From Tubulanus polymorphus (taxonomy: Eukaryota > Nemertea > Palaeonemertea > Tubulaniformes > Tubulanidae): a stretch of DNA of 64,000 bases. Positions 1 to 64,000 of the stretch are shown piece after piece. How positions within the stretch are numbered: the stretch's first letter is position 1; each line of letters begins with the position of its first letter. The notes below the pieces were generated by a model that was not told the origin of the DNA, did not search any database, and saw only the letters and a list, made by a program, of their open reading frames with translations. Both the position numbers and the translations under genes were made by a program. The stretch spans positions 13,448,275 through 13,512,274 of the forward strand of contig NC_134032.1 of the NCBI RefSeq assembly GCF_964204645.1. The letters are read 5' to 3'.

Positions 1-168
1 AACTGACTTCTATGACGACTTATACAATGATGACTTTACTGAGTTTGTCTGTATCTGTGGTGACTGCTATCATTTTGGGAAGGGTCTTGATGCCAAGCAG
101 GGTAGCCTTCTTTTCTAAAAGGGTCTATAGATACGATCTAACGATGTCATAGGATGTTTGATACGTAC

Positions 169-3100
169 GCTTTGTTCGATCATCTCTATAAGAATGATCG
201 GTAACGATGTATTATAGAAACCCTCGCTGTCGGCGTCCGGTTCCTGGTCCCGGTACCAATCTTCTTTATCCGTTTTCAGCGAGTTCACCATCCATTCTTG
301 AAAGTTTTCGCGCATCGTTCGCAAATAACTGTTCGAAGAACAAGAAACAATGATGACTAACAGCTGTGGCAAGCGAGGATTCGCCAGGTGGCTACAGTGT
401 GGATGACAATCGAAATTCTTCTCAGATTCAATTCAAAAATCTATCCATAATTTCTATGATTGGAATGAGGAATCACACCAAATATGAATGCTGAAGGCAA
501 AATGAAAGTCTTTTTATAACGCCATTCCTGGGACCAATGAAAAAGATAGCTTTATGAAAAAAAAAAGAATTTCCACTGAATTTGAGTTAGATTGAGCATA
601 TTCGTCCTCATAAGTGTGCACTGGCATTAAAAAGGATGACATTATAACATTGACTGTAAATCTAAACTAGACTGTAACACCAACTTTTTATTGGAGGCTT
701 AAGATCTAGATGAAAGTTCATTGCAAATAAGCTTAAATTTGATTGAGTCGTCCTATTGATACATCGATACATATGCCATCTGGCAAGATGGCTGGTGCAG
801 CACGGACAGGGTCCTTGTTGGAAAGATCCCACTGGTTTGCCAAACGAGGAGGCTCAAGATCTAGATGAAAGTTAATTGCAAATGAACTGAAATTTGATTG
901 AGTGCTTGATTGACGAATAGCCAACTTGTAGGGTAGCTAATGCAGCACGGGTTCTCATTGAAAAGGACACTCTACTAGGGCATACGGTGTGTGCCGGGAC
1001 CTGATGGAGCCCTCCCCCCCGAGCGTTATGAATAAAGTCTTACGATTCACGAAGTTCGTCGATGGTTTCATCCGGTATAAGCGGCCCCAACACGGACACA
1101 TCGATCTTCGACAGTTCACGATTTCCCATCATTTCCTCCGAACTAAAATACAGAGAGAATCGAGAAAACGATTTCATTTGTAATCAATACACGAACAACT
1201 TGTTGGATACCGTGAGAAATCTAGATTAAACTGCATGTTACCTGTATTCATTTACCCATTTCATCAACGATACAGGTTCATTGCCCTCTAAACCCTGAGC
1301 TTTCAAATCCAACAACTAAAGCCAAGAAACAGAACAGAAAACATTTTATCGGTTAAAAGAATTTAATTAATCAATTATGCACCCTAAACCTGCCCACTCA
1401 AAACTTTTGATACTTCATCAGTTTTTCTAAATTTTGATCATCCACACTTCACGTGTGTTCAGGACTTCAATTAGAGATATTAAACTACAAACACCAGGCG
1501 TAAGACATTTTATCGCTTACAAAACCTGATTGTCCATGTGTTCAGTACAACTTCACCTGAGACATTTCAATTGAAAATGAACTACAATCACCAGACATTA
1601 GACATTTCATCAGCACGCTTTCACGAACTGATCGTCCACACTTCACATGTGTTCAGAACTTCACCTGTGACATTTTTAATTGAAAATGAACTACAAACGC
1701 CAGATATTAGACATTTTATCAGAACACTTTCAAAAACTGATCATCCACACTTCACATGTGTTCAGTGCTTCACCCGAGACATTTTCAATTGAAAATGAAC
1801 TACGAACGCCAGATATTAGACATTTAATCAGCACACTTCCAAACACTGATCAGCCACATTTCACACTTCACTAGTGAAAGGGTGTAGAAGTTCCAGGCTG
1901 GAGATACCTGTAAATGATAGCATATTTAGAATCACAAATTACTTACATGATTTCCGATGGCGTTGTGATACATTCTTCCATATTTCCGTATAATATCATA
2001 ACTCGGCGGGAAACACGGTTCACATAAATTCTGTAACATATAAACATAATTAAACCTGAATGAGGTCATTATTGAGATTGAGAAGGTTTCATTATCAACT
2101 AATCATAATTTTACTGAATCATTGAAGTTACTGAGAATGAGAAAGTCATCGGCAGTGACTAATCACGATTTTACTGAATTGTTAAGAATGTATTTGAAGT
2201 CATGAATTATTATGAATTAAGTCATGAAGTATTTGAGAATGAGAAGGTCGTCATTAATAACTAATCATAATTTCACTGAATCGTTGAAATCATTGAGAAT
2301 GAGAACTTTTCATAATTATCAACTAATCATAATTTTACTGAATCATTGAAACCATATAGAGAATGAGGTTGCTGTTAGTTACAAATCATACAATTTTACT
2401 AAGTACTTAATTATAGGAAAGAAGTTTTATGAATATTATTTCGAATCTAACGTACGACGACGATTTTCAAATCCTCCAGCACGAGTTGTCGTATGATTTC
2501 AAGATGGCGGACGAGCCACATTTTGTCGATGGTTCGATCGTCCGCCTGACAGCCTTCGATTCGCGTGATCACCGATTCCTCGAGAACGCTGAAACATTTG
2601 TTGCGCCAGTTTTTCGGTCGTCCCGACGGCATGAACCCGTACTGTTCGTGTTTCTGTTGCCACATCGCGTCCGTTCTAAAAAAAATTTAAACCGATGAGA
2701 TGAAAACATCCGTAACACGAGACAAAACATTACGTAATAAGCAAAGTTTCTATGCGAAATGTATACAGTGAGACCAGGGTCCAGTTAAACAGTCCTCACA
2801 AGTCCAGTCCAGAAACGACATGATGAATGCTTGCCTCCATATATCCCCCCATGACATCACCTTTGTGATCTATATCCAATCCCGAAAAGATGGCTTCCTC
2901 CATGAATCGCCCTATGACATCATCAAATTGATTTGAAATATGAGCCAGGATTCAGAAAATGGTCGCCTCTATATATCCCACTAAGACATCATCTTTGTGA
3001 TCTTAATCATTTCCAGAAAAGATGGCTGCCTCCATAAACCCCCTATGACATCATCAAATTGATTTGATCTGTAAGCCTAGATTCAGAAGATGGTTGCCTC

Positions 3101-5275
3101 TATATATCCTACTAAGACATCATCTTTGTGATCTATATCATTTCCGAAAAGATGGCACCCTCTATGAATCCCCCCATGACACCATCAAATTGATTTAATT
3201 TATAAGCCAGGATTCAGAAAAGATGGTTGCTCCGTAAATCCCCCTGAGACATCATCATTGTGATCAATATACCATTCCATAAAAGATGGCTGCCTCAAAA
3301 AAATCCACCAATGACATCATCAAATTGATGCGCGTGCATGTACCTTTCTTCCCTTTCTATTATTCTGAGCACCGTTACAATTTGACTCGGTTCTGAACGC
3401 ACGGTGACTAGCGCCCTCTGTAATATCAACCACAACTGCTTCGCTAAGTTACCCGACAATTTCTCCACATCGGAGAAATACGTTTTCAAAGTCTGCAAAA
3501 TGAAAACATTTATTTGATTCGTATATATTGAAAAATAGCATCCACCATTAGCAACTAATCATCTTTTATCTGTTGTTTTGATTACACTGCAGTATCCGAT
3601 ATGGACATTTACTATAACCGGTGGAGGGCGCGAATTTGTTTAAATGTTGCAGAAATTTTGGAACGCAGGCGCAGTCAACTCAGCGCCGTTCTCACATTTT
3701 TATCAGTCGGGCTTTGTTTCGGTTGTTTGAATAGTTCCAGAAACAATTCATCCCTCGACATTTCCAAATCTGTGATACTAAAAATAAAGAAACAGACAGC
3801 GCCAATTACATTTTCATAATCCATCAGTAGCAAATCTTCACATAGAACATTCAATATCCAATGTTTCAACCGTAGAGTTATGGAACCGGATCAAGGCCCA
3901 TGGAATAGAACATACTTCGCGTAGGCTCGCAGTAGGTTTCCTTGGTTGATGAATTCTTGAGTTTTTTTCACCATCTCCGGCACGGTGAATATATTTTTCA
4001 GATTTTCCATCGCCGCTGCCAACTACAAGAAGCGTAAGAAATAATCTGCAAGTTCATTCAGAAATATTATGGCTGCCTCGATGAATTCCCCTATGACATC
4101 ATCTTTGATCTATATACACTTCGATAAAAGACGGCCACCACTAATGATTCCCCCTAATGGCTTTCATTCCTTAGATCGGACCCTGTTATGGCTGCCTTGC
4201 TACATTTACTTGCTTCCTCGCTGACCAAAAGATGGCGTACCTGACTGTGGCGATCATTTTCCTCTTTGATTGCCTGCAGTTTTTCGGGTAAACCCTGTAG
4301 ACATTTATAGTTCTCATCGATGCTGTCCAAACTGAAATCAGAGAGTAATTTCATGTGGAACAGTTAAAGTTGGCCTGGTGCAATGATTGTCACCTCAGGT
4401 AGTATGCGGTAACCAGACCCCAGAATGGGCTGAATGGTAAATTGGCTTCCATTGATCCACCAAATTTTGGTGCAGTAAAATGCTAGTGATATCAAGTTTG
4501 AATCCAGTTCAGAGTTACCAAGAGAATTCGTTCATTTTTTGATATTTTACACCACTTATTAGGGGTCCCTAATTTTTACTCACACAAAGGCAACAACTAT
4601 GGGCTCAAGTCACATATAAGCAGATAGTGCATGTATACATTGTATATAAATATGGGTTACGATTATGGTGAGGTAGGGTGATATATTTCCCACTCAGGGT
4701 AAACTTTGTCCTAGCTTAGCACTATCCATCAAACTATGATCATAAGACAGCGATATATCTCTATTTAAAGAATGGAAGGGATATTCTTGGATTGGATACT
4801 CACCACGATCGAATTTCTTTGACATCGTGAAGCGCAGACTGTAATTGCGTAAGTCCGGTTTTAACCCCGTCTAATTGAGATTGAACTGCTGTTTTCAACA
4901 TCGCTTCAATTGATGCCTGAAAATATATGAACAGATTGTGCAGACTCACCATAATAGGGTTACCTCATTACTACTCACTGCGGCAATTGAGGATTTATTG
5001 ATCACTCAGAAACACACCAGTCATCGGAATCTAAAAAAACTGTTTACCTTTTTGCGTGTGACACGTCGTCGCGTCTGTTCAACTTTTTCTAACTGGTCAG
5101 GACGCTGAAAAAATAATGTGAAAAACAGGATGACGCGAACGCGATAAAAGTCTTATAGTGAATATCGGTTTATTTCGGTAATTGATTCAAATTGTACCTG
5201 TAACAGAGTAGCTACATGACTAGCAGCCTTCCTCCTGGCGTCAGCCTCCATCTGTTCCAATTCGGAAGATGACAT
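169..5275 (-). CDS. EXOC3: Exocyst complex component 3 (Sec6), 5' part; continues off the left edge
   Basis: Sec6 is a core exocyst subunit that helps tether secretory vesicles to the plasma membrane. Twelve exons, read on the minus strand: 5275-5198, 5104-5048, 4916-4804, 4331-4241, 4022-3916, 3777-3696, 3492-3344, 2675-2456, 2030-1947, 1315-1242, 1142-1044, 328-169. All have AG acceptors and GT donors with matching phase and give 438 codons. Diagnostic stretches from memory of the family: [10 protein letters not shown] in exon 2, [20 protein letters not shown] in exon 4, [17 protein letters not shown] in exon 7, GRPKNW and RIEGCQAD and [12 protein letters not shown] in exon 8, FPPSYD in exon 9. 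Family members are about 740-760 residues, so roughly 300 C-terminal residues lie left of the window. The start is the first ATG after an in-frame stop; a second in-frame ATG lies 8 codons later. Introns hold tandem repeats and a MITE end. Confidence 0.95.
1430..1875. repeat. Minisatellite, ~108-bp unit, in EXOC3 intron
   Basis: About four head-to-tail degenerate units of about 108 bp. Each contains a CACTTCACATGTGTTCAG core, a TTCACCTGAGACATTT segment and CCAGATATTAGACATTT. It lies between the exons at 1315-1242 and 2030-1947. Single related units occur near 8050-8165, 17395-17550 (inverted) and 62270-62410 (inverted), so the sequence is a dispersed satellite rather than a purely local repeat. 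The overlapping short open frames here come from the repeat. Confidence 0.8.
2055..2395. repeat. Degenerate AT-rich tandem repeat in EXOC3 intron
   Basis: Four to five degenerate units contain ACTAATCATAATTTTACTGAA followed by a GAGAATGAGAAGGT-type stretch, with unit length varying between about 60 and 115 bp. A related stretch in inverted orientation lies near 23570-23960 inside the sulfotransferase intron. No coding signal was seen. Confidence 0.65.
2820..3335. repeat. Tandem repeat with CCCTATGACATCATC core in EXOC3 intron
   Basis: About eight degenerate blocks alternate GACATCATCAAATTGATTTG with GACATCATCTTTGTGATC, each joined to an AAAAGATGGCTGCCTC-type segment (double period of roughly 120-130 bp). 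A stray unit lies at about 4065-4150 in a second EXOC3 intron. The array abuts the donor side of the exon at 3344-3492. Confidence 0.75.
4158..4190. mobile_element. MITE end fragment (CTTAGATCGGACCCTG)
   Basis: This stretch matches the right terminus of the element described at 31502-31756 (GGCTTTCATTCCTTAGATCGGACCCTG type). The other end is not present nearby, so this is a solo terminus in an EXOC3 intron. Confidence 0.6.
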
Positions 5276-6879
5276 CACGTTCAGTATTTCCTTAACAATA
5301 TCCTAAACCACTCGAACTCATTCGCATCGCGTGAATACGAGCAAGAAATCAGAAAAATCGCGAAAAAACAAACCCGGAAATAGATCCAGCTGAGAACTGG
5401 GTTTCCCCCACAAGAATCTGGCTCTGGTGATTGTGATTTAGAACCTGGTTAACGATCGTAACTGTCAAAACAGATTTTAATTCGTCTCAATCCGAGCTTT
5501 GGAGATCGCCTGTGGTTCTTAATTCGAGGCTGATTGAATCTTATCGAAGGTAAGCTTGGAAATAATTCATCTGCAGTTTGATTTCTTAAACAGATCCTCG
5601 AAAAATCAATAGATTATAAACTGTCATTCATTCAAGTCCAATCATGTATGTGTTCAATTTACTTTTATTGCTTTCGGACTTGATGTTGATTATATTAATT
5701 TACGATATTTGATTAATGCAGACCCTCCTACAACCTCGGATCACGAAAATCTACTGTATAATTGTGTTTGCAAAAAAATGTAAGTAAGGCAGAAAATACA
5801 TATATTTTAGCTCTCTGTGTGCTGTCTTGGACATATGGTCATCTGGACTGGTCATGGTTGGTGGGGTGTGGAGTTTTTTACTTATATTGAAAATTCTCTC
5901 TTGCTCTACTGCTTATAGTGCTACTAACAGTAGACTTTGTTTATCCACAGTGGATAATCATGTGCCTGCTACAAAATTTTCTCGAAGACATCATGACACC
6001 GACCTATCCCTGGGGCGTACTCTTTTATGACCTCCGAAGTCTCCGTCCGAAATCTTCGGTTGGCTCCACACAAAATCCGAATCACACCACCTCGACAGAA
6101 AGGAGGATTCAGAGACTTCAAAAAGTCATGTGACCAATAAAAGAGTACAATTGGAGGCAAACGAATTCTCCGATCTGATAAAAGAGTTCGCCCCCCTGCT
6201 CTTACGTCCACGTCCGCGTTTCTGTTATGCAATTGCAACGCGTCTACTTACCAGAAAATGCAAGTCATTTTCAAAGGTTTTGCTTTATGAAGTTAATACA
6301 ATTCCCTATAACGTGTAGGAGTATAAGCTATAAACAGCTGGCACGTTGCACATATGCGTGGTGTGGTTCAGTGTGGTTCAGTGTGGTAGGACGGTTCATT
6401 GTTTTTCTGTTAAAGCTCTGTTGTATATTTCTATGTGTTTGTGTGTGAACCAACATTTTACAGCTATAAGACTTATATTTCTTTATGTAATCCCCATCCC
6501 CCCTACGCTTATTCAGAATTATTTGGTATCAATGATATCATGGTTAACCATTCATATAGGTTACCTGAATAAACTGCTATCTCCACCCAATGCGAGGAGA
6601 AAGCATCTGTATTTGGTCTTGAAATGGGTCAAAATTAACCAACAGACCACTCTATATGGTCAAAATCCAAAATGTCCTAAGTATCAAGATCTTGATGAGG
6701 GATCTTTGATATAAGTCCTAGTATGGGTATTGGTTATTGTACAGTTAAAGTAGTCATCAGACATGCTGTCAGTATTTTCATCCTAATCCTGATCAGTTGA
6801 GACCGATGAAATAAATCCAGTTTATGAGAAATATGGTTCATCATAAACCTTCTGAAACTTTTTATTTTCTTCGCCGCAG
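5276..6879. promoter_or_regulatory. Intergenic space between divergent EXOC3 and SLC22A18; probable promoters
   Basis: EXOC3 starts at 5275 (minus) and the SLC22A18 start-codon exon begins at about 6880 (plus), so both promoters should lie here. I see no TATA box that can be tied to a start. Contents: unique-looking DNA at 5300-5900, a small inverted-repeat element at 6011-6196, then AT-rich DNA with short GTGTGGTTCA repeats at 6358-6386. At least one 5' UTR exon of SLC22A18 is expected here because a clean acceptor precedes its start-codon exon. Confidence 0.4.
6011..6196. mobile_element. MITE-like element with GGGGCGWACTCTTTTAT ends
   Basis: The left end GGGGCGTACTCTTTTAT is matched inverted by ATAAAAGAGTTCGCCCCC at the right. 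Total length is about 186 bp and there is no coding capacity. Superfamily not assigned. Confidence 0.55.
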
Positions 6880-6909
6880 GTTGCATTCAGAAAGTCGCGG
6901 AACGAAAAA

Positions 6910-9900
6910 ATGAAGTTGAGGTCGTCGGGTACAGCAAATTCGGAGCAACAGTCAAACGGTGAGATTCGTCTCCGCGAAGCAGACGACAGCGCCGGACCAC
7001 GGCAGATGATGAAAGATCGAGTGGATTTAGAATCGAGCGGGCACACGCCCGATGAAATTAGAACTATACGCATTCTGAAATGGAACGTTAACCCCGTCGT
7101 AGCCGTTACACACTTCAATCTGTTCTTGTATTCGTGTGCGTTTTGGATTCATCTAGGAGTGATGCCGGTAAGTGGATTAGTGGGACAGTGCAGTCCACAG
7201 TGCGTTACTCGGTAGCGTTTGGACTACCGAAATATTTCATGGTGTTAACAGCTGATACTGACCTGAGATGGTTTTACAACTATATGTAATAATGTTGGGC
7301 CAATTAATTGGTTGATAGATACCAGTGGTCACTTATGGCATTTATCCACCAGGATCCAGTTCCACAGTTGTGAGTTCAAGTTTGAGGTAAAATTTGTTCG
7401 TTTTCAATCAGGTTACTTGCAACTGTGGAACTGAATCCAAGTTATCAAGTTAAAACAACTTCGATCAACTATCTGACTCCTGTTTCATGAAAAAGTTTAA
7501 GCTTAGAAATGGTTAATGTTTGAATTTTCAAGTAACTAACATCAATTGAGTTTAACATTTTTGTGAAAATCAGACCCTGGTTTTTATAGCCTTGTTCAAT
7601 GAATTACGTGTGAAATCAATATTATTTTTTCAGTATTTAACTAAACAGTTAGGAGTCGACCCAGTCATGTACGGTTATCTACAGACGGCGTTTGCGATTG
7701 CGCAACTCGCCGGCGGACCGCTGTTCGGGCGATTTGGCGATCTATTCGGAAGTCGTACGGCGTTTGTGATTGGTTTTCTTGCGAGCGCCGCAAGTTTTTT
7801 CATTCTCGGGATTTCCTACTCGATTCCGTTGCTATTCGTTTCCAAGTTGCCGTCACTTTTTATGCACGTTATGCAAGGTATGTATATCGTACATTATAGG
7901 CCTACATTGATTGGCTTCTTAGCAGATCAAGTCAGGGAAAACAGAGTCCATGTCAGTCAAATAAAAGTGGCCACCCTGTAATAGAAGTTTTAAACTGACT
8001 GAAAAATGTTGCTTTCATAGTCAGGACTCATCATTCTGGACCCTCAATGCTTCGGATATTTTATCAGCATACTTCCAATTTACGATTATCCACACTTTAC
8101 ATTGTCTTTACCTGAGACATTCGTAATTTGAAATGAGCTACGAACACCAGATATTAGACATTTCAGACGAGTAATTTCAGTATGTCGTTGATGTAATTAA
8201 AGCCTATTTTAATTTTCTAGGTGGTCAGATGGTCATCACTGATTTGTCCGATCCCAAAGATCGCACTGACGCATTAGCAAAACTGGGATTCTCGTACGGA
8301 ATCGGATTCGCTGTCGGGCCTCTCATCGGTGGATTCATCACTAACCGCTATGGGTGAGTGTTTTTTTGGGAGGGGGCAGTTTCATTAGTTTCCGACTACA
8401 TTTATATTCTAATAGTCATCCTACGAATGCTGCATTAAAAATTCAAAACAGAGCAAACTAAGGGATACAGTGAACAAATGTAACAAAAGATTATTCATTA
8501 GATGTTTTGACTATAACCAAATAGTCATCTTCAGGAAGATGCCTATGACTGTAGGCAAAAATTCATGAAGATTAAAATATACAACTTTCTGGCCGACTTT
8601 TGAGGTCACTTCGAAAGCCTGTAGCTCAAATAAGTGTTCATGAATTTTTGCTGTTGGTTATAGTCAAAACGTGGAATGAATAGAGAATTTTGATTCATAT
8701 AATTTCTCATCTAATTCATGAATATATTTATGATTCCTTAATGATTTTGAATTTTTATACTTCTTATTGCATATTTCACAACACTTAATATTATTTATTC
8801 GATCTGATAGATAATTTATGTTATCCTTTAATTCTGTATATTTAATTTTACAGTTATCATAGAATTCTAACAACTGTTTTATAGTATAAATTGAGAAAGA
8901 AAATAAACCTGAAATCATAATAATTGATTTAATGTTCTGTAGCTTAAATGAAACTTTTCGGACTTCATCTTTCGCATGATGTTAGTGTAGGATTCTTTGT
9001 ATATCATCACATCATGGACACCAATGGTTAATTCGTTAATAATTGAATAAAAACGGGGCCAAATTATGCAGTGAAATTGAATAATATTTTCAGGTCTCAC
9101 ACGGCTGCGTTCGCTGCCGGATTCATCTCGTTACTTGCCGTATTGAATATCTATTTGTTCATTCCGTACGTTCATAAACCACACGAAAAACTACACGAAA
9201 CGCGTAAGTAGAAATCATCAACTCTTGGTCTCATAAACTGTATAACATTTCAGGGGTCAGTTGCTCAAAAGTTGGTTAAAGATAACCGGCTGTTAAATAC
9301 CATAGTTACAATGAAATTTCAATTGTCACCATATCAACTATCCACTGGTTAACTCTAACCAACCTTTGAGCAACCGGCCCCAGATGTTTTGCTGAAAGTT
9401 TAGAATAACGTGAGTCTTAAGTTTTTCAAACGGTCAAGGCCGAGTCTCACAGATGTGAGGGCAGAATAATTCTAGCTGGGAACATTTTGAAATTTGTCAG
9501 TTATAACCATGGTTTCTCATTAATGCTATGATGTTATCACCGTGATCGAGGATTTACCCCTCTGAGACCTGGTCCATGAAACAGGTCCTGGACGATGCTT
9601 GCCCTAGTTTAAGGAATATGCATGAAAAAAAAATCAACGCTAAGCATTATTCTATTTACAGATGCGTCGGGCGGTCAAGTATTCAGCCCTAAGAAACTCA
9701 TGAAATTAGTGTCTTATCCAGGAATAATGCTTCTACTAGCGATCAAGTTCATATCAGGTCAGTGTACATGTAATGTCAGTGATTGAATTCTAACACTTCA
9801 AAATCTCTATTCATTTAGGGAAATATGCTCGTTTTCAAATCTTGCATGAATTCGTAGGATTCTTACAGATATTTCCCTGATTTTCTGGAACCTTTGACCA

Positions 9901-12123
9901 AAAATTCTCTGATTTAATCATAAGATTCACTCGGTTCCGGTTGCAACTCATCACCGGCAAGAACAACAAGACGACACATTACAAGACTTTTCCCAAATTT
10001 TCAAGAAAAATGACAGAATTCCCTGATGATCCTTGTAGGGAAATATGGATCCAGAATTCGCAGATCTGTAAGAACCCCGGAATCAGATCTTACATTAGGG
10101 GCACTTTCGGAGAAGGCCAGGGTCCCGAAAAAAAAGAGAAGGCATTACTAGGATAACGCAGCCATTGCAAAGGCCACAATTGGGATCCCTCATTGGCTGT
10201 TAAGATATTTTGAGTAGAAATACATCATATACAAATTCCTAGGATGAGTGTCAAATTTGTAGGCTTTAACCATTCTGTCTACTAGGGCAACCTCAGTGGA
10301 AAGACGGGGTTCCCAACCCTGAGACCACCCACTGAATCTGCCCCTGCTGACATCCGGCAAATTGTCTAACTATTTCTATGATATGTTCTATTTCAGCCAT
10401 TCCAACTGGTGTATTCCAGGCAACGTTTGCACTCGTTTCTGCTCAAACTTTCAATCTTTCCCCGAAAGAGAACGGCTACGTTTTATCTTACTGTGGAATT
10501 ATAGGCATGGTAATGTATCCCCAGAGATCGAAACCAAAAGTTCACATTTGACTAACAAATGCGTTAATATTTTTTGTCTTTCATTCAGATAAATCAATTG
10601 ATCGGAGTTGGGTATCTGAACAAAAAGCTGAAAGAAACGACGTTATTAAAACTCGGTTCATTCGTACTTATTTGGTCTTATCTTGCATTAGTAAGTATCG
10701 TCGTTATAAGCGCCGCTGATCCCCTTCACATATTCACTATTATTGTTTGAGTTGTGAACAATCAGTTTTTAGAAGTGTGCCGATAAAATGTCTTGTTCGT
10801 AGTTTATTTTTAGCCCACTTGGGACTTCACTTTTCGTTCGTTCATTTGTTCGTGCGTAGACAAAATCCAGTTATTTTGGGAAGTTTTGAAGACCTTCAAG
10901 GGATTGTCTTGATCTTTGGTTTATACATGTATCTACCTTCAGCCCAAAAACTTGTCCTTAGAATAACTTGTTTGTAGTTCATTTTTTGTTAGTTTTGGAT
11001 ACAGGTTAATTGAAAGATTGTTATTCCTCGCATATTTCGGCGCTCTTCTGGAAGATATGCGCACTGGTAGATAAAGGGTTAAGAGATTTGTCTTGCACGC
11101 CGCTCCTCAAATATAATCATTCTGATATAGAATATTTCAATCTTGGCTTCGTTATTGTGGGATTTCTCTCGTTATCATCATACACTGATATTGTGTATCT
11201 TCTCGTCTAGATTTGTCTTGTATTTTTTCAGTCGTTTGTAACGGATGTTTGGCAGTTGTGTTTAGTGTTAGCTCCGCTGGTTTTTGGTATGACGTTAGCG
11301 GTCGTTGTTATTGGTAGCAGTTTGACGAAATCCGTCCCCGAAACAGACACTGGTAAGTGATCTATATTCTTAGCGTGCTATAGACGTCTTGCAGCCATGT
11401 GCTTTTTCGACGTGACCACTGCCATATTGGTTGGCAAACTTAATAGGTGGTTTACGTGTCAAAGTTTGTGAATCCCCAGATCTTCTTTTGTTATGTGCTG
11501 CAAGTGTTGGCAAACAATCTGTGACGTCACATTCATTACTTCTTTTTCAAGGAGCTTTCTGATTACAAGACTCCTCCTAAATCAGTACTGTTTATCTGAG
11601 TAAACCATTGATTCAGTGGTTTTGTAATTGCAAATTCTTATCTTATACACTACCGAACTCAAGTTTCTAATTCTGCAACTGCCTAATTGTGTAAAAACAA
11701 ATCCTGGTCCCAACTTTACCGATTTAGGTGAACTCTATTCTACAACTACGAACATTTCTGATTGTCTATTTCTCAAGATGGAAGAAGTTTTTGGCATTTT
11801 GCTCAAATTAAAGGAGTTTCAAGCACCTTCAAAAGCATTTTCCTTTTAGAAGGAGTTTTTAAGGAATCAAGTTGCAGGGACTGTCTATAGCTGTTGGAAC
11901 TCAACCAGTAACCTGTTGTCAGTCAACTTAAAAACTATGTCGTTTTTATTTTGCAGGTGCAATTTTAGGGATGAATATGGCTGTGAATTCGTTAGTTCGT
12001 ACGTTCGCTCCGACAATGGGTGGATACATGCTACAATTATACGGTTATCCGTCGATCGGATACCTAGGAGCATTCACGAGTAGTTTAGTAACGATATTTC
12101 TATTTTTCAAATTCCGCGATTGA
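6910..12123 (+). CDS. SLC22A18: SLC22A18-like major facilitator transporter (ORCTL2/TSSC5 family)
   Basis: This is a predicted 12-helix MFS membrane transporter; human SLC22A18 is an organic-cation-type carrier of poorly known substrate. Nine exons: 6910-7167, 7634-7877, 8221-8353, 9094-9203, 9662-9757, 10397-10509, 10589-10690, 11232-11352, 11957-12123. Every junction is GT-AG and in phase, giving 447 aa, close to the family's usual length. Markers: GYLQTAFAIAQLAGGPLFGR then FGDLFGSR (MFS loop 2-3 motif) in exon 2, GGQMVITDLSDPKDR in exon 3 (the family reads QMVITDLS), SYGIGFAVGPLIGG after it, and TDTGAILGMNMAVNSLVRT with PTMGGY in exons 8-9. A 60-residue hydrophilic N-terminus precedes TM1. 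The start-codon exon is preceded by an acceptor near 6879, so a non-coding 5' exon is expected. AATAAA signals lie at 12872 and 13143. Confidence 0.93.
7351..7440. mobile_element. MITE, GGACCCAGTTCCACAGTTGTGA family (divergent copy)
   Basis: GATCCAGTTCCACAGTTGTGAG at the left and CAACTGTGGAACTGAATCC at the right form inverted ends of a roughly 90-bp non-coding element in SLC22A18 intron 1. Better copies are at 62740-62854 and about 49050-49152. Confidence 0.55.
8480..9093 (-). mobile_element. AT-rich retroelement remnant with C2H2 finger, in SLC22A18 intron
   Basis: Two AT-rich open frames read on the minus strand (9100-8915 and 8918-8664). The second encodes a C2H2 finger (CEIC, 12 residues, HKYIH) close to its stop. 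The downstream segment to about 8505 is bounded by inverted copies of TTTTGACTATAACCAA and contains, on the minus strand, CTGAAGA followed by a 7-bp stem (TGACTAT/ATAGTCA) and AAAAC, which resembles a degenerate hammerhead core. Penelope-like elements are known to carry hammerhead motifs and C2H2 fingers, so a decayed member is possible; no reverse transcriptase is visible. Composition differs from the flanking exons. Confidence 0.4.
9253..9381. mobile_element. MITE, GTTGCTCAAAAGTTGGTTA family, copy 1
   Basis: The left end is AGTTGCTCAAAAGTTGGTTA and the right end is TAACTCTAACCAACCTTTGAGCAAC-type sequence in inverted orientation. Length is about 130 bp, non-coding, in an SLC22A18 intron. The second copy lies at 12178-12304. 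Confidence 0.65.
11628..11849 (+). mobile_element. Possible LINE fragment with NPGP motif
   Basis: A 73-residue frame contains NCVKTNPGPN after a hydrophobic stretch. Many animal non-LTR retrotransposons have a D-V-E-x-N-P-G-P-like motif at the start of their endonuclease ORF or as a 2A-like peptide. Only this short motif supports the call; no endonuclease or reverse transcriptase follows. It lies in an intron of SLC22A18. Confidence 0.2.
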
Positions 12124-12177
12124 ATTTGTCACACGGGAGGTCCATCAGATCAATTGATCATGTAAGCTAGGTCCGCA

Positions 12178-12304
12178 GGGGCTGCAGTTGCTCAAAAGTT
12201 GGTTAAAGATAAGCTGTAGATAGATACCATAGTAACAATGAACTTTTGATTGTCAACTATTCACCGGTTAACTCGAACCAACTTTTGAACGACTGCCTAC
12301 CCCT
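12178..12304. mobile_element. MITE, GTTGCTCAAAAGTTGGTTA family, copy 2
   Basis: It shares the terminal CAGTTGCTCAAAAGTTGGTT and internal CCATAGTAACAATGAA with the copy at 9253-9381, and ends in inverted ACCAACTTTTGAACGAC. It sits just after the SLC22A18 stop, probably within the 3' UTR. Confidence 0.65.
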
Positions 12305-14372
12305 CATTTCTTGGTGGGAATACAATATAACTCGTCTAATTTGGACGTTCACTTATTTCAGACAAAAATTCCAGTCCCCTCTGGGTTATTTCTATTCAAA
12401 TGAGAGCACATTATTTGAATTTTGTTTAATTTGGAAAAGTTTTCCAGTCCCAGATGATCCGAATTAAGCGAGTTCTATTGTAGTTTTCAATGTTGACACA
12501 AATGTAATTCGACATCATCAAAAATGGTAGTTTAAGTGAAAATGATTTTGGGAATATTTTGAGATCATAGAGGTATTGAGCCCTAAAGAGTAGTAACTAC
12601 TCAGGTCTAGATATAGAATATATTAGAGTAGGCTCTGCACAAGTCAGATTTGACCGTATCTCGGGATCACAATCCAAATAGACAATCTGCTGTCAGTGCA
12701 GACGAAATCATCTTTACAACGAAAAAATTTTACAACGATCCAACTTGAGTCGCGTCTACTGTATCGAATTTCTCCTATGCAAGCAATGCTTTAAACAGTG
12801 ACATTAGAAATTTCATTTCTCCTTGATACACTGCTGGCTTAGAATCGGGTTTTAAGAAGGAGCTTTCGCATAATAAATGAATGACCTTCTTGAGGAGATA
12901 GTTTAAAAGATTCAGTCTAAAATTTTTCAATGAACCAATTTCATCAGAGATGAAAAGGTTTAAGACTTAATACTGTAATCATTAACGACTGGCTTGTGAC
13001 CTAGTTGCTGGAATTAGGTCACCTCGTTGATATTATTTTAATTTATCGAAACTTTTATTTTTAAGAATTTCACATCGAAGTATTTGTTATTATTATCATT
13101 TTTGTTGCGGTTGTTATTGTACGAAAAACAAGATGAATTTTAATAATAAATCTATCATAATTATACTTAGATATATTAGAAAATTGAAACTGTGGTTTTT
13201 TCGCGTTTATCTTTATGTTTGAAGGCATGAGGTGCCGCCATGTTTCTTCCCTGTTGCTGCCGAGTTCAGGGTCAGATTTAGTGGGTGGTCAGCCTTGTAA
13301 GAAGGCTGTCATTGAGGTTACCCTTGTTGTCACGACAACCTTGAGATTTTACACTCAACCTCTTGGAAATTGCAACCTTTTGCATGTATGTCTTCAAAAA
13401 TATCTAAAACCAAAGGATTTACCCAGAACCCCAATAGAGGCCTTTGACCTGGCTGCTTAATCCGAGAAATGCAGTACGTTTCTTTTCTTCTCGACCCGAC
13501 CTTCCAATTTTCCCAGATCCGCCCTGGAGTTATCTTCTTCAAAATTGACCAATGAGCATTGAGAATGAAGCTGTTTGTTCCCAATGCCAGCAGCCAATCA
13601 AGAACCGTGCCATTCCCTTGATGGTGCGTGCTGATATAAGGTAAACGACTATTGAAGAAGGCATTTTGATGCCTATAAGCATCAGTTGTAGCGCAGGTCT
13701 TCAATCCTGGGCTCCGGAAACAACTGAAGACGTCACAGTTTAATTCATACATTAATTAACAGATTTTTATTTCATTTATCATCCAAGTTTATAATAACAA
13801 ACAAAATGTGTTTTCTAAATATATAATAATAATAATAATAATAAGCCATTTATACAAGTTTTATCGACAATTTCTAAATCCACGTGAATAAGCCATATTA
13901 TCATTATCATATTCAACTAGACATTGAAAACAAATGCATCGAATAGGTTCGAACAGAATGACACTGACAGGCGCGGATCCAGAGGGTGCTTTGGGTGCTA
14001 GACCCTTGGAAAATTTCAATCATACCCTGGTATTTATCTTCAGTTTTCAATGCTACATTTCTCAAATAACAAGGTACATTTCAAACGTGAGAAGATCAAG
14101 TAGCCTAAAAATGTTTCGATTACAAATTTTCCGGGGATGACCCGCAGAGCACCCTTCGAAAACTCTGAATCCGGCCCTGATTGACATGACAAGGTACACT
14201 CAAACTCACTTAAGTTATCATGGCTTGGACAGTCATTACGTTGATGACTTACATTTAGTCAATTAAATGGGAAATATAGAAATGGGGATTCAAAAATTGT
14301 GATAACATATCTGATGATGTTTGAACTGAGTTTGACTGTAAAGCTCTGGGCTGATAATCAGGATCTGATGAG

Positions 14373-14800
14373 GGCAGATCCACCAGGTGTCGCTAGTGTG
14401 CAGTAGTACATCGACTACTGCATTTAATAGAGGATTCCACTTGTAGCAAGTGAGGATCCACCAGATGTCGCTAGTGTGCATTAGAACATCAACTACTGCG
14501 GTAATAGAGAATTCCGCTTATGGCAAGTGATGTTCCACTAGGTGTCGCTAGTGTGCAGTAGGACATCGACTACTGCGACAATAGAGGATTCCACTTGTAG
14601 CAAGTGAGGATCCACCAGATGTCGCTAGTGTGCATTAGAACATCAACTACTGCGGTAATAGAGAATTCCGCTTATGGCAAGTGATGTTCCACTAGGTGTC
14701 GCTAGTGTGCAGTAGGACATCAACTACTGCGACAATAGAGGATTCCACTTGTAGCAAGTGTAGCAAGTGAGGTTCCACCAGATGTCGCTAGTGTGCAGTA
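14373..14800. repeat. Tandem array, ~77-bp unit with two short hairpins per unit
   Basis: About 5.5 units of roughly 77 bp are present, alternating between two subtypes so that the higher-order period is about 155 bp. Each unit has GTGTCGCTAGTGTGCAG, then a palindrome (GCAGTAG ... CTACTGC around an 8-nt spacer) and, in one subtype, CACTTG-TAG-CAAGTG. The array ends about 55 bp before the sulfotransferase stop codon, so it may form part of that gene's 3' UTR. Confidence 0.85.
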
Positions 14801-14855
14801 GGACAATACCTGTAGAGAATTTCAACTAATCCGGATAAAGCGCAGGTTTCACTCA

Positions 14856-17800
14856 TCATCTGTTCATCAATAACTGTCGCTGACGTTTGAAAATCTGCTG
14901 CGCTTTTTTATAAATCGCGAAATCGGCCTCGAGCGACGATTTCACGTCGAAATCATTCAAAAGATAGTCGCGATCGTCTTCCGGACGCGACGATGAATCG
15001 TCGTTACGATTCGCTCGATTCCCCATTGATTGCGTTACCGGACGGGGGCGCTGCCAGTTACAGTCCGTGAATGGTAGATTAAACGCGTGTTCGAACATTC
15101 GCACCGATTCGTCGAAACGTTCGTAGATTCCGACGACCGCGAACCAGCGTTCGAGATTCTCGACGACGTGGTCGACCGTCTTTCGCAAGTCGACGACCGA
15201 TAACCGGTCGAGCGAGAGTTTCTGACGATACCAACACGGCAGACGATCTTTATTGATAACGTGCTCCGACGAAACGTTCAGCGATGCCCCCTGTCGGCAA
15301 ATATCTGAACTAAAAACCAACTGTCTCAGCAACACGCTGCCCTGTTGCACGATCCATTCACGCAAGGTTACGCGATTCGCGTTCACCGCCGCGCACATCT
15401 CGTCGCCGAGCGCCCCCTGGCAGTAACGGTAGCTACTAACCGCGCGGTCGAACGGGTCGCGAAGCATAGCGAAATACGAGCAGGTCGCGCGTACTTTATC
15501 GTCGTCGCAGATGCCAAACGCGTACGGACCGCGGTGCAGGCGTAAACGCGAGCGGAACGCGGCGTGCGCCTGACCGGTCGCGGCGTCCCAGTCGGCGCGA
15601 CCCACCGCGTCGAATACCCGCGACATCGGCAATGTGCCGTCGGCGCGCGCCATATCCTCTAAACACGAGTAGATGGCGTGACCAGCTGCGCGCGGGTGGT
15701 GTAGGAATACGACCGGTTTGTCGCCGATAGTCGTGATGCGCCCGCCGGATTGGTGTAGGAATACGTTCGGTAACGTATTCTTCGCGACGATGTGCGAGAA
15801 ACGAGTTTTAATGAATTTTAAACGTTCGCGCGACGTCGCTTCATTTTTATCGTTCTTCGTTTTTTGCGCCGTTTCTAAGCGACGTACGATCTTATCGAGG
15901 TTCTTATCCTCGGGGTAATTAGTCGACGAGGATGACCTGGAAAACAAAATAATTCAAGTTATTTTTGCACATCTAGAGAATTGGGAAATGCGCTTACATA
16001 ATATTTCAGGGTTCTATTAATTAGATCAGCGATTGCCTTGTAAGTAGTTTTGAAGGTGAAAATTTCAAGGAAGTGTCAGCATCACTTTCTCAAATTTGAA
16101 GGAGTTTTAGGCGTTTTGCTTAAAACTTTGAAGGAGTTTCAAGCACGTTTGAAAGCAATTTGTGTTCAGCAGTTTTAAAAGAATCAAGGAGTCAAATATA
16201 CCATGTATATAAACGCAGCCTCAGACCTTCACACATTCAACATATTTTGTTGTGTGAAGTGTGGACTGCATTAAGTGTTACTTTGTCCTTGAACGCAAAT
16301 TTAAGCATACAGGCCTCTCTCTCAACAGGGTTCTTACAGATTCCTAAAAAATTCGGATTAATGAATTACAAATATATACCCTAGTTGGGGCTGTTTCTCG
16401 TCACCAGCAAGAACACCAAGATTCAATTCCCATATCAAATAATAAGATATGAGAGCTGTTTCTTATCAAGAGGTTCCTCGTGTCACTCGTCACAAGCAAG
16501 AACAACAAGACACCAAAAATTCAAATTCCCTGATAGAACTTTAAGATACACTCAGTGGGGGTTGTTTCTTATCAAGAGGTTCTTTGTGTCACTCGTTACC
16601 AGCAAAAATAACAAGATACCAAAAATTCAAATTCCCTGATAGAACTTTAAGATACACTCAGTGGGGGTTGTTTCTTATCAAGAGTTTCCTTGTGCCACTC
16701 GTCACCAGCAAAAACAGCAAGACCCCAGAAATTCAAATTCCCTAACTTTTCCCTGATTCAAGTAGTCACAATTCCTTGTTTTCCCAGCAGGCAACAAAAA
16801 ATAAATCCAGAATTCCCTGATTTTCCTGTAAGTACCACGTGTAACTACAGCGGTAGATCAGCATAGATCAGTAGATCAGATTTGAGAACACTTTGATCTG
16901 TATTGAAACAACATCTCTAAACCAAAACGTGTCTTCGTTCTCACGTTTTTTTTTTCCGGCTTTGAAGTTCAGTAAAATTGTATCACGTTGCGGGCACAGA
17001 TTCATTGATACTCGGAGATGATTGCCGGATACGGCTTTGATCGCTCGGTCGATAGAACGGAACACGCAGAAGAAAAACTGATGAGGCATCGATCGAAAAG
17101 CGGAACAAGCTTTTATCTCGTTCGTGTTCAACTGAGTGAATTCTTGCTTTCTGCAGTCGCGAAGAACCAGCTGAACCCACCACCAACCCCATCACCCCAC
17201 TCTCGCAATCTGAATAGTGGATGGTCAAAATTGATTTATTGATCCTGCATATTATATGATTTATATCAGATCATTTATTATTGACAATGTTAAGCGGCAT
17301 ATGCGTTATTTTTCAAGGCATCATTTAACTTTTAAGTTCAGTTTTCGTGTTGAAAGTTAGCTGATAGAATGTCTGATTTCATAAACATTTTCCTTAATTT
17401 TCAACTAAAAATGTCTCGGATGAACACATGTAGTGTGTGGACATTCAGGTTTTGAAAATGTGCCAAAATTCTAATCTCCGGTCTTTGTAGTTCATTTGCA
17501 ATTAAAAATGTCTCAAGTTCTGAACACACATGAAGTGTGGACGAACACTCATATTGTATATCTACCTGACTGCTCCACTCGCGATATTTTTCATCATCAG
17601 CAGGTTGAAATTATGATTATTTTTAATAACCACTGCTACGATCAACTACTCCCACTTTGCGCTTAGGTCTAGGTTACATTTGCATTTTTTTGTACCTAGT
17701 ACTGAGAACTGAATGAGGTTCATGTGTATGCTGATATGTGGCGAGGTAAAATAAGTACACAACTGCTACTAAACTAACTCATATACCACACAGTCTCCCC

Positions 17801-19376
17801 ATACCTCCAGCTTTTAAATTAATGCTTGAAGCTCATTTACTTGTAAACATTAGATATTCTCTGTCGGAGCTGTTTCTTAGGAGGTTGGTTCCCAGTGCCG
17901 CTCGTCCAGCAAGAACAACAAGATCCCAAAATATCGAATTCCCCGACTAAATTATAAGATATCTTCAGTGAGGGCTGTTTTTTATCAAGAGGTTCCTCGT
18001 GTCACTCATCACCAGCAAGAACAAACAAGACACCAAATATTCAAATTGCATGATTGAATTATAGAATATCCGCAGTGAGGGCTGTTTTTTATCTAGAGGG
18101 TCATTATGTCACTCGTAACCAACAAGACACCGAAAATTCAAAAATTCCCTAACTTTTCAAGATAAAAAGAATCAGAATTCCTCGATATTTCCCGATCTGT
18201 AAGACAATGATAGTAAATGGATAAAACCAGCTGTAACCCCTGCGTGGTTGGGTCTCAAGCTACATTTACAGCCCTATTCTCAAACTCTAACGCACTTATT
18301 GCGGTGAATTCAACCCATTTTTAAAAGTATGGAACTAATTTATCAGTTCACGTTTTGACCTCTTGTTCCAGATTTTTGAGAATAGTTTAGAGGAGTCACC
18401 AGATATACGAAGCGAGGTCTAATCAATCATATATAGGGACATAGCTGAATAAATCACAGTATGATATATTGACACAACACAATCTCTTCTTTTCAAACAA
18501 CTTCAAAGATTTTGAAAAAAAAAAAACATTGCGAAATCGTTCTTTTCTAATCACGGATAAGAATTTCTATGCAGGAAGATGGACTACCCGGAAATTAATT
18601 TCCGAAGCCAAAATTGTGAAGCTCGTCAAGGGTGGACGCGTCAAGCAGGCACCCGTCAAGGGTGGACACGTCAAGCAGGCACCCGTCAAGGGTGGACACG
18701 TCAAGCAGGCACTAACTAGAGCTAGTACTAGCATTTTAAAACAGGCCCGCATGCAAACGTCCTTTATTCGTTTTTAATCCACAAACAAAACCACCCTATT
18801 CATCTAGTTATATGTGCCATAAATCATTGAAAATCTTTCGCTGACCCAACCACAATAGTACATTAGATTTATGACCTGTCATTATGAAGTGCCGTGGTAT
18901 ACCTGGTAGTATATCATATCATGTCATATTGTGTGTACACAATATATATTAGTTAATGAATGAGTATCTGGTTTTAGCTTTCCACTGCAGTCCACGAAGC
19001 TTGCTTCAAAAAGGTTTAGGATTCAAGCTTTCGAATGAATATATTTCAGTTTTACAATTGGAATTCCAGATCACAAACTCTCTACCGGTCGCTTCTATCA
19101 GGTTTACAGATTACAAACTCTCTACCGGCCGCTTCTACCAGGTTTACAGATTACAAACTCTATACCGGGGCCGCTTCTATCGGCTTTACAGATTACAAAC
19201 TCTCTACCGGCCGCTTCTATCAGGTTAACAGATTACAAACTCTCTATCGGCCGCTTCTATCAGATTATATCATTTATTGTCGACAATATGATGCAATGTA
19301 CGTGTTATTTTCAAGGCATCGATAAACTTTCAAGTAAGTCTTTTTGTTTGTATCGCAGCGTGCTGAGACCGCCGAG

Positions 19377-19411
<35 letters not shown>

Positions 19412-22400
19412 GGAGGGACTCCTCGGTAAACTGAATGGAGGAAGAACTTTGAAAAGATGCCAACAGCAGGGGAGACGCGTTGGAATTATAAAGGGCTATA
19501 GATCATAGCTGGAGTTCTCGGTAGACAGTCTGTAGAGTCAGGAGATGATTTATATACTCAACAGACAAAAACAACCCCAGCAGACAATTCATCATCGCTA
19601 ACCAAACCAGACAGTGATTAATGGTCGGTTCTCACTATACACCGTACAGTCTTACCGAGTTCTTATTCTTTCACAAAGTTTGTTCAGATCGAGCGCAAAT
19701 ATTTATGTAAAATGACTAGCACAAATATTCGCATAAAACCAACGCATAAGAAATAAGATCGTTCTTTACCAGATTAGACTAAAACTCTGTTGTGTGACTA
19801 GGAGTCCTAAGAGAGTCTAGTGTATTTCATTTTCAGCCTGGTTTAGGGTAGGATTTCACCAGTCTCAACTTCACAGCAGTAAGAGACTGAGTCTACTGTA
19901 CGTCATGAATTCTTGCTCAGTATTTGACACCAACTCTTTACCGCAGTAAGAGATAGAATCTATAGTAATTTCTCAAACTCTTACTTAGTATTTTAACATC
20001 AACTCGGGGTAGAATTTACCTGTCTCACCTCAACCGCGGTAAGAGACAAGAGTCTACTGTATTTCACAAACTCTTACTCAGTATTTGACACCAACCCGCG
20101 GTAGAATTTCCCCAGTCTCAACTTAACCCTGAGTAAGAGACAGAGTCTACTGTATTTCTCAACTCTTTCTCAGTATTTCAACACCAATTCGGGGTAGAAT
20201 TTACCTATCTCACCTTGACCGCAGTAAGAGACAGAGTCTACTATTTCACAAATTCTTACTCAGTATTTGACACCGACTCAGGATAGAATTTCCCACTCTT
20301 TTCCGAGTAAGATGCACAGTCTACTAACTGGCCAAACTCTGGGTTAGAAGTATAAGTCTCGACTTAACCGCAGCTTGAAGTATAAATCATTTGTCAAATG
20401 TTTATTCCAAGGCTGCAGTAAGAGAATGGCGGAGTCTATACTGTACTTTCATTTCCCTCGCTGATGAATTACGTGAACAGTTACTCCTTCAAAATGTCGG
20501 TTCCACCCCCTGTCACAAATTAAACTCGCCGTCAAAACAACCGACAGATCAAGTCAACACAAATCATAGAACTCGCCCTCGTCGCCCCGCGGGAGGGATG
20601 GTGTGGTATATGATATACAGGCCTCTCAATAGCCCCTGACATATTTATAGCCCGTACAGACAGCTATAAATTCACACATACCCAACACCGGCGTTCATAA
20701 ATCCACTTAATAAAGAGTTGGAGAAGATTTACAACTGACACGGAAATCACTTCTCAATCAGCAACGAGAGGCACCTACTCTATACACTGTGATTTATAGC
20801 GAATTTGATTTATCAACATGCCGCCGCTGTTCGTTTGGTCGTCCTAAAAACCCACAAATGATTGTAGTAGTTAAAGTTACAGAAATATCTACAAACAAAA
20901 TTCCTAAGAGTCGTGAGTCCATGATTCAACTGATGATCATCCTAGACCCAGGACGCAGTGGTCCTCTATTTTGGGTAGAATTAATTTTACGGCAACAGCA
21001 ACAGCTGTACGTGCGAATTAACCTGCAGTGGGTTTGGGGGTCCTACATTCAGAAAATTTTGAATATTTAGCGTTTCTTCAAATGTATTTTAGGTCAATGT
21101 TAGCGAATATTTCATATAGGCCTAAAGAACTCAGGATCGTGCAGGGAGGTTTGCTCACCCCTGATCCCCGGTTATGGGCCCGACTTATAATATCTCTGTA
21201 CTTCCGTTTCCGATTTCAAACCCTGTGTTTTGTTCCCGGTAGGTGTCACTGCGCTGGGGTTTGTAGGAGACACCGAATCAAAACATCTACCAATCAAATA
21301 AATAAGGGAAACATCCGTAACAATTTTAGCTAAACCCATTTCTGAAATTTAATTCATTTCATCTAGCAATCCGACCGGGAGTTACCCGGCTGATGGGTGC
21401 AGGGCTACCCATCCTCCCCCGGCAGGGATTCGAACCTGATGGCATCGAGATTGCCACGGCACGAAACCCTGCCATAATCGACTGTGTGCGCAGATACATG
21501 TGCAGTTCAGATGATGTGATTTTTAGCCAATCAGAAATCCCGTTTTATTTTATCCCGGGTTTTCCCATTTATAGTTCTTCCTTGAAATTTGCCTCAACGA
21601 TTATACAACGAGCAATCTGATTGGTGCCGCCAGTTTTCGTTCGGAAAGCTGCGCATGTACTTGCGCACCCGGTCTACTGATGCAGGGGTTCGTGCCGTGG
21701 CTGAGTGTAGAGATGCCATCAGGTTCGAGTCCCTGTAGAGGGAGGATGGGAGCTACCCAACTGATGGGTATATTTTGAAGCTGGGCTTTGCAACAGTCTG
21801 AATTGGAATGGAAGTAAAAACTTAGATTCAGAACTCATTACAGCCAGATTTCAGAGCAGCTTATTTCTCTCCTGCATCATTTCAAAGAACTCTTTTTTTT
21901 TCTAGAGCAATAATTAAGCCATGACATCGCGATTAAATTTAAGAAAAAAAAACAAACCCTTTAAATTTTTTGATTACGTTGTAAACGATTTAAATCCGCT
22001 ACAAATTTTTTGCGGAAGCAATTTCTGTGTCGATAATCAGTTCAAAAACTACTTTTCAGAACTTTCAAAAGAAAGCACTTTTCAGTACACGGAAGAGAGG
22101 TCTATTCTTATTCCTTATCTTATTTCAGCAGCTCGAGAGCCTGTCTGGAGCTGAACTCTTTTGACGTTGATATGTATATAATTTGAAAGCGGTGTACAAG
22201 ACACAAGTACTTGCGCGGCGCGGGTACTTGAAAATATCACTGACTGACTGATCGGACACTCGATCAGCCCCGGGCTTCGAACTAAACAACCACTCGAAAT
22301 ATCATCGTTCCTACGTCAGACCAGTTCCTGTAGGCCTGATATAGGGTGTAATTCTACCCACGGCCAAGATAACACCGATGATTGACACATTCACTTCACT

Positions 22401-24156
22401 ATGTGATGTACTTGAAATTACGAAGAGATATTTTAGAAAGGTTATATTTGACTCTACAAGATTTCATAGGCGTTCCCAAGGAGGGTGCGAGGGAGGGGGG
22501 TTGGGTAGCGGACGCACCCCCATTTCGAGATAGCTAACTTCTCAAGATACTATGTAATCAATGTTCAAGGTTTTTCTTGCCAATTTGACTAGACTTTTAA
22601 CTCTAAATGATTCGTTTAGAGCCTGGAAAACGTCTCTAGCTAAAGTCTCCAATTTTCACACAAAGTTTTTTGGGGGAGGCCCACCAAACACCCTGCATTG
22701 TGGATAGGCCTACTTGATTGATGCTTATTCAAACCCCCTATGGAAATTCCTGGGGACACCTATGGATTTCACTGTTTTTCAGGATCAGAGAACCCAATAG
22801 CCTTAAAGCCTAGCTTACATCGATGGATAAAGTAACTGGAGACAGATGTGAGGCAGTTTTCGGTGGTATTGGTTTGTAGACACACGCTGTGGATCAGGCA
22901 CAAGCCATGCAGTTGCTGGTTTTTCTTTTCAATGTGCATGGGGTACTCACTCACTAGCAACTGGATATGATCAGCTGCTGTTCCGATGTAGGCCTAGACA
23001 CTAGGCTACAAACCCACCACACCTGCCATGGGAGGAAAACAGGGGGTTCTTTCCGCAGATTTTAGGGACAACAATGAATACATTGACTTTTTCACATAAC
23101 TGTACATGGCCTAATGACTGGAAAGACCCGAAGTATAATGGATAAATGATTGAGGAATTTGTGTTGATCTTAGATAAGCACGAACCAAACCCGACAATAT
23201 CAAACCTGTCTTACCACTTATCACTGCATATTATATCATATAAGCTTAATAGGTTTAGACAATTACTAATCTCTAATATGTTTCCTGATGATAAAATAGT
23301 GCAGACTTTTCCCACTAACTGTAAAACGATCTGCCTGAGGCCTATGGACAAAAATATATTTTGCTCGAGTTTATAGAATTCTTACAGGATGACATTAGGT
23401 CTGTATGGGGACCCAGAGAATATAATTCCTTCAAGTTCTCCTGAGCATAGAACTCAAATCAAATTTGATTTGAGTTTTATGTCCTGAGCAAGCTTTGTGT
23501 TTCTAAGGAATTTCTTCAGCAAAATTATGATTAGGCCTATAGGCCTTCTCATTGACATTGTCGATGAATTCAACGATTCAGTTAAAATTATAATTAGTTA
23601 TTTTCAATAACATTTTCATTCTCAATTACTGCAACAGGTGAGAAGATTTATTTACAGGGTTTAGCATGAATAACAATTTACATATTAACTATTTATTTGA
23701 CCATGATTTGATGCATAAGCTTTCCCTACTAATGTAGGCCTATAGAAGCTTCATCAGGTGAATCAACAAGTGAATTAAATGATGACCTGACGACTTCAAG
23801 GATTCAGTTAAAGTTCATTAGTTTACTTTTAAAAACCTTCTCATTCTCGATATGACTTCACTGATTTGGCTAAATTATGATTACAGATAACCTAATGACA
23901 TTTTCATTCGCAATGAATATTTGGATTAGTTGACAAACTTCACAGTTTCGATCACTTCAACGATTTATTATTTAAATTGCAAAATTTGTCGAGCAAGTAG
24001 GCCTACATACCTCACAACTATATTGTTGGCATCATTTTGAAGAAGAGCGGAATTCACCATTATAACATCCAACGACAAAAACACGAACAGTGAAACTACC
24101 AACAAAGTCAAACCGTACAAACCATTATCCCATCTAGTTGCCGTTATAACCATCAT
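14856..24156 (-). CDS. Type II membrane (Golgi-type) carbohydrate sulfotransferase-like protein
   Basis: Two exons on the minus strand, 24156-24011 and 15936-14856, join in phase (AG|GTATGT donor, CCAG acceptor) to give 408 aa. Residues about 14-33 form a single hydrophobic signal anchor, as in Golgi sulfotransferases. A 5'-phosphosulfate loop-like motif, FLHHPRAAGHAIYSC, lies at about 126-140, and a 3'-phosphate site MLRDPFDRAVSSYRYC at about 206-221. The second fits the RDPxxRxxSxY pattern of Golgi sulfotransferases that move sulfate from PAPS to sugars. The first is unusual: the typical HIPKTGGT core reads HHPRAAGH, with Arg for the usual catalytic Lys. The acceptor sugar cannot be assigned. 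The start is an ATG-ATG pair, followed in frame by the anchor. The exon link is inferred from phase and topology, not from transcripts. Confidence 0.8.
16395..16760. repeat. Tandem repeat, ~115-bp unit (GGCTGTTTCTTATCAAGAGG)
   Basis: Three to four units contain GTTTCTTATCAAGAGGTT, CACTCGTCACCAGCAAGAAC and CCAAAAATTCAAATTCCCTG. Related units are at 17870-18200, 27910-28110, 9930-10050 and, inverted, 61760-61960, so this is a genome-dispersed family. Confidence 0.75.
18628..18717. repeat. 30-bp minisatellite (GGTGGACACGTCAAGCAGGC)
   Basis: Three near-identical 30-bp units occur back to back. Because 30 is divisible by 3 the array stays open in several frames, which explains the short open frames on both strands; these have no splice or domain support. 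Confidence 0.85.
19070..19270. repeat. ~43-bp tandem repeat (GATTACAAACTCTCTACCGG)
   Basis: About five units of GATTACAAACTCTCTACCGG plus CCGCTTCTATCAGGTTTACA, with small length changes. It lies in the sulfotransferase intron. Confidence 0.85.
19380..19411. repeat. (GA)n microsatellite
   Basis: About 16 uninterrupted GA dinucleotides. Confidence 0.95.
19850..20345. repeat. ~90-bp tandem repeat with GTAAGAGACAGAGTCTACTG core
   Basis: About five degenerate units contain GGTAGAATTT, a CAGTCTCAACTTAACC-type segment, GTAAGAGACAGAGTCTACTG and CTTACTCAGTATTTGACACC. The same family recurs at 45345-45730 inside an ABHD3-like intron, where its AGAGACA part has expanded into a microsatellite. Confidence 0.8.
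21400..21755. mobile_element. Inverted-repeat element with tRNA-like ends, copy A
   Basis: The two ends are inverted copies of a tRNA-like sequence. The right end contains GTGGCTGAGTGTAG (A-box-like) followed by GGTTCGAGTCC (perfect B box); the left end carries the same order on the minus strand (GGTTCGAATCC). The inner region is also partly palindromic (GCCAATCAGA and TCTGATTGG). Copy B lies at 41464-41790. It may be two head-to-head tRNA-derived SINE heads or a MITE that captured a tRNA. Confidence 0.7.
22465..22764. mobile_element. MITE with CATAGGYGTYCCCARGRA ends
   Basis: CATAGGCGTTCCCAAGGAG at the left is matched inverted by TTCCTGGGGACACCTATGG at the right. It is about 300 bp and non-coding, in the sulfotransferase intron. 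Confidence 0.6.
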
Positions 24157-24517
24157 TGCGTTAAATCCATTTTCGGCCGGAATTACGAATCATTTCATCA
24201 GCGAAATTCCTCCTGAGACCGAGAGGAGAGGGACGAAGAGAAAACACGACCAAATTCCTTCCTTATTTTTTATATCGGCGTGTTTCGACCGGGTTTTTCT
24301 ATTGTATTTGCTCTCGGAAAATTGTCGAAATCGAACTATCGGTGAAATGTCATGTTCCTATTCGATATAAATCCCTTTATATATCTCCAAATATCTTAAT
24401 TTCTGATATTTTATCGGAGGCTATACAACCGACCGCCTCAACGACTAATATTATTGACTCTGAGTCTGTGTATATAAATCGAACGTGGGACGGTCTATTC
24501 ACATTCTCAGAGGTAAA

Positions 24518-24640
24518 GCAGGTAGGTCAGTTGGCAATCAAAACCTCTGGCAAGCGAGGATGTGCGGGTGTCCCGGGCTCGAATCCATTAAATACTGGAT
24601 ACTGCCGGCCGATAGGGCGGATACTGGGTCACGGCACGTG
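24518..24640 (+). mobile_element. tRNA-derived SINE-like sequence
   Basis: An A-box-like TAGGTCAGTTGGCA at 24523 is followed about 50 nt later by a B-box-like GGCTCGAATCC (one mismatch). It includes GGCAAGCGAGGA, which is also the end sequence of the element at 63456-63757. Confidence 0.5.
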
Positions 24641-25396
24641 CGACCACTCTAATAAATTGGTTCTATTGTCCTTATAAAAATGAATATATATGCAAAAATA
24701 CCGTCATCCACTGTACACCACCCGAAAAAAGTCTGGATGATGTCTGAAATTCATCTCCGTAGTGTTGTCATAGAATATGACATTTCTGCGCCGTTGACGT
24801 TTGGAAAAAGTCGTTACACTTCAACATAAGCACATCCAGTAGCAAAGTGTATTAAAAAAATCACGCATGACGTAAATGAATTCACCAAATAGATAGAACT
24901 GGTGTTCAGCAATAGCACAAGTATTTCCATTTCTGCTAAAAGAGTTCATAGAATACAAATAATATGCTTGTATGTAGTCGTGGAGTAATAATCAAGTAAT
25001 ATCGAATTTGAATTGCATTAAATTCGACCTTCGAAAAGATGAAATTCCGGCAGCGATGATGTAGAAAGATTCCTCTATTTAAGTGACGTCACTTCTATTT
25101 GTGGCTCACGTCTCTACTGGTGGAATATATACGGTTTTACAAGAAGTTTAATGCAGAAGCGTGTGTTGCGAATAATGGCAATCCAGAATTTTGAACGCGG
25201 GCATTGGCTACTACTAAGCGCAACAGGCAATAACCGCAGGCGCTGATTGGTACGGAATGTTTTACAACCACGAATACTCATGAACAATATTTTGTGAATC
25301 TAGAAGCATCAACAATAATATCGTTGAAATAAAGACACCTGTTGCTTGAATGTCTAATTCCAGTTTATGTATTCTGCTAGCGTATTATAGACAGCT

Positions 25397-25512
25397 AAGT
25401 GCTGCCCCTATATACATCATTAGCGGTGAAAACGGGAACTAACCAAACTCCGCAATATTCCTTCTGTGGCAATCAAGTTCTCACGGCAACAATATCTTTG
25501 GGGGCAGCACTT
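25397..25512. mobile_element. Small inverted-repeat element (AAGTGCTGCCCC ends)
   Basis: AAGTGCTGCCCC at the left and GGGGGCAGCACTT at the right bound a 116-bp non-coding segment. Only one copy was seen here. Confidence 0.45.
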
Positions 25513-25884
25513 GACGGGAGGTTCGCGCAGGTAGAAATTCCTACTGTGGCATCCTCGGTTACCAGGGGTCCGGTATTGCGTGCACCACCAGTTCGGGGAA
25601 ACGGCTTTTGCTAAGTTAGTTCGAATCCCGATGAATATATCGTTAGGACTGCCTTATTCGATTAAAAACAAAGGACTTTGAAGGGACGACAGTGAGTAAT
25701 CATTTGGATAAGCCACAATAATGCCGACCTTATGAAATTTTCGTGTACACGTACGAGTCTCCAGGTCTACTAAAACACGCCAGAAATACGCATACATATG
25801 TATTTTACACCAAAACTAAAACCAAACGACTAGCCTCTCAACAGAAATAACACAAGAACCAGTTATGAATTTACACATTTTTTT

Positions 25885-25890
25885 TTTATT
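25885..25890 (-). promoter_or_regulatory. RPL11 polyadenylation signal AATAAA
   Basis: AATAAA on the minus strand, about 27 nt after the RPL11 stop codon. It implies a very short 3' UTR, as is common for ribosomal protein genes. Confidence 0.7.
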
Positions 25891-25916
25891 TTCCGATATC
25901 TTGTATAAGACTATAT

Positions 25917-29708
<3,792 letters not shown>

Positions 29709-29719
29709 ATTGAAAACCC

Positions 29720-29732
29720 GGAAAAGGAAGAG
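29720..29732 (-). promoter_or_regulatory. TOP-like pyrimidine tract at RPL11 5' end
   Basis: The minus strand reads CTCTTCCTTTTCC about 12 nt before the ATG. Ribosomal protein mRNAs in animals start with C plus a pyrimidine run (5' TOP), so transcription probably starts at or near this C. The exact start is inferred. Confidence 0.6.
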
Positions 29733-30245
29733 TGCGGCCGGGGATTGTGGGAAAGGGGAAACGCTAACTCGCGGATTTGGATTATTTTCAGCTTGACGAT
29801 ATCGCGTTCGAACCCCGAATTTACGTATTTCAGCAAATGTTAACTCAACATTATTCTCAGACTCGAATTTATTCTCAAACCTAACGTTTTTTTGGTTTTC
29901 AAAAGCAAATTTTTGATTGAAGCTCGAACTGAACAAACTCACAACAGTTTCGAAGTCCCTAGTTGAATTATCTCGACAAACGAATGTGATACAGAAGAAC
30001 TATGTAAAATAATGATAAAATCATCAATTATTTTTCTCAATTAGTATTTATTTTATTGTGACGATAGTCTCTCTTTTACAAACTGTTACAAAAGATTATT
30101 TAATCATTAAACGTGAATTATTTCGATGAAGTATCATCTGCAGTTCTGGACGGAGTCAGAGATTCCAGTTAATTGAAAAGTAAGTCGATCAGTCAATTGG
30201 TCGACAGGTCGATCCATCAGTCAGTCAACAGGTGGATACGTCAGT
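29733..30245. promoter_or_regulatory. RPL11 promoter region / IFT46 3' UTR
   Basis: IFT46 ends at 30246 and is transcribed in the same direction, so this 0.5-kb gap must hold both its 3' end (AATAAA-type signals on the minus strand near 30047-30056) and the RPL11 promoter. No TATA box is placed with confidence. Confidence 0.5.
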
Positions 30246-33200
30246 CTATAGAATCAGTTGATTAGTGCTGTCCTCTGGTGGTGATCGTTGTTTTAACATG
30301 TTGTCCAACTGATTCTCGTCAGCGAGTTGTTTAAAATGCTGCAAACAAAACCATAAACCAAATTTACGGGAAAACATCTCGACAAATTGATTTCAAGATC
30401 TATGCAGATGTGGTATCAATCCGCTGCCTGAAGGGGCAGGGGAACAGGCAAAAGTCTGTCCGATGAAGGTGGGTGGTTCCAGGTGGAGGTCATAGTTCCA
30501 GGCTGAAGGATGTTTGTGGTGGTTAGTTAACAAATCGTTGGTGGTAAGCTTTTATAATCAGATTGGCTTATACCAGTGGTTTGTGAAAATAATCAATTGT
30601 CATGAAACTAAACCACAGACAGGTTACTGACTAGGTTTATGGCAGAAGGTATGGTCCCAGACTCCAGATGATCTGCTGAAGGTGGTTCAAGGCCGAGAGA
30701 CTGATCAGAATCCCACATAACTGGATGGGCTGTTTGTGAAAATATCGCTTAATTTCCAAACTATTTCCGGAATATAGTTCTAACCAACTGAAATTCGGTT
30801 TCACTTAGTTCGACTATAGTCGACTAACTCAGATAATCGAAGCTGGCCCAGGCTGAGGGAAAGGTTCCAAGCAGAGTGGTTCCAAGCCGGAGCATGGTTC
30901 CACGCTGCAAATCGAATAGGAGAAAGCTACAAACCTGAGAATTCTTGAATTCTGAATACAATGTAAATAGAACGTGCAGAGACTGAATGTTGGATTTATA
31001 AATCGGAATATCCAAAATACCTGCAACAAAAAACACCATAGAAAATAGGTTAATTCTCATGTTAGGGAAGGGACACTGGGGGGAGGTGGCGTGAGAGACT
31101 ACAGTACTTACCACAAATCAGTTCAACGTATGTATTCAGATCACAATCTAGATCAGCAGTAGGTAAACTAACTTCTTTTAGTAGTTCTTCAAACTCGGCC
31201 GGCCACTCCTGCATCAGCGAGTCTATATCGGGCATATTCCTGTGAAATATAGAGAACACAGCTTCAGTGAGGGGAGAACGAAATCACTCGTACAGTAAAC
31301 CTCACCTTATTTGCGACACGACCAACTCGGACTTTTGTTTTTTTTTTTCATTAACTAGGACGAAATCGAAATCATTTTTCTGACTTCCTAATGTATTTTC
31401 CTATCCTTAACTCGGACTTTGCTTACCTTGGAAGTCCCCTAACTCGGACCAATTTTGCCGGTCCCAGTTAGTGAGTATTTTCCTAGTTAGGCAAGGCTTA
31501 CCAGGGTCCGATCTAAGCACTTGTCCAATTGCCCGGGACAAGTATATTCTCATCAGGGCCAGTAGGTTATCATTATCACTTGTCTGCCGGGCTAGTGCAA
31601 TTTTATGTCACAAAGCTTTTTTCCCACTCGATACAACGGATGATAGTGCCACCAATTGGACTGCCCGTGAAGGGCAAGTAGCTTTGGAGGGCAAGCAAAA
31701 TTTCAGATATGCTTGCCCCCCGGGTAAGTGGCTTTCATTCCTTAGATCGGACCCTGCTTACTGTATAACGTACAAAGGGCATAGTCTAGAGCGCGGGTGA
31801 ACTTACTTGGTATAATGTACATTAGGGGGAGGTTTTGAGCGATGTATTTCGCTGATGCTTTCGATCCAGTTTTCAATCGCTTTCGGAGTTTTTTCTGCAT
31901 TTTCGACACTTTTAACTACCTGCATTAATACAATCGGTCAGTGAAGATGAGGACAGTAATGACAGTGAGGATGAGAGTTGATGAGGATTTGATCCGAGAT
32001 ACTCACGACCGCTGAAGTATTCGTTTGTCTAGAAATAGATCGTAGTTTTAAATCTAAAACTGTTGGATCGGATTGTTTCGCGCACGGCTCGTCAAGAACT
32101 GTTAATCCTATAGTATCAGGTTTACTATCCGGTCGAGGCACCTGTAATTACAATAATCGATATATCAGTGATAAGTACAATGATAGAATCGATTAATTAG
32201 TGTTATATCAACGATATAAAGGACTGATAAGTGATATATCAATGATATAACATACTCAAGTGATATATCAATGATATAACAGATTAATTGATAAGTGATA
32301 CATCAATGATATAAAGGATTGATAAGTGATATGACAGATTCACTGAAATGTGAGTGATATATCAATGATATAACATACTCAAGTGATACCAGATTCATTG
32401 ATAAGTGATTTTTATCAATGATATTACAGATTGATAAGTGATATATCAATGATATAACAGATTGATAAGTGATATATCAATGATATAACAGATTCATTGA
32501 TAAGTGATTATCAAAATGATATAACAAATTGATAAATCACTTATCAATGGTTCACCAAGAATCTTAGTGTCTGATGTACACTAGGATCGTAGAGCGACGG
32601 AGATCACTAGTGGAGACAACCACTGCCAGTGCTGGGTGAAATCAATTGATGATATGACAGATTGATAAGTGATATGATACATCAATGCGAGACGATATTC
32701 ACCTTGATAAAAGCATCGATATCTCCGACTGCCGGAATAAAATCAGGTATAAACGGTTTGAGTTTGTGTTCCAATTCAATAGCTTGAGGTGTATACCTAC
32801 AATATATAAACCCGCACACATAGACAGCTTAATCATTGAGCGTCGGAGTGAAGGACGACCGGTGATATGTTAACTACTTACCTCGTAATATATTGAAATA
32901 ATTCTTTAATTTCGGACGAAACTGGAAGATTTTCGTAATCAGCCGGGTCATAAGCGCTATAAGAAACACAACAATACGGAACGTTATTTTTTTAAATTGC
33001 TTAAATTTTAACGGATTTCGTGATAATATGAGAACCACGCGTGACGAATCAGGGAGTTCGTGACCAGAGACTCATGATGATATCTTTCTAATATTTACCC
33101 TTCTAAAGCGACGCCGTGTTCATCCTCGTCATCGTCATCATCATCGTCCTCCTCGCCGCTACTCTCCTCTTCAGTTCCGTCATCATCTTCGTCAGTGAAT

Positions 33201-35894
33201 TGCGATGCCGATTGTTGTTTGTGTTGGCCGCCGGGACGACCGGCTGATTTTTGACGAGGTTCCGGTCCCGGTTGGTGTTGTTGTAATCCGGATTCGATTA
33301 TATCATCGTCATCCGATTGTTCGCTCATCTTCGATTGAGGAGGTGTATCACCGGTGGCGCCCCCTCGTGACCGACCTGCCGCTCCTGCTGCTGGTACTCG
33401 AGGTGTCGGTGTATAAGTACTGGCGACCTCTTCGGCGTCTCCCACCTCTAGTGACTCGTCGTACGGTTGATTTTGATGGATTCGAGCCTGAAAAATATCA
33501 ACAAAACAATCAACAACTATTTTGCTGTGAGCCATTTAGCCTACTATCTACCCTATTGATACTCTCCTGTGAGCTGTCTACCTCCTTATGACAGTCTACC
33601 TCCCTATGAGCTGTCTACCCTGTCTAGTGTAACTCCTTGTGTGCTGCTTGCTACTGTCTACCTTTCTGTGAGCTGTCTACCTCCCTATGAGCTGTCTACC
33701 CTGTCTAGCATACCTACCAGTTGAGCTGTCTTCCCCTCTGTGAGCTGTTTACATTCCCGGAGATGTCTTTCCAAGTGTTTGCTGCAGACAGTGTATACAG
33801 CAGTGTCCACTATCCCATGTTGTCTATTCTAGTGCGAGCTATCTATCCACTACCTTACTGTCTACCCTCCGGTGAGCTGTCTATCCACTACCTTACTGTC
33901 TACCCTCCGGTGAGCTGTCTATTCTGCTAATCGACTGTGCGTTATACTTGCCCAGCTGTCTGCACGATTGGTAAGTTTTTTATGTCCAGTAACGCTAGCA
34001 GTTTCAATACTACAAACGGACATTCTACGAACCATCATCAATTCACGGCGCTACAAATCAACCAATCAAATCATAGCAATCAAACAAATCAACCAATCAA
34101 ATCAGAGGAGACAATCGAATTCAGTCCGGTAAGAATATTCTGTCGTCTTCGTTAAACACAAAAAATTTCAAATTTTCAAATCGCTATTTATCGGTACAAC
34201 TAGCATAGGTGACAGTGATGGTACCTTCTAATATTAGCTAGTGGGGTCTGTGATCCTGAGTGGGTACCCTCTAAATGCTATGTTTCTGCAATCCTGGGTG
34301 TCTATACCCTTTAACAACTAGGGTCTGTGATCCCGAGTACGTAATCGCTAGCCAGGCATCTAGGTCGTGTCTGCGATCCTTGGTCAGTACCCTCTAACTG
34401 CTAAGGTCTATTATCCCGAGTGGACACTCTCTAATTTCTAGGTGTCTGTTATCCTCAGTGAGCACCCTATAACAGCTAGGGTCTGTAGTGATCCTGGGTC
34501 AGTACCCTCTAACTGCTAAGGTCTGTTACCCTGAGTGGGCACTCTCTAATTGCTAGGTGTCTGTTATCCTCAGTGAGCACCCTATAACAGCTAGGGTCTG
34601 TAGTGATCCTGGGTCAGTACCCTCTAACTGCTAGGGTCTGTTATCATGAGTGGGCACTCTCTAATTGCTAGGTGTCTGTTATCCTCAGTGAGCACCCTAT
34701 AACAGCAAGGGTCTGTAATGATCCTGGGTCAGTACCCTCTAACTGCTAAGGTCTATTATCCTGAGTGGGCACTCTCTAATTGCTAGGTGTCTGTTATCCT
34801 CAGTGAGGACCCTATAACAGCTAGGGTCTGTAGTGATCCTTGGTCAGTACCCTCTAACTGCTAGGGTCTGTTATCCTGAGTGGGCACTCTCTAATTGCTA
34901 GGTGTCTGTTATCCTCAGTGAGCACCCTATAACAGCTAGGGTCTGTAGTGATCCTGGGTCAGTACCCTCTAACTGCTAGGGTCTGTTATCCTGAGTGGGC
35001 ACTCTCTAATTGCTAGGTGTCTGTTATCCTCAGTGAGCACCCTATAACAGCTAGGGTCTGTAGTGATCCTGGGTCAGTACCCTCTAACTGCTAGGGTCTG
35101 TTATCCTGGATACCCTTGGGACGGTCTACTGGAAGTGTTTTCACATTCTCAACTACTCTACTACAGGTGAAATCGATCGTTTTTTAGTTCCATCTTACGT
35201 CTACAGGTGGCGCAGCAGCTGCTTGTTTATTTCTCGTGTATAAATTCTCGAACTCTTCGATGATCGGAAGCGGCCCTCGCGCAGCGATATTCAACTGGAA
35301 TTCCGTCTCGTTCACTTCCCAGTCGCTGTCATCGGCGGCTTCCTCCTCCATCTGAGCGATCCATTCACTTGGTAATCCTTCCTCATCTCTTTCATCATCA
35401 TCATCATCATCACCAGCGATTCCTGCATCGGCCTCGGATGAAGCAGCAGCAGTAGCAGCAGCAGCTGATGATGATGATGACGAGGAACGGTTTCTAGGAA
35501 ACCGTTCCCGTGTCTGTTGTTGTCGTTGCATGGACCCGACCTAAAAATTCCATCTAATCTTTTTTCACAACAATGTCAATACAGACCTCGCTTGCCAGGG
35601 TTCAGTTGTCGCCGGCCGAGCTCACGCCAACACTAACTCACATCCATAGAAACTAGACTGCATCAACTCCCCCCCCCCCCCCCCGACTTGTCAGCCAGTT
35701 GACAGAGTCGAGACTCATCACTCAAGTCAGTCAATGTAGATTTAAAAAAAAGTTTAAACAATGATAAGGAGCTTAACCGGGTTACTACTGCAACAATTCT
35801 ATATACAAGGCCTAGCTTATCAGAAACAGTTTTACTCAAACGAAGCGGTTATTACGTTAGTTTGATCTTCTTCACTGTCAGAATTATTGTCCAT
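30246..35894 (-). CDS. IFT46: Intraflagellar transport protein 46
   Basis: IFT46 belongs to the IFT-B particle that carries cargo along cilia. Ten exons, minus strand: 35894-35856, 35540-35199, 33487-33099, 32956-32882, 32796-32703, 32141-32007, 31919-31807, 31239-31112, 31020-30935, 30338-30246. All are in phase and give 497 aa. Family blocks: YDPADYENLPVSSEIKELF then QYITRYTP, HKLKPFIPDFIPAVGDIDAF, RPDSKPDTIGLTVLDEP with KQSDPTVL, WIESISEIHRSKPP, MPDIDSLMQEW, LPTADLDCDL, DIPIYKSNIQSLHVLF, YSEFKNSQ. Vertebrate IFT46 is about 300 aa; the extra length is an acidic, Ser/Ala/Gln-rich N-terminus in exons 1-3. Exon 1 is only 13 codons (MDNNSDSEEDQTN); an internal ATG in exon 2 could start a shorter form. 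Confidence 0.95.
31291..31775. mobile_element. Degenerate MITE (TACAGTAAACCTC ends) interrupted by a second element
   Basis: TACAGTAAACCTCACCTTA at the left pairs with an AAGGCTTACTGTA-type right end once the inner element at 31502-31756 is removed. The same end type bounds the element at 57050-57378. It lies in an IFT46 intron. Confidence 0.5.
31502..31756. mobile_element. Nested MITE with CAGGGTCCGATCTAAG ends
   Basis: CAGGGTCCGATCTAAG at the left is matched inverted by CTTAGATCGGACCCTG at the right. It is 255 bp and flanked by a CTTAC direct repeat (31497-31501 and 31757-31761). The CAGGG start is hAT-like, but the 5-bp flanking repeat is shorter than the 8 bp usual for hAT. A solo end lies at 4158-4190. 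Confidence 0.75.
32205..32535. repeat. AT-rich tandem repeat (GATAAGTGATATATCAATGA)
   Basis: About ten degenerate units of roughly 30 bp built from GATAAGTGATATATCAATGATATAACA in an IFT46 intron. A last unit reappears at 32650-32690. Confidence 0.85.
33560..33925. repeat. Tandem repeat GAGCTGTCTACCTCCCTAT
   Basis: Roughly eight degenerate copies with GAGCTGTCTA as constant core and unit lengths of about 38-45 bp, in the IFT46 intron next to the exon at 33099-33487. Confidence 0.75.
34220..35105. repeat. 115-bp tandem repeat in IFT46 intron
   Basis: From 34461 to 35105 the AGCACCCTATAACAGC core recurs at exact 115-bp spacing (34461, 34576, 34691, 34806, 34921, 35036). More degenerate units extend left to about 34220. 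Each unit is built from sub-repeats of CTAGGGTCTGTTATCCTGAG. The array separates exons 35199-35540 and 33099-33487. Confidence 0.92.
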
Positions 35895-38378
35895 TTCATT
35901 CACAACTCGACGAAACTTCGGGAATGTTGTTTACATTCCAGAGTCGGACGATGACACCGTATTCGGATTCCGAGTCCGCCTAGCGGTCGGAGCCGTCCTC
36001 TCGGCACTAACTCGCAGTTCAGTTACTAAAATCTAAGATGTGATTTTTGTTTTAGATCTGCAGCCGGTTTCACAAAGCGCTATCGAGCCTTGTGTACCTT
36101 TTCATTACTTATCTTATCACTGTTTTCATTTACGCGAATTAACTGTTTCTCTCGAGCCGAGGGAGGGGTGAATTCTATTCAGACCTGAGTACGTTATGAT
36201 TAATTTTTACAATATATGAATTTGTTGTCTACCTTTTTGAAGTGTAAAAAACCGACTAGGCCCTCCTGAGTGCCGCAAACTACCTGGGCGGTCGGCTCAA
36301 AAAAATTTGTCTGATTCAATAAAATTTTTCAAATTACATGGTTACGGAGAGTATGCAAATATAAAAGATAAAATGGCAACAAATGACTGATTCACGCGTG
36401 ATTATAACGAGAATCGGCAGTGGCCTGGACCCCGGTGTCCATCCAACCAGGCATCCAACCATGTTATAGGCTAACTCATAGAGCCTTCGGTTAGTCTAAC
36501 CCGATACTGTGAACTTTTGGATCTTGATAATATTTAGAGACTTTATCCAAGTTCCACTGTAAACAACATCATTATAGATATCGTACAGACTTTTCAACAT
36601 TTCGGAACGAAATGGGTTGAATTTCATACATTGCATTACAAAGTTCTTCTGATTTATTACAGAGAAGAATTTCAAGAGGTGCATTTCTCTTCGTATTTCG
36701 ATTATTAGTGGGTGACTGCTGGTTCGTTATTTGATGCCGATTTTGGATTTTCGTGGTAAATTTGGATCTAGTATGATGATCTGCCTGACTCATTTTGCAA
36801 GACCGCAGCCATTCCAATTTTGAAGTTTTGTTGACTTTGAATCCAGTTTGCTAATGCCGACTGAGGTAAAAAAAAAGTACGATACTTAATAATGCCAGAA
36901 GGAAATATGCAGATGAGGCAAACATGAGAATTCATCAACATGAGAATTCATTAACATTGGACATGATGTTCTAATTTACACTAGAATTTACATATTAGAC
37001 AAATCAAATTTCTAAGTGAATCAGTAATTAATTTTACGTAAGAGTCAGCTGGCTATTGAAACATGAGAATATACATGTACGTTTGACATGATATTCTTAT
37101 CTACACAAGATGGCATTTAGATATAACATATTTCTAATTAAAAATAAATGATTAGCATTATTACCTAATATTTTTATCTCTTGTTACCACGTACCGTTAA
37201 TTTTGTTAAGCCCGTAAATTTTGTAACTCTCCTGAAGGACGCGTTTAATTCTTTAAAATGGTATTTTAGACTTTATTTGGTCCTACTAAGCTTGTGGCAA
37301 GTTTGCTAATGTAAGTAAATTTGGAGAGAAAGGAAAATACCACTGTGTTAGCGAGACGCGATGATGGATGCTGCTTCACAAAAACCAAACGCAAATGCCC
37401 GAGAAAATTAAAACTCTTTCAACGAATTTCAACCTATTCAGGGACGGATCAAGAGCGGGGGGTCCGAAGGTTACGAGACTCCGTAAAGCCTGGTCCGCGT
37501 GTCCTTTCTGTTTGCAGTTCCTCCCGCCAACCGCAACTTGTCCGGGAAGTAATTTCGCATTACATGTATTATAACTCTAATGTGAAAGTTACTTAGTGTT
37601 GTATCAGTGAAATATTAAACTTCATCATCCTCACTTGGAAAAAAAGTCCCCGGCTTACTTCTCAGTTCCAGGGTAAGGATTTTGCATGAATGTTTTTCAA
37701 ATCAGCTTTTATGCCTCCGAAACCCAACCTGCAGGCCCCAAAATTGTAATCAATTATAAGAATGTTCCGGCTTCACGCCTGCGGCGCTCGTAGGCCATGA
37801 TGCAGAAGCCCATAATATTGAGAGCCCTCATGCAATTTGGAACACCCTCGACATAGGACCCAGGGTCCAGTTCCATCAAAAATTGAAATCTTTAAAAGAC
37901 ACAACTTTATATTCACCCTCATCCTAGAAACCACTATAGTGGTTTCTAGAGTAAAATTCTCCGAGTAAAATATGTTTCTCTGAGTAAAATATGTTTGAGT
38001 CAATTCTACCTCGAAACACAAACGTATACGTGAATTGTTATTTCCATATACACAAGACTAAAACTTTTGTTTAGAATAATCCTATTGTTAGAACGAATAG
38101 ACCCCCTGGAGCCAGGTTCCACAGTTATGAATTTACTCGACTACGGTCAAATTTAACATCCACAGGGTTCAGTACTGTATACTATAAATTCGGTTTAACT
38201 GTTTAAGATATTCACATCCATAAAACACGACACAGCAAATGAAACAAATATAATTTGTATCAATTTGGTATCCTCGCGTCGTATTCAAAGGTATACAAAG
38301 AAATTTAATGAACTGGAAGCTTAGGCAGACAATGGATTAATAAAACTGGAGTCAGCCAGTCTATAGCAGCGAATAGAA
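35895..38378. other. Intergenic region between IFT46 and the GPCR
   Basis: It should contain the IFT46 promoter close to 35895-36100. Minus-strand frames at 36496-36817 and plus frames at 37321-37596 lack domains, splice support or repeats of known proteins and are not called. I see nothing else that can be named. Confidence 0.45.
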
Positions 38379-39392
38379 ATGTTTCCTGATACTCTTTTTC
38401 ATTACGGCTTCAACAAAACATGCAGACCGTACGCGAGGACATGGGCAGCATTGTACATCCACACCCTAGTCAGCGCGCCTATTGCGTTCGTTGCCGTCAT
38501 CTTTAACATATTCTGCTACTCGGTGCTGAGGAGATTGCCGTTCCAGCCAACTTACTTCTTGTTGAGATGGCTGACAGTTTTCGATGGGCTGTTTTCGTTC
38601 GCCAGTGTCGTAGAGCACAGCATCGGCGCTCTAGTCGGGTACCATCGATACGGAACGCTAGTGATTTACGTCTATCACAGTCATTTGCTGCCGCAATTCG
38701 ACGCGTATATTCCCAGCGTTAAACAGATACTTTATTTCATACGGAATTGGCTCACTGTTACCATCACGTTTGAGCGCATATTAAGCGTGTACTTTCCATT
38801 CAGATCGAAGGTATGGTTGGTGAAGAGGTTTTTGAGATCGGTAGTGATGGGTGTCGTGTTTGTCAATTTACTCGTTGCGATTCCGTTTTTTCTTCGGGAC
38901 ATACGACCAGCGACGTCGAGAACGTGCGCCTATTTCAAAGAGGATTTCTTTTCCTACAAGCAAATTCCACCGTCTGACGTGTTCCCGCTCGGGCAGTACC
39001 GCAGAGTGATATCGGTGTATTTCTGTACCCTGCTCCCGCTTACGCTGCTGGCGGTCGGAAACTCGGCCCTGTGTTACCACGTCGGTCAAACGCATCGAAA
39101 ACGTTTATCGATGATGGCCGCCGGTTCTGGTCAAAAGACGGACGCTAAAAACAACACCGCTCTTATTATGACGATTGCTATAATAACGGCGCATTTGTTG
39201 TGCGAATGTCCTTTCACGTTCTTTTTACTAAACTACGATTTTCGTTGGTTAGATGCATATTTCAACCGCGCTCTGCTGAAATTCGGCTCAGAAGTTGGCA
39301 CACGGATAGATTCGTTGATTAACGTTGTTTTATACATAATAATAAATTCTCGTTTTCGCCAGTGTGCCCTGAAAATGATCGGTATCAAATGA
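38379..39392 (+). CDS. Orphan rhodopsin-like (class A) G-protein-coupled receptor, intronless
   Basis: A single 337-aa open frame with seven hydrophobic segments: about 30-50, 60-85, 110-135, 155-175, 210-235, 265-285 and 305-325. TM3 ends in NWLTVTITFERILSVYFPF, where FER stands for the usual DRY. TM6 has LLCECPF for CWxP without the Trp, and TM7 has INVVLY for NPxxY without the Pro. N12 in NKT is a possible glycosylation site. The usual Cys at the top of TM3 is missing, so ECL2 C186 would need another partner, such as C15 in the N-terminus. The NWL...ER pattern recalls the large peptide-receptor-like families expanded in lophotrochozoans. The ligand is unknown. The start is the first ATG and there is no sign of splicing. 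Confidence 0.88.
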   Translation: MFPDTLFHYGFNKTCRPYARTWAALYIHTLVSAPIAFVAVIFNIFCYSVLRRLPFQPTYFLLRWLTVFDGLFSFASVVEHSIGALVGYHRYGTLVIYVYHSHLLPQFDAYIPSVKQILYFIRNWLTVTITFERILSVYFPFRSKVWLVKRFLRSVVMGVVFVNLLVAIPFFLRDIRPATSRTCAYFKEDFFSYKQIPPSDVFPLGQYRRVISVYFCTLLPLTLLAVGNSALCYHVGQTHRKRLSMMAAGSGQKTDAKNNTALIMTIAIITAHLLCECPFTFFLLNYDFRWLDAYFNRALLKFGSEVGTRIDSLINVVLYIIINSRFRQCALKMIGIK

Positions 39393-40700
39393 ATCCTAAC
39401 GTACAGTACATATATTCCATTCCAAAGTAGTGCTAGGTTCTCCTTGAAGATTTGTTGACGACGCCAGGGTTGAAAACCTCGGAAATTGACTAAATTCTTC
39501 AACTCTGTAGTCATCAAACGCGACCGAGAATCATGAAACTGGCTGCAGACTATAGTTAACTACATATTCATACATTTTGATATTTTGGAAAAGATATGTT
39601 GAACCCTGAAAAAATGATTGATATTGTGCTTGCGTTTGACGGTTGGAAATTTGGAAATGTATCCACGTTTTGTTGTTGTATAGACGATTTTGTTTGATAT
39701 CAAAACGCTTATGATGTCACAGTGAATGCGTGACCACCAGTGGTTTTGCTGCTGGGTTTTATTTCGCATTGCGAAATTGCCTTATACTCGATTTAGATTA
39801 GTTTGGGGTAATAGAAAGAGATTGCGTTTGGAAGTAATTGGGGTTGTACTCACAGTGGGCACTTGATGTCTACACACCGAAAATCATATATATATATATA
39901 TAAGATAGAATATTTAGGAGGGAATCAGACTGTCTCATTCTCACGATAGTGCCAACGTTTAGATATGGTACACTGCCGCTAAGTGGATGCCTTGACTTGT
40001 ATATTATCGGAGCCGCCCTTCCTCCTTATCACCGGTCTCCATGGTAATTGTGTACACAGGTATGGGTTCGAACCCGCCAGATTTAAAATTCTATTCCCTA
40101 AAAAGCTAGAAAACCCAAAGAAAACGAAAACATTTCTATATTCAATAAGGCAAATAATGTAACAATCTTGATCGGTGATGAACAACTTCTTAATCCTTTA
40201 AAGACCAGCAAAATAAAATCACTAAAACATGTCCAGATTATGGCAATGAAGCAGTGTTTATTGTCTGTTGTGAATACAGAGTCGGTATAAAAATTCTTCA
40301 CATAAACCATTGTAAAATTAAAAAACATTGGCAGGCGGGCATGAGGACAGTATACTGACTAACCTTGTAGCACATATCGGTTCTATAACAACTCAAAACA
40401 ATAAACTGTTCATTCTTTAATTGGATTAGAAGAATAATTATCAGCGATTACCGTAACAAATATCTATCAAAATCTCACTATCTACATCTTCATCGTTTTT
40501 AGAAGTTTTTATTTAAAGGCGATAAATCAAATATCACTTATTAAATATCCCTTTCAAATAACAGCCTTAAACAATGGATGGCAACATTGACACCGAGTCA
40601 AAATAACAATATAAATATATATAAGTACCGGTATTTTTGGCCTCGTGTTGAATAAATATACCAAGACTCATCGATGGCTCAATTCACCTGATGAAGCTAC

Positions 40701-40860
40701 TACAGTGGAACCTCGTTACAACGAACCTGGATATAACAAATATAGAATTTCATTCCAAGCAAGACAATTGATTCATTTCATACTGGAAGTAACAATTTAT
40801 CGGTTAAAACAAACATATTTTCTGGTCCCGTGAAGTTTGCTGTAACGAGGTTCCACTGTA
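40701..40860. mobile_element. MITE, TACAGTGGAACCTCGTTA family, copy 2
   Basis: TACAGTGGAACCTCGTTACAAC and GTAACGAGGTTCCACTGTA are near-perfect inverted ends of a 160-bp element with TA at each border. It shares internal TTTCTGGTCCC with the truncated copy near 55690. Confidence 0.85.
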
Positions 40861-41463
40861 TGCACTTAGCGAAAGCTCGTACGTTTAATAAACTAGTTAA
40901 TCTATAAATTACTAATTGTCTGGGTGTATTTAAACTTATTGAGGGATTTCTTACGCATAAATCTTACACGGAAATCGTGTATCTTTTTGATCTAATGATT
41001 GGATACAATTTGTGATTGTACAGTCATCTAATCAGCACTCTTTCAATAATGACTGTCTGAGACAATTTGCACCACAGCAGCTTGAATGGTGTTGGTTCCA
41101 GGCTGAAGTTTGATCGCTACCTCAGTTCGGACGCACTGTTAGGAAAACCTAATGCTAGGATTACTTTTTGTCTTTACTATTGGTTTTAGCTTTAGATTAT
41201 ATAACGTTGCTCTACGATAAAATGGCAAACGATTAAAGAGAATTAACAAAAAAATTTTTACAAAAATATTTAACTAATAACATGATAAACTTCAATCATA
41301 ATCAATAGAAACTTAAAAACAATCTTGTGTTAAATTAACAGTCTTGTTTAACGGATATGGAGTGTATATATTTATTTGTTCACATAAAAAGCTTCATATT
41401 GAAACATTTCTTATCAAAACTAACACAGCTTTAAATCTGTGGTGGCAAGCATTTGTGTATGAT

Positions 41464-41790
41464 GCATCCTCCCCGTGGCACGGATTTGAACTTGATGGCC
41501 TCGAGGTTGCCATAGTACGAAACCCTGCCACACTAGACCGAGTGCGCAGCTACGTGCGCAGCTTAGATGATGTCATTATCAGCCAATCAGATATCCCGTT
41601 TTATTTTAGCCCGGGTTTTTCCATTTATAGTTCTACCGTGAAATTTACCTCAGCGATTATACAACGAGCAATCTGATTGGTGCCGCAAGTTTTCGTGCGG
41701 TAAACCTGCACACCCGGTCTACTGTAGCAGAGGTTCGTGCCGTGGCTGAGTGTAGCGATGTCATCAGGTTTGAGTCCATGCCGTGGGATG
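41464..41790. mobile_element. Inverted-repeat element with tRNA-like ends, copy B
   Basis: It has the same architecture and core as 21400-21755: a left GCACGGATTTGAAC and a right GTGGCTGAGTGTAG plus CAGGTTTGAGTCC, with internal AGCCAATCAGA and AATCTGATTGG. The ends are more diverged from a tRNA than in copy A. Confidence 0.7.
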
Positions 41791-41872
41791 TGTATGATGA
41801 GACCAGTGGAAAATTTCGACGGATGACCGCCTGGCGGCCATATTAACTTAGAAACCAAAACTGCTATCGAAT

Positions 41873-42009
41873 TACAGTAAACCAAGCTTAATCCGGATCA
41901 TTTGGGACCGATTAAAATTAATTCCGTTTTTATATACTTTTATGTATATGATATCTGGATTAAGTTGAAATCTGGATTAAACTGATCCGGATTAAGCGGA
42001 TTGACCGTA
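41873..42009. mobile_element. MITE with AAGCTTAATCCGGATCA ends
   Basis: TACAGTAAACCAAGCTTAATCC at the left is matched inverted by GGATTAAGCGGATTGACCGTA at the right. It is 137 bp and TA-bounded, so Tc1/mariner-type is likely. A fragment of a related end lies at 12450-12480. Confidence 0.75.
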
Positions 42010-42403
42010 AAGTGTGACGTAGCGTTATTGTGAGGTAGTGATAGTTGAAGGGTGATCAACGGGCACATACCAAAAATGAAAATGAAGGCGCGAAGAATAA
42101 TTGGCAGTGGATATAGTGTCCGTCTTCACAAAGCGCGAACACAAAATTCCACGTGGTTTTCACCGATATCTACGCACTTTTATGAATGGCTCATTCTGTC
42201 ATTGCGGTCATCGGATGAAAGCTCAATGGTCCCTGAATATCAAAAAGCCTTATTCTAACACACATCAACAGTGGGAGAAGTCATAATCACAGCTTATACT
42301 TTGGTTCATATCATCATTAAAAACCATCTCTGAAAATAGACACAATCTACAACTTTATAACTTCTTATCACAGGAGGCTGGGATGGTTCACTGGTTCTTG
42401 CTT

Positions 42404-42624
42404 AGGCTAAACAAAAATGATACCTTGTTTCTCCGCAGTGGCCGGGTCATTTTTGTAAAATATGATAAAATTTATAAACAGTTCATTCCTATAGCGGACG
42501 GGTCTGTTATGGTAAAATTGATCACGATTTAAAAAAGAGTAATGTATAGGGTAGATAGGCGGCCGGCCGGGTCAACATTTAAGCTCAGCAGAGCGGAGAA
42601 ACAAGGTATCAATTTTTTTAGCCT
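42404..42624. mobile_element. GGCCGGGTC MITE, copy 1
   Basis: The ends AGGCTAAACAAAAATGATACC and GGTATCAATTTTTTTAGCCT are inverted. The inside has three to four copies of GGCCGGGTC. It is nearly identical to the copies at 43846-44068 and 61155-61378, which points to recent movement. Two older relatives lie at 55766-55978 and 60845-61058. Confidence 0.88.
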
Positions 42625-42968
42625 TAAAATGACGGTTAAGAATGCCATTTTTCAAGAAGTAAATGGTGTTACAGTAAATGTTAGTAGACTCTGTTTTTTC
42701 CCTTGACTTCATTGTCTAGATTATCGCATGCCCTCTAGACAAATCTGTGATAACAACCCATCCTTGCTCCCACTGCCTACGATTTCCCGATAGAAATTTT
42801 CGGTCCAGCAAAATGCGATGCAAGCGGACTCTTTTATTCATCAATTTATTTCGTTGCTATAAATTTTGAGAGAGCATTTTGAAGTTACTCCTTCCCAGTT
42901 CAGGTACGATAGTCAAACACAGCCATTAAACACTGAACTCAATGTGAATGATTTCTATCACTTACTGA

Positions 42969-45900
42969 TTAATGTTTAAGCACGGCGTCGATAAATTGAG
43001 AAAATACACGAATAAAATAGAACTCCTCCCGAGGAACGATTCCGCCATAACCGTCGACGAATCCAATATGGCCGCCGCGAGTTGTGGCTGCCACGGCGAC
43101 GTATTCAGACGCTTGCACAGCTTCAACATTAATCGCTAGAAAATTCAGAAAAAATTAAAGTTCAATCTTAATTTCACAGGTTGCTCAGACTACAGATGAA
43201 ATAGCTACAATTAGACTATGACTAATTGCAGAGAGGACAGTGGCGGTCTCATGACAATGTCATCAGGTTTGAATCCCTGCCAAGGGAAGATGTGTCTGCT
43301 AGGGTTAGAGTTACATGTCTCATGATATCGCTGTCATGTAGGGAGGATGCATCTACTAACGAGGACAGAAGTTTAGTTAGACAAGAATCTTATGACGCCA
43401 TCAAGTTGAAATGGATCCTCCCAAGACAGAATGTGTCTACAAGGGCAGAGTCTTATGACATCCCTTTCATGGAGGCTGTGTCTGCTAAGGCAGGGAGCTT
43501 TACTGGTGACTTATGATTGATCAACCAAGTTTAAACTGGTTTGATTCACCATTGAGGCAGGTTTCAATACTCACTGGATACAAGGGCGAACGGGTCGTCC
43601 GCTGCATTGAGACAAAGTAGTGGAATTTTGATGAGATCGATTTTATCGTTGAGAATTGCTTCCTTGTAATATTCATTGCACGATGGAAAACCATTCATTT
43701 TCGACGTGAAATACTCATCGAATTCACGCAGGGTCGACGACTTAATAAAAAGAGAAAAAATGATGATTGCATCAGTTTTGTAGACCCCGGTTGTGGGGGT
43801 AGAATTTTCTATCAATAGGCCTATCTATCCAAGAATACTAAATTAAGGCTAAACAAAAATGATACCTTGTTTCTCCGCAGCGGCCGGGTCATTTTTGTAA
43901 AATATGATAAAATTTATGAACAGTTCATTTCTATAGCGGCCGGGTCTGTTATGGTAAAATTGATCACGATTTTAAAAAAAGTAATGTATAGGGTAGATAT
44001 GCAGCCGGCCGGGTCAACATTTAAGCTCAGCAGAGCGGAGAAACAAGGTATCAATTCTTTTTAGCCTAAAGTCTATGCATAACATGAAACACCCACAATA
44101 CTTGTATTGAAAAAAGGAAAATCTACTGCACTGACATTTCAGGTAATATGCTTCTACACTCATCGTAAATAGACTGCTACTGATCTATAGCTTAGCTTAG
44201 CTCACACTAAGATCCAATCCGATCGTCTGCCATTTTGTCTTAAGAACATTCATGTCACATTGCGAGGTCAAGTCGCCAATTCGGCCAAATTGTTTGTCGA
44301 ATCTTAGCTACACTCGGGTGACCTGAGATCCACAATGAGTTAGACTTAGTCTAGTATCTAGCCGTTCTTTCCTGAACAACCTAAGACTATTAAATTCGGC
44401 TTAAATTGATTTCCCAGTGGCGGGCTTTTTGATTTCATCGACGATTTATTACTTCATGATTAGTTCCTCGTAAAATAATAGTTTACTTAAAGCCTACCTG
44501 TAAAACCCGTTTCATTTCATTGTTGGTGAGTTTTTTCGCGAATAAATCAAGATTTCTAAAAAAAAGATAAAGAACTCTATAATGACAGAACAGTCACTTG
44601 AAACGGTACATATGCTATGGGAATTTCAGGTTACCGAAAAAATCCATAGAAGAAATAAGCTGCGTTCACACTAGGATTTCAGCACGGTACTAAGCGTTCA
44701 CACTAGGAAATTATTCGCGGCCTATTCGCAGCTTATTCAGTTCCGTACTGAAATACGCGGCTTATTAAGCGTGGAATGCGAAAACCCGATCTCAGTACGG
44801 CGCTGAGCTGGCCGCATATTTTCTGTAGTTTGAACGCAGATTCGGCGCTTAGCTAGCCTCGTATTTACGTCTTCGTAGTACAATACACTCAACACTTATT
44901 ACACTGCCCTCTATTGGCACACTGGGTGACTACTATACTGGGCTTACGAAGTGCCGAATTGTCAACTCGTAGTGTGAACGTAACTGACTGTGTAAGCGCC
45001 GTATTTTGGTGAATTCGGCACCAGCGAAGTACGGTACTTCGTAAGCGTCGAATCTAGTGTGAACGCGGCTATAAACCTCGATGTTTTTGGTTTAGTGAAG
45101 ACCGTAGACCAGGCGAACACGTGTGCCAATCACTGCAGCAGTAAATGCACTCTAACCAACTCACCTGTGAATGGTATCTACGAGACTTTTTGTCAGGTGA
45201 CTGTTATAAATAAATCGATTTATCGGCTCTTCGATGTTGACCATATTTTTTACCGGGTCGAAGCAGGCAGATATTGCCATCGCTGCTTCGACTGGACAAT
45301 CCTTTCCAACTTCCGATAAGTAGTGCATCAGGATTATTCTGTAAAATATGCAGATTCTTACTCAGCATTTGAATCAATTCTACCAGTTTCAACATTACTG
45401 CAGTAAGAGACAAGAGACAAGAGACAAGAGACAAGAGACAAGAGACAAGAGACAGAGACAGAGACAGAGACAGAGACAGAGACAGAGACAGAGACAGAGA
45501 CAGAGACAGAGACAGACAGAGACAGAGACAGAGACAGAGACAGTATTTCACAAACTCTTAATCCGTATTACACATCAACTCAGGGTAGAATTTTACCAGT
45601 CTCAACTAAACCACAGTAAGAGACAGAGAGTCAACTGTATTTCACAAAATCTTACTTAGTATTTGATAGAATTTTAGTAAGTCAGAGACATAGTCAACTG
45701 TACTTCACAAAATATTACTCATTTGAAAATAAATATTACTTTGGGTACAGTGGCAGCGACGAAGCGCAGCAATATTTTACTGAATGACATTTTTCCTTAG
45801 AATACCATGTTTTTGACGAAGTTTTAGTAAATTCACAGCGATTACATTAGAACCTTTCAAAAATCGACAATTGGCTGCGGCAATCGCGCCTACTGTACTT

Positions 45901-47935
45901 CACTAAATCTTACTCAGTATTGAGTAGACTTTAATTGATTGGGGTTGAATACTTACCCTCCTAAAGAAACACCAGTACACAATAATCTTGACTGAGGATA
46001 TTTGGCTTTTATATGTTTCACAACGGACCCTATGTCATCAGTATCAATCGCGCAATACAACCGTGGTGTCTGAAAAAATTATAATTCATTTTCAAACTGC
46101 AATAAAAATATTAATACTAATCATATAAATATCTTGTTTTCAAAATATATCCTACAAGATAGGATGTATGAAGGCCATTTTTGAGTGTAGATGCTAAACA
46201 AGATGCAGAAATAATTGAAATTTCAGAATAGATTTGACTTACCAATAAATCAGCACCACCACGCCCTCTATTGTTAAACACAACACATCTGAAGGAAAGA
46301 CGTTACAAGATTCAGGTTATTTTTTCTTAACAAACATGTAATACCCTTAACGATACTTTTATTTCAGTAAAGATTAACCCTCTCTTACCTGTAACCGTGT
46401 TCTAAAGCCATTCGCACTAAATGTACCATGTAATTCTGTGCACTACAGCCTGGAAACGGATGATATGTTTTGCCCAGATTTAATCCTTCATTCAATGAAA
46501 ATCACTTAATGTTACAATAGAATAAATGAATTTTCTCATTGAAATCTAAAAGATCTAAGCCAGCATGATTACCAGTACAGCTATGTACAACTGGACCAAT
46601 AGTCTGGTGTCATTTTGGGGTTAAAAAACCTTTGCCAATCTTCAAAAATCAACAGGTAAAGGAAGCCACTATCCCGAAAGGAAAACCAAAGTTTTGTCAT
46701 TTTAAGATGAATTGTAATGATATATATGTAGGCCCTGTCCGGCTTGCAAGTATGGCAATTTAATCATAATCATTTTGAGTAAGAAAATTAATTCTAATTC
46801 TCTACCCGTAGGTAATTTCTTTTCAGGGGTAGCGATAATTCGCTTTCAATTACCTGTTATACCGGGCAACAGAAGAATAGTCGGTCGGGTTTCCGCGTCT
46901 GGAAATATTTGGTTGTTATCATTTTGAATCCAGTCGAGGAATATTTGTCCACCGTCACACATTTTCTTCACTTCCCTGAAAGTGATTTAAAACAAGTTCT
47001 CTGTAATAGCTGAAATACCATAGTGTACTATCATCGTCACCTAACCTTACCAAAATCCAAAGGCCTGAATTTTTTATAACATAGATACAAAATCAACCAA
47101 TAATTACCTGATGGTAGTTTAGGTGAATAGGGCAATGAATAATATAGAAATTCTTAAATATTTGGTGAATAATGACCACAATGAGCGTTAAAACCACAAT
47201 CGAACTCGCTAAAATTTGTCTTAAAATGTTCCTTGAAAAAGGTTGTTAGTGAAAAACTTAAAATTAAGATCTCTTAATACATTTTTAATTTGGTGGATGT
47301 TTTGAAAGCATTTTAGTTGTTTCATTGCAGGTTAGACCTTTGATAAGTTAGATACAAGTGAAAATGGAACACTGGAAGAATAGGGTCAATTGTCCACTTC
47401 TCCCCAATTTTGCACGCTTAACTCCACATCGAGTGGGGCCGAGTTTGAGAATCTGTCATTTGACAATTTCTGCTGGCGAAACCCTTATACCTACCTCTTA
47501 TACGGCATTTTTGGTTGAGATTGTGCCAATGATCGGATGATGGTTTGACCTCGGCTTCCGAAACACCAGATCAATGGCCAAAATCGCTCTCGCAATATCG
47601 GACAACCGTCGTTGATGATCTCCCATATCTTACCATCCCGTTTCGTAATAATTGATGGTTTCTAAAAAAATTCGAGAATTGCAGAATACCATCAGTGACA
47701 GTGACTGAGTGAGTGAACTGGTGTCGGTGAAGAAACTGCTGAACATGGATGGATGACCCCGGTAAAAAGTTTTTAAAGTTTTCATTTTGTTCGTCAGGTT
47801 GCAACGCCTATTAAAAGTTGGACCTACCTTAGCTACATAGAACATGTAATATAATACGAAGACTGTTAGAGATGCGATAATCACGGGAATTAGGGCTATT
47901 TCCCCTAAATAATCCAACCATTCCTCCGCTGACAT
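42969..47935 (-). CDS. ABHD3: Alpha/beta hydrolase domain protein, ABHD1/ABHD3 type
   Basis: This is a membrane-anchored serine hydrolase; vertebrate ABHD3 cleaves unusual phosphatidylcholines. Ten exons, minus strand: 47935-47828, 47661-47495, 46975-46854, 46449-46389, 46288-46243, 46069-45957, 45338-45165, 44555-44498, 43740-43575, 43135-42969. All are phase-consistent and give 393 aa (human ABHD3 is 409). TM anchor at about 12-35; [12 protein letters not shown], then [12 protein letters not shown] (oxyanion strand), VVFNNRG, TPRLYC, the nucleophile elbow GVSLGG (Ser), the acid in CLNAADDPF (Asp) and the His in GGHIGF complete the triad. The ABHD1/2/3 branch is clear; choosing ABHD3 over ABHD1 is a judgement. 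The start is MSAEEW; no ATG lies further upstream in frame near it. Intron 6 carries a large AGAGACA array and intron 8 a recent MITE. Confidence 0.93.
43230..43500. repeat. Degenerate ~60-bp tandem repeat in ABHD3-like intron
   Basis: Four to five diverged units contain ATGACAT/ATCAAGTT followed by GGGAGGATGTGTCTRCTARGG-type sequence. The open plus frame across it comes from the repeat and lacks coding support. Confidence 0.5.
43846..44068. mobile_element. GGCCGGGTC MITE, copy 2
   Basis: It lies in intron 8 of the ABHD3-like gene and differs from the copies at 42404 and 61155 at only a few positions. It carries internal GCGGCCGGGTC twice and CCGGCCGGGTC once. Confidence 0.88.
44658..45070. 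mobile_element. MITE with AGCTGCGTTCACACTAG ends
   Basis: AGCTGCGTTCACACTAGGATTT and the inverted AATCTAGTGTGAACGCGGCT bound a 413-bp GC-richer segment flanked by ATA on both sides (3-bp repeat). It is non-coding and sits in intron 7 of the ABHD3-like gene. Confidence 0.8.
45345..45730. repeat. AGAGACA microsatellite inside a ~90-bp satellite relative
   Basis: At 45408-45541 about six CAAGAGA heptamers are followed by some 14 to 15 CAGAGA hexamers. Flanks on both sides are units of the same ~90-bp family found at 19850-20345 (TCTTACTCAG, GGTAGAATTTTACCAGTCTC, GTAAGAGACAGAG). The microsatellite probably grew out of that unit's own AGAGACAGAG. Confidence 0.88.
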
Positions 47936-48695
47936 CTCCAAGACCGCCCCCAATCTCTGAAGAGAACTAAAGTCGGATCCTGCGCCGCGATATAACGATA
48001 ACTATCGCCGTCTACTTCCAATGCTGGCTACGTGTATTAGCTAAATCCAATTCAATTCACGACGAAAGAAAAGGCTCTGGCAGTCGAGAGATTCTTCCTC
48101 TGGCAATCGAGGAAATAGAAGTTTAATCATTGTGATTAGACAATATTGATCAAATTATGTTTATTTTGTGATGTTAGATAAATAATTTTTTTTCACGGAC
48201 CAATTATGACAATTGATTCTCAATGGCATTTGTAGTCCGTTGCTCTTGGGGTGTCCCAGGTTCGAACCCACAATATCAAAATACTCTAATTCAGAGACAG
48301 AGAGTCTATACATACGTTTTACACCGTAGTCCATGGTTTGAGCCAACGCCTCAACAGGGTGTCCTAGATTTCATACCGATTCTGTCAGACTGAACAAATG
48401 AAACAAACACGAGGCACTTTTTTCTTAAAATATATTTACAAATCATATTCAAAGAATTTTCACATACAGTATAAATTGAACAAAAAAATAATCATTTTTG
48501 CTATTACAAAATATCATAATTTTTTTCATTGTCAAATCAAACCCTTGCTTTCAACAGTAATGATGCTAGATTTAAAATGGATCGCCTTAAAGCCATCTCT
48601 GAAATTGTTAATATTGATTTTTCAGAGTTATTGAACACTACAAACCTCACCCCAGAGTAACAACTAAATCTAAATACTTTTGAATTTTATCGCTA
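47936..48695. other. Gap between ABHD3-like start and pseudouridine enzyme stop
   Basis: It holds the ABHD3-like promoter (just right of 47935) and the 3' UTR of the pseudouridine enzyme. A B-box-like CCAGGTTCGAACCC at 48248 suggests a short tRNA-derived SINE remnant. No further gene is seen. Confidence 0.45.
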
Positions 48696-51600
48696 TCATA
48701 ATAAAATTCGCTTGTCCTGTGAATGTATCATTGTTGGTTTCCATGGCGCCCATCGATTCACGTTCTCTGGCGATAGGGTTTCCGCGTTTACAGAAGGCGC
48801 TATCGTGTAGTGTGATGATAGCGAATGATAGGCGGCAAACAGCCCGGTTTTCACAGCCAGATCGAGTTCATGACCTTTCAGTATGGAACTAATAATTCCG
48901 GCATTCAAACTTGAAAAAAATCAATAATCATTTATACTATAAAAAGGTTTCATTTTCGTTTCAAACCATTCCTTTAAAAAAAAGCTTAAAAAGTTGTTTC
49001 AAAAGGTGTCTCTTAAGTCAACAATCGGGCTCAGCAGTTCCTTATCTAACTTATCTAGAGTTAACCATCAAGACCGAGTTCCACAGGCTCAGTTCATTGA
49101 AAATAAACTCTGAATCAATTGTTTACTCACAACTGTGGAACTGGGTCCAGGGGGGTCATCAGTTGCTCAAAAGCCAATGAGCTTCGCTATATCCACAAGT
49201 TAGTTCTAGCCCTATAGAAAATGTACGTCAATTTTAAATGGCTAATTACCTGTCTCCAGCGCCAGATACGCTGACTATATTATCCGGTCTTTGCTCTTCT
49301 GTGCATGGGTTGTAATGTACGATTGTCAAACCGTTTCTTTCCTTAAAAACGAGGAAAAAAAACGAAAATATAAAGATTTTCAACATCAAGTAACATTATC
49401 ACTGCTTTAGATACATCCAGTCAGTTCTAAGCTACTGGCTTAACTCATTATTTCAAGTTGATCATTTTGATAAAATTTTCAGTGAAATCAGATTCAAAAC
49501 CTTGGAACTAGAACTTGAGCCAAAATAAATCGAATTGTCGCTAACTACACCTGATACCACAGTTTTGAGCTATAGGTAACTCGTTGTAAAAACTGCATGA
49601 TATTCAAACCAGTTTGTTTGTTAACTGCACCCAGGGCCCAGTTTCACAAAAAGGTTTAACACTTAAATCGATTTAATTTCTTCATTAATTCAGTTTATCT
49701 TAAATCGATTTAGGCCTTAATCCTTTTTGTGAAACTGCACCCAGGAGTTCAAACCGGCCATTTTGGACACCGGGCTGCTATAATTCTCGTGTCTTTTTTA
49801 CTAACCTGTAGAAGTTTTCCTCTGACAGGAACCGGATGGTCCATCTCAGTTCGTCGACACACCACTAAACCGTTAGAACCGATAGTTACAAATACGAACG
49901 GTACAACATCCAGCACCGGTCCGATCCTCATTAGAATATCTTCAAAATCTTCTTCTTTCGTTTTAACCATACCTTCAAAAAGAAAGTCGAGATGAAAACA
50001 CGACCGAGATCACAAAATTCAAAACAAAATACCAACGTTCATAAACGTATTTATGATACGCACCTCCGGAAAGATCGGGTATTTGCTGGCCGGTGATTGT
50101 AGCATGGATGACTAAAAGCTCTTTTAGATTTGGTGAAACGTAAGTTAAATGTTTCCAAGTCCCGTTCGTCGTCTTTCTAAACGCTTTGCCGGCCTTGTGT
50201 ATATCTGTAGGTTCAAACCAAACTGAAAATAGAAATCAATCGCGCGACGTTTTTAAATCAGCAGATAATTAATTCTTCTTTCATCGTAACTTTGCACTAG
50301 GGGGAATTGTCTGTGTATTTTCGCACGATTTTAGAAATTTTACGTCCTATCGAGAAAATCGTTGAATCTCTGAAAAGGATTTGGGTTGAGCCCCAGTGAA
50401 ATCGAAAAACACATGGTTGAAATAACAAAACGCTCACCGCGCGAACCCGCCGGAATAAAGTATAATCCCGAGAAATGCGGGACTCGAACCTCGTGGTTTG
50501 TTTGTATTTTACCTATGACCTAGTGAAACGTCATACGTTAGGAATGTAGAACGCTAATTGCAGGGAAAGTGGATTTTACAAGAAATTTACAAAACCATAA
50601 TTTCCATTACATTTCTCTTCCATGATAACAAAATAGTGGAAACTGATATATAAAGAACCCTGTCTTTAATTTAAAGCTTTAAATAATTTAGATTGACAAT
50701 ATTTAAGGATAGTCATTGAGCTATCACTCCTCGCAATGGCGTAACTTCGACTCGCCCAATCAAGCTAGCCTCGTTCTGAGTGTCAATCATAGAGCCTTCG
50801 AGCAGGAAGAAGGAAGGCGTAGTTAGAGAAAAACCGTCAGGAATTATCCGAAAATTGCGGCCACTTAGCTGCAAATCGGCGCAAAAATGGCCCAGGCGAC
50901 GTTCGTAGCGGCGTTCGCTTGTTGTTTCGTGGCGTTAGTTTTAAATATAATCGCGTTCGTTAGCCCGTACTGGTATCAATCCTGGCCCAGAGTTCACAGT
51001 CGATTCGTTAGACTGGGATTATGGGAGGCTTGTTTCGACGGTTATACCCACCCTCAGGATTACAATAGTAAATCGTACGTCGGTTGCTGGTGGGTTTTCT
51101 CGCACGAGTACAGACCCATCTGGGAATGGCTTTGCCCGCGTAAGTATTCGAAGTATTTTCGATGCCGATTCGAACTTGTAAACGGGGTGAATTTGACCTC
51201 GAAAAAGTGGATATTTTTTTCCACTCAGAAAAGTGTAAACAAAATGGCGACGAGTTTGAAATACCAGAATTTAGGTCATGATATAAATAAATGATATCTT
51301 GTAGTAGATTTAGGGGTAGATTTAGTATTTATTCAGTCAAATCATGATAACGATAATTTGAGCGAACAAACCTAGCCTTGAATGTAGGGATTTCAAGTGA
51401 AAATTTTCCAAACACTATAGAAACAATTTAAAGGGCCTAAATGAAAGAAGGGTTTAATATAAGATCATAGCAATTTACAGAACTAAAATCGGTTGAGCCG
51501 TTCAAAAGTTACGAAGGAATTTGTCGGCTGAAAATCGCACTTCTCAGCCATAGAGTCTTCATTAGGAAATGAACTAAAGGTCATAAGGTCAAATGGTGAC

Positions 51601-54600
51601 CAAATGATCAATTTCTTAGTTAAGAAACAATTGAAAGTAGAAAAGAAACTAGTATATCTTTGGGAATTGTCATCCGATTTCAATCAAACTTGGGGAAAAA
51701 TCAGAATAATAGTTTCCCTATTGATAATAAAACTTAAACTAATAATTAATTAAGCCAATTAAGGGTAATTAGCTTAATTAATTGGCTCATTGCCAGATCC
51801 AGGTATTCATCAGCTAAAAGCAGAGGATAAATGTTTACTTATTTGTGTTACAACTTTACAGGGATAAATATATGCGACCATAAATTGTCGCAGACCTCGC
51901 AACACATAGAAATTGGTTGCCATGGTAACCACTATAGCAACAATTGATTCTTGGGATCTATATGGTTGCCGGCGCTCGGAAAGTATTTCAAACCCAAAAA
52001 CGCATCATGATTGGTATCAAAATGACCGTATTTATCCCAGCTTCCTCTATTTAATCAGGATTCATGCATTCAGTTGATTGGTAAGAAAATATTAGAGATC
52101 GAATAAGAATTCTTGAATTTCAAATTTAGGCCAAGTTGCGTTAGGCCTATAGGATCTTCATAGCTGAAGAAGATCCAGAAGGAACCTTTATGGTATATAA
52201 AGTACTCGAAGAAGGATTTATTAATTTACACTTTTATCTTTTGCAGGTGACTCCAAGAAATATGGTGAAGTTAAATAAGCCGAACCCATGTTGAAAAAAT
52301 CATTATGCGAAATGTAGAATTGTAGGCTAATAAAGCTTAGGCCTACCACTGGCTGAAGGGAGTAATTTAAACTGCAACCTTCTTATCTGAATAAGCTTCA
52401 ATAGATAAGTTAATGGATTTGTGGATTGAGAATTTGATTGCTTGTAATTAATAAAATACAGCAATTAGAAATTTTGTGGCGGCCCAAGTCCAAAGATGTT
52501 CATAAGAGTTTGGCCATTTCAATTGTAGCTTATAGTTGATTAGTAAAACATAAATAAATTATTATTTGATAAATAAATATTGTATTTTCATTTCAGTTTA
52601 GTTGTTATATGGTCAGTTTTATTGGGGAGAGGCAGGGGGCTCATCTAGCTGCTTTTTCAGTGTGATTGATGAGCCGAGCGAGGTAGGCCTAAAAGGCCTT
52701 CAGAATAACACACGGGATTTCTTTAGCTTCATCGGTTACATCAACCCCAAAGTTGCTCAAAATAAAATTATTATCATAAACTTCATTGATCCTGGGAGAA
52801 AATGACTTAAAACACCTTAAAACTAGCGTAAACAGCTGATTTACACATGTAAACAAACGCTAACGCGAACCCGGAAGTGAATGAAAATGCCCGGATGTAG
52901 CAATTTTTTCGATACTTCCCAACTTTACAGCAATTTCCGGGGAAGACGGCTTAACGAATCAAACTAAAACCTTTTGCTATATACACTAAAACTACTATAT
53001 TTTTACACCTGGGGGAGAACTAATTTCTAAATTTCATAATTTGATGAAATATATTGCATTTAAAACTTTATAGTGTCGCAAAATCGGTCAAATTGCCGGT
53101 ACAAACAAGTACGGCATACCTGGATGTCAATCAAGAACTTTTGAAAACACCTGTGAAGGTTTCGTGATCCCCAGTCCCGCCCCTTTTTTGCGAGATCGCC
53201 TAGAGGTTGGGCATCTCAAAACTGCATTTTTCGAAATCCGCGGTGAAGAGTACACGCGCACCTGTCAATCAACAATCTATAGTTGGCTAGAGTCCAACAG
53301 CTTGTAACTCGCGAACTACGCCGCGCATCAACATCGAATTTTCAACACAGTACAAGATGCTTATTATCTTCCCTCGAAAATTTAGTTCAAGTAAATCGGA
53401 TGACAATTACTGAATTTATCAAGTTCATAACTTTTGAAGTGGGAAAAAACGGCACTATGGCCGGTTTTGATCACGTGATCTGAAAACCCTATTGAATGTA
53501 CTGATAAATGCTGAAACAAATTCAAAATGCATACATGACTCATGACTATAACAAGTCAATAAATGACAATATGTAAAAATCATTGGGACCCACGCCCCTT
53601 TGTTGTATGCATTATTGAGTCAGATGTGATTGCAAAATATTAAAGTGTACAGCCCAAAATCTGGGGGCATTATAAATATTAATGTTATAAGGCTTACCTT
53701 ATTAAATAATTAAATCATAAGTTATACACTAATACTGTGAATCTGTCAGCTTACACAGTGTCAGATATGGACAGGCCTATTGTGTAAGCTCTTGACTCAA
53801 TAACCAACAAACCACCAAGTCTTAAAAAACTTCATTAATGTGATTAATGTGAGCAATTAAAGGAACAAGGCCCTTCCCCTTCTTGTTTACAGACTGTGCA
53901 CTTATTACAATTAAGGCCAATTCAAGATTGCCCCTGTCATTGGGAAAAATAACTGTCTAGTCAACACCAATGGTTCTCTTGTAGTAGTTCCCTTGAAGAA
54001 GTTGGCAAGTCAAATCTGCAGAACTGCATCCCCTGTCGAAGATGAAAAGGCCCTTACAAAATGTATCATGTATTCAATGTCTAAATCGCATTATTTCAAC
54101 TATTTTCAGCCTGGTTCATCAGCGTTCAAGTGATGATGACGTTGAACGTGTGCATTCATTTAGTTGTCAATTTCATCGTGATGATGGCGTTCCTGAAATG
54201 TTGTCCGCCGAAAAATCTGAAGAAGATTCTGCTGACGATGACGGGCCTGATGTTCTTCTCGGGTAAGTTCAGATTTTTTAGATTTGACACAAATACGGAA
54301 GACTCTAAGCGACGTGGAATCTTTTTAGATTGACTCCGGTGAAACAAGTATTTCAGGCTAATCCTCGTAATCAATAGTGGCCGTCAAACTTGGTATCATG
54401 GGTCCAATTTGGCGTCTTCCAGAAGGATTTAAGATTTCATTGACTGTAGGTGGATGCTAAAAATTCAAATGAAACATGACAAATTTCTTGATTTCACCAT
54501 TAGTACATCTGATGTTAGATCTAATTCGCTCCAGCGTTTTCTTATGAGAAGACGGCGAACTAGGCATTGACGCAGAACACTGACAATGTCGAGGATCTCG

Positions 54601-57600
54601 CATCTTGAGAATACACTCTCTAGAATTGTGTAAATCGAGCCTTAAGTAGCTCATGAATTCAGTTACTCAAGACCTCTTGAACCTAAAGAATTCTCATAAA
54701 GCAACCAGAGATCATTAAATTTCAGTGGTTTAGATTTCAGAGTTTCGATAATTTTTCCTTCGATCGCGACTTCTCTTCCTGGGAATAAGAAACAACCGAA
54801 AAAAAGAAAACGATATCGAATTCCCACACGTATTTCATTATTAACATGCTCTTCCAAGATTGATTTGAGGAAAGAAAAATATTCGAAATACTTCTAACGG
54901 ATGTGAAACAGGTTGGAAACAAGTTCCCAGGAAGGAAGAGTGTGTGGTAGTAATGCTGTGTGGGAATTTGAGGGGCATTGATGAAATATGTACGCATCGA
55001 ATTACGCAGAGTTTACAAACACTGCTGGTACGGTCAAACTCGCTGAAGTCGTGGACTCTTAATTCAATTAAAATCAAATCATGCATGAATAAAGCAGAGG
55101 TGGGTTTAGATCCCGAGAAGCACTCAAGCTGGAGAATTGACTCTAATAATGTGACGCCTCTGAAAGCGAGTTTGACTCTAGTAGAATGCGTACATATAAT
55201 TCATTCGAGCTCTCGCGTTGACATTTCGGTCGTTTCTTATTTTTTCAGCGTTTCTGTTCCTGTTGAACGTGACGATATTCGGCATCCAAGCGAACGACCT
55301 GTCGTGGGATCGCGACTGGATGCCGTGGCCGAAGATAAACTATCTGTCGTGGTCGTACGGTTTCGCTTGCGTCGCCGGCTTTCTTAGTTTCTTCGCCGGC
55401 ATTTTGTTGTACAAAGTCGCGAAGCGTCTGCCCGATAAAAGTCAGCAAGCCGAACGCGAAATGCCAGACGCTCCGCGATTCTAGTCTGGCGTCACGTGGC
55501 GTATCATTTTTCAATTTCTTCCCCGAAGGTAAAGAAAAAAGGCTCCGTTTGTTTTTCAGTCGAGGGAGAAATTTGAGCAGACGGCGGGACCTCGTTTAAA
55601 CGACCTCTGAATCAACGATAAACCTATCATTTCATTTCAGTCGGACAATTTGAACAATTTCATACTCGTAACAAACTATCAGTTTATAGCGAGCCAAACA
55701 TATTTACTGGTCCCCTGAAATGTGTGTAACGAGGTTCCGCTGTAGTATCAAGATGAAATAGAGATTTTAGGCAAAACATTGATACCTTGCTTCTCAATCC
55801 TGCTGGGCTGACCCTACCGGCTGCCTTTCTATCCTGTAAATTGCTTTTAAAATTACGATGATGTCAACCATGAAAAGACCCACCCGGCTATTGAAGTGAA
55901 CTGATTACAAATTTATCGCAGTTAACAAAATGATCCAGTCGGTTAGGAGAAACAAGGTATCATTTTCAAGAAAAACCTGGCATTAGACAAGGACGTGGTT
56001 TATCGGGGCTAACTGTGTTTGAATGAAATCGTATTTGTATTTTAGGTTTCCTATTCGTTCTGTGCGTACTTATTTTCGGCATCAAATCCGAAGATCGTAT
56101 GTGGATGTATCGTCCCGATCACAACACGCTCTCCTGGTCGTACGCGGTCGCCATATTCGCGACGCTCGCTACAATAATAGCGGCCGTCATTCTACTCGGC
56201 GACGCCCGTAGATTACCCGATTATCGTAAAGAGGCTCCGATCATCGACCCGATGGGCGGTAGTATGCCGCGTATGTTCGTACCGCATTCCCACGGGCCCG
56301 GCTCGTACATCGGACCCGGTCCCGGCGGCCCCGCGTATACGGGTCCCGGCGATAAACCGAGTCCGACCGATTCGAAATCTCACGATTTCCCGACCGGTCC
56401 GCCGTCCGAACACGGCGGTCCGCCGTCGGAGTACGGAGACAAGAGGATGCCTCCGCCGGGTATGGTGCTCAGTCGAGGACCGCCGTCCGAGGCTGGAGAT
56501 TACGGTCCGCCGATGCGAGGACCTCCGTCCGAGTCCGGAGATTTCCGCGGACCACCGACGCGTGGTCCTCCGTCGGAGTCTGGTGAAATGCGGTACCCGC
56601 CTCCCCATATGAGAGGACCTCCGTCCGAGTCCGGTGATATGCGCGGACCACCGATGCGTGGTCCTCCGTCGGAGTCGGGTGAGATGCGTTACCCGCCGCC
56701 TCATATGAGAGGTCCTCCGTCCGAGTCCGGAGAGATGAGGTATCCGCCTCCGATGATGCGCGGACCGCCGCCGCGACACATGATGCGCGGACCGCCGCCG
56801 CAGCACATGCGTCCTCCGTTCGGTCACCCGATGTATCGCGGACCACCTCCGCGTGGTCCGCCCTACGGTCCGCCGGGTCGAATGATGTATCCTCCTCCGC
56901 ACATGAGACAACCACCGCCGCAGCACATGAGACTGGATACACCACGAGGTCCCCAGGAGTCGTCCATGTAGAATTACACGCGTCGTATCTGTATATAAAT
57001 ATTTGTATTTTTATGGCGATTGTGAAAACTGGTGCCGATTGTTGTAAACTACAGTAAACCTCGACTGACGCGAGTTCAAATCAGAAAATACACTTAACTT
57101 AACCTTACTCAGGATTTACTGGGACCGGCAGAATTGTAAAGCGCAATCAAAGAATATGGATTGGAAAAAATAAAGAGGACAAGGAAATCAAAATATTATT
57201 TTGTCCTTGTTAAGTCTTGAGTTCAGTAAAGGCAAGGTTAATTGTATTAGGTTTTTTTCTAGACCTTTCTTCGATTCCTTAAAAACTCCTTTGAAATGGA
57301 TGCTTGTGCTTAGAGTGCCTTATATCCGGGATGACTGATCTGTAGGAACGGACCCGGTTTCAGTAGAGGTTTACTGTAATCGATAATTTCAAGAGCTCGT
57401 TAGTAATTATATTTTCTAATGTTAATTAATGTTAATGAATGAATGATTTGTATCGTTGTAGGCGTGTTACTCACATTGTCGATCGTCGTGTTCGGAATAC
57501 GTTCCCTCGATCGTATCTGGCAACCGAGGCCGGACGATAACTTCTTGTCGTGGTCGTACGGGTGCGCGGTCGGCGCCGCCGCGTTCGCGCTCATCACCGC

Positions 57601-60600
57601 GTATCTGTTGCTGCAACAATACTGGGTCGAGGTCGGCGATAAGGAAATACCGGCCGGTCCCGGAGCCGAGTCGCTAACGATGACTCGGCAGCCGGAGAAG
57701 ATTCCGCTCGGTAGCATGCGCTCGGAGAAGAGATCGATCGATGTTTGAATTGCGAGAGTCGGTACCGCTCAAGTCTGACGATTTAAAACTCTGGGTTCCC
57801 TACGACTCCTTGATTCCTTAAAAACTCCTAATACCTTTAAAGCTGATTGAAACTGCTGAGCTAAATGCCCAAAACTCCTTCAACTTTGAGAAATAGGCAA
57901 TTAGATACTTTAGTTATAAACCAGACTGCGCCTAAATCTCCTTAAAAACTCATCTGTAGGGACCCTGAAGCAGTTTATTTTGTCCGTCTCGGAAGTATTT
58001 TTCTGAACCTACATGCGAATTTGGATGCTCTCAAATCGGACAAATTTTCTCCAAAAAAAAAAAAAATCAGATTTGAGCGGTTCTTACTGTATCAAATTTG
58101 TAGATATTTTTCGCGCGGAAAAAAGTAATTCGCTTGCTGCTAAATGATCGAGTATTCTATCTATTTATATATATGGTGATTATTTTTAGCTGCTTAATTT
58201 TAATCTTCCGTTTTCTAACCAGACACGAAAAACGTTTCATGTCGATATTTTGAGTTGTCAGCTGCTGAACGCTATTTCGACCCGGTTTGTGGCCGCTGCG
58301 ACCTGAGACAAGAAGTTGTGGTTTGTGCGACTTTTTTGAACGTTACGAGTTTTACGATTTATTTTCGCTTTTTCACACGAATCGATTTTTAAAATTCACC
58401 TATTTTTTATTCGAATGTTTCACCGATATATGTGATGGTGTGCGACCACAATTTCAAGGTCACGTGGCCTCAAATGGGCGCGTATCGCTGTGAATTGACG
58501 ACTGAATTGTATAGGAATATCCAGGTATTGTGGCAATATATGTAGCTGCATAAATTTGATATTTGAATGTATCGGTTTGAGTGAATGTTGCCAGGTGGCG
58601 CTGTAGTGTTACACCTCCGGCGGCTGTGAATGTTGTATGACGACGCGCATTTCCTTCTCGGTAAAATGATATCCTTACGTTTCGGTAAACTGGAGGATCG
58701 AGGCTAGGTTTGGTTTTGAACATCAAGTTACATGGCTAAAAAAATAAACCAGCTATCGATTAATTCGACAACACGCTGATCTCACGATTGAAGATAACTT
58801 TCGCCGCAACGAAGAAGTAAAATAGTTCGGTCGCTGGTTCCGTTGGCGTAGAATTCGTTGAGATTGGAAATGTGCGCGCGCGATGTGTTTTCGAATGAAA
58901 TGAACGTTGTTTGTAAAACCGCCTAAATTCAATACATATCAATGATATAATTATAAACCGTATTTAAACGTATCTTATCACGGCGGCGTCTGTATTGATT
59001 TTATATACGAACGGCGTCGACGGCGGCGGCCATGTTTTTACTATATTTAAACTTCGTACGCCCCGGACTCGGTTCCACATTTTCTCGCTTTGTAAGTCGG
59101 TTAATTACGAATGTTTTTAAAAGCGTCGATGAATGTGGAACGGGGTCCGGTTCGAATTTTGTAGTGTCGGGGCTTCGATCATTCCTGTTTGTATCGTCAT
59201 ATCTTATAATTATATTTATTACGTAGTTTAGTGTTTCGAAAAATTAATTGCGTCCGATTTACGCTTGAAATGTATAAAATATTAATTTCCGATGTAGTTT
59301 CAGGATACAAATACCTTAAATATGTGGGTTGTTAGAACTATCTCGAATGCGTCTATGTTTCAACACTTAATATTTGAATTGTTGTTTAACTCAAAATATT
59401 GAAATATTTCGTCCGAAAAAAATTGTGTCCATCCAGAATTCATGCCAGAAACTCAGAATATTCAATGTAAATAGATACGAACATTCCGCATTGTCACTTA
59501 AAATAATCATCTGTAATTTCCGTCGTATGATTTTAATTCAACATTCCGATCCTGAAATCGTCCATTATTATTATTATTATTATTATTATTTAATAATCAA
59601 TTTTATACCGTATAATAGATAATTATCATAATTTATGTAAATTGAATTTTAATCGTGGAAAAATTTTTGTACGATATATGCCAAGCGAAAAAAAATGATA
59701 TTGATTAATAATTACCTGAATATTAATATTATTATTATTATTATATTGGGAAACAGCTCAACATAAAGAACGCTGTAATAAAGTATTTTATATGTATGGT
59801 AGATATATGATTTTGTGTTTTGTAATTTGTGGAGGAAGGATTTTTCGGATGAAGGTTAAGCTGCCAGCTGAGAGACTCCTCACCCAACTCATCAACAAGG
59901 AATAAACACTGCATTCATTTCCTGACCTTGAATGATACCTGACTGACCGCGACACCAACTTGAGAGGAAATTCCCCTGACTATTGACGCATAATGAGACA
60001 GTTTGCTTGGAATATGCGGAGAAGACAAGAAAAGCCCATAATACGGAGTATTTATGCTTGGAACCATTTTGAAAATGGCTCGAATAGCATTTATGTCGCA
60101 ACGTCAAATCCTCAATTAGCTCTACTTTCTGGGTTTTTCTCTTCATCTGAATCAGACAGTCACTAGTCCATCGATACTAAGAAACGAACTGTCCTAAATT
60201 TCCTAAGACCTAAAACCTGTATTTCCTCAGTGTAGCGTCTGCGTGCCGACAGTCCTGTTCTCAATTAGGCGAAGAGACTGCTTTCTTTCCGAGGTCAAAG
60301 CGGAGTAATGTACCACCATTGTCGTCGTCATGAAAGACTTGAACGTCACCGGTTCACGAAATTCTAGACCCAGAAACAGTCAGAAGTAAGTATGGGTTTC
60401 TGCTAATTCTGGATTCTCTTCTGGCGTGTTCGTTTCGACTAGAATATGCTCTACCGATTCCACATAGCATTAACCCTTTCAGTGCGTCTACACTGCAGTA
60501 CGGTGTTTAAATCAGTGATAGATTTTCCTAGTACACCGCACTGTGGTGTATTGATGTCATAAGTAATTAGTAATTATCTCTCTTGAAAAATAGAAGCACC

Positions 60601-63308
60601 TGACAAACTAGTGAAATATTAGTAACTAACGATACACCACACCCGTTATATTGGTGTTCAAATTATCTTTAACACTATAGGGTATTAATTAGTCCGCACT
60701 GAAAGGGTTAATCTCCAGTACATTTAATAGAAGTAACCGGTAGAGTTTGATACCGAATGCTCGTTTATTGTATATGCAGAAAATTGAATTTTTCACACTT
60801 CCTTGATAAGAAAAATTGACCTTTATTTCATTATTTTAAGCATCAGGCTAAAAAATGCATAACTTGTGTCTCATTTCTGCAGAGGTTAAAAGTCGACCCG
60901 GACACCTATCTACCCAGTACATTACTTTCAAAAAATCTTGATCAAGCTAATGATAACAGACCAGGCAGTTATAGAAATGAACTGATTACAAATTTTATTG
61001 CTGTTTACCAAAGTCACCCGGCCGATTAGGAGGAACAAGGTAGCATATTTTAGCCTACTGTAATTCCACTAACCTCCTTCCCTAATGCTAACGTAATAAA
61101 CGAATGACCAATAATCCGGACTCGCTTATACTTTAACCGGAATACATACATTCTAAGGCTAAACAAAAATGATACCTTGTTTCTCCGCAGCGGCCGGGTC
61201 ATTTTTGTAAAATATGATAAAATTTATAAACAGTTCATTTCTATAGCGGCCGGGTCTGTTATGGTGAAATTGATCACGATTTAAAAAAAAGTAATGTACA
61301 GGGTAGATAGGCGGCCGGCCGGGTCAACATTTAAGCTCAGCAGAGCGGAGAAACAAGGTATCAATTGTTTTTAGCCTAAAACATGCCTAAGTTCGTTCGT
61401 ACTCACCAGGAATGTTGTTTTGTTGACAAATCTGATGAATATAATCCATGGTAGACAGCGGAATATTACCATCCATAAACACGATACTAGATTCACTGAT
61501 ATCCGATTCGAATTTACCGCTAACCTGTAAACAACAGTTGAATCAGCGTTAGAAACGCTAACCTGTATACCACACCAATATAACGATTGAATCAGTGTTA
61601 GAAACCCAATAGTATCCAGTCTCCCTCAAACCCAGTTCTACTGTTGTCAGTTGAAATGAGTCTCCGGTAAAAACATCGAAAACGAACTAAATAATATCAA
61701 TGGAGAATGGCAGAGCTGGTACAAGCACTGGTTCCATCAACCAACATGAGGGAATTCCAGATTAAAGGTTAGGAGATTCCAACTTCTTGAAAATCAGAGA
61801 ATTTGAATTTTTGGTGTCTTCTTGTTTTGCTGGTGACGAGTGGCACAAGGAACCTCTTGAAAAGAAACAGCCCTCACTGAGGATATCTTATAATTTAATC
61901 AGGGAAGTTTTGGTAAAGGGTCAGGAATATGTCAGGGATTCTTGTGATCTGTAAGAAGCCAGGGTGACCAGCTCAACAATCCATTTGAACACTTCAAATT
62001 CCATTCTGAAACACCTACTAATTCCGTGGTTAAACTTCGATGTATGTTCATGTCACCGATTCCGAACGCAAGTTTTCCAGATTTCTCTAATACAGCGCAG
62101 TACGTCGCAGTCGACTGATCTTCATGCTGTATTATTGCACTCGTATCCTGCCAACATAGAACAGATTTTCATTAAACATTTTTAGAAAATTGGTTTCTAC
62201 AAATGAAACTGGGTTAAAGTATCACAATGCTGGTATCAGTCAGCAGCCTGAAACCCCCCCCATAAGATATTCACCACTAGTATGAAGTGTAGACAATCAT
62301 TTTTGAGAGTGTCGTCATGAAATGTCTAATATCTAGTGTTTGTAGTTCATTTTCAATGAAAAATGTCTAAGGCGAAGAGTACTGGACACACGTGAAGTGT
62401 GGGCGATCATCAAGTTGAGGGGTGGGGGGTGATAATGTTACCACAATTGAAGGAATGATGATTGGTCTACGTACCATAAGTTCACTACAGTAGTCAAGAA
62501 TGAGATCACCGGCATCATCACGACCGACGGCTGAAATCAGGAAAGGATCGTTTCCGAGTCGAGCGAGTCCGTCTGCTGTGTTCCTCGCAACTCCTCCGTA
62601 CGAACGCTTTATCGAACCGGGGTACGTGCCTCCGTCCTTCTATAAACAATCAATTCAGAAATTGGAATTACATTTAAGCGCCCACGAGAAACCAACGCGA
62701 CATTCAAATAGTGCTTTCCAAGGATGAAAATTTGCGACCCTGGACCCAGTTCCACAGTTGTGAATTAGAGTTAACTCTGAGTAAAAATTAGTTCATTTTC
62801 AATGTTTTAACTCATAGTCAAATCTTAAACTCACGATTGTGGAACTGGGTCCAGTCTTACTGCCTCAAAACGACCTCAAACTATCCATCAGACTAGACTA
62901 GGCCTACTTCAATATTGTTAATTTTGAGTTGGCTTATCAGAGCAGATTTAGCCTCTGGGATAGTTCTAAACTTACTTTGAAGGTTTCAGCTTCAATTTTA
63001 GTGACAAAATCAACAATAGATCCACCAATGACGACCTGATAATATATATAAGGCAAAATAGTTCCAAATGTAACATCAAATTTTATTAAGGACAGTAAAA
63101 TAGGCGAGACCCAGTTCCATGTCCAGGAATGGATCCAAGTCCAGTAATGTAATGTGTATTTAACTTACGGGTCTACGATGAGACTTCTTGCTTGTGTTTT
63201 TGCGACTTCTTCGGCTGCGTGCGGGATCCTTGTCACCATTTTGTAGTCGACTCAGTTCCACGGCAATTTTACTGCCGACATCTGCGTTGTTTTTGATCAA
63301 TTCGATGT
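48696..63308 (-). CDS. Bifunctional pseudouridine-5'-phosphate glycosidase / pseudouridine kinase, 3' part
   Basis: This enzyme breaks down pseudouridine from RNA turnover: the kinase half phosphorylates it, the glycosidase half splits the C-C glycosidic bond. Nine exons, minus strand: 63308-63169, 63035-62976, 62639-62475, 62147-62019, 61524-61407, 50222-50064, 49972-49806, 49341-49250, 48909-48696, all in phase (413 aa here). The first exon gives the glycosidase (PsuG/IndA) C-terminus IELIKNNADVGSKIAVELS, then a basic linker (RSRRSRKNTSKKSHRR). The PfkB kinase follows: VVIGGSIVDF, GGVARNTADGLARLG, FLISAVGRDDAGD, FVTIGSNG, and SVSGAGDS with the catalytic Asp. The glycosidase core must lie right of the window. 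The 11.2-kb intron 50223-61406 contains a whole claudin-like gene on the other strand. Confidence 0.93.
49050..49152. mobile_element. MITE, GGACCCAGTTCCACAGTTGTGA family (divergent copy)
   Basis: The right end CTCACAACTGTGGAACTGGGTCC is well kept; the left (CCGAGTTCCACAGGCTCAG) is diverged. It lies in an intron of the pseudouridine enzyme gene. Confidence 0.5.
49626..49745. mobile_element. Palindromic MITE (TGCACCCAGGGCCCAGTTTCAC)
   Basis: The left GCCCAGTTTCACAAAAAGGTT and right CCTTTTTGTGAAACTGCACCC are inverted, with nested TTAAATCGATTTAA-type palindromes inside. It is 120 bp with no coding capacity. Confidence 0.75.
50887..57748 (+). CDS. Claudin-like four-helix protein gene with three alternative last exons
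   Basis: Shared exons 50887-51139 and 54110-54262 encode residues 1-135. TM1 spans about 7-28, then the claudin signature W...GLWEAC...C (GLW at 43-45, Cys 48 and Cys 67), and TM2 at about 90-118. Exon 2 ends in phase 1 (TCG G|GTAAGT). Three downstream exons, each with a phase-1 AG acceptor and its own stop, then supply TM3, loop 2, TM4 and tail: 55249-55484 (213-aa protein), 56046-56971 (443 aa) and 57462-57748 (230 aa). Claudins seal or form pores in cell junctions; invertebrate members work in septate junctions. No second copy of exons 1-2 exists, so separate genes are unlikely. The gene lies antisense inside an 11-kb intron of the pseudouridine enzyme gene. AATAAA occurs at 57169 and 59777. 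Splicing choice is inferred. Confidence 0.88.
51140..54109. other. Claudin-like gene intron 1
   Basis: About 3 kb. It includes an AT-rich inverted repeat around 51743-51790 (TTAATTAAGCC / GGCTTAATTAA type). I see no exon, mobile element or RNA gene that can be supported. Confidence 0.4.
55249..55484 (+). CDS. Claudin-like gene, alternative terminal exon A (short tail)
   Basis: A phase-1 acceptor follows a T-rich tract (TTATTTTTTCAG). It encodes TM3 (AFLFLLNVTIFGI), the loop QANDLSWDRDWMPWPKINY, LSWSY, TM4, and a 26-residue polar tail KVAKRLPDKS to PDAPRF. No perfect AATAAA follows before exon B, so 3' end formation here would rely on a variant signal. Codon use is GC-rich like the other exons of this gene. 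Confidence 0.85.
55670..55746. mobile_element. Truncated TACAGTGGAACCTCGTTA-family MITE end
   Basis: The right end GTAACGAGGTTCCGCTGTA and the preceding TTTACTGGTCCC match the 40701-40860 copy; the left end is missing. Confidence 0.6.
55766..55978. mobile_element. Older relative of the GGCCGGGTC MITE
   Basis: The ends TTAGGCAAAACATTGATACC and GGAGAAACAAGGTATCATTTT match the family termini, while the interior (GAACTGATTACAAATTTATCGC) matches the copy at 60845-61058 rather than the three young copies. It sits between terminal exons A and B. Confidence 0.65.
56046..56971 (+). CDS. Claudin-like gene, alternative terminal exon B (long Pro/Gly/Met/Arg-rich tail)
   Basis: A phase-1 acceptor (TTTTAG|GTTTCC). 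TM3 GFLFVLCVLIFGI, loop KSEDRMWMYRPDHNT, LSWSY, TM4, then a cytoplasmic tail of about 245 residues. The tail has eight GPPSE motifs, mostly as RGPPSESGEM(R)YPPPHM blocks, then RGPPPRHMMRGPPPQHM-type repeats. It is rich in Pro, Gly, Met and Arg and almost surely disordered. Such low-complexity tails may act as multivalent binding sites for SH3, WW or GYF domains, which is inference. Long open frames on the minus strand (56213-56945) are shadows of this GC-rich repeat. Confidence 0.88.
57050..57378. mobile_element. MITE with TACAGTAAACCTC ends
   Basis: TACAGTAAACCTCGACTGACG at the left is matched inverted by TAGAGGTTTACTGTA at the right. It is about 329 bp, between terminal exons B and C. It supplies the AATAAA (57169) that may end exon B transcripts. 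Confidence 0.65.
57462..57748 (+). CDS. Claudin-like gene, alternative terminal exon C (PDZ-ligand-like end)
   Basis: A phase-1 acceptor (CGTTGTAG|GCGTG). TM3 GVLLTLSIVVFGI, loop RSLDRIWQPRPDDNF, LSWSY, TM4 and a 45-residue tail ending SIDV. A hydrophobic-x-hydrophobic end fits a class II PDZ ligand, which many claudins use to bind ZO-type scaffolds; binding is not shown by sequence. An AATAAA lies at 59777. Confidence 0.85.
60470..60711. mobile_element. piggyBac-type MITE
   Basis: TTAA borders flank inverted ends CCCTTTCAGTGCG and CGCACTGAAAGGG. It is 242 bp including both TTAA copies. TTAA targets and CCCTTT-like termini are typical of the piggyBac superfamily. Confidence 0.85.
60845..61058. 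mobile_element. Older relative of the GGCCGGGTC MITE
   Basis: The left AGGCTAAAAAATGCATAAC and right GGAACAAGGTAGCATATTTTAGCCT ends match the family. The interior aligns with 55766-55978. Confidence 0.65.
61155..61378. mobile_element. GGCCGGGTC MITE, copy 3
   Basis: About 224 bp, almost identical to the copies at 42404 and 43846, with intact inverted ends and internal CCGGCCGGGTC. It lies about 30 bp from the pseudouridine enzyme exon at 61407-61524, so it crowds that exon's splice donor. Confidence 0.9.
62740..62854. mobile_element. MITE, GGACCCAGTTCCACAGTTGTGA family (best copy)
   Basis: TGGACCCAGTTCCACAGTTGTGA at the left is matched inverted by TCACGATTGTGGAACTGGGTCCA at the right, about 115 bp. 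It lies in an intron of the pseudouridine enzyme gene. Related ends are at 7351, 38115, 49050 and in the array at 26225-26570. Confidence 0.8.
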
Positions 63309-64000
63309 CTAGATGAAATTGTGCGTGAAGAAATGCAACTAGCAGACGAAAGAAAACTAACAGAGTCCATCATACCATTAGCTATCCCGCCAGAACTTTT
63401 ATCTAGATTTTTAGCGCCTCCCAAATGAAATATTAGTCCGATCACATCCTTGACATCCTCGCTTGCCACGGTTTGATTGCTTCTCGTCAAAGCTCACGCC
63501 CAACACAAACCCTGACCTCAGTTCCTTCACTGGTCTATTACACTGCCAAAGATATCGAGCCAATCAGATGCGTTGTATTGATAGAGCAAATCTGCAGGTG
63601 AAAAATCTGATTTGCTTATTGGTGGCTGCTGAGCAACAACTTGTCTGCGAAACGAAATCTTAGGCGGTGTTATAGGCCGATGAAGAGTCTGCGGCCAGTC
63701 AGAGTTTGTGGTGGCGTGAGTTTCGATGGGAGGCAATCAAACCCTGGCAAGTGAGGACGGTCCCTTGATTAACTCAAGATTGATCTTTAGTGTCCATTTA
63801 ATAGTGCGATCGTTCATGAAATTTGAGAAATGATCGATCTGAAATTACGGATTAAAGGAATCTGAGAAATTGTCTGCGCTAGCTGTCTGATCCTTAATAT
63901 TGTTCAGAGCGGACAGTGCAATCCAGAGTATTCATCCATTTAAAATGCAAGCGGCGAGTGTCCTTAGAATGATTATTCCGCGATAAAAAGGATACTGGCT
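63309..64000. other. Intron of the pseudouridine enzyme gene to the window edge
   Basis: The glycosidase exon before 63308 is not visible here. The segment holds the inverted-repeat element at 63456-63757 and otherwise nothing nameable. Confidence 0.5.
63456..63757. mobile_element. Inverted-repeat element with TCCTCGCTTGCCA ends
   Basis: TCCTCGCTTGCCACGGTTTGATTGC through CTCACGCC at the left is matched inverted by GGCGTGAG through GCAATCAAACCCTGGCAAGTGAGGA at the right (about 45 bp each). Total is about 300 bp, non-coding. Solo pieces of this end occur at about 368, 24540 (inside a SINE) and 35587. Confidence 0.8.

Follow-up and report, generated by a model that had tools for sequence, protein, structure and literature searches.

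Architecture of the claudin-like gene

The window, the whole stretch of 64,000 nucleotides of Tubulanus polymorphus DNA that was analyzed, contains on its forward strand an animal claudin-like gene with three tandem versions of its last exon; the layout is clear in the DNA. Exon 1 (50887–51139, + strand, 253 nt) comprises the start ATG, TM1, and extracellular loop 1, and ends in CCCGC/GTAAGT. Its translation contains W29, G44-L45-W46, C49, and C67, a W-GLW-C-C pattern that we take to be the claudin loop-1 signature. Exon 2 (54110–54262, + strand, 153 nt) encodes TM2, a short cytoplasmic link, and the start of TM3; it is entered and left in phase 1 and ends in TCGG/GTAAGT. Each of the three last exons encodes the remainder of TM3, loop 2 including the motif LSWSY, TM4, a tail, and a stop codon. 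In exon A (55249–55484, + strand), loop 2 has 24 amino acids and the 23-residue tail ends in PDAPRF; in exons B (56046–56971, + strand) and C (57462–57748, + strand), loop 2 has 20 amino acids, and the tails of 257 and 44 amino acids end in PQESSM and KRSIDV, respectively.

The acceptors read TTTTTTCAG/C at 55249 (A), GTATTTTAG/G at 56046 (B), and CGTTGTAG/G at 57462 (C). Exons 1 and 2 can be joined to A, B, or C in phase 1, with the frame restored at one common codon in all three joins, giving predicted isoforms of 213 (A), 443 (B), and 230 (C) amino acids. The pyrimidine fraction of the acceptor tract is 0.81 for A versus 0.56 for B and C; the weaker tracts of the latter count against a use of all three exons. 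The exon limits, phases, and separate stops given in an earlier note on this DNA proved correct at every position.

Assignment to the claudin superfamily

The predicted isoforms matched the Claudin_2 profile (Pfam PF13903, cut-off 29.1 bits) with 78.4 (A), 76.8 (B, tail cut to 230 amino acids), and 76.1 bits (C), corresponding to E-values of 8e-22 to 4e-21; full-length isoform B, searched as an approximate query with one residue wrong, scored 74.8 bits. The matches span residues 15–189 in A, 15–187 in B, and 15–186 in C. Exons 1–2 alone scored 41.7 bits, and the last exons alone 31.1 (A), 30.2 (B, 65 amino acids), and 25.3 bits (C), the last value lying below the cut-off. With the PMP22_Claudin profile (PF00822), isoform A reached 28.4 bits versus a cut-off of 26.7; no match of isoforms B and C was obtained at E-values up to 1, and the claudin-like gene was not among the six places found when the genome was searched exon by exon with this profile. 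Kyte–Doolittle analysis revealed four hydrophobic segments in each isoform, A, B, and C alike. A phmmer search with isoform C found no related solved structure.

PF13903 matched the genome 17 times, four times in the claudin-like gene and 13 times outside it. Ten of the 13 outside matches were fetched with their surroundings; the other three lie on C5, C7, and C1, and the one on C5 also covers the end from TM3 to TM4. Of the 1502 open frames in the fetched stretches, none passed the inclusion threshold of a profile derived from isoforms A, B, and C (best E-value 0.054). Four of the ten fetched matches cover TM3–TM4 to the end and were used for comparison. Their last exons start at the same TM3 glycine with an AG in the same place, the acceptors being inferred from AG and frame. 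Thus, the tripled unit is old and represents the natural terminal exon of the family. The four paralogous last exons were single where searched, that is, genome-wide for L008 and L001, and within the fetched stretches and the window for L002 and L003; the genome-wide query with L008 also recovered the L003 exon and no other. The claudin-like gene shares the four passes, the loop-1 signature, and the profile match with the superfamily. It differs from the four paralogs in the tripled last exon, and the proline-rich repeat tail of exon B, at 257 amino acids, is unusually long for a claudin.

Homology, age, and constraint of the last exons

Pairwise local alignment of the last exons gave scores of 126 (A–B), 102 (A–C), and 132 (B–C), with maxima of 47, 45, and 49 among 500 shuffles each, which places the homology 19–27 standard deviations over the shuffles. 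Synonymous differences (pS) are saturated for A–B and B–C, and dS is 1.28 for A–C. The pN/pS ratios among the three exons amount to 0.44–0.65, compared with codon-shuffle means of 0.98–1.07 (300 shuffles each; lowest single shuffle, 0.72). The copies are therefore old, but their protein sequence has been kept: all three exons are intact and constrained at the amino acid level (GC3 0.61–0.74). The alignment scores, the in-phase joins, and the failure to find a second set of exons 1–2 (see below) support the view of the earlier note that a single gene carries three homologous last exons.

An alternative is that B and/or C are remnants of whole-gene duplicates that have lost exons 1–2, with A alone in use. 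The acceptor of A is both the nearest and the richest in pyrimidines, as this reading would have it, and MITE-like elements sit in the gaps between the last exons (A–B, 561 nt; B–C, 490 nt). Yet B and C have stayed intact after their old divergence, with pN/pS ratios far under those of shuffled codons; the repeats in the B tail (56474–56809, + strand; units of 51, 96, 45, and 27 nt) are each a multiple of three and in frame, and the phase-1 acceptors are precise. Dead copies are disfavored by this amino acid constraint; moreover, remains of exon 1 or 2 were neither seen by eye in the gaps nor recovered elsewhere by the search for best candidates. We consider the remnant reading very improbable.

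A second alternative assigns B and C to separate genes whose 5′ exons went unrecognized, or has them trans-spliced to exons 1–2. A last exon that begins within TM3 requires the 5′ half of a claudin, and the search turned up only one such half matching the claudin-like gene. Reading the forward frames of the A–B and B–C gaps by eye revealed nothing similar to exon 1 or 2, and a protein search of the 268-Mb genome, in which the best candidates were scored and one query carried one wrong residue, found no second copy of exons 1–2. Separate genes for B and C were rejected because a second exon 1 or 2 was encountered neither by eye in the gaps nor among the best candidates of the genome search. The corresponding search, again with the best candidates scored, found no last exon of this type beyond A, B, and C in the 268-Mb genome. 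All three last exons fit into 2.5 kb of the same strand, so that cis-splicing suffices. Separate or trans-spliced units for B and C are highly improbable.

Intervals and candidate 3′ ends

The MITE-like element of the A–B gap (55780–55962) has inverted ends similar to those found three more times in the window; the ends of the MITE-like inverted-repeat element in the B–C gap (57050–57378) resemble two others in the window, and no second full copy of it was found. Since such ends recur in the window, a regulatory role of the inverted repeats in the gaps was dropped.

A candidate poly(A) signal AATAAA lies 198 nt past stop B (57169–57174, + strand), and a further candidate, the first AATAAA past stop C, is found at 58743–58748 (+ strand). 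AATAAA or ATTAAA occurred in 672 of 1000 shuffles of the B–C gap, and a hexamer in 768 of 1000 shuffles for the region past stop C. Neither AATAAA nor ATTAAA occurs from stop A to acceptor B, where only variants are present, e.g., GATAAA at 55617; this makes a 3′ end of A's own no more than putative and counts against an alternative use of the last exons. The hexamers were discarded as proof of separate 3′ ends because their occurrence is at chance level.

Loop 2, membrane segments, and tails

The limits of loop 2, TM3, TM4, and tail compared here were drawn by eye. A loop-2 motif that the earlier note had given as D-[LR]-x-W is present in all three exons, but its actual form is D-R-x-W throughout; DLSW occurs only as an extra element just ahead of DRxW in exon A, whose loop is four residues longer than those of B and C. 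Without the shared LSWSY, loop 2 is identical at 7/15 (A–B), 7/15 (A–C), and 8/15 (B–C) positions. The corresponding values are 9/13, 5/13, and 6/13 for TM3 and 4/18, 5/18, and 6/18 for the TM4 core, or 9–11/23 for TM4 if LSWSY is assigned to it. Loop 2 as the clearly best-conserved part of the exon would fit A–C and B–C but fails for A–B (TM3, 9/13), and its advantage shrinks when LSWSY is counted as TM4.

The tails had been described as unrelated. This holds for C, which shares 0/23 positions with A and 1/23 with B, but A and B have a juxtamembrane [KR]RLPD in common and are identical at 7 of the first 23 positions in an ungapped comparison. The tail of exon B consists of Pro/Gly/Arg/Met-rich repeats, and the KRSIDV end of the C tail with its terminal valine is presumably PDZ-ligand-like. 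The proposal that the isoforms differ in loop 2 and tail therefore needs a shift of weight: about half of loop 2 differs, but its divergence does not exceed that of the membrane segments, and the tails differ most. A choice of tail would therefore be a likelier output than a choice of loop 2.

A candidate hairpin at acceptor A

The polypyrimidine tract of acceptor A (55224–55241, + strand) could pair through 17 of its 18 bases with a segment of intron 2 (54784–54801, + strand). Such a hairpin might hide acceptor A, so that B or C would be used unless it is opened; it would form an extra layer of regulation rather than an alternative to the use of all three exons. None of 300 dinucleotide shuffles of the upstream 1 kb reached a run of this kind, whereas the runs at the acceptors of exon 2 (216 of 300 shuffles), B (181), and C (199) do not exceed chance. 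In the folded intron 2, all 17 Watson–Crick pairs had a probability of at least 0.76, and 15 of at least 0.9. The 18-mer (at most one mismatch) occurs at 14 places in the genome, 12 of them in a single array on C4, the other two being the arms of this helix. On the other hand, the duplex energy is ordinary (31 of 200 shuffles were equally stable), the tract is rich in A and T, and inverted repeats abound: one setting returned 35 of them in the window but skipped the helix at acceptor A because AA accounts for 7 of its 17 dinucleotides. The pairing comes from one genome alone, with no covariation. For acceptors B and C, the 1 kb upstream contained no competing pairing above chance. Masking of acceptor A is thus possible but doubtful. 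The more elaborate scheme of a tail switch, in which loop 1 and the DRxW/LSWSY core are kept, three tails are swapped, and the nearest exon is gated by the acceptor-masking intron hairpin, is unlikely.

Discussion

The reading that we prefer, with a probability of roughly 0.85, is that of a claudin-family gene whose last exon was tandemly duplicated twice long ago, the copies being used as alternative 3′-terminal exons. From the DNA, we infer that all three last exons serve as isoforms in vivo. The common exons 1–2 of the pre-mRNA would be spliced to one of A, B, or C; each last exon would bring its own stop and 3′ end, so that the choice of the 3′ splice site and of the poly(A) site would be coupled. 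The predicted product is a four-pass junction protein whose loop 1 is constant and whose loop 2 is half conserved, with DRxW and LSWSY retained. Its cytoplasmic tail would be short in isoform A, a proline-rich repeat of 257 amino acids in B, and a stretch of 44 amino acids with a PDZ-ligand-like terminus in C. As regards trafficking and the binding of scaffolds, the isoforms would differ most in the tail.

The variety of claudins is commonly attributed to the duplication of entire genes or, in the case of vertebrates, to the choice of a first exon; in CLDN10, as in CLDN18, this choice alters the N-terminal half (TM1/loop 1). For CLDN18, the isoforms 1a and 1b arise by first-exon choice (PMC9153115). 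The gene described here would likewise be one claudin gene with isoforms by choice among exons, but as a mirror image, the C-terminal half (TM3 to tail) being the part that changes. A claudin with alternative last exons was not found in the literature searched, and the sections of PMC3499410 and PMC5223305 at hand describe none.

Homologous alternative 3′-terminal exons are described for human CapZ-beta (PMC3228551), and alternative homologous or variable ones for Drosophila pip, PGRP-LC, and CG42235, with competing RNA structures reported for all three (PMC9013439). These genes and the claudin-like gene have in common a shared 5′ part followed by alternative 3′-terminal exons; A, B, and C are tandem, homologous, equal in acceptor phase, and equipped with their own stops behind one set of 5′ exons (among the best candidates searched). 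In contrast to those genes, each copy here encodes anew one half of a claudin's four-pass membrane domain together with the tail, and its alternative use is a prediction from sequence. The products of lola and mod(mdg4) are nuclear factors. In both genes, variable terminal exons are trans-spliced to a common 5′ part (PMC3228551); the arrangement is similar here, but nothing in the claudin-like gene requires trans-splicing. Mutually exclusive exons in the strict sense are internal and have shared exons on both flanks (PMC3228551); A, B, and C are not internal coding exons because each carries a stop, and as coding exons they do not belong to this class. Since tandem duplication of terminal exons is an already known principle, the architecture widens a known kind and creates none.

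If the three exons are used, one locus could tie a single junction protein to different scaffolds, with the tail swapped above all. The claudin-like gene would then offer a clean test of how far the tail alone sets the place and function of a claudin.

Results

The claudin-like gene comprises two shared exons, exon 1 (50887-51139, 253 nt, starting at ATG 50887 and ending at a GT donor) and exon 2 (54110-54262, 153 nt, with AG acceptor and GT donor), followed by three tandem last exons, A (55249-55484), B (56046-56971) and C (57462-57748), each preceded by an AG acceptor. These exon limits and splice sites, claimed in an earlier note, were borne out by reading of the sequence. Exons 1 and 2 together leave one spare base, and A, B and C each add the remaining two bases of the same codon. 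Translation predicted products of 213 (isoform A), 443 (B) and 230 amino acids (C) with four hydrophobic segments in each. The structure with three last exons is real and well supported; the use of A, B and C as three isoforms is predicted and considered very likely (probability around 0.85).

All three predicted isoforms scored well above the cut-off of the Claudin_2 profile (29.1 bits), with 78.4 bits for A, 76.8 for B (cut to 230 amino acids) and 76.1 for C. Exons 1 and 2 without a last exon gave 41.7 bits, and the lone last exons 31.1 (A), 30.2 (B, 65 amino acids) and 25.3 bits (C, under the cut-off); therefore, each last exon completes the claudin domain. The claudin loop-1 signature is present in the translation as W29, G44-L45-W46, C49 and C67. 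The PMP22_Claudin model (cut-off 26.7 bits) was passed by isoform A only (28.4 bits), with no match to B or C at E values up to 1, and the six places found by an exon-by-exon search of the genome with this model did not include the gene. Comparison of isoform C with solved structures retrieved nothing related; the single match (E = 0.36) was taken as chance.

Judged by its introns and genes, the window is animal DNA. The genome (268 Mb, 77 contigs; window at G000:C8:13448275-13512274) was searched with each isoform, whereby only the best candidates were scored and distant copies could escape. Isoform A, with one query residue wrong, identified a single exon 1, a single exon 2 and each of the three last exons (five matches among seven candidates scored), and isoforms B and C the same three last exons only (three of three candidates each). 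By eye, nothing resembling exon 1 or 2 was seen in the three forward frames of the 561-nt gap between stop A and acceptor B or the 490-nt gap between stop B and acceptor C.

The homology of the last exons, also proposed earlier, is confirmed by local alignment scores of 126 (A-B), 102 (A-C) and 132 (B-C), far over the maxima of 500 shuffles each (47, 45 and 49, respectively). Synonymous differences had reached saturation in the A-B and B-C pairs and were high in the A-C pair (dS 1.28), and pN/pS values of 0.51 (A-B), 0.65 (A-C) and 0.44 (B-C) compared with codon-shuffle means of 0.98, 1.07 and 1.00 (300 shuffles per pair, lowest single value 0.72). Because synonymous sites are saturated or highly diverged and pN/pS lies under that of shuffled codons, the duplications must be old, with the protein kept since. 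The GC3 values of A (0.71), B (0.61) and C (0.74) were similar to those of exon 1 (0.60) and exon 2 (0.74); the G+C content of the window is 37-44%. The repeat units in the tail of B (51, 96, 45 and 27 nt) are all multiples of three, as expected of coding sequence.

The earlier note had stressed a different loop 2. Approximately half of the loop does differ, but its divergence is no greater than that of the membrane part, and the tails diverge most, as judged from identities (A-B, A-C and B-C, respectively) within limits placed by eye. Loop 2, including LSWSY and without the four-residue insert of A, was identical at 12/20, 12/20 and 13/20 positions (11/20 invariant across all three), TM3 at 9/13, 5/13 and 6/13, TM4 without LSWSY at 4/18, 5/18 and 6/18, and the first 23 tail residues at 7/23, 0/23 and 1/23. 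With LSWSY moved to TM4, the values were 7/15, 7/15 and 8/15 for loop 2 and 9/23, 10/23 and 11/23 for TM4. The tails comprise 23 (A), 257 (B) and 44 amino acids (C) and end in APRF, ESSM and SIDV, respectively; by the rule for PDZ ligands, SIDV fits, ESSM is a weaker fit and APRF does not fit. On these sequence comparisons, the main output of last-exon choice is likely the choice of tail.

Acceptor A is nearest to exon 2 and has the highest pyrimidine fraction (0.81 versus 0.56 for both B and C); unhindered, it should win, so that usage of B or C would depend on A being skipped or restrained. A candidate means is an 18-nt stretch of intron 2 (54784-54801) that pairs with the acceptor-A pyrimidine tract (55224-55241) at 17 of 18 bases. 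None of 300 shuffles reached this pairing run, the other three acceptors were at chance, and in folded intron 2 all 17 pairs had a probability of at least 0.76, 15 of them at least 0.9. However, 31 of 200 shuffles gave a duplex as stable, inverted repeats are common in the window (35 at one setting, which left out this A-rich one), and the pairing was seen in one genome only. The 18-mer of this pairing (TTTCGGTCGTTTCTTTTT) occurs in twelve copies on both strands at G000:C4:2813732-2835586, many approximately 2 kb apart, probably as a tandem array.

Two further inverted repeats, one in the A-B gap and one in the B-C gap, carry MITE-like ends that recur in the window and were not counted as regulatory. 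Four copies of a MITE-like element of approximately 180-205 bp, with ends like TGATACCTTGTTTCTC/GAGAAACAAGGTATCA, lie at 42413-42616, 43857-44056, 55780-55962 and 61167-61366. Ends like TACAGTGGAACCTCGTTA/TAACGAGGTTCCACTGTA mark another MITE-like family, at 27384-27545, 40701-40860 and 57050-57378, the last being a diverged relative of which no other full copy was found. Neither AATAAA nor ATTAAA occurs between A and B, and poly(A) hexamers at the gene are at chance level. Elsewhere in the window, a single open frame at 38367-39389 (+, 341 amino acids) matches a Srw-type GPCR model (E = 2e-8) and one at 7556-7978 (+) the Major Facilitator Superfamily (E = 1.8e-12).

Across the genome, the Claudin_2 profile had 17 matches, four from the gene under study and 13 elsewhere, ten of the latter being fetched with their surroundings. 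Last exons were compared at the four fetched loci with a match covering the TM3-TM4 end (L001, L002, L003 and L008). In all four, the frame runs on through the same glycine, with the G of an AG as first base of that codon, which points to exons starting there in phase 1. No second copy of the last exon was found beside these loci in the sequence examined. In genome-wide searches, the L008 last exon retrieved itself and its relative L003 (two of two); by their motif, both may be stargazin-like. The L001 last exon retrieved itself and six places at G000:C5:7299451-7325793, five of them approximately 2.86 kb apart, in what looks like a tandem array; with E = 0.93 and an internal stop, these were taken as chance matches. 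Contig C4 (6.0-9.6 Mb and 25.9 Mb) holds nine of the 13 other Claudin_2 matches and four of the six PMP22_Claudin matches.

Discussion

Homologous 3'-terminal exons, exemplified by human CapZ-beta, have been set apart from true mutually exclusive exons, and such features are reported for 14 of the 101 terminal exons, first and last, that are used alternatively on the Drosophila X chromosome (PMC3228551). Eight tandem clusters of terminal exons are described for pip, and competing RNA structures for PGRP-LC, CG42235 and pip (PMC9013439); CLDN18 isoforms arise by first-exon choice (PMC9153115). Titles and abstract openings among the open-licence matches listed named no claudin with homologous alternative last exons, nor was one described in the consulted passages of PMC3499410 and PMC5223305, which contain both terms; as the search covered open-licence papers only, this is weak evidence of novelty. 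The gene is a claudin version of a known principle, that of homologous alternative 3'-terminal exons. Because four other superfamily last exons probably begin at the same glycine, a terminal exon starting inside TM3 is evidently an old superfamily unit in this genome, and one that has been tripled in the gene under study.
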